Shown: one piece after another, positions 1 through 64,000 of the stretch
Position numbering within the stretch: the first letter of the stretch is position 1
How the letters are laid out: each line of letters begins with the position of its first letter
NCBI GenBank assembly: GCA_947172415.1
Contig: OX359194.1
Coordinates: forward strand, 5,084,001-5,148,000
DNA from: Chondrosia reniformis
Taxonomy: Eukaryota; Porifera; Demospongiae; Chondrillida; Chondrillidae
Length of the DNA stretch: 64,000 nt
Direction: 5' to 3'
Notes under the pieces: generated by a model
Database searches by the model: none
What the model was told of the DNA's origin: nothing
What the model saw: the letters and a program-made list of their open reading frames with translations, nothing else
Made by a program: the position numbers and the translations under genes

Positions 1-1187
1 GTAAGACAGGCCAAATTGCTTCTATTTTAAATGTATTCTTTCAATAATAAAGAGAAGAGCTATACATTTACATTCCCTTGTTCATTTACTGATCATATCT
101 TCATCAAATTGCCACCTTGTGGCACATGAACAGTCTCTTGAGAACGAATCCAGCTAATTTTGACTTACTGAATATACATATATATGTATATTTAGATGGA
201 TTGTAAGTTTTAATTGCTGTGCAATATAGTTTTGAATAAATTAATTTTATATGCTGTGATATGCCTGCTGTTTATAAAATTCATGTATACGTACTGTACG
301 TATGACCACCAAGACGGTCATATACCAATGGAAACAAAATTAGCTTATTGTAATAAGTAAAGCAATATTATATAGGAGCTTTAAATTAGGAAATTACGTA
401 GATCTCCATCTGCTGGAAAATGGAGGTTAAACTTCAAGTATAAGGTTATACTGCATACGTATATAGCTTGAATAGAACCACATCAACTACTACTCTCTAT
501 GCAGTAGTTGAGGGTTTCAAAGCCTGCAACTGTACTATATTATTAAAAATACTGATCATAAAGTTTAGGGTATAAAACTCATTTTAAATTAAGGGATTTT
601 TTATTTATGTCTCCATTTGGTAGAGAACGGAGGACAAAGTCTGCATATAAAATGCCATAGTACTATAGAAAAGCTATAGAAAATTTATATTGAAACCAAG
701 TGTTATATTGATAAAAAATTTCAATTGGTCAGATCACTTTGAAACCAACATACATACGTACGTAAGTATAATCATGGTTTATGACAAATGTCTGATGAAA
801 TATTATATATACGTATACATGTACGTATATAATTAGTTGTAATTCAGTATTATACAATACAATACCTAAATATGCTGATATACAACCTGTGATTCAGAAC
901 TATAGTTAGTGTCTAAACGAAATAAATGTTGTAATTCAGACCATTACATTCTGGGAAGTATAGTATATATATATTGTCATTGCAATTGGTAGACAACATT
1001 TTGCAATACAATTATGTACAGGACAAAAATATATTATTATTATTATATACTGTTCTAAGGATATAATACTATCAAATGCTCATACTCTAATATAGAGAAC
1101 TGACCTACAGTATATACAATTGTTATGGCCTAATATGTTCACACACACATGATCAGCTGCTGGTAATAGTTATAGTGAAAACATTGG
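1..1187. other. 3' flank of Ig/FN3 gene A, no gene seen
   Basis: No coding exon is supported here. The segment from about 960 to 1187 is closely related to the sequence just downstream of gene C (about 15,850-16,078) and partly to that downstream of gene B (8,880-9,027), so it is probably the conserved 3' UTR and flank of the receptor family. The rest is AT-rich with TATA and TACGTA-type palindromes. Confidence 0.6.
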
Positions 1188-4100
1188 TTATTTTGAAGAT
1201 TCTCCAACATTTTCATAAATATTGACTGTATCATAAGATGGATTGGTGTCCATTGCTATACCTGGAGCTTCATAGTCATGATCAGTAGACCTCCTAACAG
1301 TTTATAACATATACAATGTAAATGTACATATACGTATATGAATATACATATATGAATGTGTATGTGTACATACGTACGTATGTATGTTGTATATATTTCT
1401 GTACTATATACATATATTCAAGAGCATTGTGAGGTATATAATATTATTTTGAGAATGTTATAATCTAATTCTTCAGTTACTGAACTCTCCTGTACATGTG
1501 TTTACATGTATAGTCATAAGTTGGTTCTTTACAAACCTTAATTTGGATTGTTCACTCCTCTTCTGACATTTTTTCATATTTGGAGCTCCCCATACAATCT
1601 TTGTTGTTACACATGAAATAACAGCTCCAATCAACAAACCAACTACTACTCCACCAATACCAGCTCCAAGTGTCTGAGATAATATGGAATTACTGCAACC
1701 TGACATATTAATGTTCTCCAGGACTCCTAATGTAATGTATAAACAATCTGGAACATCTGAAATATTATTTTTGATTATCAGAAATATTTTGATTATCATA
1801 CCTATCAAGCTAAGGAAGCATAAAGGGATATATATAGATTAAAATCACAATTTAGGGCAAACCATCAACAATAATGGTTGGATTTCTTCTCTTTATTCTT
1901 CCACAGGAGAACGAAAAATATATATGTATGTGATAAGTACATTTAAGCTTTTACACAAAACAGAAAATTTACAAAGTGAAGTAAAATTCAATAGTATATA
2001 TATATATAGGTTAATTCACCACTGTATGTAGTTATTCCAATCACTTCACTCCATTCTCCATTTCCAACATCAGACACAGCTCTCACTCTCACTTGGTAGG
2101 AAGTTCCTCCTTGAAGACCAGTCAGTGTCACTGAAGTAGATGTAGGATTTGGACTCCATGTACTCCAACTACCGGAGGTACCCACTCTGTAGTCTAATTG
2201 ATAGTGTTGAATGGGATGTTCACTTGAAGGAGCTGACCATGTGACATTAAGTAATGGTTGATTTGAAGTCACCATTGGGGACACTGACACTCCAGTAACT
2301 TTAGATGGGACTAAGAGTAAATAATAAAATATAGCACTTCTTGTTTCAGTTGACAAAGCAATTATATAAAGTCTATATGGTTGATTTGAAGTCACGGATG
2401 AGGACACTGATAATACAGTAACTTTAGATGGAACTAATACATCATATGGGACTGATAGCTAATACCAAGAGAGTATATACATAAGAGATAAGATATTCCA
2501 TAATGTTAATCGTAATTGTCGGCTATATGAGAGTTGTAATGAGTCCAATGACTTCTAAGTGACTAATGAAATGGTTGATAGAGAATATTGCAGTGAAAAT
2601 CTATACGTATGTACCTTATATGGGTTTACTGAAAATATCCTACAGAAACTTTCTACTCTGTTACATAAATTATTACAGTTCCTAGGCCTGAGAGTTTGAA
2701 GCCTTATATTGGAAAGAAAACGATTTTTGCAATTAAGTGAAAAGAAAGTCACATTTAGCTAGATAATTAAGACAAGCTGTACTTCATTGATCAGTGGCTA
2801 CTACGTATATACGTAATTGATTGCAATTAAATTTGAAGTGTAGACTAGTTAATCTACATTTATAAAAGTATTTAGATAGATATAAGAAACCAATTGTGTG
2901 ACCAAGTACAACAAGTAAGTACAAGTACAAACGGTTTGCAAAACGTATTCTTTAAATGACCTTAGTAAACTGTAGTGTAGTGTATACTCTTAGGTACACG
3001 TGTATACATGCATAGATGTACTCTGTTCCGGAAGTTGCTTGAATGCCTATTTACATCAAGATGCATATGTACTCTATTGCTTAAGGGTGTCAGCTAAAAG
3101 TATAACCTTTAATTATTCTAAGACATCAATTAAATGAGATATCTGATCAATATAATATGAACCGATTGACATTTTATGTAAAGCACCGATATTTGAAGGG
3201 TCTGTATTGTATATATAGCTCCTTAAACCACATTGAACTCTATTTATGTATTGGCATGTAATAATTACAGTCAATATCAATATCCAAAGTTATGCGTGGG
3301 TCAAATGAGGAAGGGTCACGCGATATCCACATACGGTAACGTAATATACACAAATGGAGTTAAGGACAAATATTTGAAAAAGGATATTTTTTGTTTTTAG
3401 GTTCAAGATATTTTTGGATACCAAAGATTATAAAAGAGTAAACAGTAAAATTGTAAATTTGTTAGTAAAGGGCCCAGCCTAAAAAACTTACTACTGGTTT
3501 ACAGAGATTGCACCAAACATTATGTAATGACAAGGTTCCTACAACTTCTCATTCAATAATGTTAATGTTCAAATGACATCACTACTTTCCCATTGTACGT
3601 ATAATAATTCAAACGTTACATTCTATTGAGTCAAATCAAAGAGAAATAAGCCAGTGAAGGCTACTTTTCTACTTTATTAATTATGTAAACACTTTTAAGG
3701 CTACAAGATAGTAAATGTCATTATTGGTAGAGTGAATTTCTAAGTGTGGAGCACTGTACTAAGGATTGATATACGTATGTAGATAATGTAAAAGCATACT
3801 AACTATTGATGTATATCAAATTGTCTGTTTATACACACAAATATATCCTTTTCTGTAGCTATATAGTCATACAGTTATCACACATACTGTATAACATTTC
3901 CATTTACAAGACTAATTACAAGATACTTTTCTAACCTGCATTTTGCATTCTCATACTGTAAAGTCCTTGAACTCCAGCACCAAGGATTTCAGCTGCTACC
4001 CAAACATAGTAGGTGGTACCTGATTGAAGTCCAGTTAGTGTAGTTGATGTATCTGTAATTCCTGATCTCTTCATAGCATCAGATGGTGGATCTGTTTCAG

Positions 4101-7100
4101 TACCTCTATCAGTTGAATATCTAACTACAAAGCCTATTGCATACTTTGGATCAGTTCCAGTTACTGCAGTCCATGAAACAGTCAAGGATGTTCCATTTCC
4201 ACTTAACATGACACCTTGGACTTGAGATGGTGGAGTTATTGGAGTTACAGAAGGTGGAGTTTCTGTGTACATAAATGGTAAATGTTAAAAATGATTCTAC
4301 AACTTCTAACATAATCAATCAAACTGGAACTGATAAACAATTGAACTGTACACTTATAATATGATCCCTACAAGACTAATAGACTTTCCTATGCTGGCTT
4401 ATCATTTAAATGTTTCCTGCCTTATATAATAATACCTTTACGTAGACTTGGTTAATGAGACTTGAAAGGATTCGAATTATAAATTTTGTATTATATTTAT
4501 AGTTTTATAGTTGTTCTCATAACATTTATAACTTCTCTTTATGAAATATTATTGTTGTATTACTCACCTAGTATTACTGGATAAGTGCTAAGTGTAGTTG
4601 CAATAACACTACATGTACATGTGTATCCTTTAGCATGAGATGGACTGAATGATGAGATAGATAGTGTTCTGATAGCTCCAGCTGTAGTAGTAAGTTCTCC
4701 ATTAGTGGGAGTTACTTCAGTTCCATCAGTGAACCAGTTCTTTCCTATACGGTTCCTTTCACATTCCAACTGTACAGGTTGACTGAAGGAAGGTGTTATA
4801 GTGATAGGAGTAGTTGGATCAGTAGGCCTTCCAACTCTAATTGTGTTGATAGCTGATGGATTAACTACAGAATTTGTCAACAGAGACAAAAATTCAGTCA
4901 GTTCCATTAAATCAAGAAAATTAATCTTAATACTAATACTATAATATAATATATATTATGGCAGAAAAAGGAAACAAACTTACTGAAAGCTGCCATTCAA
5001 AAATACAGATAAGTCAAATGTTATTGTGTATGAATCTGTATGATAAATATTAATATGAGATGACCAATATAGTTAGAATAAAAACAATAGATGAAGACTG
5101 AAAATAAATTCCTAATGACTGTCACTAATATAAGATGGTTCTACATTCTAATACACAATCATGTATATACAGACACAATTCAACATTAATGATACCAGTT
5201 TACATCAAATTATTGTAAAGATTATCACATAATGACTCACCAAGTACCACAGGGTAGGTTGTCTTTGTTTGAGTATCACTAGGAGTAGATACCAAACAAG
5301 TGTATGTTCCAGCATGACTTTGAGTGAATGAAGAGAAAACCAATATCCTAGTAGGTCCAGAAGATGTACTTATTTCATTTGAAGTGGGTGTTACTTCACT
5401 TCCTGTAGTGTACCATTGTTTATTTACACCACTCCCAGTACACTGCAGTTCTACTGATTGACCAATGGTAGGTGTTACAGTGATGGTAGTAGTTTGAAAA
5501 GGACTGTTCGCTACTGTAATAGTAGTTGGTTGATATTTGGTTACCTGAACTGTAAGAAAATAAACATCATTCACTGTCTGATCAGTGTAGAACTGCAAGA
5601 AAATAAATGTTGATAGGGAATATTACAGAGACAATGCCTATGCCTTGAGAGTTTTAGGCCTTGAATCAGAAAGAAAATTTTTTTCATTAAGTGAAAAGTA
5701 AGTCACATTTAGCTAAGGATATTTAAGACAAACTGTATTTCATTGATCAGTAGCTACTATATATACAGATATACAGTAGTATTCAGTAGTATTCATTTTC
5801 AATTTAGTCAGTATAATTGATTACAATTAAAAGGTTCGCAAAACATACTCTTTAAATGACCTTAGTAAACTGTAGTGTACACACTCTCAGGTACAAGTGT
5901 ATACATACATAGATGTACTCTATTCCAGAAGTTGCTTGAATGCCTATTTACATCACGATGCATATGTACTTTATTGCTTAAGGGTGCCAGCTATAAATAT
6001 AACTTTTAATTATTCAAAGACTTTAATTAAATGAGATATCTGATCAATATAATATGAACCGATTTACATTTTATGTAAAGCACCGATATTTGAAGGGTCT
6101 GCATGCCGCTATCATACGTGTATATATACGTAGCTCCTTAAACCACACTGAACTCTATTTGTATATTCTCATACTGTAAGGTCCTTGAACTCCAGTACCA
6201 AGGATTTCAGCTGCTACCCAAACATAGTAGGTGGTACCTGATTGAAGTCCGGTTAGTGTAGTTGATGTAGCTGTAATTCCTGATCTCTTCATAGCATCAG
6301 ATGGTGGATCTGTTTCAGTACCTCTATCAATTGAATACCTAACTACATATAATATATCATACATTGGATCAGTTACTGCAGTCCATGAAACAGTCAAGGA
6401 TGTTCCACTTCCACTTAACATGACACCTTGGACTTGAGATGGTGGAGTTATTGGAGGTGTAGAAGGTGGAGTTTCTGTGTAAATGATAAATGGTTCTACA
6501 AATTCTAACTTAATCAATCAATCTGGAACTGATAAACAATTGAACTGTACACATATAATATGATCCCTACAAGACTAATAGACTTTCCTATGCTGGCTTA
6601 TCATTTAAATGTTTCCTGCCTTATATAATGATAGACTTGGTTAATGAGACTTCAAAGGAATATTAAAGTCACTTAGTGTAACTTCTCTTTATGAAATATA
6701 ATTGTTGTATTACTCACTTAGTATTACTGGATAAGTACTAAGTGTAGTGGCACTAAGTGAACTTGAAGTAACAATACATGTGTATCCTTTAGCATGAGAT
6801 GGACTAAATGATGAAATAGATAGTGTTCTGATAGCTCCAGCTGTAGTAATAAGTTCTCCATTAGTGGGAGTTACTTCAGTTCCATCAGTGAACCAGTTCT
6901 TTCCTATACTGGTCCTTTCACATTCCAACTTTACCGGTTGACTGAGGGAAGGTGTTATAGTGATAGGAGTAGTTTGATCATCAGCCCTTCCAACTGTTAA
7001 GGTGTTGATAGCTGATGGATTAACTACAGAATTTGTCAACAGAGACTCAGTTCAATTAAATCAAGACATGTACAATTGATTTAAAATATAAAGCAGAAAA

Positions 7101-8568
7101 AGGAAAACTGCCCTTCAAAAATACAGATAATTAAAGTGTTATTGTGTATGAATCCGTATTATATATAATATAAATATATGAGACGACCAGTATAGTTAGA
7201 ATAAAAACAATAGATTAAGACTAAAATAAATTCCTATAATGACTGTCACTAATATAAGATGGTTCTACATTCTAATACACAAGTATGTACAGACACAATT
7301 CAACACTAATGATACCAGTTTACATCAAATTATTGTAAAGATTATCACATAATGACTCACCAAGTACCACAGGGTAGGTTGTCTTTGTCTGAGTATCACT
7401 AGGAATAGATACCAAACAAGTGTATGTTCCAGCATGACTTGGAGTGAATGAAGAGAAAGCCAATATCCTAGCAGGTCCACCTCTTGTACTTATTTCATTT
7501 GGAGTGGGTGTTACTTCACTTCCTGTAGTGTACCATTGTTTACCTACACCAGTCCCAGTACACTGCAGTTCTACTGATTGACCAATGGTAGGTGTTACAG
7601 TAGTGGTAGTAGTTTGATCAGGAGTGGTCGCTACTGTAATAGTAGTTGCTTGAGATTTGGTTATCTGAACTGTAAGAAAATAATAGTCATTCATGGATCA
7701 TTGTCTGATCAGTGTCTATATACTAAACTTCAAAATAATAAATGCAAACTAACCATTTACTCCAGTGATTGATAGATTAGTTTTAAATTGGAGCTATCTG
7801 CAATGAAAATCAAGATAATGCTGATGAAGACCTACGGGTCGAAACATTCAATCTAGCTCGATTTTCGTTGCAGATAGCTCCAATAAACTTATCTATCATA
7901 ATGAACGCAACTAAAATTACTCCCTATCACTACACTGATTGTACATTTATATACCACCTCAGGCTGCCCCTGGTGGAAGAAGGCAGTCATTAGATTTCAA
8001 GGACAGACATCAAGCAGGCTGCCTTTGTAACATGTTATTCTAAACTATTTTAGTTCAATGTGGTGTGCCATATTTGGTGTGTTGCTGCTGTTTGTTTTAA
8101 ACTTTTTATGTATTATGGTTTAAGTTCTGACATTAACTAGTGCATGCTACTTTGAACCCTTTTTCTGTGTCCTATAGTGTGGTACACTTTAATAATGATT
8201 GATTGATATACATGCACCAAGAGGGGCCAATTCGATAAAGTAATAGCAGTAGTAATTGTTGGAAAGAAATGAAACAGAGCTAACATAATATACACAAATT
8301 CTGCGGCGAATATAGAACACTGACAGCGTCTAACAAATGCGGTAATGTGGTAGTCAGCAGTTATAATAATTATTCAAACACACATCGCCATTATTTTTAA
8401 AGGTCCGTTAGTACGAACATATAGATCACATATGACTGATTGGGTCAGTCAGGGATAATTTTAACTAAATTGGATATTTATCTATTATTATTAACTGGAC
8501 AAGTCATTTTACTCACCTTTAGCAACGAAAAGGACACACCAAATGAGGAGAGAAATCATAAGCGCCAT
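1188..8568 (-). CDS. Ig/FN3 type I membrane receptor, paralogue A
   Basis: Spliced gene read from sequence. Exons 5' to 3': signal peptide 8568-8517 (MALMISLLIWCVLFVAKG), Ig-a 7669-7361, Ig-b 7023-6718, distal FN3 about 6474-6163, Ig-a' 5549-5241, Ig-b' 4864-4568, FN3 4262-3936, FN3-c 2310-2020, membrane exon 1756-1537, tail 1293-1188. Ig domains keep the Cys, Trp and YTC positions. The membrane helix is rich in Gly, Val and Ile (GAGIGGVVVGLLIG). The tail holds DYEAP, NPSYDTV and YENV, candidate PTB and SH2 docking sites. All extracellular exons except the distal FN3 are multiples of three with 1-1 phases. The distal FN3 has no donor and meets an in-frame stop just after the domain, so it is either skipped (about 738 aa membrane form) or ends a short secreted form. 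The ligand is unknown; cell recognition is inferred from architecture. Confidence 0.82.
7771..7897 (+). ncRNA. Hammerhead-like ribozyme core in gene A intron 1
   Basis: CTGATGA at 7821-7827 is followed by a hairpin, GACC 7829-7832, loop TACG, GGTC 7837-7840, and then GAAA at 7841-7844. This is the arrangement of the two conserved hammerhead boxes around stem II. A 22-bp arm (7790-7811) pairs with 7860-7881 with one mismatch, and further pairing extends to 7771 and 7897, giving a stem I-like enclosure. The stem III and cleavage strand (around ATC 7851-7853) does not fit well, so activity is uncertain. The palindrome is absent from the equivalent intron of gene C, so it is an insertion. Confidence 0.5.
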
Positions 8569-8589
8569 GTTATAAGATTCCGGAGCTTG

Positions 8590-8893
8590 CATGTTATGTC
8601 TAGATTTATACATGAGACTTCTAAATCAAATCTGTGTAAGTTTCAAAAGAAATGATGGAATTCATGCAGACAATTTCAAAACAAACTTGTGTTTGATTGT
8701 CCTTAAAATGAAAATGGTTCTATATAACATGTTATGTCTACATCTATACATACATAATCTACTGTATTATAGTGAGACTTCTAAATCAAATTTGTGTAAG
8801 TTTCAAAAGAAATGCTGGAATTCATGCAGACAATTTCAAAACAAACTTGTGTTTGATTGCCCTTAAAATGAAAATGGTTCTATAACATTGAAA
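8590..8893. repeat. Two-copy direct repeat upstream of gene A
   Basis: A unit starting with CATGTTATGTCTA and running through CAAATTTGTGTAAGTTTC and GGAATTCATGCAGAC occurs at about 8590-8727 and again at about 8729-8893 with few differences. It lies just upstream of the gene A start codon and is not seen upstream of gene C. It may be a duplicated promoter-proximal element. The short open frames in it are byproducts of the repeat. Confidence 0.75.
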
Positions 8894-9027
8894 GTACATT
8901 ATATACTATCAATTGTCCACACTCTAATATAGAGAACTGACTTACAGCTGTAAATACAATTATTATGGCCTAATATGTTCACACACACATGATCAGCTGC
9001 TGGTAATAGTTATAGTGAATACGTTGG

Positions 9028-12000
9028 TTATTTTGAAGATTCTCCAACTTTTTCATAAATATCGACTGTATCATAAGATGGATTGGTATCCATTGCTATA
9101 CCTGGAACTTCATAGTCCTCATCAGTTGACCTCCTAACAGTTTAATAACGGATATATATACAATAAAATGGTACATACACTTATATACATGTAAGAATGT
9201 GTAAGTGTACATGTGTTGTACTTATTTGTGTAGTATATTAAATATTCAAGAGCATTGCGAGGTATACTGAGAATGTTATAATCAAATTCTTCAATTATTG
9301 AACTCTCCTGTACATGTGTTAGGCATACATGTATAGTCATAAGTTGGTTCTTTGCAAACCTTAATTTGGATTGTTCACTCCTCTTCTGACATCTTTTCAT
9401 ATTTGGAGCTCCCCATACAATCTTTGTTGTTACACATGAAATAACAGCTCCAATCAACAAGCCAACTACTACTCCACCAATACCAGCTCCAAGTGTCTGA
9501 GATGATATGGAACTACTGGAACCTGACATATTTATGTTCTCCAGGACTCCTAATGTAATGTATAAACAATCGGGAACATCTGAAATATTATTTTTGATTA
9601 TCAGAAATATTTTGATTATATATCATACCTATTAAGCTAAGGAAGCATAAATGGATATATAGATTATAAACACAATTTAGGGCAAACCATCAACAATAAT
9701 GGTTGGATTTCTTCTCTTTATTCTTCCACAGGAGAACGAAAGATATATATATGTATGTGATAAGTACATTTAAGCTTTTACACAAAACAGAAAATTTACA
9801 AAGTGAAGTAAAATTCACCACTGTATGTAGTTATTCCAATCACTTCACTCCACTAGTATTTGCCATGTATTATGGATACATACGAGTATTTGAAGTGACA
9901 ATCAAATCAAGTAATCATATTCAAACATCTTGAAGACACAAAAGATGGGAATCAAACCCAAGAGAGCTATAGTATGACCTTCATGTGAATATTTTTTAAT
10001 CATCCATACATACCATCATAAGTAGTCCCACTAACTGTATCACTCCATTCTCCATTTCCAACATCAGACACAGCTCTCACTCTCACTTGGTAGGAAGTTC
10101 CTCCTTGAAGACCAGTCAGTGTCACTGAAGTAGATGTAGGATTTGGACTCCATGTACTCCAACTACCAGAGGTATCCACTCTGTAGTCTACTTGATAGTG
10201 TTGAATGGGATGTTCACTTGAAGGAGCTGACCATGTGACATTAAGTGATGGTTGATTTGAAGTCACCATTGGGGACACTGACACTCCAGTAACTTTAGAT
10301 GGGACTAAGAGTAAATAATAAAATATATATAGCACTTTTTGATTCAGTTGACAAAGCAGGTATATAAAGTCTATATGGTTGATTTGAAGTCACGGATGAG
10401 GACACTGATAATCCAGTAACTTTAGATGGAACTAATACATCATATGGGACTGATAGCTAATACCAAGAGAGTATATACATAAGAGATAAGATATTCCATA
10501 ATGTTAATCGTAATTGTCTGCTATATGAGAGTTGTAATGAGTCCAATGACTTCTAAGTGACTAATGAAATGGTTGATAGAGAATATTGCAGTGAAAATCA
10601 GCAAAAATCTATATGTACCTTATATGGGTTTACTGAAAATATCCTACAGAAACTTTCTACTCTGTTACATAAATTATTACAGTTCCTAGGCCTGAGAGTT
10701 TGAAGCCTTATATTGGAAAGAAAACGATTTTTGCAATTAAGTGAAAAGAAAGTCACATTTAGCTAGATAATTAAGACAAGCTGTACTTCATTGATCAGTG
10801 GCTACTACGTATATACGTAATTGATTGCAATTAAATTTGAAGTGTAGACTAGTTAATCTACATTTATAAAAGTATTTAGATAGATATAAGAAACCAATTG
10901 TGTGACCAAGTACAACAAGTAAGTACAAGTACAAACGGTTTGCAAAACGTATTCTTTAAATGACCTTAGTAAACTGTAGTGTATACTCTTAGGTACACGT
11001 GTATACATGCATAGATGTACTCTATTCCAGAAGTTGCTTGAATGCCTATTTACATCAAGATGCATATGTACTTTATTGCTTAAGGGTGCCAGCTAAAAAT
11101 ATAACCTTTAATTATTTTAAGACATCAATTAAATAAGAAATCTGATCAATATAATACGTATTGATTTACATTTTATGAAAAGCACCAATATTTGAAGGGT
11201 CTGTATTGTATATATAGCTCCTTAAACCACATTGAACTCTATATATTGGCATTAAATAATAATTACAGTCAATATCAATATCCAAAGTTATGTGTGGGTC
11301 AAATGAGGAAGGGTAACGTAATATACACAAATGGAGTTAAGGACAAATATTTGAAAAAGGATATTTTTTGTTTTTAGGTTCAAGATATTTTTGGATACCA
11401 TCCAAAGATTATAAAAGAGTAAACAGTAAAATTGTAAATTTTTTAGTAAAGGGCTCAGCCTAGAAAACTTACTACTGGTTTACAGAGATTGTACCAAACA
11501 TTATGTAATGACAAAGTTTCCTACAACTTCTCATTCAATAATGTTAATGTTCAAATGACATCACTACTTTCCCATTGTACGTATAATAATTCAAACGTTA
11601 CATTCTATTGAGTCAAATCAAAGAGAAATAAGCCAGTGAAGGCTACTTTTCTACTTTATTAATTATGTAAACACTTTTAAGACTACAAGATTGTAAATGT
11701 CATTATTGGTAGAGTGAATTTTCTAAGTGTGGAGCACTGTACTAAGGATTGATATACGTACGTACGTAGATAATGTAAAAGCATACTAACTATTGATGTA
11801 TATCAAATTGTCTGTTTATACACTAATATATCCTTTTCTGTAGCTATATAGTCATACAGATAATCACACATACTGTATAACATTTCCATTTACAAGATAC
11901 TTTTCTAACCTGCATTTTGCATTCTCATACTGTAAGGTCCTTGAACTCCAGCACCAAGGATTTCAGCTGCTACCCAAACATAGTAGGTGGTACCTGATTG

Positions 12001-15000
12001 AAGTCCAGTTAGTGTAATTGATGTATCTGCAATCCCTGATCTCTTCATAGCATCAGATGGTGGATCTGTTTCAGTACCTCTATCAGTTGAATATCTAACT
12101 ACATATAATATATCATACATTGGATCAGTTACTGCAGTCCATGAAACAGTCAAGGATGTTCCACTGCCACTTAACATGACACCTTGGACTTGAGATGGTG
12201 GAGTTATTGGAGTTACAGAAGGTGGAGTTTCTGTGTAAATGGTAAATGTTAAAAATGATTCTAACATACTGGAACTGATAAACAATTGAACTGTACACAT
12301 ATAATATGATCCCTACAAGACTAATAGACTTTCCTATGCTGGCTTATCATTTAAATGTTTCCTGCCTTATATGTTACCTTTATGTAGATTGGTTAATGAG
12401 ACTTCAAAGGAATATTAGAGTCACTTAGTGTAACTTCTCTTTATGAGCTATAATTGTTGTATTACTCACCTAGTATTACTGGATAAGTACTAAGTGTAGT
12501 TGCAATAACACTACATGTGTATCCTTTAGCATGAGATGGACTGAATGATGAGATAGATAGTGTTCTGATAGCTCCAGCTGTAGTAGTAAGTTCTCCATTA
12601 GTGGGAGTTACTTCAGTTCCATCAGTGAACCAGTTCTTTCCTATACTGTTCCTTTCACATTCCAACTTTACCGGTTGACTGAGGGAAGGTGTTATAGTGA
12701 TAGGAGTAGTTTGATCAGTAGGCCTTCCAACTCTAATTGTGTTGATAGCTGATGGATTAACTACAGAATTTGTCAACAGAGCTAGACAATAATTCAGTCA
12801 GTTACATTAAATCAAGACAATTAATCTTAATACTAATATACTATAATAAAATATATAAAGAACAGCAGGATAAATAAAGTGTTATTGTGTATGAATCCGT
12901 ATTATATATAAATATACAATATGAGGCAACCAGTATATAGTTAGAATAAAAACAATAGATGAAGACTGAAAATAAATTCCTAATGACTGTCACTAATATA
13001 AGATGGTTCTACATTCTAATACACAATCATGTATATACAGACACAATTCAATACAAATGATACCAGTTTACATCAAATTATTGTAAGATTATCACATAAT
13101 GACTTACCAAGTACCACAGGGTAGGTTGTCTTTGTTTGAGTATCACTAGGAGTAGATACCAAACAAGTATATGTTCCAGCATGACTTGGAGTGAATGAAG
13201 AGAAAGCCAATATCCTAGTAGGTCCATAAGATGTACTTATTTCATTTGAAGTGGGTATTACTTCACTTCCTGTAATGTACCATCGTTTATTCCCTGTATT
13301 TGCACACTGCAGTTCTACTGATTGACCAATGGTAGGTGTTACAGTGATGGTAGTAGTTTGAAAAGGACTGTTCGCTACTGTAATAGTAGTTGGTTGATAT
13401 TTGGTTACCTGAACTGTAAGAAAATAAACATCATTCACTGTCTGATCAGTGTAGAACTGTAAGAAATAAAAGTTGATAGGGAATATTGCAGAGACAATAC
13501 ATATGCCTTGAGAGTTTTAGGCCTTGAATCAGAAAGAAAACAATTTTTCATTAAGTGAAAAGTAAGTCACATTTAGCTAAGGATATTTAAGATAAACTGT
13601 ATTTCATTGATCAGTAGCTACTATATATACAGATATACAGTAGTATTCAGTAGTATTCATTTTCAATTTAGTCAGTATAATTGATTACAATTAAAAGGTT
13701 TGCAAAACGTACTCTTTAAATGACCTTAGTAAACTGTAGTGTAGGTACACTCTTAGGTACACGTGTATACATGCATAGATGTACTCTGTTCCGGAAGTTG
13801 TTTGAATGCCTATTTACATCACAATGCATATGTACTCTATTGCTTAAGGGTTCCAGCTAAAAATATAACCTTTAATTATTCTAAGATATCAATTAAATGA
13901 GATATCTGATCAATATAATATGAACCGATTTACATTTTATGTATATAAAGCACCGATATTTGAAGGGTCTGCATGCCGCTATCATACGTGTATATATACG
14001 TAGCTCCTTAAACCATATTGAACTCTATTTGTGTATTCTCATACTGTAAGGTCCTTGAATTCCAGTACCAAGGATTTCAGCTGCTACCCAAATATAGTAG
14101 GTGGTACCTGATTGAAGTCCAGTTAGTGTAGTTGATGTAGCTGTAATTCCTGATCTCTTCATAGCATCAGATGGTGGATCTGTTTCAGTACCTCTATCAG
14201 TTGAATACCTAACTACATATAATATATCATACATTGGATCAGTTACTGCAGTCCATGAAACAGTCAAGGATGTTCCACTTCCACTTAACATGACACCTTG
14301 GACTTGAGATGGTGGAGTTATTGGAGTTACAGAAGGTGGAGTTTCTGTGTAAATGGTAAATGTTAAAAATGATTCTAACATACTGGAACTGATAAACAAT
14401 TGAACTGTACACATATAATATGATCCCTACAAGACTAATAGACTTTCCTATGCTGGCTTATCATTTAAATGTTTCCTGCCTTATATGTTACCTTTATGTA
14501 GACTTGGTTAATGAGACTTCAAAGGAATATTAAAGTCACTTAGTGTAACTTCTCTTTATGAGCTATAATTGTTGTATTACTCACTTAGTATTACTGGATA
14601 AGTACTAAGTGTAGTGGCACTAAGTGAACTTGAAGTAACAATACATGTGTATCCTTTAGCATGAGATGGATTGAATGATGAGATAGATAGTGTTCTGATA
14701 GCTCCAGCTGTAGTAGTAAGTTCTCCATTAGTGGGAGTTACTTCAGTTCCATCAGTGAACCAGTTCTTTCCTATACTGTTCCTTTCACATTCCAACTTTA
14801 CCGGTTGACTGAGGGAAGGTGTTATAGTGATAGGAGTAGTTTGATCATCAGCCCTTCCAACTGTTAAGGTGTTGATAGCTGATGGATTAACTATAGAATT
14901 TGTTAACAGAAACAATAAATCAGTCAGTTCCATTAAATCAAAACATGTACAATTGATTTATAATATATAGTAAAGCAGAAAAAGGAAGCTTACTAAAAGC

Positions 15001-15312
15001 TGCCATTCAAAAATACAGATATATAATTAAAGTGTTATTGTGTATGAATCCGTATTAAATATAAATATAAATATATGAGACAACCAGTATACGTAGTTAC
15101 GTGTAGAATAAAACAATAGATTAAGACTAAAAATATATTCCTATAATGACTGTGACTAATTATAAGATGGTTCTACATTCTAATACACAATCATGTATAT
15201 ACAGACACAATTCTCACTAATGATACCAGTTTATATCAAATTATTGTAAAGATTATCACATAATGACTCACCAAGTACCACAGGGTAGGTTGTCTTTGTT
15301 TGAGTATCACTA
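9028..15312 (-). pseudogene. Ig/FN3 receptor paralogue B, 5'-truncated
   Basis: Exons 5' to 3': truncated Ig-a 15312-15272, Ig-b 14890-14585, distal FN3 14344 to about 14033, Ig-a' 13413-13108, Ig-b' 12760-12470, FN3 12230-11910, FN3-c 10304-10014, membrane 9579-9360, tail 9133-9028 (DYEVP, NPSYDTV, YEKV). Full-length extracellular exons other than the distal FN3 are multiples of three, and the downstream exons are open and close to gene A. Homology stops abruptly at 15,312 inside the first Ig domain. No signal-peptide exon follows before gene C, so the copy cannot give a normal secretory receptor unless another 5' exon is used. The distal FN3 lacks a donor as in gene A, so that lesion predates the A/B duplication. 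Confidence 0.75.
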
Positions 15313-15495
15313 GAAAGAAGTCTTCGGTGCCAGAGGAGAGAAAACTTGTATCCCCTCTGCATGTCTTCTCTAACTCTCAAGGTGCTATAGTGACCTGGCT
15401 AATTAAATAGTGATTGATACTAAATTCTAATGGTTTTAGTAGTACATTTGCATTTTATAAAGTTTCAATTTATGACGATGACGATGACGATGACG

Positions 15496-15527
<32 letters not shown>

Positions 15528-15559
15528 CGATGATGATGATGATGATTAATGATGATGAA

Positions 15560-15599
<40 letters not shown>

Positions 15600-16078
15600 G
15601 TGATGGATGATGGCTGTAGAAGGTTAATATAGGACAACAGTGTTTAAAGTATAAAATCATTTTGCATCAAATGTCCAGAGAACTCTAACCTTTATACGTA
15701 CATATACTATAGCCTATATACGTAATTTGTTCACACACATGTTAGTGCTAGTTGCACATAGTTATTGCAAATTAAGATATTAAGTTAAAGATTCTTCATA
15801 TTATAAAGATGGATGGATGGTATAACAACCCATACATGTAGGCATATAAATACATTGTCATCGGCAGACATTTTGGTATAACTTATAAAATTATGTACAG
15901 GACAACAATATATTATTATTATATGCTGTTCTAAGTATATAAATTATATATTATAAAATGCTCATACTCTAATATAGAGAACTGACTTACAGCTGTATAT
16001 ACAATTATTATGGCCTAATATGTTCACACACACATAATCAGCTGCTGCAGCTGGTTATAGTTATAGTGAATACGTTGG
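15313..16078. repeat. B/C junction with GATGAT microsatellite
   Basis: Unique sequence from 15,313 replaces the missing 5' part of gene B. It is followed by an imperfect GAC/GAT trinucleotide array at about 15,473-15,610. From about 15,850 the sequence becomes the conserved 3' flank of gene C. Open frames of Ser or His runs here are translations of the microsatellite, not genes. Confidence 0.8.
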
Positions 16079-19000
16079 TTATTTTGAAGATTCTCCAACT
16101 TTTTCATAAGTATTGACTGTATCATAAGATGGATTGGTATCCATTGCTATGCCTGGAACTTCATAGTCCTCATCAGTAGACCTCCTAACAGTTTAATAAC
16201 GGATATATATACAATAAAATGGTACTTACACTTACATGTAAGAATGTGTAAGTGTACATGTGTACTTATTTGTGTAGTATATTAAATATTCAAGAGCATT
16301 GTGAGGTATACTGAGAATGTTATAATCAAATTCTCGAGTTATTGAACTCTCCTGTACATGTATTAGGCATACATGTACAGTCATAAGTTGGTTCTTTACA
16401 AACCTTAATTTGGATTGTTCACTCCTCTTCTGACATCTTTTCATATTTGGAGCTCCCCATACAATCTTTGTTGTTACACATGAAATAACTGCTCCAATGA
16501 ACAAACCAACTACTACTCCACCAATACCAGCTCCAAGTGTCTGAGATGATATGGAACTACTGCAACCTGACATATTAATAGGTTTATATAACTACCTCTT
16601 TGCATATACGTATATACTACAGGTTCCACCACATATTGATTTTTCAATATATTTATGCAAATCCACAAACTTTTGTATGAGGTGATACAGACTGTTTGTT
16701 GTGTTCAGAATGGCAATTGAAATGGTTGAGTATCAGCAACAAAAAGTGTTTTAACAGATATTGAACACAAAGAGGTCCTCAACAGTAATGAATGCAGAGA
16801 GGTATAAGCTTAAGGCTTAAATAGAAAATGGTTTATGCATTAAAGGGTGGTGGGAAAGAGTGATGATGTATGTTTTAGTGCGCCTAATAATAACAAAGAT
16901 AAAATGAATAATTTAAAACTGAATATAATAGCATGCGTCAAAAAAGTATATACGTACGTATGTCATTCCAGATCGTGCACTAAAATCAATAATTAATACA
17001 TAAACTTAGCCTTCTAAACCTTACTATCAGGAATTGTTGAAAACATCACCATGGTAGCATCAGGTCCAGTTCCATAACTATTAATAGCAGCTACAGTAAA
17101 ACTGTATGTCACTCCAGTCATCAGATTATCCAATAATGATTGAGTTTCTACTTCAATTCTCTTGTTCTTTGGACTTGATGGATCACTACTTAACTGGTAC
17201 GTTATCAAATATCCTGTTATTACTCCGTTTTGGTCCTTCTCAGCTGGTGGATCCCAACTAAAAATGGCTGATACACTGGAAGGTTCTGCTCTTAGATTAA
17301 GAGGAGGTCCACTTGGTACTATATTTATGTACAAAAAAGAAGTAATCAATGATATCATACACTAATACTGCATGGAATACTGCAAATTACAGCAAAACAA
17401 ACTCTCTCATATTTCCCTGTAATATAAGTGAAGTAAGTAATGAAGCAGGTGTGAGTTGTTTGTCACTGCGATCATATATAAATGGATAGCATTTATTGTG
17501 AGAATGCAGCAAAAGTAAGTATATTCAAATTAAAAACAAAAATTTATATGCACAATAGCATAATAACACACTCACTTTCTGAAGGCATTCTTATAGTGTC
17601 CATGTTAGAATCACAAGATTCATCTCCATTTGAAGATGTACATTCAATAGTGTAAGTAACATAAGGACTTAAACCATTCACTGTATACTGTAATACTGTA
17701 TCAGTTACAGTCTTTGGAGACAGACCACTCACAGTTGTATATAGATATAGTACACTTGTAAGTAAGAGAAGATGATAGAGCTGGTGCAGTGAGTGTGATG
17801 ATGAGTTGTGTTGAGTAACTGGCTGACAGTGAAGATACTGAAGGAGCTATAGAAAATGGAAAATAATTAGTTTCATCCTATTACAAAATAAATGCATGTG
17901 GAATTGTACATCACAAAATGGAAGCCATTTCAATTCTATAAACTCTCCTTAACCATTAATTCAGACACTTAATTTATACATACTATGGACCCGCTCCATT
18001 ATATATAAATATGTATGTATACGATAATAAATAATAATTGAGTTCTGAGGAATATAGGAGATACTAGACAGTAAATCAATGAACCATAAACATTGAAAAT
18101 GACAAGGTATATAAATACAGAGTTGAAAGTTGAATAATCCTATATTCTGCCATTCCAGATATAATTGCAATTGCATGGATGTCTTAGAACCTGGAGCATT
18201 TTTCTGCCAGGTATGAAAATTAGTTGGTACTAATGCAGTTTCAAAGAAAATAGGTAATTAGATTACTGCAACTATTTCTGGAATTCTGTTGCATTTGGCC
18301 TCATCCAATCTCTCTTGTATGTATGGGTAACACCCTCCCAACTATATATATTATGTGGTATGTAATTGTATACAGATATTGGTCACATACGTATGTATAC
18401 CATCCTCCCACACTGTCTAGGATATTACCTTGTGGTCTAGTTCTTCCTGTTCCTGTCACTTCTCCACCATCTCCCAAGTCATTGAAAGCTACTACTCTCA
18501 CTGTGTACTGTGTGTTAGCTGTTAGACCATTCCATGTAGTAGTAGAAGTAGTTATATTTGAATGTATTAATGTACTATCTATGTACACTTTATACTTGAC
18601 TGGTAGTCCTCCAGTGTTAGATGGTGCTGTCCAAGTAACCATCAGTTGGTCACATGATCCAGATGGAGGAGATATCATGAGGTTAGTGGGAGCACCTGCG
18701 ACTACATGTATATAATTATAAAATATAAGAGACTCATAATATATTATTTTCAGCATTTAATAGCAAACCACTAGATGTATGTACAAGTTAACCATATAGT
18801 ATGTATTACATCTAATGTAAACTAGTATTTGTCATGTATTATGGATACATACGAGTATATATGTATATGAAGTGACAATCAAATCAAGTAATCATATTCA
18901 AACATCATGAAGATACAAAAGATGGGAATCAAACCCAGGAGAGCTAGTATGACCTTCATCTTAATATTTTTTAATCATCCATACATACCATCATAAGTAG

Positions 19001-22000
19001 TCCCACTAACTGCATCACTCCATTCTCCATTTCCAACATCAGACACAGCTCTCACTCTCACTTGGTTAGAAGTTCCTCTTTGAAGACCAGTCAGTGTCAC
19101 TGAAGTAGATGTAGGATTTGGACTCCATGTACTCCAACTACCAGAGGTACCCACTGTGTAGTCTACTTGATAGTGTTGAATGGGACGATCACTTGAAGGA
19201 GCTGACCATGTGACATGAAGTGATGGTTGATTTGAAGTCACCATTGAGGATAGTGACACTCCAGTAACTTTAGATGGTCCTAATTATAAGATTAAGTAAT
19301 AAAATGTAGCACTTCTTGATTAAGATGACAAAGCAAGTATATAAAGTCTATATGGTTGATTTAAAGTCACGGATGAGGACACTGATAATTAAATGGAACT
19401 AATACATCATATGGGACTGATAGCTAATACCAAGAGAGTATATAAGAGATAGGATATTCCATAATGTTAATTGTAATTGTCGGCTATATGAGAGTTGTAA
19501 TGAGTCCAATGACTTCTAAGAGACTAATGAAATGGTTGATAGAGAATATTGCAGCGACAATCAGCAAAAATCTACAAGCCTTTATATCAGAAAGAAACTA
19601 ATTTTTAATTAAGTGAAAAGTAAGTCACATTTAGCTTAGGACAATTAAGACAAACTGTATTTCATTGATCAGTGGCTACGTATACTATATACGTACGTAT
19701 ACTATATACGTACGTATATAGTATTCAGTCAGTTTAATTGATTGCAATGAAATTTGAAGTGTAGACTAGTTAATCTACATTAAATTTATAAAAGTATTTA
19801 GATGGATATAAGAAACCAATTGTGTGACCAATTGCAAGTACAACAAGTAAGTACAAGTACAAAAGGTTTGCAAAACGTACTCTTTAAATGACCTTAGTAA
19901 ACTGTAGTGTACACTCTCAGGTACACGTTTATACATGCATAGATGTACTCTAAAGTTGCTTGAATGCCTTTAAACATCAAAATGCATATGTACTTTATTG
20001 CTTAAGGGTGCCAGCTAAAAATATAACCTTTAATTATTCTAGATCTAAGACATCAATTAAATGAGATCAATATACATAATACGTACCAATTTATATTTAA
20101 TGTAAAGCACCAATATTTGAAGGGTCTGACACTATTGTATATATAGCTCCTTAAACCACATTGAACTCTATTTATGTATTGGCATGAAATGATTACAGTC
20201 AATATCAATATTCAAAGTTTTGTGTGGGTCAAATGAGGAAGGGTCACGTAATATACACAAATGGAGTTAAGGACAAATATTTGAAAAAGGATATTTTTTG
20301 TTTTTAGGTTAAGATATTTTTGGATACCATGCAAAGATTATAAAAGAGTAAAAAGTAAAATTGTAAATTTGTTAGTAAAGGGCTCAGCTTAGAAAACTTA
20401 ATACAAGATTGTAGAGATTGCACTAAGTAACAACAAACATTAACGACAAAGTTTCTTGCAACTTCTCATTCAATAATTAATGATGTTCAAATGACTACTT
20501 TCCCATTGTATGGAATTCAAAAGTTACATTCTCTTGAGTCAAACAATAGATTATGTAAACACTTTTAAGACTGCAAGAGTGCCAACATCATTATTGGTAG
20601 AGTGAATTTTCTAAGTGTGGAGCACTGTACTAAGGATACACGTACGTACGTAGATATAATGTAAAAGCATACTAACTATTGATGTATATCAAATTGTCTG
20701 TTTATACACACAAATATATCCTTTTCTGTAGCTATATAGTCATACAGTTAATCACACATACTGTATGACATTTCCATTTACAAGATTAATTACAAGATAC
20801 TTTTCTAACCTGCATTTTGCATTCTTATACTGTAAGGTCCTTGAACTCCAGCACCAAGGATTTCAGCTGCTACCCAAATATAGTAGGTGGTACCTGATTG
20901 AAGTCCAGTTATTGTAATTGATGTATCTGCAATCCCTGATCTCTTCATAGCATCAGATGGTGGATCTGTTTCAGTACCTCTATCAGTTGAATATCTAACT
21001 ACATATAATATATCATAAATTGGATCAGTTACTGCAGTCCATGAAACAGTCAAGGATGTTCCACTTCCACTTAACATGACACCTTGGACTTGAGATGGTG
21101 GAGTTATTGGAGGTGTAGAAGGTGGAGTTTCTGTGTAAATGGTAAATGGTTCTACAAATTCTAACATAATCAATCAAACTGGAACTGATAAACAATTGAA
21201 CTGTACACTTATAATACGATCCCTACAAGACTAATAGACTTTCCTTTGCTGGATTATCATTTAAATGTTTCCTCCCTTATATGTTACCCTTATGTAGACT
21301 TGGTTAATGAGACTTCAAAGGAATATTAAAGTCACTTAGTGTAACTTCTCTTTATGAACTATAATTGTTGTATTACTCACCTAGTATTACTGGATAAGTA
21401 CTAAGTGTAGTGGCACTAAGTGAACTTGAAATAACAATACATGTGTATCCTTTAGCATGAGATGGACTGAATGATGAGATAGATAGTGTTCTAATATTTC
21501 CAGTTGTAGTAGTAAGTTCTCCATTAGTGGGAGTTACTGCAGTTCCATCAGAATACCAGTTCTTTCGAATTATTATATGGGTCCTTTCACATTCCAACTT
21601 TACAGGTTGACTGAGGGAAGGTGTTATTATAGTGATAGGAGTAGTTGGATCAGTAGGCCTTCCAACTCTAATTGTGTTGATAGCTGATGGATTAACTACA
21701 GAATTTGTCAACAGAGACAATAATTCAGTCAGTTCCATTAAATCAAGACATGTACAATTGATCTATAATATATATAGTAAGGCAGAAAAAGGAAACAAAC
21801 TTACTGAAAAATACAGATAAATAAGTGCTATTGTGTGTGAATCAGTATTATAAATATAAATATATGAGACTACCAGTATAATTAGAATAAAAACAATAGA
21901 TTAAGACTAAAATTAAATTCCTAATGACAGTTACTATATAAGATGGTTCTACATTCTAATACACAAGCATGTACAGACACAATTCAACACTAATGACACC

Positions 22001-23198
22001 AGTTTACATCAAATTATTGTAAAGATTATCACACTAATGACTCACCAAGTACCACAGGGTAGGTTGTCTTTGTTTGAGTATCACTAGGAGTAGATACCAA
22101 ACAAGTGTATGTTCCAGCATGACTTGGAGTGAATGAAGAGAAAGCCAATATCCTAGTAGGTCCAGAAGATGTACTTATTTCATTTTGAGTGGGTGTTACT
22201 TCACTTCCTGTAGTGTACCATTGTTTATATACATCACTCCCAGTACACTGCAGCTCTACTGATTGACCAATGGTAGGTGTTATAGTGATGGTAGCAGTTT
22301 GAAAAGGAATAGTTGCTACTGTAATAGTAGTTGGTTGAGATTTGGTTATCTGAACTGTAAGAAAATAAACGTCATTCACTGTCTGATCAGTATCTACTCA
22401 ACTTCAAAATAATAAATGCAAAATAAATTTTTAAAGAATTTCCATTTACTACACTTATCCATCATAACGAATTCGAATACAGCTAAAATTACTCCATATC
22501 ACTACACTGATTGTACATTTATATATACATATATGCGTACCACCTCAAGCTGCCCCTGGTGGAATTAGAAGTCAGTCATTGGATTTCAACTTTCTCTTAC
22601 TTAGCGTAAAACATTGAACGAACGAAATGAAATTTAAAACCAACCTTACTAATACTATGCGTTTTCTGCAAGATATGGTCTTGAAATTGACGTACGGCAA
22701 TCAAGCAACGACCGGAATCGGTTAACCGGATATCTAAGAACCAGCAAGTAGTTCGAGTTTTGAGGGGGCCAGGCACCCCACGAGTTTTTTTAAACTCGAA
22801 ATACTTGTTTTTGTGTCCTATAGTGTGGTATACACTTTAATAATGATTAATTGATATATCTACATGCACGAAGAGGGGACAATTCTATATAGCAGTAGTA
22901 ATTGTTGGAAAAAAATGAAACAGAGCTAACATATTATACACAAATTCTGCGGCGAATATATAGAACACCGACAGCAACTAACAAATGCGATAATGTGATA
23001 GAGTCAGCAGTTATTCAAACACACATCGCCATTATTTTTGAAGGTCCGTTGGTACGAACATATATAGACAGGTCAGTTAGGGATAATTTTAACTGAATTC
23101 GATATTTATCTATATTATAACTGGACAAGTCATTTTATATACTTACCTTTAGCAACGAAAAGGACACACCAAATGAGGAGAGAAATCATAAACGCCAT
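16079..23198 (-). CDS. Ig/FN3 receptor paralogue C, one frameshifted exon
   Basis: Exons 5' to 3': signal peptide 23198-23147 (MAFMISLLIWCVLFVAKG), Ig-a 22354-22046, Ig-b 21695-21381, FN3 21130-20810, FN3-c 19279-18989, FN3 18695-18429, FN3-like 17846-17576, FN3 17318-17025, membrane 16566-16404, tail 16184-16079 (DYEVP, NPSYDTV, YEKV). It has one Ig-Ig-FN3 unit where A has two, plus three FN3 exons absent from A and B. The 17846-17576 exon is 271 nt, the only full-length module not divisible by three. An apparent 4-nt TATA-type insertion near 17,735-17,745 breaks its frame. Since all neighbours are phase 1-1, skipping that exon would restore a protein of about 705 aa. The membrane exon is shorter than in A and B and uses a new acceptor in the right phase. 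Expression is unknown. Confidence 0.72.
22745..22808. repeat. Short hairpin element, copy 1
   Basis: CAAGTAGTTCGAG at the left pairs with CTCGAAATACTTG at the right around a G-run/C-run inner stem (GGGGGCC and CACCCC). A second copy lies at 38811-38865. It sits in gene C intron 1, in a stretch that replaces sequence present in gene A. It could be a tiny MITE or a conserved structured element. Confidence 0.65.
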
Positions 23199-24912
23199 GT
23201 TATAAGATTCTGGAACTTGTTATGTCTATCGCAGAGTACGGTAGTACTCTCTAAGTAGGATTGGCCGAAAAAAAGATGGCCGCCCTATCTAATGTATTAC
23301 CAATTAACACTTCATAAATCGTCAACGAAGCGATTTTCGGTTGTATTCGGTTATTTGCAGCCATTCATGCACTCTTTTCTAAATGCCAAAACGTTTTTTG
23401 ACGCTCTACAGCGTTCAAAAAGCGGTTAACCAGGAATAGGCCCATTCCCGAAATTTTTTTTTTCTTCTTCTTTTGTCAAATGGACTAGCGCTAATATGCG
23501 AACTTATGCGGGCACGTACAAGTTATAATTTGTTATAAATTTTTCCGAACTAGGGAATCGACAGCCCTAAATCTGAATGCGCTCTACAGGATACAGGTTA
23601 ATTATGAAAAGCGAAAATTGTGGTGTTCTCAGCCTCCATTTTTAATTACGAGATCATGGTTTTCGGCATATTTCCCTTGTCTAAGACGTTATTTCGAGAT
23701 TTTCGCCAAGAAAACTTTCAAATCAATTTAAAACAAGTAATATTAAGAAGAAAAAAGGGAGAATACAAGTAAATAAAAAACATTTACAAAAATGATGTTT
23801 GGCAGTGTGCACTAAGACATCTGCAAAAAGTATCGAAACAAGACAGTGATTATATGATAAGGCTAATTATACAGAAGTTGCATGTATACTGAAATTTAAG
23901 TAACTTAACCATACACTTCTGTGTTTGGGCACACCATTCCTATACTTCAGATTTTTGCTTATAACTTATATAACTATATACCTCCTGGACTGGTATACTC
24001 TGAAGGTAATTCCAAATTAGTCTAAACGCAAGGATTCTGTGTTCAGGGCCGAGTACTCCCAGATACAAGAAACTTTTATATGTCGGTAGACCTCTGCTAC
24101 CTGCTGAATTAATAATTCCTCAAAATTTGCAATGGTTGGAATCGAGAAAGGTAGTCGGTAAATAATCGTCTCGGAAACGACATATCTGAGCTTCCCAATG
24201 TGGAGTACTGAGGTCAACCTTCGGGATTGCTGGAGCCTTCCTTTCGGCTTTTTTCCTTGTGGCTCCCAACGTTTCTTCATTTGTAATTGGTTTACTTTCA
24301 GGCTCGTAGCCTATAGTTTAGTCACCATGCATTTACTTATAAATAGAATACTTATGATTTAACCACCTATTCTATTTGGGAGATCGTGGGGTCTGTGACG
24401 GCAAAATTGGACCATAGCAAAAACGGACTCCTCGGGGGTGTGTTTTTGGCTGTTAAGGGAGGGGCGTTTTTGGCCAAGAAGGTGTAAGACCAAAAACGGA
24501 CCCCTGCCAAAAGTGGGTCGAGGGGGTGCGTTTATGGTCAGAGGGGGTCCGTTTTTTGCCAAACGCGCAGCGTGGGGGTTCGTTTTTGGATGGGGTGCGA
24601 ATTTTTCGTGACAGGTCCCAAACTTCAGCCGATCAAAATTTTAACATACGTAGAATGTCACATTAAAATTTTAAAATTTGAGCCTTTTCACTTGGTTATA
24701 ATTATAATTACCAGTCAAAATTTTTAAAAGTTTCTGGCAGGTACCTTTTCTGTATTAGTGCAAGTTAGTCAACATAAGGTCATGTATGGCTTCCTAGCCT
24801 GTCAATCAAATTTAACATGTACCTTATATATATATACATGCAAAACAGTTACAAAAACCATATCGTACTGGTTAAAGTAAAGTTAGTGGTAAAGCCGAAA
24901 GATGCCAAATAA
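23199..24912. other. Intergenic region, repeats only
   Basis: Between gene C and the WDR83 stop codon no exon is supported. About 23,812-23,935 is a dispersed repeat with a second copy at about 33,490-33,615 (shared ACAAGAC-GTGAT-ATATG-TAAGGCTAA core). From 24,380 to 24,610 lies the G-rich motif array annotated separately. Two minus-strand open frames (24,017-24,280 and 24,359-24,562) show no recognisable domain. Confidence 0.6.
24380..24610 (+). repeat. G-rich imperfect motif array
   Basis: Five near-copies of a motif like GGGGG-N2-3-CGTTTTTGG occur at about 24,433, 24,460, 24,515, 24,540 and 24,570, with inverted forms (AAAAACGGACCCC) between them. G-runs of four to five bases are clustered on the plus strand in an otherwise AT-rich region, and strong local secondary structure is likely. 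Confidence 0.6.
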
Positions 24913-27900
24913 TTATGGAACTTTTTCACTTGGTTCCCAGTCGTGAGGTTTCCAAACTGTAACAGGTCCGTAAGAACTTGCAGAGAGTAGACAGGGATGT
25001 CTTGGGTGATGACTTATAGAATACACAATACACTCCCTATCTGATGTGCTCTTTGAGTGATTAACTGTATGAACTAAAGTGCCCTACACATATAGGAGGA
25101 ACAAGTAAGCCTATTGTTAATGATTAAATTGCCATAGACACTGAAATTATGAAGGTACCACGGAAATGACAACATGCATGTATAAATATATACTATGTAA
25201 CCAAATACTGGTAACATAAGGATACTCTGCTATACTTGGACATAGCTGGATCAGCCTATGGCAGAACAAGCCTACCTTTTTACATTTTTTTCTTTTACAC
25301 AGAACAGGAATCTTAGTAAATGTACAGCTATAGGTCTTATTAGGTCAATTCCATTCATGGAAAAAATGCCTTATTTAGAACCAATCAATTAACTTGTCAG
25401 GAGGTACAGTAGAATCTCATTATAACAAAATCTCTTATAGTGAATGTCTCATGCAGTATAGTGAAGTATTTTGCTAGCCCCAGTAAATATTGTATACTTT
25501 TATGTATAATCAATATAGTGAATATTTGATATAAGGAACTTTATTTTGGTCCCCTTTGAGCTTCACTATAATGATATTCCACTGTAGTAGTTTGTAGGAG
25601 GTGGTAAGCATGCAACAGTCAGTTCAAGGCTGTTAGCAGCCAAAGGAGAGTTTTACATGCAAAATTGTAGCTTCCACTTCTACTCATATACACAAATCAT
25701 TTCAATTTTTGACTAAGAGATAATGAACCTCTACAAGATCCCAAAAGTAAATTTTCCCATTTTCCGATCCACTAACGACGTGTGCATCAGTGTGAGACAA
25801 CAGGCTATCCAACTTGTAGTCTTCATTTTTGTGACCTTTGTAACTACAGTATGTAAGTACATACACATGATAAAACTTTCCTGCCTTGTATAAACTATTC
25901 ACAGCAGATAAGGTTAATGAAGGTAATGAGTAACTACGTATATGGTTTCAGGCACTGAGCATAGAGTTTATTTAAAGAAAATGCATGTAATTTACACTAC
26001 CATACACTCACTCTATACTTATATAGAGTATGTACGTATACATAGAGAGAGTGAGATAATATACTATATACTAGGATGAGACTTTAATCCATTGGCTGAT
26101 TTGGTGTAATATACTCCAGTGATTTTCCATAGTATATCATAACCTTCTGCACAGGTATTGTGCAATTAATTTCTATTATTTAGAAGTGAGAGAATGGTGG
26201 TAGAATATCCCTTAAAACAATTCTAGAAAAAAAACACCTACATGTGTTGTAATGTCTCTCTAAGTATGTACTACATGACTTTGGAATATATGATAATGTG
26301 TATATTACATTTGGCTGCAATATATCCACTTCAGGATACATACGCATCATCAGATATACCTGAGGATGAGCATTACTCACTCGTTTAACAGTTCTCCAGT
26401 GTCCTTGTCAAATAGTCTAATTTTATTATCCAACGTAGATGCCAATACACATTGGTCATCCCTTGAGAAGCTTACACTGGTCACAGGGGCTATGTAAAGC
26501 ACGGGACACATATGTATTTCTATCATATTGATCACACGTTGCATTGAGAATAATAAAGACAATTCAAACTAGAAACTTTCATAATCATTCAAATATATAA
26601 TGTATCACGTATGTTCATAGAATACTGCAAAGGTTAATCAGAACTATTTAAATGTACACAAGATTTAAATAACATGTTATTTAAGTAGCTATAGTGTTTT
26701 TTGCATTTCACTATTTGATATACGTATTAGCTATTGAGGTCCATGGACTGTACATTGGTCTATTATACAGTTCATACTCATGCATGAGTGCAATAGGTTG
26801 TGGACTACTAAATTACAGGTTAACCTCCAATTGTGTCACAGTAGAGTTGTCCCATTCGAATATCATATCTTCTCACTTTTCCATCAACAGATCTGTAATT
26901 TTGGCAGTAAAGGATTTAGTTATGCTATTGATTATGACATAGCATGCCTACCCTGTTAAAATTTCCTGTTTTGACAATTGCAAAGAAGGAACACTGTCTT
27001 TTGCCTCAGTTAAAATCTGAAATGAATCATTTCCACGAGCTCTGCAGGTGAACAAGATGGACGCTTCAATGTAATCTACAAATACATTGATTAACAATTT
27101 TTACAATTAACAAGGTATATTCACATTAAAAGGCATAACATGAGGGCTCAGGTAAACGACCTCAGTTAAAGAGTATACAGCAAATCTTAGTACAGCCAGA
27201 CCATGTGCATGATGTAACTGACATGGTGGACCAGTAAAAATATTTAATTGTCAGTTACTCAGTAGTTGAAAAATTGTCATGCAAAATTATTTGACAAACA
27301 TGCTTGGAATGGCAAGTGTACCTGCAGTCCCATATTCGAACAGTAGCATCATAAGACCCTACATGTGTCAATGTATACAGCAACTTGATATTTGTAAGCA
27401 AAGATTGGGAATTAACATGCATGGTGCTTACCTGATACAACTAAAGTAGCATCGGAATTAAACTTCACACAATTAACCCTCTATAAGCAAGAATGTCTGT
27501 ATAAACTTCAAACATGTTCAAACAGCTATACAGAACCACAGCAAATAGGTACTCATATACGAACAAAACAAACTCTAACCGAACTGTGTTTGTGATACTT
27601 TTTGATAACTTTACCAGTTGATACATCAGCAATGAGTATGGTCCTATCTGCTCCACCGCTCACTAGGCGACTGTTGTCATAGGAACTGTAAGTAAGGAGA
27701 TTAGTAGTAACTTATAAGAGAATTTTAAAAATAAATTTACAGGTAGTCCATGCACCTAATGGGCCCCTCTGTAATGCAGCAACTTTGATAAAGAACATGC
27801 TTTTCATGTCCAATAACTTTGCCTAATACAAGTACATGATAAATGATGTTACTTCTCTTTTTACTGTAAAACGGTACAAGTCCAGCACTACAAATAGAAT

Positions 27901-28528
27901 GTCCTATGATGCACAATATCCCTGTGTTTAAAGACATCTAGCCTTGGTATCCCTTATATTTGCCACTCTTTTTTGAATGTGAAGTATTTACGTATACACA
28001 GCTTTATGTCTAATTGGCACACAATTATTACTAACAACTTTACCCACGTATCTGCACACAATTTTCAAAACAAAACCTATGAACGAGAAATATGTCATAA
28101 TCATAGCACTTCTTTCTTTCAAGAGGTGCTGAGATTAAAGGAGTTCCAATGCAGTCTCGAAAGCTGAACAGAGTACAGTACATGTTCCAAAAAAATTGCG
28201 CAATCTCTCTTCGGTAAATATTCCGAGAATTCGAAACAATGTACCTGTCCGCATCTAGTACTTCCTGCCCGTGGCCCACGTATGTCTTGATTAATAGACC
28301 ACTGTTGGGGTTCCACAATTTAACAGTCTTGTCGCTACCACACGTCACACAGTAGTTGCCATCGCCTGGAGGGTAAGAGCCAGACATAGTCATAACTCCA
28401 CGTTCAAGTATACAGACATAAGAAGACTAACGATTGAATCTAACTGCTCTGACAGCTCCTTGATGTCCAGACAACTCTGCCACAGCTTTAGCAGGTATAA
28501 CGGACGCTATTCCAGTATCGGCAGCCAT
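24913..28528 (-). CDS. WDR83: WD-repeat protein WDR83 (MORG1)
   Basis: WD40 scaffold known in animals to organise ERK-pathway components and to associate with spliceosomal complexes. Ten exons with compatible phases: 28528-28432, 28365-28245, 27685-27580, 27480-27432, 27358-27322, 27041-26952, 26892-26825, 26489-26381, 25843-25729, 25083-24913. Recognisable conserved stretches, in order: GHQGAVRAVRFN, CVTCGSDKTVKLWNP, VKFNSDATLVVSGSYDATV, SVDGKVRRYDIRMGQL, APVTSVSFSR with DKDTGELL, GHKNEDYKLDSLL, and a C-terminus ending in TVWKPHDW. The order matches the vertebrate protein along its length. The start ATG is 71 bp from the nearest ATG of the divergent gene at 28,600, so they probably share a promoter. 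Intact; orthology is clear from the spread of matches. Confidence 0.93.
25407..25584. mobile_element. pogo/Tigger-like MITE in WDR83 intron
   Basis: Inverted ends CAGTAGAATCTCATTATA and its counterpart CAGTGGAATATCATTATA, flanked by TA on both sides, enclose about 178 bp. The CAGT(A/G)GAA-type ends with TA duplications fit Tc1/mariner-pogo non-autonomous elements. No transposase is present. Confidence 0.7.
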
Positions 28529-28599
28529 TTTAACATCTAACATCTGTCTTATAAATTAATTACCAAAGTAATTTGAACCGCTACGGTATAATTTGGAGT
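28529..28599. promoter_or_regulatory. Bidirectional promoter, WDR83 and CARD-like gene
   Basis: Only 71 bp separate the divergent start codons at 28528 (minus) and 28600 (plus), so both genes must share 5' UTR and promoter sequence. No specific factor site is claimed. Confidence 0.55.
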
Positions 28600-30024
28600 A
28601 TGTACAGGCCTAGGCCTATGTCTGTGACTTTACCAAAAAGGCGAACCATGTTCAGTCATATGAAAGTGATTTTTGTCAAAGTAATTGCTTCAATTTGGAA
28701 GATTTTCCGTTTCATCTTTTCCTTCTTTTCTGAAATGAAGCGTTCTACTAGTGAATCGTCAACCGAAGAAGTCATATCATCACTCACCAAAGTAATTGTT
28801 ACACGAAGAGCCATGTCTAGTGTTTACGCAGACTTTGTAGAAAATTTTCAGCATGAAATTGTTTTAGGAAGGCTACTCTCTAAAGGATTGATCAGCTTCT
28901 TTTTAAAAAAGAGAATAGGTCACTGCTCGGACTATTTAAAAGCCCAACAATTGCTGCTAGATCACTTCTGTAACCAAGACACAGATATGCTTTGGAAATT
29001 AGTTGATTTACTGAGGGAAAGTGGAAAACAAGATCGCCTGCCTGTCCATAGTGCACTGGCAGATGCGTTAGAAAAGAGCTTGAATAGGGAGGAACTAAGA
29101 TATACTGACTATAAAGATAGAGCTAGCCAAAAAATAGTACAACTACTACAGACATCATTAAAACAGGTCACTCAGGCTGAAACTAAAACCTCCACATCTT
29201 GGTCTGTTCATATGCATAGACCAATAAGTATACCCAAACGCTGTAAGTTGTCCTACCCTCTCAATCCAAAGGTTCATAAGGACTTGGTTTTGGGAATGTG
29301 GAAGCTTGGGAGTTCTGACGTAGGAAAAACTAATCAGGTCCTGCAAAGAATAATGTTTTCATCTCTTCCTGTGGACCTTAGAATTCTCATTAGGTTGGGA
29401 CTAGTCTATGCAAGTGTTGAAAATGCACCTCTATTCCATGAAGCACTAAGATGGTGTAAAATGACTGATTGCAAAAATTCATTGATACTGGAGTGCAGAC
29501 TACATTATCTTTTGGCACTGTGTTACAGGTACACACCTGATAAACACAGGAGCAAAGACCAGTTTTGGGAGCATTTGCGTACCAGTTTACAAATTTCTGA
29601 ACAATTACCTGAAGAATTTACTACTGCCCTAGCCCAAATGGTATATGCTACTGAACTACTAAATGAAAATAAGTCAAAGCTAAAGTGTTCCAATTCTCAA
29701 GATGAAGCATTGTTCAGAATTATCGAAGAAGTTAATAGATTTTCATGCAAGGCTTGTGAAATTAGCTCAAGGCTTCCTGCATGGATGGAACCTTTCTCAA
29801 TTGTAGTGAAACTAGAGAAATTAAAATTGGATATGGAAATTGCTACACTTTTTAATAAAAGAGGAGAAAGAATTGCGGCTCAAGTTATGTGTTACTCAGT
29901 AGCATCTCATCTGGCTTTCATGGAGAGACCTGAGATATTTGACCAAATGCTCAAGCGTCAGAGAAAAAGCTATGATGTTCTTAAATCAACAGTGTGTTAT
30001 CTGCAAGATAAGAATAAGAGTTAA
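28600..30024 (+). CDS. Single-exon protein with CARD-like N-terminus
   Basis: Intronless open frame of about 474 aa from the first ATG; later Mets are possible starts. Residues about 65-150 (FVENFQHEIVLGRLLSKG, then LKAQQLLLDHF, DTDMLWKLVDLLRESGKQ, ALADALEKSL) follow the helix pattern of a CARD death-fold: hydrophobic-spaced helices, a Q-L-L helix, then an L-V-x-L-L-R-x-S-G-K turn. The remaining C-terminal two thirds is helical, resembling TPR or other alpha-solenoid repeats, with no catalytic motif seen. If the CARD call holds, the protein would be an adaptor in apoptosis or innate sensing. It lies head to head with WDR83. The lack of introns among intron-rich neighbours could reflect retroposition, but no poly-A tract or flanking repeats were recognised. 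The family assignment is by pattern only. Confidence 0.6.
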   Translation: MYRPRPMSVTLPKRRTMFSHMKVIFVKVIASIWKIFRFIFSFFSEMKRSTSESSTEEVISSLTKVIVTRRAMSSVYADFVENFQHEIVLGRLLSKGLISFFLKKRIGHCSDYLKAQQLLLDHFCNQDTDMLWKLVDLLRESGKQDRLPVHSALADALEKSLNREELRYTDYKDRASQKIVQLLQTSLKQVTQAETKTSTSWSVHMHRPISIPKRCKLSYPLNPKVHKDLVLGMWKLGSSDVGKTNQVLQRIMFSSLPVDLRILIRLGLVYASVENAPLFHEALRWCKMTDCKNSLILECRLHYLLALCYRYTPDKHRSKDQFWEHLRTSLQISEQLPEEFTTALAQMVYATELLNENKSKLKCSNSQDEALFRIIEEVNRFSCKACEISSRLPAWMEPFSIVVKLEKLKLDMEIATLFNKRGERIAAQVMCYSVASHLAFMERPEIFDQMLKRQRKSYDVLKSTVCYLQDKNKS

Positions 30025-30216
30025 AAAAACTATTATCTACAGGAATTTTGAAATGTTTAGCTATGAGATTGACTGATCATGTTGGCTATATAACATGCAC
30101 ATGAAAGTGTACATGTAACTGTATATTGGCAATAACCATTCTGCTCTTTTAATAACCATTTTGATCTTTTAATATGGATATGTAATCAAAGACGATTCCA
30201 AAAATGACTCATCATT

Positions 30217-30425
30217 TGACTATGGATTTATCCCACCCACTCATGTCTCCTACGGAAAATGATGAGCAAATTAAAGGGTGGAACGAGATTTCGCTTGATG
30301 GGAACCAGAGTCTCCCCCTAGCCACTCAAAGAGATGGTTGAGCCATAGACAGCTGTTTTGTCCTTATTAGGATTTATCAGTATGGCATATGATGAATGTT
30401 TTGAGTGGCTATCTGCTGATAAGTA
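30217..30425 (-). repeat. Dispersed repeat carrying hammerhead, copy 1
   Basis: Matches the 42,745-42,973 element over most of its length: CACTCATGTCTCCT..., then CCACTCAAA-GATGGTTGAGCC, ATAGACAGCTGTTT, and GAGTGGCTA. The clear terminal inverted repeats of the other copy are decayed here. The hammerhead-like fold is annotated separately. Confidence 0.75.
30320..30409 (-). ncRNA. Type I hammerhead ribozyme relic, copy 1
   Basis: Read on the minus strand: outer stem I GCCACTCAAA pairs with TTTGAGTGGC (10 bp), inner stem I GCCATA pairs with TATGGC (6 bp). Box 1 is CTGATAA (consensus CTGATGA). Stem II is TCCT-AATA-AGGA. Box 2 is AAAA (consensus GAAA). Stem III is ACAGCTGT, essentially loopless, followed by C, giving a GUC cleavage triplet before inner stem I. 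The architecture is that of a type I hammerhead with minimal stem III, known from animal retrozymes and Penelope-like elements. Two catalytic G to A changes suggest this copy is inactive. Confidence 0.7.
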
Positions 30426-31309
30426 CACCCAAAAATTAAAAAGCTTGTGGTAGCAATACAGCCAAACTCTGGCCTGTTCCCAGTCTGCTAGCTAGGCTAT
30501 GCACCTGAGTGGATATGGCCTAGTAGCCTTGCAAGTGGCAATGTTCATGCCCAGATGCTCGATGATCGTAACCATAACTGGTTGTTAATTTGCTTTTTGT
30601 ATGTCATGGACAACATTTTTTCTACGAGTTTGCTGGATGCTTCAAAGGATTTCATTAGCAATATAGCTATGAGCCAGTTTAAATAGGGATCCAGAGCTGA
30701 GACTACTACTGAGTCTACTACTACACACAGTGACACACATGACTTGAATGGCTTCTGGGCTATAGATCTAGACACTTGTGAATTTTTACATGATCATGAA
30801 CTTACATGATCACTATCCACTATCTTATTTTTCCAATATTTCCAAATGTACACGCGCAGACATGATCGCTAAAAAAATGTCTGATCACGTGCAAGTGATA
30901 TTTAGCAATAGGCACGCCTACAAATGTTAAAGAGGAGGTAAACCCATGGCCACTGTTATGATCACTAAATTTATCGCTACTTACTTGTTTAAAGATTCTC
31001 AATAATTTCTCTTTGCCAGTAACAAACCAGTTCTTTCCGCTCCCAAGTTGGCTGTATCCTGCGCAGCAATCAGGAGGTGTCACAGTCAGAAGGACTACTC
31101 CCCTCATAACTATGAAGTAAGCCTACGAAGTGGCTCCTACATTTAAAGATATATATGCAGCTGTGATAAATGAGATTGTAAAACGTTTGTGCTGCTAAGC
31201 GTTTTTAGCTTTCCCTTTTCCGGGCCATCTCAAATTAGCAGTCTACAGACACACTTTAAACTCTGGTCTATTCCTATGTGTTGTCTGTCTGTAATACGTG
31301 TAATCGCAG

Positions 31310-32955
31310 GTATGTTTGCTTCGGGAAGGGTACGAAGGCTTGCTAATGTTCCCCGGCGGGAGAGTGGCTGCTGATCAAGAACCTCAGAAGACTTCAATAA
31401 AGTTTTTGCGTAGGCAAACTGGACTGAAAGGTAAAGGAATAGGCCATGTATCTTTACAGTGATTAAATGTTTAATCATAAATCGTCATCATACGTAAGGC
31501 CACATATTGGAAACAATACCTGTAGGTACGTACATATGCAAAGACTGCACATCTTTCGGCCACATTCCTGAAACTAATCAGATGAAAATTTGACTATTGC
31601 TTTAGAAAGGGTCTGACAACTTTCACTGACATGAATAATCTCGCCATTTTTCTACATGCTATGCCTAATAATTTAAAAAGCCTTTTCTTTCTTCTTCTGC
31701 TCCACTGGGCCAGACAGCTGTTTCTGGGAAACCCCTTCATTAGTGACCCTGGAAGTCTTTCTGTAAGTTCTTTGAAACCTTAGATCCTGGTTTGCTGTTG
31801 TGTCACACTGAAGTAGAACTATAATGCTCTACAATGCAGCTTATTCAAGTAGTGGTGTGAAATATATTGCACACCATTCATTGGAATGAAATTAGTACAG
31901 AAGACAATTGAATGCATACAGAAGGGTTGTTGTCTACTGAAAACTGAGCAATGGCAACCTAGCCCTTAAGATGTCAGGGTCTTTTAAGGGCAGTCGTTAG
32001 AAGAGTCGGATTTCATTGATATCTGAAAAGAGTGTAATAAAAATGTGATAGCTATATACGTATATACAGATAGCATGCTGGAGTCTTGGGAATTTTTGAT
32101 TAGTTAACTTAAATTTGTGATATAAGGACTGACTGCATGTTTGTAATACTGTTTGTGTCCACAGGAAGTCAAGCCTTTCCTGTGCACGTACATGGCAGAC
32201 CTGCAGAAGCACAGCATGTAATCACTATGTTTTACATTATTCCTGTTGGATTTGACAGTAAGACCATTCAGAAACACTTAATCATAAACAATTTTCTTGT
32301 ATTACTTTCACTAAAATTGTACTGTACTATTATGTTTGTATATATGATTTTTGTAGACGAGCCAACAGGATTTCCATCAATGGAGACAAAATTTCACAAT
32401 CTGGCTTATGTCTTACAAAATGAGGAAGCCCAATATGATATGGCTTATGGCCAACAGTAAGCAGCTTAATTTTTTGGTAATAATTTCCATTAATTTAGAA
32501 CTTTTAAAGTATTTAGAGGTTTCGTTATATATGGACGCAATAATATTGTTGGTTGATGTTGAAACGCTTTTATCCTCATGCATCCAAAGCTCTCACTAGG
32601 TTTAGTTCCCTATAGGCTCTAAGTTACGTAGATGTATAGCATGTAAGGAAAATGGTGCATGTATTAGATTATTCATGTATGTTCTGTCTTTAACTACTTC
32701 CGATGGTGTGTATGTAGTGAAATGTTGCATCATGTTGATCAATGGCTAAAAGAGAGACACCTGATACCATTTGTGAACATGGATCTGTTGTTCCTTGGAC
32801 GTGAAAAGGAGGGTATTGGTGGACAAATTCTCGCATTTATTGAAAACCCCATATTTGGTGCAGAGAAGCGTCCGGCTGAGGATGACTTATTACTAGCACT
32901 GAATAATCCCATGTTTGAAAGTGTTGACAAAACACATTCAACTTTGACAGCCTGA
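31310..32955 (+). CDS. Nudix-fold protein without catalytic glutamates (5' partial)
   Basis: Exons 31310-31430, 32165-32257, 32357-32456 and 32718-32955 join in compatible phases to a stop at 32953-32955. Exon 1 carries MFPGGRVAADQEPQKTSIK followed by FLRRQTGL. The spacing from PGG to the final GL equals the canonical Nudix box (GX5EX7REUXEEXGU plus PG), but the metal-binding REUXEE glutamates are replaced by KFLRRQ. That argues for a binding or structural role rather than hydrolysis. Exon 2 begins GSQAFPVHVHGRP. The C-terminal part (LIPFVNMDLLFLGREKEG, then FIENPIFG and LNNPMFES) is unrecognised. The first coding exon upstream of 31310 was not resolved, so the N-terminus is missing from the model. 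Confidence 0.6.
31640..31790 (-). repeat. Dispersed repeat family R1, copy 1
   Basis: On the minus strand this segment (CCCAGAAACAGCTGTCTG, then CCCAGTGGAG) closely matches 36,260-36,350 on the plus strand. It lies in an intron of the Nudix-like gene. R1 pieces are also at 32,555-32,690, 36,230-36,480 and 40,455-40,580. Confidence 0.65.
32555..32690 (+). repeat. Dispersed repeat family R1, copy 2
   Basis: CATCCAAAGCTCTC, TTTAGTTCCCTATAGGCTCT and GCATGTAAGGAAAATGG match the 3' half of the 36,230-36,480 copy. It lies in the last intron of the Nudix-like gene. Confidence 0.65.
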
Positions 32956-33774
32956 CATGCATGTGAATGAACTCACACATGCAGTGTGACCCTTGGACCT
33001 GTGTATGTTATATTAGCTTATTGCTACAAGTATAATTTACTGTTATATTATAATAATTGTAAGAAAAGAGGTTGATGCATTGTCATAAATATAATAATAT
33101 TACTTAGGTCTGCCTGCAGTATATATAAGTTACAAGCTACTGCATGGTAACTACATACATACAATTGTATATAGTTTAACAAAGTGACTTATTAAGGTAT
33201 TATTAAACATACATATATAGACAATAATGTCCTAGCTGTCTAATATGATCATTTTGGAGCCAGCTGATCATGACTGTTATTAGAGAAGTGGCTGCAAAAC
33301 AGAATCGCCTTACAAATGTAAGGCCTATATTCATTCTATATCAATTCTTGCCAGAAATGTAAGAGCCTACGTATACTTATTATAAGAGCTAGGTGACTGC
33401 TCTATTCAGGTGACTATATACGTACACTGGCTTTAATGAGGTACTTTCTATATAAGACACTCAGCAATACCTACCCATAAATGTAAGTTATGGATGGCAG
33501 TGCCTACAACAGGAAAAAGTAACAAAACAAGACGGTGATCATATGGTAAGGCTAACCATGCAAAAGTGGCATACTGAAACGTAACCACACACATCACTTC
33601 AATGTTTGGGCGCATGCATCATGCTAGGGACGATGCACCCATCATGCATCCATAAATGTATATACATAGCATCTCAGAAGAATGAGTACAAATGTAATTA
33701 GCATAAATGTACATACGTATTTACAAGATTACTCTTGGTGTAGTTCTAATCACTTCTATAGGTGGCATGTCTCA
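32956..33774. other. Intergenic region between convergent genes
   Basis: 3' flanks of the Nudix-like (plus) and SRCR (minus) genes. About 33,490-33,615 is the second copy of the dispersed repeat also found at 23,812-23,935. Nothing else recognised. Confidence 0.6.
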
Positions 33775-36700
33775 TTATGCTGGCGGATAAGCTGCATTGG
33801 AGGCAGCAGTGGGATAAGGAGGCAAATCATCCACTCCTTTTTCAGATGACATGTAAGCTGGCAAATCTTTAGTCTTATCTTCAGTAGTAGTTTCTTGTCC
33901 GACTTTTTCATGCTCAGTGATGTTTTGATAACTTGGAGGTGCATCCTCCGTTAGCTCTGCATTATTAGGTTGCGCTTCATGCCTATTGTCATCACCATTT
34001 TCAGGCAAATCTTCTGGTGGTTCGTAACCAAGTCCTGTAGCAGGTAATTCAGAAACTTCAGTTGGACCACCTTGTGATGTTGCATAGCTAGTTCCTCTTC
34101 TTGACCACAAGTTGGAAATAGCTGTTCTAGGTGAGTCAAAACAATCACAGTCTAAGCCATTTTTCTCTTTAAATGCTATGTAGCCACCAATGATGAAAGG
34201 CAATACAAAACCAAATGTGACAAGGGTCATCACAATGATAGCAGTAATACCTCCACTTGTGATGCCTGTAGGTAGATAGGCAGGGAATTAAAACTCATTT
34301 TCCATTCCAAATCAATGATATACGTATGTAATACAAAAAGTACATTTTAGATTACTCAAACTACGTATGTTCATCCTTACACTGCTAAAACATAAAATAT
34401 AGCTAGTTAAAAATTACATTTTTGAATCAAACATTTAAGGGCATTACAGCTGTAATAAGGCTTAAAGGAAATAGAAAGGTATGTACATCCCCAAAAAATA
34501 AATTATGTTTTTGACTATAAATAAATAAATTCAATCCGTTTGAGATGTTTCACTGTGTTATACGTACAGTACATGCATATGCGTATATAGTCATTTCATA
34601 TAAGGGTTAGCTAACCTAATTCTTCTGGTGCATTGTGAGATCTCATACAAGTGATTTCAAGAAAATTGCCAGCTTGACACTGAACTGGAACTCCAATTGG
34701 TCCATTATCCTGGCAGTCAAGTACACTTTCCTCTGTACCTCTGCAAGAAAACATACTTCCCCAAAGAGGATGTGTAATCTGAACTCTGTACAACACAGCA
34801 GAGAATGAAAATGGTTGGAGATCATGTGACAGGAAGTGTGGATCATGTGACAGGAACTAATATAGGCATTAAATGGCTATACAAAGGACTTGAAAGCAAT
34901 AACAGTATACAATAGTTTTGAAATGTATAGAAAAGTAGGAATGAATAGGTAGGAAACAATTGGATTAGTTATGTTAAAGACAAATATTGAGCATCAGAAT
35001 TTCTGATTGAGACCTCCGGGACAGCATTAAAGAACATAATAATCGAAAGAAAGTATATCCTTTTATGTATTAAATATAGAAACATTGATGACGACTAATA
35101 TGGTAGGCGCAGCAACTTCAGTTGCAGTAGGTATAGGCACAGCAATTCTTAATACTATCATGTTTGCTATATCGTAAAAGTTAAACTACGTACATATAAC
35201 AATTTATGACAAAATATTATACATTTTAAAATACACACTACAGCAAAAACAGTGTAGTTCTGTTACACTTACGAAAGAGAGCTATTGGTAGCTACTCCTC
35301 CATCATGAAAACCAAGTTGTCGACAAATTACATTCTCTTCATTACCACCAATACTTGAAGTGTAGCACAAAGATCCCCATCTATACAGTATATTGCAGTA
35401 CAATTTAATCATCTCAAGAAGTCATAGACGTCAGTATGGAATAGGTTTGGATGAAGCTTACAGTGGGCTATAACTACACTAGTTTGTGTAAATTCTAATA
35501 AATCAGGTTCTCCGTAAATGCTACATTATGGAGGTTGTCAGTCTATAGAAAACTGATATTAGCAAACATTTCAACTGGTGCTAAATTAACTGAACATCTT
35601 GAAGGAATGCAGTAATAATGATATTATATATGACTCCTTTCACTGGCTACATGTCATAACCATGTACAAGCAGTCCTCCATTTGGTTAAAACTTGTTTTG
35701 TTAAATTTTACTGGCTGGTTTGTAAAGTTAGGATTTATCATACTGTTTGATAACAAACAAAAGAGATCCCATCCAGTTTAGTTAGGGAACTTAAATTTGT
35801 AGAAGGAAATGATTCATCATTCAACTTAACACTGGCTTCCTAAGGATTCTGGTTTATAGGTACAATAGCTTGATTGCACAGGTTTCACTGTATATACCTT
35901 CCTTCATAGAAGACCTCAACTATTCCATTTCTACCTCCAGTTATGACCCCAGCTCCTGAATCAATCAACCTCATAGCTCCACTGACATCATTACCACTGT
36001 CACACTCTACAACAGCCTCTTCCAATTGCATCCTAGAAGACTCTCGGGTATTGCATTGTGAAAAACTATGATAGTTTGCTTGACAAGATACAGAGTCGTA
36101 GGATATTGAATTATCAGCTGTGAAGCTATAACACAAAAATAAGTACATCCCTATCTGAATAATTTACAAGATAAATCATAACAGAAAATAAAACTACGTA
36201 TGCATGTTTACAATAACTTTAACTATCATGAAGGATTCACAGAAGATCAAGATAAAGAAAAAGACAAAGACTCCCAGGTTCACTGATGAAGGGTGGAATT
36301 CCCAGAAACGGCTGTCTGACCCAGTGGAGAAGAAGATGAAAGAAGGGAAAAGACTCCTGTATCTCCATCCAAAGCTCTCTTTAGGTTTAGTTACCCTATA
36401 GGCTCTTTTACAGAATAGGCAGAGCATGTAGGAAAATGGCATCTTAGATTTTTCATGTGACAAATATAGTATAAAATAGTAGACCATAAGGTCTAAAGCC
36501 ACTTCTAAGCTTTGAATGCTAAAACTTTCAAGGAGAAGACAAGTGGGATGATAAATCTAGAGATTTTGCCTTATATGGTATGACATAATTTGTTAGTTAA
36601 CACTCCATTGTATAGTACACCACCCAATCAGGAGTACACAACACTGGGTCACTTCCTGGATAAAGTACAATGACCTAAGGGAAGTACTGAAATTAGGATT

Positions 36701-38330
36701 GTCAGTGTACCTAGGGGAATTGAGGAACGATATCCTTTCACCGGAAGCATAACCCAATTGCCTGCACACCACGTTAGCATCAACATTATTCCATCCATTG
36801 CTTGGAGTTAAAATATATCTCCAACTACCAACAGTGAAGTACTGTACAAGACCACTGTTGTCAATGATGGTACTGTAAACTAAACGCACATCACCAGGTT
36901 CAGCACCTGTGTATAATAAATGAAATAAAGTATAAATGAAACATAATTATATAAAGTATAATAAAGAGCATACATGTGTACAAAAGACATTAGACTCTTT
37001 GAAAGTGAAAACAGGCCTTCATTTCAGACCAAACAACAGTGACAAAGAGTATAGGAGGCAGTGAGAAGAAAGTTCCCAAAATAGCCACTGACATGCAATT
37101 GCTATACAAGAAACTTTTATTTCTTGAATTTTCGCAAAGCATAATCTGAATGACTTACACTTATTGAAATTGAGACATAATAAGAACAGGTTTCACAGGT
37201 ACTATGTATGTGCCATATAGAGACACAAGTTGTATGGATAAACTAACATTTAACCATGTATACAAATTCACTAAAGTGTCTTACTTTTTTTACAAACAAG
37301 TCCAACTACATGGGTTCTTATTCTGTCAACAGAATTAGTACAATCTGATAGCATATTTTCTGTACCAAAGCAACTATAACTGCGAGTATCAGACAGTTCT
37401 CCATCACTATAAAATACAACAAATATTATAAAAAAACTTGTCAAAGCATAAAAAGCAAGCTTATATGGACACATTAATATTACACTTCATGGTAAATCTT
37501 ATGAACCTATCAATATATTCCCCACCAGGGCACAACAGAGTATTTATATTAAGTGATTTAATGGAAAACACATGCTCCATATATGGGATTTGGCATGTTC
37601 CCTTCGCTGTCTGTACTCTCATAAATACAACAAAAAATGGCTGATCCTTAGTAGGTCTTATACACATAGGAGTGAGTAATTGTGTCAATAGCCTCAATAA
37701 AGACGAGTACTGGAGAGTACCCCACAGTAGACACAGCTGACCATCTCCACAGAGAAATGTTTGAAAATCAAATTAGTCAAATCCCCAGCCACCTTACCCA
37801 AATGTATATATCTGGGTGGGGCAATACATAGACAGGTATATTACTATCATATAAAATTGTACATTCACCTATTGACAGGAATGACTGCTACAGCGGCAGA
37901 TGAAGCACCATATACACTACTACATGCAACATGACCATCCTGAAGATCAAAGTTTTCGTAGTGTAATCTGCGAAATTGATTGTCAGTAACACAAACTTCC
38001 AATATTCCACCTATGAATTTCTCTGAGCCGGTTATAGGAGAATCTACTAGTTTAGCTTCACCAACCGAACAGGACACTTGGGCTGCAAAATCATAAAGAC
38101 ACAATATCACATCTGGGAACATCTAATTACCTAGCTTAGATAGTCTTCTGTCTCAAGTAAAATTACAGAGTATACCCATGCCCTCAAATTTTAGGTACCT
38201 TCGCAGATCGTAAAATCAGAGGAATATCAGTTAACCGATCTAAATAGTGTATATATAAACGTTTACCTTGACATTGAATGATGCCCATGCAAGCAAGAAC
38301 AATTACCACCAAAGTGGACTCAGCTGCCAT
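33775..38330 (-). CDS. Three-SRCR membrane receptor with PPxY-type tail
   Basis: Eight exons: signal peptide 38330-38267 (MAAESTLVVIVLACMGIIQC), then 38082-37869, 37406-37285, 36906-36711, 36125-35898, 35380-35274, 34785-34616 and 34265-33775; phases agree. Domain 1 starts at AQVSCSVGEAKLVDSP. Domain 2 has VRLVYST, WNNVDANVVCRQLGYASG. Domain 3 has MRLIDSG, WGSLCYTS, NVICRQLGF, and CRGTEESVLDCQD, the classic group A SRCR pattern. A membrane segment (TAIIVMTLVTFGFVLPFIIG) leads to a roughly 120-aa Pro/Glu-rich cytoplasmic tail with PPSY, LPAY, LPPY and a YPPA terminus. PPxY motifs bind WW domains of NEDD4-type ubiquitin ligases, so endocytic turnover by ubiquitination is a reasonable inference. 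SRCR receptors in sponges are linked to recognition and scavenging; the ligand here is unknown. Its start lies 601 bp from the divergent N4BP2-like gene. Confidence 0.85.
36230..36480 (+). repeat. Dispersed repeat family R1, longest copy
   Basis: This intronic segment of the SRCR gene matches 31,690-31,775 (minus), 32,555-32,690 (plus) and 40,455-40,580 (minus). No terminal repeats were identified. Its open frame (RFTDEGWNSQKRL) is not conserved among copies, so it is probably a short non-coding mobile repeat. Confidence 0.65.
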
Positions 38331-38931
38331 CGATCAGACCAGTCTCAAGAATGATATTTACATTGGATACGGGTACGGAATACAACACTTTTGGGTCGGT
38401 TGTCGAGACCGGATATTACCAAGGTTAATGTATAGTGACGTCATTCTAGTGGTTACTTTGTTCATACCTGGTGTAGATAAGGTGACGTCATAACAATCAA
38501 ATTGTATCAATGAATATAATTAACGAGCGTCCCAGCTAAGCGGAATTTCGGATTGTCAGCCAGCTAGTTACAAGCTGACATCCAGTATAAGTGAAATACC
38601 AACCATCGTTCGGTGCTTCGCTGTTATTCCTTTTGACTGTAGAATAAGATTGTCTTTTTGTATGAAAGTGGCCAGTTTTAGTGTACATCCTTTTGCAAAT
38701 GGCGGCGTTTAGGAAGCTTTAGTTAACGATCGTTATTTATAATGTTCAGGACACTTAAGCGTCCTCAATCGTTAAGATTAAGCCTATATATTAAAGCCCA
38801 ACGATGCGGTCAAGTAGTTCGAGTGCGGGGGGCAAGCCCAACGAGTTTTACACCCGAAATACTTGTTCCCTTAGATTTAGATAGTGAACTTCCGCAAGAC
38901 AATAGTCACGTGATTCAAAATAAGTTGAGAA
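38331..38931. promoter_or_regulatory. Divergent promoter region, SRCR and N4BP2-like
   Basis: About 600 bp separate the start codons of the two divergent genes, so both promoters lie here. It includes a second copy of the hairpin element (38811-38865). The small open frame at 38,278-38,493 runs antisense through the SRCR signal exon and is a shadow. Confidence 0.55.
38811..38865. repeat. Short hairpin element, copy 2
   Basis: CAAGTAGTTCGAG at the left and CCGAAATACTTG at the right enclose GGGGGGCAAGCCC. The ends and G/C inner hairpin match 22745-22808 with a different loop. It lies in the 5' flank or UTR of the N4BP2-like gene. Confidence 0.65.
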
Positions 38932-41900
38932 ATGGAAACGAAGATTAGAGAACTTCAGTCTATGTTTCCATCACTGCCAAAAGAAACTATTAGTTCTGTT
39001 TTGAGGGACTGCAAAGGAAAAGGTGACACATTCATATCTTTTCTCCCTAACAAATTTTGAACGTATAGTTTGACTTTTAGAAATATTTGATTCATTTCTT
39101 GTCTTATGTGACCCTTAAAGATAATTGTCTTCTTATTACATATTTTTGTTGTATAAGAATTCTGTGACAGTCCATTTGATTTAGGTAAAAGCTAGTATTA
39201 CTGATATAAAAGTCTGAACCTCCCCGAAATTTAAGTGTTTTCGTTTGCTCCTTTTTATGTACAGTTCACAATGCTGTAGATCATTTGCTTGAAATATCAT
39301 CTACAATAACTCCATCAGTCTCCAATCCAGCTATCTCTCTATATAGTGGAGGAGGAAGAACTACAGTTATTTCTACCTCTTCTGCCTCTCCGTACCAGGA
39401 CGCGTACACTGGTAACAGTTTAAGCTACTCCACGCCAGGTTACTATAGCAAGCCACCTGTATATACACACTATGCGCCACATGATATACCAGAGTCGGCC
39501 GGCCGGTATGTGGGAACTTCACAGCCACGCCCCAGTGGCGCAAATAGCTACAATCAAGAACAACAAAGCCAGTCACCTTCCAAATACCCCAGTACCTACT
39601 CTACTTCCAGTGATAGGCCAACTGAGCATTTAGCATCATCATTTGATTATCTATCTCTTGGAAATGATTCTCATTATCAACAGAACGTGCCTACCAGCAA
39701 ATCCTTCTCATCCTCAGTGTCTCAACTGAAAGAGAGCAAGGAACTTACTGGTACATAAATTAATTATATGCAAAATTAATGTTTGTAGAGAAGTTGTAAT
39801 CATGTGCTGCTTAAATGGTTTTAATTTTAGTTTCTTTAAATTCTTTTGTATGTATGTATTTTTTCAAGTCAAGGGCAAAATCAATCCTAGGGGGGGAACC
39901 CCCCTCTATGCAGCCCTGCCTATATACTAAGTATTGTGCAACTTTATCTGACCAAAAATTTAATTGTTTCTGTCAACCCTATCAGTTAAATCACAGTGGC
40001 CCTCTACAACTTTTTATTGTATTGATTACTCTATTTGTCTGTGAGGGACCTTGATTTTCCTTGAACGGTTCATATGAGAAAGGCATGCATTTTTACCTGA
40101 TTGTGGATTAGAAAATCTTTACTTATGATGCTAAATGTCAAGACTGTTAGTATGTATAGTTGCTTATGTAATTGTGTAGCTGTAAGGGAAAAAGAAAAGA
40201 AGATGATTTTAATGAGAGGATTACCTGGAAGTGGGAAGTCCACATTAGCAAGGTACTTTTAAGCTCATAAATTATGGCAAGCACAGTTTGTTACGTTTTT
40301 GCATGACATTGTCAAGTTAAATATAACATTTCAAACTAGAAGGTAGGTGTAGGGATGGTAGTGCTTGCGACATTAAATCTATACAACAAGCATTGACGGT
40401 TGTCATGTGATAAAGCCACCAATAAGTACAGTATATGTACATGTACATAACAATTAAGCTATATGCTTCATGAAAAATCCAATACACCATTTTCCTACAT
40501 GCTATTCCTACTCTGTAAAAAAGTCTATAGGGAACTAAACCTTGAGAGACCTTTGGTTGAAGAATCTTTTCTTTTCTTTTCTTTCTCCTTCATGTATTTT
40601 ATGTGTATCATTTACTGAATTATATGTGATTATTAATTATAGTGGCCTTTACTTCATAATTCCATTGGTACTCGTGTTAATGTAATAATCAGTCCTGACA
40701 ACCTCTGATATTGCATGTGTATTGCATGTGTATTGCATGTGTATTGCATGTGTATTGCATGTGTATTGCATGAAGTTAATTTAGAGGTCTTTGCTTATAT
40801 TTTGAGTGTTGTTAAGATGTTGTGCTTGCAAAGCTTCATTTACATGTATGTACTGTTCTCATTTATTTCATGTGTATAGGAGACTGAAGGGGGAGAATGG
40901 TATCATATGTTCAACCGATGATTTCTTTTATGTCAATGGACAGTTAGTTAACAATGCTTTCACATACTTTGTATGTATGTACGTATGTACATCTGTATAT
41001 ACAGTGAAGCCTCGCTGTTAAGACCATCATTGAGACTGAACAAAGTGGTCTGAACTTATTAGGAATATAGCTACCATATACTAAATGATTTTGTGCCAAA
41101 AATAATAATTCATAAGCCATAATAAATAATTCATAGTAGTGAGGTGGTCGCATTTTATTACAAAGTAGATTTCTTCTGGGACCAAAAGTTATGATTGTTT
41201 TTAAGGTGGTCACCTTACTTCAGGTGGTTGTTTAAGCAAGGTCCCACTGTGAGCATCTCTCTATTTGTCTAGCTGTTTTCATAAGATGAATCATTTTATT
41301 ATATCAGTGAGACTTACGTATGTAGCTTGACGACTACCCCTGTTAAGGCTACATCTTTGAAAGCAATTGTAACTTTTCAACAAATGAAATCCCGTCCATC
41401 CATATTAGCACATGCAACTATTGTGCTATCTGAAATTATAACACTCATGTTTGGCATGAAATGTTTAGTTTCATTCATTTAGTTTCATACAATTTCAAAA
41501 TTACCTACACGTAGATCTTGTTTTTGAATTCCCACACATTAGAATTTCCAAGGTTTCTCATAAGACATTGACATGCTTACTAATATTGTTTGAAGCTTTA
41601 AACTGTTGTATATTTACATTTCACTGTGCATACCTTGAATTAATTATGCCATACTCTTCACGGTCATGGAATCACCGATACCATTTTCTGGGAAATTGGA
41701 CCACCTGAGAATTTAGACCAAGTTCCCCCAGCAGTACATACTGTATACATACAAACATGTATGTATGTAGATTAATACGTGAATTTCTCTTATCAATGTG
41801 GTTTGATTGTAATGCAATAGGTATATGTTTGATTCCTCAAAGCTCTCTGAAAACCATGAGAAGAATAGATTAAAAGGTTAGTATGAATTACATACTACGT

Positions 41901-44900
41901 AATACAATATTTAACTTATCTGCTCACAAAAGGTATTCAATGATACGAATAGAATTAAAAAAGTATTTGCCTATACAGTATTTATTGCCATTTCTTAATT
42001 TGTTGTTTGCTCTTTAATGCTTAATTCAAACCTTCTTTTTTATGCTATCCAGCCCTAAAAGCTGTTGAGGAGGGAATTTCCCCTGTTATCATTGATAATA
42101 CCAACGTGACCAAACGGGACATGGAGCCATATGTTCTTATGGTTTGTTAAGGAAATGTTTATTGTAAAGTACCCCTTGATATGGATATTGCAATGGTCTA
42201 GCTATTACTTGTGTTTTATTAGCTTATGTGTGCTTGTACAAGTAGTGGATGCTCTGAGTCAGTTAATATATTTTCACGCATTTCACTTAACAATGTTATA
42301 TACTTTTAAGGTTAAATTCGAGCTTGTCCCTTTGTATATTTGTTCCCTTTATAATATAGTTATACTATGGTTTAACATTTTAGATGAATTGAAGATTCTA
42401 ACATAGAAGCGCTATCAATACTTATAAATCTCAAAGTTATAGTACGATTATTTAACGTTGCGGCAGGTAAGGGTCTAAAGAATTTCGAGTCACAAAAGTG
42501 GTCATCGGCGGGTAACGCGTTAAATTTGTTATATTTTATGCAAACAATTATGCAATAAAGCGTTATGCAATTAAGTGGAGTCCACTGAATATCCATAAAT
42601 GATGTTTCTGTCATTAATCAAGCCTCCTTTTGACCACAGGTGCACTGCAGTGCACTGTGTGTCCTTTAGAAGTGAAAACACCACTGATCCACCTCCTCAT
42701 GCACAACATATGTACATACACACTGTAGATATATCTCATACAGTAAGTGGACTCTGGATTTACCCCACTCACTCATGTCTCCTGTGGAGCGTAATGAGTT
42801 AGTGGGTGGAACCTGCGTAGGTTCACTTAATGAAAACGAGAGTCTCCCCGTGGCCACTCAAAAGATGGTTGAGCCATAGACAGCTGTTTCGTCCTTCTTA
42901 GGACTAAGTCTTATCAGTGTTGCATATAATGGAAGTCTGAGTGGCTACTCTGTTAATAAATCCGGAGTCCACTGATGAGATAGCTGAACTTAAGATCACC
43001 TTTAGATCTTCAAATTCTCAATTTTTTTGTTAGAATATGCATTGATGGCTTCAATCATTAGGCACAAGTGTAATGCAGACTTATGAAGTGTTAGGACATT
43101 GTATAACCATTGTATGTGCATATGTAATGTAATGCTTACCGAGTTCTATTGCCATTCAGGGGTATGAGAATGGCTACGTAATTGAGTTCAGGGAAACCAC
43201 CACTCATTGGAGAATGAATGTTGATGAATGTTTCAGGTATGTACATTCCGACATTCACCCTGTTGCACCTACATAAGTGTTTTAATGTTAGTGCCATTAC
43301 TTTACACAGTGCTCATATTAGCCTTTTATTGAATGTATAGAAGAAATTCCCACAACGTCCCAATATATGCTATTGAGAGAATGTTATACCGATTTGAAAA
43401 GAATGTGTCTGTAGAGTCTATTATTGGACCAATATCCAGAAAGTCACTGTAAGTACAATACACAATTTTTATAGTGAAATAGTAAAATGATGAACTGAAA
43501 TGTTCATATACTTATATGCAACTTCAAATTTAAGGAGTCTTTGAAAGTTAAAGTGATGATCAAGCAACAAGTAATTATAATCAGTCAAACATCATAAACA
43601 AGGAAAAACATGAAAGAAGCAAATGCTGAGAATCGAACCCAGGACAGCTGATTATGACAACCAGTTGCTCTGCCACTGAGCTACAACTGCCACAGCAAAG
43701 CCTCCCTCTTTCTTAAACTAACTACAAGCTAGTAATTAGTCTTCATTCATTAATTAGTGGTAATTCTCCTTATCAGGACAAGCTGATAATCAATAATAAT
43801 GAACTACGTATAATTAATTGCACACACATATTTGTGGTTTTAGTACGTACCTATGACCACTACTACCACTAAGAAAACCTCTACTGAGCCATTAAGAGTA
43901 GGTAAACTATCTATCATCAAAACATGTCACCTTTAGTTACATGTATAGCTATATATACGTATTAACTAGAAGCTGACATGTTTTGATTAAAAGTATAAAA
44001 ATGTATTGATTTTTAGTCGGAAGATCTAGTAAAATATACAAGTAAAAATCTCTGCTGTGAGTAAAAGGTATATTTCTGTAAGTAGGAATCCACTCATATA
44101 AGCACAGTTTATGCTATGTTTTATATACCTTATCCACTTTGCAATCAGTCAGAAACTATACTAAAATTAATCAAATATCATGATAGATACTGTACATACG
44201 TACTTTATCAAAAGTACGTAGGCTCCACTTTGTGCTGCAACATACAGCCACATCTGTTTCATGTATTTTAGCCTGCTATCATCTTACTGTATGTATGTAT
44301 GTAGATCTGATAAACCTAGAGGATATAGCACTGGAAATGAAGAGGTGGACGGCTACCCTACCAATGCTATTAATAGTAACACTGGGAGTCAGAAAGGAAA
44401 TTTTGAACGAGAAGACTGGTCTGCTGCAAGAGTTGCTGAACAACCACGTGACTCCATAGACACTGAAGAACCGATCCTAAACAATGATCAAGCTGAACCC
44501 AATGAATTGTATGATCCAGAGGGTCAATTGGAATGGCCTTACCCGGACCTGCCGTACGAAGGTCTTCAATCTACAAGTGAATTTGATAAGTTGATCAACT
44601 TGGCCCTTCCTCAATCTGAGACTTTAGAAGATTTTGCAGACACAGATCCTGCATTACTTCCTCCCCCATTGTCCCTAGCTTCATTTGATGGTAAAAGAGC
44701 CGATCTTGGAGATAACATATTTTTAGGTGATTGTGACGGGACATTTGTCAATTATAATGCTAACACAGAAGAATATTTGGCAGCTACTGATCCCTCATTT
44801 GCACAGTCTGATAAGCAGACATCTGATTTGGACATGGTTCCCAATGGTGAATACACTTTTGATGATCTAAATCCTCAAGACTACAGTGGTGTTGTAAGCC

Positions 44901-47900
44901 ACAGCAGTTATACTCTCTCAGATCCAACTGATACGGTGAACACAAATGCTGTAACTAACCCTGAAGAACCGCCCACTGTTACCGCCATAACATATACAAG
45001 ATCTAATGGAGAGGGAGCCATAGACTTTCTTAGAAATTGTTTTCCTGATAAGCCTGAGAGTGTTTTGCTTCACTGTTGGGAGTGCTCTGGTGGAATAATT
45101 GACACCTGCATGGATTTGATTTTAACATCTGACCATGAAGAAGTAGGTTCGAATGATGCAGCCTGCTCCGAATCATCTAAATCAACAGATTTTGCACAAG
45201 TTGAAAATGATAATCCTTCAAGGCTGATATCCGAATATCCTGGTTCTGTCCCAGAGTATCAAGAAGATGAAGACTTCCGGTTTGCCAGGCAGTTACAAGA
45301 CGAGTTGAATTCACAAGAAAAGGGAAGTAAACCTCCTTCATCCTGGCCAAATGTTAGTGAAGAAGGGACCACACATTCCGGCCCTGGTCCACCCGATAAA
45401 GATGATGAACAGTTTGCTAAAGAATATGGTGTGGACGAAGGCTTTGTCTTAAGGCTGCCACGCATGCTTGCATACCACTTGCAGGAACAGTATGGATCAG
45501 TGGAAGAGTATATAGAAGGAGGTAATTCAATGAATACACTTATACATACGTATGTTCCCTACATTAGTATGGATCACTGGCCACTAACATATATCTACAG
45601 TATGTAGGAGGTCTTGGGACTGTAAGTCTCTGATTACAATTGGCAGCAATTAAAAAGTTTTATTAAGATGGCTGCCCTGAATTATAATTTCTGCAATTTT
45701 TTAATCCTTATCATATTTGTAATACAGAAGTATAGCTTCTATACAGACATATAGCCAACTGGCCAGCTATAGTTCCCTGAGCCCCTTACTTACATTAGTG
45801 AAATAGTGTTATGTGGATACACAAAAGTATACTAACAATTAACTGCTTTTGGGTGCCTTTTCATTAAGTTTAAAATAAGTTTGTATTTGGTGCACTTCAC
45901 TTCATCTCTTACACATAACTACACATTCAACCCTATTGTGTATAGTGGAGTATCTTTATTTCCATTCGAGAATTTACGTAGATCAAGTTGTAGTCGAGTA
46001 ATACTTGATATTATTTCTCACCACTCCGAGTGATTTGCCCTCGTTTTTTGAAATCCTTTCGTAAATGTGTTGATTTACATCTTTCTGTAAAGGCAATTCA
46101 TCTATTGTTAGACACCTTTGGCTTTTGGGACTAAGATTTTGTACAGTGTTCCTTCATGATTATCACTCACTTCTACAGTATGTGTGACATCCCATCATGA
46201 CTGGCGAGTATAAACATTAATTTTGTCGAATATTTTTTCTCATTGGACAGTTCCAATCTTTTGTGTGATTTTCCCAATTGCTACGTACATCCATATATTA
46301 TGCATTGCTTTATTCAAGTAGCCCATTTTTATCAAAAGATGAGCATGAACAATTTAGTAAACAGCTAATAGCTAGTAATTCCTACAATCTTGAATAAGTC
46401 GTACAGTAAGTACATTAAAGGTAGCCTAGTTTTCTTGGTGTTTGCTCTGTGCTTCAGTTAAACTCTATTTTGTACAAACTACGCATGTGATCTCCTTTTC
46501 TGGATGATAAGGAGGACAGGGAATTCCACTGCAGGTAGCTTCCACATGATAGAAAACAGCTCCATTAAGGTTTGCAGCACTTCCTGGTATGTACTCTGGG
46601 TTCTTGTCCACACACTCATACATTGTACGGTAATGGGTATCTCCATTAGTTCTGTGATGTGTAGCCATAAGGTAACCTTGATACTCTTTGGTCCATCCTG
46701 TCATGCAACTAGTCCTAGCTGGTATCATGAGATGTGCTGACCTTGTTGGAACATAGCACACAGCACATGGAACATTGAGGTCATGTACATTTGGGAGAGG
46801 TGATTTGTTGTATAATTCATATTCAGCCCCATGTAGTGGATTTGTACCTTGCACTCCTGGGTAGTAGTCTGAATACTCTGGGGTTTCTGGGAGGCAGAGA
46901 TAGTTGGCTCCACCTCCTGGTGTATTCCACCAGCTACCAGCTGTTATTCCTTCATACAGTATTTCTGCATCCTGTGTTGTAGGACATGTTGTTCTGCCCC
47001 ATCTTGTATAAGCTATACCACCACTGCGGGGACCAGGTTCTCCCTGTATTCCAGTGTGACCAGGATGTCCAAGTTCCCCTTTCGGACCAACTGGTCCTGG
47101 TGAGCCAGTGTCTCCTTTGCTACCGTTATCACCTTTAGGACCTTGATCACCTTTAGGACCAGGATGTCTATCCAGTGTATTAAGTATTGCTTGAATGGGA
47201 CAGCTGTTGCTGTCACTGCTTTGTCTTTTAGGCCTTTCCACTGTATAAATGTATATTTAAACAATGCTCAGTTTACTTTATTATTAAACAGTGTATTTCT
47301 CAACCAGTTATATAGACAACATGGGATATACCTACATATAAGAAGTATTTAGTTAGATACTTAAAGGTTCTGCATAAGAGGTGCTTTTGAAGATAAGTGT
47401 TTGTATTTTAGATCTTACTTTCCCTAGGGACTATGCATATCTGGTACAAATCCTTTCTTATTAGCTCTGTCTAGTAATATGTATACAAGTTGATAGAATT
47501 TGTATTTATTATATCTAGTTTTATCTGTACATGTGCTTAAGGTAATTTTGGATAAGTTAATTCCCAAAATTTCCTGATAGCTATTAAATCTTATATTCAC
47601 AACTACAGCAATTTATAACTAAACTTCTACAGTAGCATTGCTAAGTTACCTTCTCCACTTGCTGTCATCAGTGGTAAGCTGAGCAGTAAAAGAACTAGTT
47701 TTGTCTTCATAATGCAATAGTACTTCTCTTATGTTGTTTTCATTTGCCGATTATGTTGTATGGTTTCATGTTATGGAAAGATACGTAGATATATAGATAT
47801 ACCACAGCACTGAGGTGTACTTACTGTATATGGGTTTTGGAGTCAAGAGACCCAAGGGTGGCTGACTCCAAAAATCTGTAATACACCAAAGCGCTGTGGT

Positions 47901-50900
47901 ATGTGCATTTTGAAGCCTACACAGCGTTTATACACATTTGGTGGGATTCTTTTGACCTGTTTTCATGTTATTGTATAAATTCAATTAACATCTTCAATAA
48001 TTGGCAGTGATACACCCTTTATGGATTGCTAGTGGACTCTTTTGATTGTTATCACCTGTACTGGTGATTTTATCAATAAAGGATGGTCTGCTGCAGGTGT
48101 AATAGATCTGGGACACTGTGTCTGTAAGAAATCCGGTCACCATTGCTCAAATTGCTTATCAATGAAGTTAAAATGGTGTTCTAATCAAGAGACATCAGGG
48201 AACTGTTCTTTTTTCGCATCGAATCTCCTCTGTTATTAATGATGATACAGCAGATGCTAACGATGAGGCAGTTAACTGGGATCGCCAGGGTATGCAGGAT
48301 GTGATCCTACCCGCTCCCGTTAGTGATCATCCTGTCCAGGAATCACACGTCCCACCACCTGGCACTGCTTTCTTGTGGGGCAAATTGGACGGTGACGCCT
48401 TTTGTAAGGTGGTTGATGACTGCTACAAGGAAGTGGTTCATTGGAAACGTAACATTGTCCTCATTCTTACCGGGGGGCTGGTAAGGCTTTCATAGACGAG
48501 GTAGCCAGACTGCTTCAATCCTACTCTGACAATGACACCATCGAGCCCACTGCACTCAAGGCATGTATGGTGATGCAAGTCTTGTTATTGCAGAAACCTC
48601 GAAAGCAAAGCAAGGCCAAAGAACTTTCTGAGGCCCTGAGCAGAAGGCTGGCCTCTGGCAGAACGGTCAAATTTTGTCACTCGTTGAGGAAGGTCGCGGC
48701 ATTCAAGCATGGCTACCAACACTCCACAACACAACCCTGGAAGATAATGTAGCCAACCAAGATGATGGGTTCAGAGAAGACTAGAGAGGCTCTAAGATGC
48801 ATTGAGGACATTATTGTCAGAGGTGTACTAAATGTGAATGACATCAGTATGCCCAACTGCGACCCAACTACTGTGCTTGATCGATTGAAGGAGCTACACC
48901 CTCCTGCGTAAAGAGAGGTGCCTGAAGCTTTGATTCATGATTATCCAAAAGGCATTCCTGGGCCTACAGGACTTGATGGTTACGCTTGGAAGAGGATGTG
49001 CACTGCCTTTGGTCACGCCTCAAGCAACCTGTGCCTTACCCTCGCAGCTGTTGCTAGGAAACTATACAAGCAGTCAGTTGACACAAGGGGCTTAGCCGCC
49101 CTCATTGCCTGCCGTTTAATCCCTCTTGATAAATGCCCAGGCATCAGACCAATTGGGATAGGTGAAGTGTCGAGAAGGATCATAGCAAAAGCAGTGATAT
49201 ACACAAGAAGGAGGATGTGACACATGCTGCAGGTGGTCTGCAGGTGGTCTGCAGGTATGTGCGGGGCAGGAAGGAGGTGTCGAGGCTGCCATTCATGCTA
49301 TGGATAAACTGTTCCAGAGCGAGGAAGTGGAGCAGTGTTCCTAGCTGATGCCTGCAATGCATTTAACAGCCTCAACAGGAACTGCTCTCTGCACTATATG
49401 CAATACATCTGACCTTCCCTGTCCCTCATCCTAAGGAATATGTACCAAGCCCCTGTTCGCATGTTTGTCCCGGGCGGAGGGGAGATCCCTTCTTTTGAGG
49501 GAACCACCCAGGGGGATCCCCTGGGAATGGCGATGTATGCTCTGGCAATCGCTCAACTCTAATCCAAGTTTGGTTTGCTGATGACGCTTCTGCTGCTGCT
49601 AAATGCCAGCACCTGAGACAGTGGTGGGACCTGTTGAGTAGCCTCGGCCCAAAGTATGGTTATGTTCCCAATGGAGCGAAATCTTGCCTCATAGTCAAGG
49701 AGGGCAATGTTGATGAAGCAAAATGGATGTTTGAGGGTACCAACATTCCAATCACCACTAACAGTGCTAGACATCTCTGTGCTGCATTGAGATCATCGGA
49801 GTTCAAGGAAGAGTATGTCAGGCTAAAGGTGTGTAAGTGGTGCAGCAAAGTAGGAAAACTTGCAAACATCGCATTGAGCCAACCTCATGCGGCATTTGCA
49901 GCATTCATAGCATGTAGACTTTTACTTTGTTATCACTTTTAAGATTAGTCGATAGGACACATTTACTTTGTTAACAGCTCGATCGATACTCAGTTAAAAC
50001 TCGCTAGTCAAGGCACTCACCTCGTGTACTGTATGGATCACTGGCCACTAACATATATCTACAGTATGTAGGAGGTCATGGGACTGTAAGTCTCTGATTA
50101 CAATTGGCAGCATTTAAACAATGGTGTGGAGTATCTATGAATTTTATTAAGGTGATTACCCTGAATTATAATTTCTGCAATTCATAAAATCCTTATCATA
50201 CTTATAGTATAATATATGTAGCTCCTATACAGACATATAGCCAACTGCCAGTTATAATTCCCTGAGCCCCTTACATTAGTGAAGTAACAGAGACACAAAG
50301 TATGCTATAATAATTAACTGCTTTTGGATGCCTTTTCATTAAGTTTAAAATAGGTTTGTATTATTTGGTACACTTTACTTCATCTCTCCACTTAACACAC
50401 TACACATACAACCCTATTGTGTATAGTGGAGTATCATTATTTACCATTTGAGAATTTAGGTCAGGCTGTAGTCGAGTGATGCTTGATATTTTTTCTCAAC
50501 ACTCCGAGTGATTTACCCTCGTTTTTTGAAATCCTTTCGTAAATGTGTTGATTTACATCTCTCTGTAAAGGCAATTCATCTATTGTTAGACACCTTTGGC
50601 TTTTGGGACTAAGATTTTGTACAGTGTTCCTTCATGATTATCACTCGCTTCTACAGTATGTGTGACATCCCATAATGACTGGCCAGTATAACCATTAATT
50701 TTGCCGTGGATTTTTCTCATTGGCCAGTTCCAATCTTTAGTGTGATTTTCCCATTGCTACATTCATATGCATTGCTTTATTCAAGTAGCCCATGTAATTT
50801 TATCAAAAAATCAACAATATCAACCAACAATTGCCCATGTAATTTTATCAAAAAATCAACAATATCAACAATTGAGTACACGGCTAATAGCTAGTAATTC

Positions 50901-53900
50901 CTACAATCTTGAATAAGTCATATAGTAAGTACATTAAAGGTAACCTAGTTTTCTTGGTGTTTACGTTATGCTTCTTTTAAACTCTATTTTGTACAAACTA
51001 CACATGTGATCTCCTTTTCTGGATGATAAGGAGGGCAAGGAATTCCACTGCAGGTAGCTTCCACATGAAAAAAAACAGCCCCATCAATGCTTGCAGCACT
51101 TCCTGGAATGTACTCTGGGTTCTTGTCCACGCACTCATACATTGTACGGTAGTGAGCATTATTATGACGAGTAGCCATAAGATAACCTTGATACTCTTTG
51201 GTCCATCCTGTCATGCAACTAGTCCTAGCTGGTATCATGAGATGTGCTGACCTTGTTGAAACATAGCACATGGCACATGGAACATTGAGGTCATGTACAT
51301 TTGGGAGAGGTGATTTGTTGTATATATAATTCATATTCAGCCCCATGTAGTGGATTTGTACCTTACACTCCTGGGAAGTAGTCTGAATACTCTGGGATTT
51401 CTGGGAGGCAGAGATAGTTGGCTCCACCTCCTGGTGAATTCCACCAGCTACCAGCTGTTATTCCTTCATACAGTATTTCTGCATCCTGTGTCGTAGGACA
51501 TGTTGTTCTTCCCCATCTTGTATAAACTATACCACCACTGCGGGGACCAGGTTCTCCCTTTATTCCAGTGTGACCAGGATGTCCAAGTTCCCCTTTCGGA
51601 CCAACTGGTCCTGGTGAGCCAGTGTCTCCTTTGCTACCGGTATCACCTTTAGGACCTTTATCACCTTTAGGACCAGGATGTCTATCCAGTGTATTAAGTA
51701 TTGCTTGAATGGGACAGCTGTTGCTGTCACTGCTTTGTCTTTTAGGCCTTTCCACTGAATAAATACATTTAAACAATGCTCAGTTTACTTTATTATTAAG
51801 CAGTGTATTTCTCAACCAGTTATATAGACAACATGGGATATACCTACATATAAGAAGTATTTAGTTAGATACTTAAAGGTTCTGCATAAGAGGTGCTTTT
51901 GAAGATAAGTGTTTGTATTTTAGATCTTACTTTCCCTAGGGACTATGCATATCTGGTACAAATCCTTTCTTATTAGCTCTGTCTAGCAATATGTATACAA
52001 GTTGATAGAATTTATATACCTAAGTTGATTAATGTTAGTTGAACTTGAATATATGTATTTATTTTATCTAGTTTTTAAGGTTAATTCCCAAAATTTTCTG
52101 ATAGCTAATAAATGTTATATTCACAACTACAGCAATTTATAACTAAACTTCTACAGTAGCATTGCTAAGTTACCTTCCCCACTTGCTGCCATCAGTGGCA
52201 AGCTGAGCAGTAAAAGAACTAGTTTTGTCTTCATAATGCAATAATACTTCCCTTATTTTACAAGTTGTTTACCTGATCCTGTATTTGTTTTCATTGGCTA
52301 CTTATATTCATATTCTATGTTGACATAGGTAATGTAATTAGAGAGGTAGAGTACACTAGTTAACTGTATTCATTAGTCATTTCTGGACAGCAATCGTTTT
52401 TGCTTGTTTTGTGGTGTCAGTGTGTTCTTTAGTTTCCATTAAAGATTCTTAAAAACAGATCTAAAGATAGTACAGTGACTAACATAAACATGCCCAGCAT
52501 GAAATACTAGCCATTATCAAGTGTATATTCCCCTAACCTATTTTGTGTATACATAAAGGTAGTACAGTGGACCTTCGCTTATCCGGACCCAATGGGACTG
52601 GACTACGTATGTCCAGATAACTGAAATGACCGGATATGTGAATGTTTTCTTTTTCTCTGTTTGCAGGTGATGTTTCAGATGAAGATTTGGTTATTCTGTT
52701 GTCTGAGAGAGTAGCAAAATCATTGTATTACAACTGGGTAGAAACACTAAAAGTAGGTCAAGATGTATATTGTTATCTGTTGTTGATCCAGATATAACAT
52801 TCTAAGCAAATAAATGACTGCTAGCATCAGTCTTTTTACGTATGTCTGCAATACATATTATTTTAGGATATAACGTATAGTATTATTTTGTATTTCATAT
52901 TTCTGCATATCTGCATAAGGTTTAGTTGTAGAAGATATCTTAGTGAAGTGACATTGTACATAGCAGAACATGTTTACTTCCACCACACACAGCCTCATAG
53001 TCATTTGCACCTGTACATACTTGTATTAGACCAAAATGTATGAGCTGGAACACACAAGGAACCTTCAAAGGAGATCACAGTCAGGAGAAGGTACATATGA
53101 TTTATACTGCTAATATACATTATAAGCTGTTGCCATACAAAGGTCTAATTGGACGTTTTGCGTTTTGCGACGTATTGCCTTTATTTACATTTATTTTTTA
53201 CATTAGTATATTTATTTACATACAATTATTTTCATTTTAGGAACACTATCTGTTCCAATTGAATTGTAGAAACATCTTTATCATTTTGATGCATGTACGT
53301 ACATGTGTATGTATGTACTAAGATACTGACATTATTGAGTAACTGCAACATGAATTCTTTTAAATAGAACATTTCAACCTGGAGGTCTTCATCAGCAATA
53401 TACGTATTATGATCGCAACAAATTCCCTCTATCTTTTCATGTGTATATATGTACTGTACCTAATCTGGTCAGTTACTGTATGAGACCTAATTTTCTGGCT
53501 GCATTAGACTGGTGACCAGCTTGTAAGCATTTACATATGTAAGTGTTATAGGGCACATAAAGGTAATAAAAAATGGCTGCCAAATAACGACCAAAAGTAA
53601 TCTTGATTTTCTTTCTTGTTGCTAAATTTCAAAAATCAAAAAGTATATCCAGATACAGTTGAACCAATCAATTATATTTCGGTTTTGCTTTTGTTGTGCT
53701 CTGTCCTGTAAGAAGAAAGATTTATTTGAACATATAAAAGTATTCAGTTAAATGTGGCCATGAAACAACAGATAAAACAACATTACAAGTCTTTTTAGTC
53801 TTTTTTAACATAAGTATGTACAATAATAATGGTCCCCAATTATCAGCTCCTATAACCAGAGTGTCATTTTTGGTACGTACTTTATTGAAGTGACCACTTT

Positions 53901-56900
53901 AAAAACAAGTAGCCATTCAAACCACAGTTCTAATGTATTCTTCATGTTGCTATAGTTTGCAAGGATGAAGAACAGAAAGGGCCTGTCATTACCTCCCCAT
54001 CAAAGAAAAATGGCAGGAGAAGAAAGAAAGGGAGAAAGATTGTACAACTAGAAGGTCCACCTCACCAGCCAAAAACATCTCCTGGTTATTCATTGGTACC
54101 AACTGGTTCTAACCAGCCTAACCTTCAGAGAAAATCTCTTAATGAAATCATGGATGAAGAGCTAGCACATGAGATTGAAACAAAAGAATGTGTAAGCCTC
54201 CTCGACATATTGTTTATTGTATGATAATACATATGTATATACGTACATATACTGCCATAAATTGAAATCTACAATTTGGCTTTATGTAACTGATCTATAT
54301 ATGTAGTCTGACATGGTGTCTGAAAGGATGAAGTCTGACAGAGCCTTCTTTCATTCTGTCCAAGATTTGTACATCAACAATAGGGATATCCCCAAGCAGA
54401 ATATTGATCGATTGATTGTCCAGTGTGGGTAAGAGAAAAGAATGGTTTGCTTAAGTAATATGTTAGCTACTCCTTAAATAACAAGCAGTAAGTGTGTGAA
54501 CTAACAATGCTAAAGATTTGATTTTATTGTTTATTGCTGCCTTTAGCAGCTCCACCATTTCATTAACAGTATGTACATATATGTAGTTACGTACTACTAC
54601 GTATAATCTACGTACATGTGTATATGTATATGCATAGTTTATGTACATACGTAGATACATACGTACACATTTTTAGGTAATAATGGAAATTTGGCTTCTA
54701 TTTTCCACTTGCTCTCTTATAACAAGTGTGGAATAATTCATAAGTTATCTAATATACAGTAACCGGTATTGGACAGATCTGGGGTTTTTCAAATGGTGTT
54801 CCGTATCGAGTAGGTATACCTTTATGACATCTTCAATATACGTATATATGGGTCATAGCTCCCAAGAAAATATAAGCAGAGCTTTGTATAACATGATCCC
54901 AGTCCATGTGTACTGCACCAATTGCGCCATCATCCAACCTCACTAGCTAGTGGCTGTAGGAATGTTTTATTACTAGTTTCAGATTATTCTATAACGCACG
55001 TTTTTCTTAATTTTGTGCATTTAGCATGAACACTTCAGATGCAAGGAGAAACCTGATCCTTCAAAGAAGAGAACAACAAACTGTCTCTGTGTTCAAGGAA
55101 TCTGATAATCCTAAACCTGTCAACTCAAAAAAGGTAGACTCTTTGCACACACACACACAAATACAAACGTTGAACACTATTAAGGCACATAATGTACATG
55201 TATATGTGGCCAATTTTGTGGAAAGTCACTCTCCAAATTCAAGTGGCAGGTAGTGCTATTAATTTGATTGGGTTCTAATTCCTGTCTTCAAATCATGATA
55301 CATACCATATATCTGGACTTGAATGCAAGGGTAGTAGATTGAGATTGAATGCAGGTATAAGAAAAACTTGTGGTTAAAAGATTGTGAGATGAAGCTTAAA
55401 TAAACAGACTAGTATAAGGATCGAATTACTAAGGTGCCAAATCAATGCATCTCAAAAGATTGCGGCTGCAGGCAAACTTGCAATCTTGCATTCTTTAGAC
55501 ACCTGCATTCAAATTCCAATATATAGTAGTTGATCATAAATTATACTTGTTTTTGTTGTTGCTTCTTTTTCAAAATTGTTAATTGATTCTGTGAGATGTC
55601 TGCATATATGTATGACTTTTTTAATACATACAGTGTTGTTCTTCCTTGAACAATTTAATCCTAGCATGTTAGAATTAATGTGATTGGTCATTTCTACCTG
55701 GCACAAAGTAGATATGTTTATATGCATAGTTGTTAAATTCTTCTTGACAAGAATATTTACTGCATTGCATGACTGTTTTTCCTCCTTAGAATCAGGAAGC
55801 TGTTAGTGAACATTCCAGTCCAAGACACTACGACAAGGGTTGGTGAAAGACATAATACCCTGCATATACTGAACTTAGTTAAATTAAGGAAGGTATTTGA
55901 TAAACAATCCGATCGTATGTTGTAGGCCAGGTTTTTCAATGTTAATGTATAGCACTATTCATTCACATTTATGTTCTGATGGCTTTGTTGTATAACAGGC
56001 TACTGACTGTAAATAGTTGTTTGTGTAATGTAATGAACATTTGATGGCTGGACTATGCTAAAGGGTTTACCGAGCGTCCCCTGTATCAGTTGGGTCTTGA
56101 GTAGCTGCTATAGTAGTCTTCACTGTGACCAAAGCAACTGATTACAGTCTGGTGCTCACTTTGTGTTTCACCATACACATTGCTATCAACCCCAGAGCTG
56201 TGACTTCCTTCCTTATAATCATTCCCATGTTCACCTTAAGTGTAGGTTCTTCAATACCAGGAAAGTATCAAATATGCATGTCGAGTCATGGTCAGCCTCA
56301 CCTCACACTACCTTGTGGTTGTTATCCCTTTTGAACCTGTATCAAAATGTAACTCCAAAAGTAGTTAGAACGGTATATAAATCTGATTAATAAAGTACTT
56401 TTAACTTCTCTGTCAAACCTCCAAATCCCTAAAAGAACCAACTGTGTCTCTAGATGCTCAAAACACTAAAAGATGAACCATCTCAAAGATATATAAAAGT
56501 TATTAAATATACAACTAACCCAAACCTGTAGCTTAACTACTACGTTCATGATTTTGTATTTTAACTACTCTTTATGATTGTCTTTGAGGCAGTTACGTAC
56601 TCTTATACTATTACTACTACGTATATACCTATATAGTGTAATGAGTGTAAAAACACTAGCCATTTAGATGATTTATAAGACCTACAGTTTATCTTTTCAT
56701 ATACCTTAACATATCCTATACTTGAATCTGGTATATACACGTAGTCACTCATTATGCTAAAACTGTATCTATGTACATATGTGCTTTTAGAAAGTGATGA
56801 AAGTAGCTACTACTATCAAGAGTTTGAGGATCCTAATTACAAGGACTTCAGGGCTGAAGCTAATTTGCAAGCAGAACTGAGAAATCAAGCATTTCAAAAG

Positions 56901-57821
56901 GCAGCTACTGCTTGGAAAGGCAAGCAAAGTCAATTGGCAAGCTTTTATGCTGAACAGGTAATGCTGGAGTACTGAGTACACATATCCAGTTGTATCTGCA
57001 TGTAATGTTTGTTGTTCCTTTAACATCTAGGGCAGAGAGCATGGAAAGAAAATGAAGGAAGCTAATCAAAGAGCTGCTGAGCTAATTTACAAAAAGTACA
57101 TGCTTTCATTGTATATTTAATATACGTAATCACTTTTGCCCTCAAATAGTCATTTTTATTGGTTGCACACAATGGCTGTTCAGATAATATGCATGTCAGA
57201 TAATCAAAATTTACATAGCCTGTACATTTATCTCTTCTGCAAAGTCAATGCCACTATGATAGTGTTGGTTAATAATATTGTTATATATAAAAACTTAGTA
57301 GCAACTGTAGATTTCTTTACATGTCCACTTTTATACAGAAACCGGTCGAGATTACCAGAAAGAAACAAAGTAGATCTTCATGGTCTGCATGTTGAAGAAG
57401 CTCTTCAAGTTGTACAAGAGAAGCTTTATGAATTCAGAGGTCAGTTTGGTAATGTCAGCATCATTTCTGTATCATGATTAATATGTATGTGTAATTATAA
57501 GCTAACCGACAAATGCTTGTTTATAGGAGAAAACCAAATAATAAACTGCATCTTTAGCAAGACCATTTTCACGTATTAACATACATTAACATACATATGT
57601 ATGTATCCTGCATACCTATGTGCTTAGATCAGTACTTTGAAGTCATAACTGGCAAAGGACATCATAGCTATAGAGGAGTATCTAAAGTGAAAAGTGCAGT
57701 TATTAGCTTCCTGAAGAGAAATCATATAAGGTATTGCATTGCATTAGATAGATTTCACATTTCTTCTCCACTGTTTATTTCTTTGGGCAGTGCATATGTG
57801 ATGTTCTTGACAGAGGATTGA
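38932..57821 (+). CDS. N4BP2: N4BP2-like protein: CUE, P-loop kinase, DUF1771, Smr
   Basis: Nineteen exons resolved (38932-39022, 39265-39750, about 40182-40252, 40880-40942, 41821-41876, 42053-42141, 43160-43236, 43341-43449, 44305-45531, 52667-52752, 53964-54191, 54307-54428, 55025-55133, 55790-55838, 56791-56957, 57031-57095, 57339-57439, 57628-57730, 57791-57821), about 1,100 aa. The exon 2/3 junction phase is unsettled, so a small exon may be missed. Domains: N-terminal CUE ([17 protein letters not shown]); a PPVY motif; polynucleotide-kinase-like P-loop GLPGSGKST with CSTDDFF and [12 protein letters not shown]; a second CUE-like segment ([11 protein letters not shown]); DUF1771 (YRAEA-like [14 protein letters not shown]); and a C-terminal Smr domain ([21 protein letters not shown]). 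The combination is diagnostic for N4BP2, known for 5'-polynucleotide kinase and nicking activity and for roles in RNA surveillance. AATAAA at 57896 is a likely polyadenylation signal. Confidence 0.9.
40455..40580 (-). repeat. Dispersed repeat family R1, copy 4
   Basis: On the minus strand, TCTATAGGGAACTAAACC-type sequence and CATTTTCCTACATGCT match the 3' part of the 36,230-36,480 element. It lies within an N4BP2-like intron. Confidence 0.6.
40709..40772. repeat. Minisatellite, 11-bp unit
   Basis: About six perfect or near-perfect tandem copies of ATTGCATGTGT in an N4BP2-like intron, ending in ATTGCATGAAG. The perfection of the array suggests recent expansion. Confidence 0.9.
41002..41249. 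mobile_element. pogo/Tigger-like MITE in N4BP2-like intron
   Basis: Left end CAGTGAAGCCTCGCTGTTAA and the inverse of the right end, CAGTGGGACCTTGCTTAAAC, are related inverted termini of the CAGTG(R)AxCCT pogo type, enclosing about 248 bp without a transposase. The left flank is TA; the right flank has drifted. Confidence 0.65.
42745..42973 (-). mobile_element. TIR repeat carrying hammerhead, copy 2
   Basis: Left end AGTGGACTCTGGATTTA and inverted right end AGTGGACTCCGGATTTA define about 229 bp. The interior matches the 30,217-30,425 repeat. It lies in an N4BP2-like intron. TIRs point to a MITE-like life cycle, while the internal hammerhead recalls retrozymes, so the family is uncertain. Confidence 0.7.
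42851..42950 (-). ncRNA. Type I hammerhead ribozyme relic, copy 2
   Basis: On the minus strand: outer stem I GCCACTCA pairs with TGAGTGGC; box 1 CTGATAA (consensus CTGATGA); a stem II region with GTCC-TAAGA-AGGAC; box 2 GAAAC intact; stem III ACAGCTGT; cleavage triplet GTC followed by TATGGC. The layout matches the copy at 30.3 kb. Box 1 is altered and stem II has extra bases, so it is probably inactive, but the fold is plain. Confidence 0.7.
43627..43700 (-). repeat. tRNA-like sequence, SINE head or tRNA relic
   Basis: On the minus strand it has an A-box (TAGCTCAGTGGC), a paired D-arm GCTC/GAGC, a T-arm CTGGG-TTCGATT-CTCAG with B-box GGTTCGATTC, and an acceptor stem GCAGTTG/CATTTGC with six of seven pairs. 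The anticodon arm (CTGGT/ATCAG) holds loop TGTCATA, lacking U33, with one extra base before it. It is therefore not a canonical tRNA but a tRNA-derived SINE head or pseudogene. Confidence 0.65.
45569..47770. repeat. Duplicated collagen block, copy 1
   Basis: Homologous throughout to 50,033-52,260. Both begin with ATGGATCACTGGCCACTAAC and contain a whole antisense collagen gene with flanks. Copy 1 begins 38 bp after the large N4BP2-like exon 9 ends. Confidence 0.9.
46465..47710 (-). CDS. Short-chain collagen C4-type (spongin-like), intact copy
   Basis: Two exons: signal peptide 47710-47650 ([21 protein letters not shown]) and 47240-46465, giving 278 aa. After a short N-terminal segment with one Cys comes a short collagenous run of about 17 Gly-X-Y triplets starting at [15 protein letters not shown]-terminal non-collagenous domain follows, opening with [10 protein letters not shown] and with paired cysteines ([25 protein letters not shown]-type [22 protein letters not shown]). 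This is the organisation of sponge short-chain (spongin-type) collagens related to type IV NC1 ends. Such proteins are secreted and build exoskeletal or basal matrix. The gene lies antisense inside an N4BP2-like intron. Confidence 0.88.
47799..47902. repeat. Hairpin element H2, copy 1
   Basis: ATACCACAGCACTGAGGTGT at the left and its inverse at the right (ACACCAAAGCGCTGTGGTAT) enclose a loop with a second inverted pair (GGAGTCA/TGACTCC). A sister copy lies at 59,846-59,942. A small foldback element without coding capacity. Confidence 0.75.
48060..49990 (+). mobile_element. Retroelement relic with reverse transcriptase remains
   Basis: Fossil. Recognisable reverse-transcriptase parts lie in order on the plus strand: a finger/palm segment near 48,930-49,200 ([19 protein letters not shown]) and a palm motif WFADDAS near 49,570, followed by thumb-like sequence to about 49,940. 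Upstream coding remains reach back to about 48,060. It is broken in many places (at least half a dozen breaks) and old. No terminal repeats or integrase were recognised, so LINE versus other retroelement class is unresolved. It sits between the two collagen blocks in the N4BP2-like intron. Confidence 0.7.
50033..52260. repeat. Duplicated collagen block, copy 2
   Basis: Second copy of the block at 45,569-47,770, same orientation, with small indels; for example, a local repeat of CCATGTAATTTTATCAAAAA at 50,790-50,865 is doubled here. It carries the broken collagen gene. Confidence 0.9.
50984..52234 (-). pseudogene. Short-chain collagen C4-type, broken second copy
   Basis: Signal exon 52234-52174 and main exon 51754-50984, over 90 percent similar to the intact copy by eye. 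The signal peptide, N-terminal segment and Gly-X-Y run are open. In the C-terminal domain, after YFPGV, the CAA codon of copy 1 reads TAA, and about 40 bases later a 4-nt TATA-type insertion shifts the frame. Past both, the rest of the domain is preserved to the same VCTK terminus. The product would lack most of its cysteine-rich domain, so this is probably a recent pseudogene. The high preservation elsewhere suggests a young lesion. Confidence 0.85.
52565..52645. mobile_element. pogo/Tigger-like end fragment
   Basis: CAGTGGACCTTCGCTTATCC after a TA, followed by GTCCAGATAACTGAAATG, resembles the terminal region of Tigger-type elements. No opposite end was found before the exon at 52,667, so only a fragment remains in the intron. 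Confidence 0.5.
53372..53395 (-). ncRNA. Hammerhead-like core, weak
   Basis: On the minus strand, CTGATGA, then A, GACC-TCCA-GGTT as a potential stem II, then GAAA. Both catalytic boxes are present but no stem I or cleavage strand could be recognised in the flanks. It shares CTGATGAAGACC with the 7.8- and 60.3-kb loci. It lies in an N4BP2-like intron. Confidence 0.35.
55257..56745 (+). repeat. 1.5-kb duplicated block, N4BP2-like copy
   Basis: Intron 13, exon 14 (55790-55838) and most of intron 14 of the N4BP2-like gene are repeated at 62,485-63,991 with high similarity. The start is shared at TTAATTTGATTGGGTTCTAA and the end near CTATACTTG-ATCTGGTATAT. Confidence 0.85.
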
Positions 57822-57975
57822 TCTTCCCCTGTATATCTGTCTGTCTCTCCCCCCTCCTGCTCCCTCCAACTCTTCTTGGCCCTTGGCATATTAGTAATAA
57901 ATATTGTTCAGTTACTAGATAATTTTCTCATTTGTAACTTGCACTGTGTGGTACTTGATTATGTATATATATATA
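57822..57975. other. 3' flank of N4BP2-like gene
   Basis: A short C/T-rich stretch precedes AATAAA at 57896-57901, a likely polyadenylation signal for the N4BP2-like transcript. Confidence 0.55.
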
Positions 57976-59106
57976 CAGTGGAACCTCCGAATAACGGACA
58001 CGCTCAGACCGACCATCTTGTCCTTTATTCAGAGGTTGTCCTCTTCTCAGAGGTTGGTCCATAATCACCCTCTAAACAACTAATTGTGTAATAGCAGCTA
58101 GCTACCAGTTATAGTGACACTATATTAGACTCATGGTCATGAAAATTATAAATATAATGCAATAAATACACACCTAGTCTCGCGCAGTCCAGACTGCTAT
58201 TTTGCCTCCATATTTTCTTGATGACGTCACATGGTCAGCGAAATAGGATCTGGTGAATAGCCTATACCATTTTTGGTCTGATCCACCGTAACTTGGTGGT
58301 TCATTAATATTCAGTTACCATGGTAATAATGACATTCATACCTTATAACGCATTGGTAACCAAGAAAGGTTTTGAAAATTGGAACTTGCCAGCTGTAGAG
58401 AGCAGCACGATGGAGCTTTGTTGCTTCAAAATTGTTGTCAGAATTTATGATGCCTTACATGAGTTTGCTAATCAATCAACCTGCAAAGTGCTGACTTTCT
58501 ACTGTTTGCGAAGTGATTTCGTTTCTAACCGCTTTGTTAACAGAAGTTGCTAATTTGTTATGCCCCCAGAACAAAAACAGTATAGGCTATTCACCAGACC
58601 CTATTTTGCTGACAGTGTGATGTCATCAAGAAAATATGGAGACAAAATAGCGGTCTGGCTATGCGAGACTAATACACACCAACAAGGTATATGGGGATTA
58701 GGAAGTCCAAATTAGGGTTTTCTTTGTATACGTATATTCTATAGCTACAAACACTATGACATTTGATTAATTCATGCAAGTTTTCTTCATTTTGAAAGTT
58801 CAGCGACAGATATTATTCACTGAATAATATCTGCCGCTGAACCAGTTAGCTCCTCCATAAACCAAACGAATTACTAAAAGTATACGTTTATAATCTGGAC
58901 CATACGAAATGGCTCGGAATGCTTTACTGAACAAGGTTTCGGTTCGAAGTTACACTGATGAGTGACCGCTGTCCAGAGTTTGGAGTGTCCGTTAACTGAG
59001 ATAAGAATGTATTGGTTTCTATAGAGAATCAATTGGGACCGTTTAACATGTCCGTTGTGTGGAGGTTGTCTGAATTTCAGAGTGTCCGTTATGGGAGGTT
59101 CCACTG
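57976..59106. mobile_element. pogo/Tigger-like element with nested insertion
   Basis: Left end CAGTGGAACCTCCGAATAAC and the inverse of the right end CAGTGGAACCTCCCATAACG are near identical and flanked by TA on both sides. Without the insertion at 58175-58671 it would be about 625 bp. No transposase is recognisable, so it is non-autonomous. Confidence 0.8.
58175..58671. mobile_element. Long-TIR DNA transposon relic nested in pogo-like element
   Basis: Terminal inverted repeats of about 90 bp start TAGTCTCGC and include TCCATATTTTCTTGATGACR. The element is flanked by a direct repeat ATACACACC (58066-58074 numbering within the line reads 58166-58174 at left; 58672-58680 at right), a 9-bp target duplication. 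Long TIRs with 9-bp duplications fit Mutator-like elements; if the duplication is counted as 8 bp, hAT or P would be the alternative. No transposase seen. Confidence 0.75.
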
Positions 59107-60139
59107 TACATATATCCATAGCATTCAATTTTTGACACCTCGAGTGTGCGAGGATTCTCATCTGCCAGGATGTGTTAGATTGTCATGCACCTGCTCAACA
59201 TAGCTTCTTATACGTAGGTGTACGTTGTGACATAATCTTCATTACGTTCTCCATTTGCCCTTGAGCAGTCAAAATCTGCCCGCATCAGCCATTTTGGTGT
59301 GTCCCTGCCCTCGGGTCTGGGGATGCCCATATTCAGGCATATCATTCAGTGTTAACAAGAGTGAGCAAACTCATTGCCATAACTACGAAGACTGGATTGA
59401 TTAACAAACGACGTGTAAATCGCAGCAATGTTTTGTGCGCAAGTCTACTGTACTGTTCTTTTTTATCTCTTAATGCTACGTCCGTGAGTGTACTGTTCAT
59501 GTAAATTCAACATCTCTTAACGTTACATGTGCGAGTCTACTGTTCAGAACAAGATGTCACAGGCGCAACTCTACGTATACTGGTTCCACTAACCCCTCCA
59601 AAACATTCACATTCATCGTTACATTTTCCCAATTCTTAATAGTAATACACCATGCACATTATTATTATAGTTATCAGTATATGCACCTGCCCTGCTTTCA
59701 AGCAAGGCTCTTGCATTATAAGTGTATGCACTAGTCATACTAATGGTATATGTACACAGTATGTAGTCACAAACATACAAATATGGTGTGTACATATATA
59801 GTCCATCAAGCTTTGTCCTACGTATGTAATGTTATTAGCATTAGTTATACCACTGCGCTGAGGTGTATATGGGTTTTATACGTACGAGTCACGAGGGCGT
59901 GTACGTATATAAACCCATATACACCGAAGCGCCGTGGTATAAGTGATATATACTCCTTCGCTTCTTATCGTTATTTTGGCGGGACTTTCAGGATGGCTCA
60001 TCTGGCGTCTGGTTAGTTTGGCTTAAACGCTGACGACTTTATAGAATGCTCTTGCCCTGACTACTCCAACTGTCCTAAATGTAAGGAGAATTGTCCACCC
60101 CCCAAGTAGAAACGTCTTAGTTTACCATATTTGGGCAGG
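59107..60139. other. Non-genic region with hairpin H2
   Basis: No exon supported. It contains the H2 hairpin at 59,846-59,942 and otherwise unique AT-rich sequence, with a relatively GC-rich stretch at 59,960-60,120. Confidence 0.5.
59846..59942. repeat. Hairpin element H2, copy 2
   Basis: TATACCACTGCGCTGAGGTG through TATATGGGTTTTATA pairs with the inverse at the right (TATAAACCCATATACACC, then GCGCCGTGGTATA). The arms are about 35 bp and the loop is TACGTA-rich. It is a relative of 47,799-47,902. Confidence 0.8.
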
Positions 60140-60198
60140 GATATAACAGGATTTAAGAAGCCGATGGCCGTATATAGCTTCTTAAATCCTGTTATACC
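60140..60198. repeat. Perfect-type palindrome, 22-bp arms
   Basis: GATATAACAGGATTTAAGAAGC (first 20 bases match) at 60140-60161 is repeated inverted at 60177-60198 around a 15-base loop, with one mismatch. It is a small foldback sequence unrelated to H2. Confidence 0.8.
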
Positions 60199-60278
60199 CC
60201 GGTTACGAAATATATACACAGGCGGTTGCCCCGGCAACGGGGTATATGTTAGTTTAATAGAATAAGGATTTCTTCTTA

Positions 60279-61458
60279 CATCTTTTGAGCATCAAAACGC
60301 AGTTTGGCTTGATAAATTTTTTGTCAAGCATTTAAACCCTGAGGGTCTTCATCAGCTACTGGCTGGTGTTCATAAAAGGACCACTGAAAATTCTATTCAT
60401 CAGTTGCTGATGAAGACCCTCAGGGTTAAGGTAGTAGGGGGGGCTAAAGGCTTTCTTTGGGGTACATTGGTCTTAGTGATGTATCTCTCTGACCATAAAT
60501 CCAACTAACTTGAATTTTACAAGCAAAATAACTAGGTAAATTGCGCATTATTTGGTGTTAACGATAATTTGATTGGCTACTCTGTTACCAAGATATTTTA
60601 ATTTAAAGTCGAAAAATGTCACCTCAAAAAGTGTCAAATAGCTCCACAAAAAAGCTATCTACTTCTGCATAAATAAGCTGAGAAGCACCAAATTTGGTAT
60701 ATATAATCTACAAGCATGGGTTCACAGGACTACGGGAGCGAATCGCCATTCTCGCTTGTATTCTGGAATAATTCCTGTTTTCCAAAAAATCACAATATCT
60801 TCGTCAAAACTTCAAGTATTCCAATTCGCTCCCGTCAGTTTGTACACGCTTTGGGTGCTTTTACAGGCAAGTTGTCCGTGTTTGAATCAGTTGCAACGCA
60901 ACAGACTAGTTAGATTTGCAACACCTTCATTAACACTGATTCTATACAAATTAACTACGGAAAAAACGGTCTTACCATATTTTCGCCTTAAACAAACATC
61001 AAATCGTAGAATTATATATACTGTATACAATAATCAGTTAGTTAAAGGCCAGCGACTATAACGGTTTTTCACCAGAGGAGAAAGTTAACTCGGTCGAATT
61101 TGGGCCCCATTAATTGTTGATTTCACACCTAATTTATCTATCACCTCCGTAAGTGTTTTTGAATGAATCTGTCATTCCGAAAGTAAAGAAGAGAGTCACT
61201 CAATATCAAGTAGGCAATTAATGCTAAAATTTAACACAAGATAACGCTTTCTTATTCCTTTAATAACTCAAGTTTAGAAGTACAGACGGGTTTAAAAATC
61301 TAGATATGAAAAATAGACCACTAACCTAACCTCTGTACCAAAATTCGTGTCGTTTTGATTTAGACACGATAGCCCCCCCCCCTACTACCTTAAAACATCT
61401 GACCAAAAGATTCATCAAGCCAAACTGCATTTTAGACACTCAAAGAGTCGAAAGATGT
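60279..61458. mobile_element. Palindromic element split by a TTAA insertion
   Basis: Left part 60279-60429 and right part 61390-61458 form diverged inverted arms sharing GCAGTTTGGCTTGAT and its inverse. Inside, CTGATGAAGACCCTCAGGG occurs on the minus strand at about 60,337-60,355 and on the plus strand at 60,407-60,425, giving a foldback with two hammerhead box 1-like motifs; the GAAA box is not preserved. The element is interrupted by the 60430-61389 insertion. Confidence 0.65.
60430..61389. mobile_element. TTAA-flanked non-autonomous DNA transposon
   Basis: Inverted ends GGTAGTAGGGGGGGCT and AGCCCCCCCCCCTACTACC are flanked by TTAA on both sides (60426-60429 and 61390-61393). TTAA duplications are characteristic of piggyBac. 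The 960-bp interior shows no transposase; two overlapping open frames near 60,716-61,061 have no recognised domain. Confidence 0.75.
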
Positions 61459-62484
61459 ACCATCTAAAATATATATTTACAGTTTGTTGTTCCTTGATAT
61501 GTAAACATATAATATTATTGTATTCTCTCTTCTTAATTCAGATTTAATATGCCCCAAGGAAATCCTGGACTCATTGAAGTATTTCCAAAATAATAACATC
61601 ATGTGCATTAGTGATTTTATTTTTGTAGCAAACATTATGCAGAAAAACTCTAAGACTTGTTTATATATACTGGTGATAGTGATTTCATTTACTAAAATTT
61701 ATATTGTTAGTCAAAATATACGGTATGAATAAATACTAATTTCAATTTATATAGCAGTCTCAGCACCACGCATTTCAATTTAGTCTAGATTTTTTAGCTG
61801 TTAGCTTAATTTGTGAATGCTTTTTACGCTTAAACAAGCCCAAAGTTCTTTGTAGATTAGTAAAGGATGCAGCATGCAAGGACAGAGATTGAGTTGAAAT
61901 TCAGGTCGAGGGAAAGATCCAGATGGCCTGGAGACTACATGTTGAATATTTGACTTTGCAATTCCCCTAAATGTACTAATCATACTGCATACATTTTGTA
62001 ACCATGACACTTTAGTTGTGAACTTGGATTCTTTAAAGTTTTGCATTGGATACACACTCTTAATGGCCTAAATCTATATAAGTAGTTAAATGTTTTCACA
62101 CTGGCTTAATAGTGAGTAAACTGCAGGTTATACATGCAGAAAACTTTCCTAAACTATAATTAGTAGCACACAGCACTTGCATCTTTGCCATGAGAACAGT
62201 CCTAATAATAAATTTATAATAATTACTTTTTGAAACAAAATTTGTATTACATAGATAACAGTTCAGTAGTTGGAATCACATACAGATGCTATGTATTCAC
62301 ACCTATAATATGTATTATGGAAGATGCTATCTTAATGAAATTATCAATTAACACTTAATAAATCGGCAATGGTGTATATATTTCTATATATTTAACTACT
62401 TTGCAAACAATGTACATCACACACAGTGAAACATATATTATACATATATAACTGCAAATAGTTGAATGTAAGCAAAAAGAGTAT
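61459..62484. other. AT-rich region, no gene seen
   Basis: AT-rich unique sequence with no supported exon. A minus-strand frame at 61,801-62,055 shows no recognisable domain or splice context. Confidence 0.5.
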
Positions 62485-63991
62485 ATTAATTTGATTGGGT
62501 TCTAATTCCCATCTTCAAATCATGATACATACCATATATCTGGAATTGAATGCAAGGGTAGTATATTGAGATTGAATGCAGGTATTTATAAGAAAAACTT
62601 GTGGTTAAAAGATTGTGAGATGAAGCTTAAAATAAACAGACTAGTATATGGATCGAATTACTGGAGTGTCAAATCAATTACCTCAAAAGATTGTGGCTGC
62701 AGACAAAACTTAGACACATGCATTCAAATTCCAATATTAAATAACTGATCATATATCATACTTATTTTTGTTATTTCTTTTTTGAAAAATTTTAATTGAT
62801 TTTGTGAGATGTCTGCATATATGACTTTTGTTACTGCATACAGTGTTCTACTTCCTTGAACAACTTAATCCTATAGCATGTTAGAATTAATGTGATTAGT
62901 CATTTTTACCTAGCAGAAAGTACGTAGATATGTATATATGCATGCATATAGTTGTTAAATTCTTCTTGACAAATCTTTTACTGCATGACTGTTTTTTCCT
63001 TCTTAAGAATCAGGAATTCGAAGCTGTTAGTAAACATTCCAGTCCAAGATACTACGACAAGGGTTGGTGAAAGACACAATACCCTACATATAGTAAAATT
63101 AAGGAAGGTCTTCAATAAACAATTATAGGTCATATGTTGTAGGCCAGGTTTTAATTGTGAGGTTCAATATTAATGTATAACACTACCAATTCACATTTAT
63201 GTCCTGATGGCTTTGTTGTACAACAAACTACTGACATGTAAATAGTTGTTTGTGTAATGTAATGAACATTTGATGGCTGGACTATATATGCAAAAGGGTT
63301 TACCAAGCATCCTCTGTATCAGTTGGATCTTTAGCTTGAGTAGCTGCTATAGTAGTCTTCACTGTGACAAAATATCAAGCTTTCCAGAGCAATTGATTAC
63401 AGTCTGGTGCTCACTTTGTGTTTCACCATACATATTGCTATCACACCCAGAGCTGTGACTTCCTTCCTCATAATCATTCCCATGTTTACCTTAAGTGTAA
63501 GTTATTCAATACCAGGAAAGTATCAAATGTACATGTGGGATCATGGTCAGCCTCACCTCACACTACCTTGTGGTTGTTATCCCTTTTAAACCTGTATCAA
63601 AATGTAACTCCAAAAGTAGTTGTACTATAAATCTGATTAATAAAGTACTTTTAACTTCTCTCTTAAAACCTCTGAATCCCTAAAAGAACCAACTGTGTCT
63701 CTATAGATGCTCAAAAGACTAAAAGATGAACCATCTCAAGAGAATATATAGTTATTAAATATACAACTAACCCATTACAGTTTAACTCCTACATATACAT
63801 GATTTTGCTGTGTATTTTAATTACTCTTTATGATTGTCTTTGAGAGGCAGTTACGTACTCTTATACGTACCTGTACACAATGGGAAGTAGTGTATATAGT
63901 GAGTGTAAAAACACTAGCCATTCAGATGATTTATAAGACCTACTTTTCATATATCTTAACATATCCTATACTTGTATCTGGTATATATATA
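62485..63991 (+). repeat. 1.5-kb duplicated block, downstream copy
   Basis: Copy of 55,257-56,745. The exon 14 equivalent (about 63,008-63,062) keeps an acceptor-like CTTAAG, an open frame NQEFEAVSKHSSPRYYDK and the GGGTTGG donor, differing by a 6-nt in-frame insertion. The window ends before the place where the next exon would lie. It is either an intronic segmental copy or the start of a second, partial N4BP2-like paralogue. Confidence 0.8.
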
Positions 63992-64000
63992 CACATATGT

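Follow-up and report, generated by a model that had tools for sequence, protein, structure and literature searches.

Three tandem paralogues lie on the minus strand within positions 1188-23198 of the window, the 64,000-nucleotide stretch of Chondrosia reniformis DNA that was analyzed, and they probably represent a young cluster of type I (single-pass) Ig/FN3 receptors under birth-and-death evolution, changing through duplication, exon loss, and truncation. The corresponding blocks of the three genes, A (23198-16079), B (15313-9028), and C (8568-1188), are 82-94% identical, a duplication that exceeds chance, and all follow the same plan: Ig and FN3 modules with one domain in each exon, a single transmembrane segment, and a tail of 34 residues that includes an NPSY motif. 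These results confirm the three adjacent paralogues of a preliminary description of the locus and support its picture of modular Ig/FN3 receptors arranged in tandem, with tyrosine tails and shifting domain content. To our knowledge, the genes behind the discrimination of self from non-self in sponges are not settled, and this compact, tandem, rearranging cluster is a concrete locus where polymorphism and graft linkage can be tested. At the level of titles and abstracts, no description of a sponge tandem cluster of such Ig/FN3 genes was found in the open-licence literature.

Architecture of the three genes

All of the features described below are on the minus strand, and splice choices were read from the sequence of one assembly. 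Gene A begins with a signal-peptide exon (23147..23198, 52 nt, MAFMISLLIWCVLFVAK) followed by the donor GTAAGT. Two Ig exons come next: Ig1 (22046..22354, 309 nt, phase 1-1) and Ig2 (21381..21695, 315 nt), the latter with two additional residues in the BC loop and one ahead of the first Cys. They are followed by FN3a (20810..21130, 321 nt), FN3b (18989..19279, 291 nt), FN3c (18429..18701, 273 nt), FN3d (17576..17846, 271 nt), and FN3e (17025..17318, 294 nt). FN3d is frame-broken, and when its halves are scanned in Pfam, the second yields a weak match to fn3 under the cut-off and the first yields none; counterparts of FN3c and FN3e were not found in B or C. The transmembrane exon (16404..16566), the 5' part of which is unlike those of B and C, precedes a tail exon (16079..16184) with YEVP, NPSYDTV, YEKV, and a stop. 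With Ig1-Ig2 and then four readable FN3 domains, A is plausible as a working receptor.

Gene C also starts with a 52-nt signal-peptide exon (8517..8568), followed by Ig1 (7361..7669, 309 nt), Ig2 (6718..7023, 306 nt), and FN3a* (6155..6474), in which the donor is deleted, so that the exon runs into IYK-stop; weak in-frame GTs occur at 6238 and 6175, and an AATAAA lies nearby at 5975. The remaining exons are Ig1' (5241..5549, 309 nt), Ig2' (4568..4864, 297 nt), FN3a (3936..4262, 327 nt, two residues longer), FN3b (2020..2310, 291 nt), the transmembrane exon (1537..1756), and a tail exon (1188..1293) with YEAP, NPSYDTV, YENV, and a stop. If the donor-less FN3a* is skipped, C probably consists of four Ig and two FN3 domains, which makes it, too, plausible as a working receptor. 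Both A and C thus combine a signal peptide, Ig and FN3 domains, and a single transmembrane helix; hydrophobic runs are present for the signal and transmembrane segments, the signal peptides being judged by hydrophobicity rather than with a signal-peptide predictor.

Gene B is probably a 5'-truncated relic because its first Ig exon is cut and its signal exon is absent. Only the last ~42 nt of the first Ig1 copy remain (15272..15313), and homology ends at 15313, close to an (ATG)n repeat that occupies 15472-15612. A signal-exon search allowing up to three mismatches matched two of the three genes and found none in B, and the 0.8 kb upstream contains no ATG-to-GT phase-1 exon with a hydrophobic run, by a scan that recovers the exon of A; hence the shared signal exon proposed earlier holds for A and C and not for B. 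Next come Ig2 (first copy, 14585..14890, 306 nt) and FN3a* (14025..14344), which has lost its 3' end and donor, runs into IHK-stop, and has two weak GTs in frame, at 14108 and 14045. These precede Ig1' (13108..13413, 306 nt), which has the most divergent BC loop, Ig2' (12470..12760, 291 nt), with a shortened FG loop, FN3a (11910..12230, 321 nt), and FN3b (10014..10304, 291 nt). At 9813-9852, 40 nt left over from a second FN3b end match the 3' end of FN3b in C. The transmembrane (9360..9579) and tail (9028..9133; YEVP, NPSYDTV, YEKV) exons complete the gene. Both the number and the type of domains therefore vary among A, B, and C, as had been described.

The Ig and FN3 assignments were confirmed by Pfam, with fn3 in A (E 2.4e-47, four stretches) and I-set in C (E 8.6e-22). 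The Ig1 exon scored above the cut-off for I-set and Ig_3 and under it for V-set (23.4 vs 26 bits), and Ig2' of B, the sole Ig2 exon scanned alone, reached no curated cut-off (best Ig_3, 23.2 vs 30 bits). Predicted models of Ig1 of A and Ig2 of C reach intermediate confidence (best mean pLDDT 70.8 and 69.6). Ig domains of Dscam, NCAM (Ig1), and titin are among the 50 Foldseek matches listed for these models, and antibody V domains appear in the fold lists as well, so the fold leaves the Ig subtype unsettled. A fold search against viral structures returned Ig-fold matches, 29 of them at E up to 0.001, which were taken as generic.

Exon phase, rearrangement, and selection

Each of the 17 full-length extracellular exons modeled with both splice sites has a length divisible by three and is in phase 1-1, as the preliminary description had stated, and each is a class 1-1 module of the exon-shuffled type, with one domain per exon and phase 1 introns on either side. 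Since the first exon scan kept only lengths divisible by three, the splice sites were rescored without a length filter: the modeled donor was best or joint best nearby in 17/17, and the modeled acceptor in 14/17 (nine of these tied), higher-scoring AGs lying near FN3e of A and Ig1' and Ig2' of B. The four extracellular exons that are not intact are FN3d of A, FN3a* of B, FN3a* of C, and Ig1 of B. Without FN3d in A and FN3a* in B and C, each spliced model is open to a single terminal stop, that of B from an assumed start at 15362.

Class 1-1 modules are usual among animal Ig/FN3 exons, as described in passages of PMC8001218, and the phase symmetry is therefore no evidence for immune diversification: it is what is expected among homologous copies of such exons and not a special diversity device. 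Losing or skipping a symmetric module would leave the frame unharmed, so the earlier point about frame-safe module loss stands, but as an ordinary property of genes of this kind. The reading frame of the exons itself appears to be maintained by selection, because all six exonic indels, but only 5 of 36 intronic ones, have lengths that are multiples of three. The in-frame indels are mostly in loops.

The claim that the locus recombines holds in part. Its breakpoints comprise an internal duplication of Ig1-Ig2-FN3a and a donor-removing deletion, both common to B and C, the fusion of the FN3b end in C, and the truncation of B. In contrast, the signal of mosaic substitution obtained with all sites (p 0.0003) did not persist after removal of sites that were clustered or next to gaps (p 0.12, 1.0, 0.79, and 0.67 over four quartets), and clear mosaic gene conversion is unsupported.

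Extracellular pN/pS was about 1 (1.14, 1.09, and 0.92; 18 of 35 count rows, with one copy of each exon for each gene pair). This comparison among paralogues did not reveal significant positive selection across the whole ectodomain (p 0.66, 0.71, and 0.74), and pervasive positive selection is unsupported. The ratio was lower in the transmembrane and tail region than in the ectodomain, a non-significant difference (p 0.19, 1.00, and 0.52). Values near 1 would also fit decaying copies.

Tail motifs and proposed signaling

The tail motif is present in all three genes, and 29 of its 34 residues are invariant. The preliminary description had credited the tail with NPSY plus three further tyrosine motifs; NPSY is indeed found in each tail, but the tyrosines total three with that of NPSY included. 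At the motif level, NPSY is a candidate site for PTB adaptors, and YxxP and YxN are candidates for SH2 adaptors; the ITAM/ITIM consensus is a YxxL/I pair or [SIVL]xYxx[ILV], which occurs in 0/3 tails. The outer Ig domains might engage a ligand, whether on another cell, on a microbe, or in the matrix, upon which a separate kinase would phosphorylate the tail tyrosines; NPSY could then recruit a PTB adaptor and YxxP, plus YxN in C only, SH2 adaptors. The likeliest task of these proteins is recognition or adhesion signaling, either between cells or between cell and environment.

Candidate roles and comparison with known systems

We regard the family as an ordinary kind of receptor, but a rapidly changing one, for which a self/non-self role is possible. 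A tentative reading goes further and sees adhesion or guidance-like receptors with NCAM/LAR/Dscam-like ectodomains, chance duplicates that are drifting and have no self/non-self or immune role. The similar pN and pS of the ectodomain and the broken exons agree with it, as do an FN3_DSCAM match above the cut-off in A and the closest solved chains by sequence, which are LAR-type phosphatases, Dscam, neogenin, and contactins for A and titin and DCC for Ig1-Ig2. The frame constraint on exonic indels opposes pure decay and not an adhesion role. Ectodomains of Dscam, NCAM, contactin, and LAR-type phosphatases likewise place Ig before FN3 and rank among the top matches listed from the PDB by sequence and by fold; however, identity is low (12-26% among the PDB fold matches listed), the cluster has no tyrosine phosphatase domain, and a mutually exclusive exon array was not seen. 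If the receptors are ordinary, the cluster still illustrates the fast gain, loss, and breakage of Ig/FN3 modules within one animal genome.

More doubtful is a function in immunity or symbiont sensing, with expansion as in other sponge pattern-recognition families. Sections of PMC6208332 cite Ig-like and FN3 genes as commoner in low-microbial-abundance sponges and report that microbial cues regulate Ig- and FN3-domain genes both up and down, Ig and FN3 domains are joined to expanded SRCR domains according to parts of PMC4772301, and 158 of 296 Amphimedon SRCR genes are in tandem arrays, as given in portions of PMC10855680. The same portions describe recent tandem duplication and a domain number that varies by gene, as in the present cluster, which unlike those arrays has Ig/FN3 instead of SRCR. 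These arguments concern domain content, and against them stand the tails, all lacking ITAM/ITIM, and the Pfam matches of A and C, which include neither TIR nor death domain.

It is unlikely that the cluster is an allorecognition (histocompatibility) locus like Hydractinia Alr, in which individuals in contact would compare polymorphic Ig ectodomains and the tail would lead to fusion or rejection. The Hydractinia complex, as sketched in passages of PMC11067881, likewise groups single-pass Ig receptors in a cluster and has non-functional relatives close by, comparable to the pseudogene-like neighbors seen here. Variable columns are enriched between the B-strand Cys and the C-strand Trp of Ig1 (7/8 vs 18/94 elsewhere, p 0.00017) and in BC+FG of Ig2 (12/22 vs 15/82, p 0.0012). 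However, only 1/12 columns of Ig1 FG is variable, Ig1 BC+FG combined and Ig2 BC alone give p 0.07 and 0.079, and the variability scan is non-significant without gap columns (p 0.20 and 0.40). The excess of loop changes over introns (14 in 21 sites vs 105 in 568, p 3e-6) is not significant when the copy of B is excluded (5 in 24 vs 82 in 590, p 0.37); loop hypervariability thus depends largely on this one copy. In addition, the main text of an Amphimedon graft paper (PMC5450542) names aggregation factor three times and none of immunoglobulin, Ig domain, Ig-like, fibronectin, or receptor tyrosine. Membership of the Alr family is not supported. Alr proteins have V-set and I-set domains, according to parts of PMC11999971; Ig1 stays under the V-set cut-off and above that for I-set, and the cluster differs in having FN3 domains and in paralogues much closer to each other, a comparison made by description and not by sequence.

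The domain set of the sponge aggregation factor comprises Calx-beta, VWD, and Wreath. None was matched in A or C by Pfam at E values of 0.1 or lower; Pfam may lack a Wreath model. The receptor tyrosine kinase with Ig domains and the Ig-type adhesion molecule of Geodia cydonium are, in passages of PMC12018476 and PMC11999971, sponge Ig surface molecules for which adhesion or recognition is discussed. The present cluster differs from them, as compared by description, in its tandem paralogues, its short tyrosine tail (a tail exon of only 34 residues), and the absence of a kinase domain from the Pfam matches of A and C.

An assembly artifact, in which two haplotypes of a single gene were placed end to end as B and C, is quite improbable: B and C share the internal duplication and the FN3a* deletion, and the 5' end of B stops near a microsatellite, but their non-coding difference (7.4% and 8.4% for the first and second units) is no less than that of A vs C1 (6.7%), their FN3b ends and tails differ, and the window has no N. 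Highly improbable, finally, is a switchable sponge self/non-self cluster in which FN3a* of C is either the terminal exon of a secreted Ig1-Ig2-FN3 decoy (328 residues including the signal) or skipped to yield a four-Ig signaling receptor, with Ig BC/FG loops diversifying by in-frame indels.

Searches of non-eukaryote collections gave no confirmed relative in viral contigs (queries: A, nine Ig domains, and the neighboring collagen) or in genome contigs (query: C), both being weak negatives given the absence of eukaryotes from those collections. A collagen gene neighbors the receptor cluster.

Gene models and rearrangements

Comparison of the window with itself (matches of at least 150 bases, E ≤1e-20) gave repeated blocks of 82-94% identity between 1 kb and 23 kb, where three tandem genes, A, B and C, were reconstructed on the minus strand by using splice sites and reading frames. 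Gene A consists of a signal exon (23198-23147), Ig1, Ig2, FN3a, FN3b, FN3c, a frame-broken FN3d, FN3e, a transmembrane (TM) exon and a cytoplasmic tail exon that ends at 16079. Gene B starts with an Ig1 exon cut at 15313, followed by Ig2, FN3a* (a first FN3a exon with a deleted donor), second copies of the Ig exons (Ig1' and Ig2'), FN3a, FN3b, TM and a tail ending at 9028. Gene C has a signal exon at 8568-8517, then Ig1, Ig2, FN3a*, Ig1', Ig2', FN3a, FN3b, TM and a tail that ends at 1188. Once FN3d is left out, spliced A encodes 707 residues, and C without FN3a* encodes 738, each in a single frame with one terminal stop; the same holds for B (643 residues) without FN3a*, if a start at 15362 is assumed.

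The preliminary description held that every intact, full-length extracellular exon has phase 1-1 and a length divisible by three, and this was borne out for 17/17 full-length exons in the sequence-derived models, four further extracellular exons across the three genes being non-intact. The first exon scan took only lengths divisible by three; when splice sites were re-chosen without that filter, the modelled donor was best or joint best in 17/17 exons and the modelled acceptor in 14/17 (nine of the 14 tied), while FN3e of A and both Ig1' and Ig2' of B had a higher-scoring alternative AG acceptor. For animal proteins built by exon shuffling, one paper describes Ig and FN3 modules of class 1-1 as the norm (PMC8001218).

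As far as its sequence indicates, A-B-C is a real, young and rearranging Ig/FN3 receptor cluster. Non-coding sequence diverges by 6.7-10.9% between copies, the Ig1-Ig2-FN3a block is internally duplicated in B and C and not in A, and self-comparison sets A apart from the other two by its exons FN3c-e and by the 5' portion of its TM exon. An identical deletion terminates FN3a* in B and C, which has lost its 3' end and donor, is fused to intron sequence and, in both genes, runs into a stop. A 40-nt string closes FN3b of C (2014) and occurs in B only as an isolated remnant (9813); therefore, a second FN3b probably once existed.

The likeliest fate of the donor-less FN3a* is that it is skipped, with the frame kept. 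It could instead be spliced through weak in-frame GTs (scores 6 and 5 of 9), giving exons of 237 or 300 nt, respectively, or could act as a terminal exon and yield a secreted form; poly(A)-type signals occur in C (AATAAA at 5975 and two ATTAAA) and in B (one ATTAAA, at 13876).

The signal exon, at first ascribed to all three genes, is present in A and C and missing from B. The Ig1 exon of B is truncated close to an (ATG)n repeat, no candidate signal exon was found in the 0.8 kb upstream of B by a scan that recovers that of A, and the B product has no hydrophobic run when started near the truncated exon. The repeat, an ATG-type microsatellite (15472-15612; 46 copies, 84% matches), lies between A and B near this 5' end and is a possible weak point for rearrangement or assembly.

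Domains, fold and tyrosine tails

Pfam assigned fn3 to A and C, and I-set/Ig_3 were over their cut-offs. Two further Pfam models were over their cut-offs in A, FN3_DSCAM and Pur_ac_phosph_N; the Pur_ac_phosph_N match covers FN3a, and this model describes an FN3-like domain and no enzyme. Scanned alone, the Ig1 exon of A clears the Pfam cut-off, and Ig2' of B, the one Ig2 exon so scanned, falls short of all curated cut-offs (its best match, to Ig_3, scores 23.2 bits vs 30). No kinase, TIR or death domain was among the Pfam matches of A or C. The solved chains nearest to A by sequence are LAR-type receptor phosphatases, Dscam, neogenin and contactins (best 60 of 87), and those nearest to Ig1-Ig2 are titin and DCC (best 60 of 77). 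AlphaFold models of single Ig exons, with nine window domains as input alignment, reached best mean pLDDT values of 70.8 and 69.6, and two of the five Ig1 models were down at about 34. The modelled fold is Ig; the Foldseek matches listed mix Dscam, NCAM and titin Ig domains with antibody V domains and so do not point to one subtype.

Each tail carries three tyrosines in total, that of NPSY included, which corrects the initial count of NPSY plus three more tyrosine motifs. The motifs are YEVP or YEAP, NPSYDTV, and YEKV (A, B) or YENV (C); ITAM, ITIM and ITSM patterns are absent from the three tails. The sequence anatomy comprises a secreted-type start (A, C), an Ig/FN3 ectodomain, a single membrane helix and a tyrosine tail. 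We propose that a separate kinase would phosphorylate the tail tyrosines in a ligand-triggered step and that PTB/SH2 adaptors, by the usual motif rules, would then be recruited to the tail. A YxN site, found in C and not in A or B, may give C a different coupling.

Selection, loop variation and known systems

Indel lengths are divisible by three in 6/6 exonic cases vs 5/36 intronic ones, and therefore the reading frame has been under selection. Four of the exonic indels fall in the Ig1 BC, Ig2 BC and Ig2 FG loops; one of the others precedes the first Cys of A's Ig2, and one follows a strand in FN3a, presumably in the BC loop. Pairwise dN/dS exceeds 1 in 18/29 extracellular comparisons vs 1/6 for TM or tail, the comparisons overlapping and the counts being small; neither pooled pN vs pS nor the contrast with TM plus tail reached significance.

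Variable columns are over-represented in Ig1 BC (7/8 vs 18/94) and Ig2 BC+FG (12/22 vs 15/82), weakly so in Ig2 FG alone (p 0.012), with no excess in Ig1 FG (1/12), Ig1 BC+FG (p 0.07) or Ig2 BC alone (p 0.079). With gap columns, the scan statistic gave p 0.03 for Ig1, 0.05 for Ig2 and 0.02 for FN3a (at truncated ends), and without them p 0.20, 0.40 and 0.79. The Ig1 BC loop varies above the intron rate when all four copies are used (p 3e-6) and shows no excess without B's copy (p 0.37), nor do Ig2 BC and FG exceed introns. These loop patterns are suggestive, and no more, of a diversifying ectodomain surface.

Hydractinia Alr genes are described as clustered Ig receptors, many members being pseudogene-like, and Alr1 and Alr2 as having polymorphic ectodomains (PMC11067881). 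Among sponges, Amphimedon SRCR genes are reported as tandemly expanded with varying domain number, 158/296 being in arrays (PMC10855680), and one paper discusses immunity for sponge Ig- and FN3-domain genes (PMC6208332); of six terms sought in the main text of a paper on Amphimedon grafts, five were absent (PMC5450542). The A-B-C cluster, put forward at first as a candidate recognition locus, is on present evidence an ordinary kind of gene family and a good candidate for testing.

Neighbouring features

A probable SRCR receptor gene (33775-38000, minus strand) adjoins the receptor cluster region; among its five ORF pieces scanned with Pfam, one was over the SRCR cut-off, two were weak and two had no match. 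Downstream of these pieces, an ORF that encodes a hydrophobic run and a tail rich in PPSY/PPAY/PPYP had no Pfam match.

A short collagen-type gene is present in two minus-strand copies, at 46465-47256 and 50984-51779, the repeated DNA being 85-92% identical. The first, which alone was scanned, matched Pfam Collagen; the second is broken into a pair of ORFs that overlap and use different frames. Between them lie plus-strand ORFs that appear reverse-transcriptase-like by eye (48172-49942), two scanned pieces of which had no Pfam match. The short-chain collagen pair, together with the nearby probable SRCR gene, is in keeping with a sponge genome.

Plus-strand pieces within 44222-58000, some with DUF1771 and Smr domains over their Pfam cut-offs, are possibly parts of a gene that is presumably N4BP2-like, their joint membership in one gene being putative; the large ORF at 44222-45607 had no Pfam match. 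The window also contains a 1.5-kb repeat pair (55257-56737 and 62484-63987; same orientation, 84% identical) and a perfect 11-bp tandem repeat at 40709-40772 (unit TATTGCATGTG, 5.8 copies).
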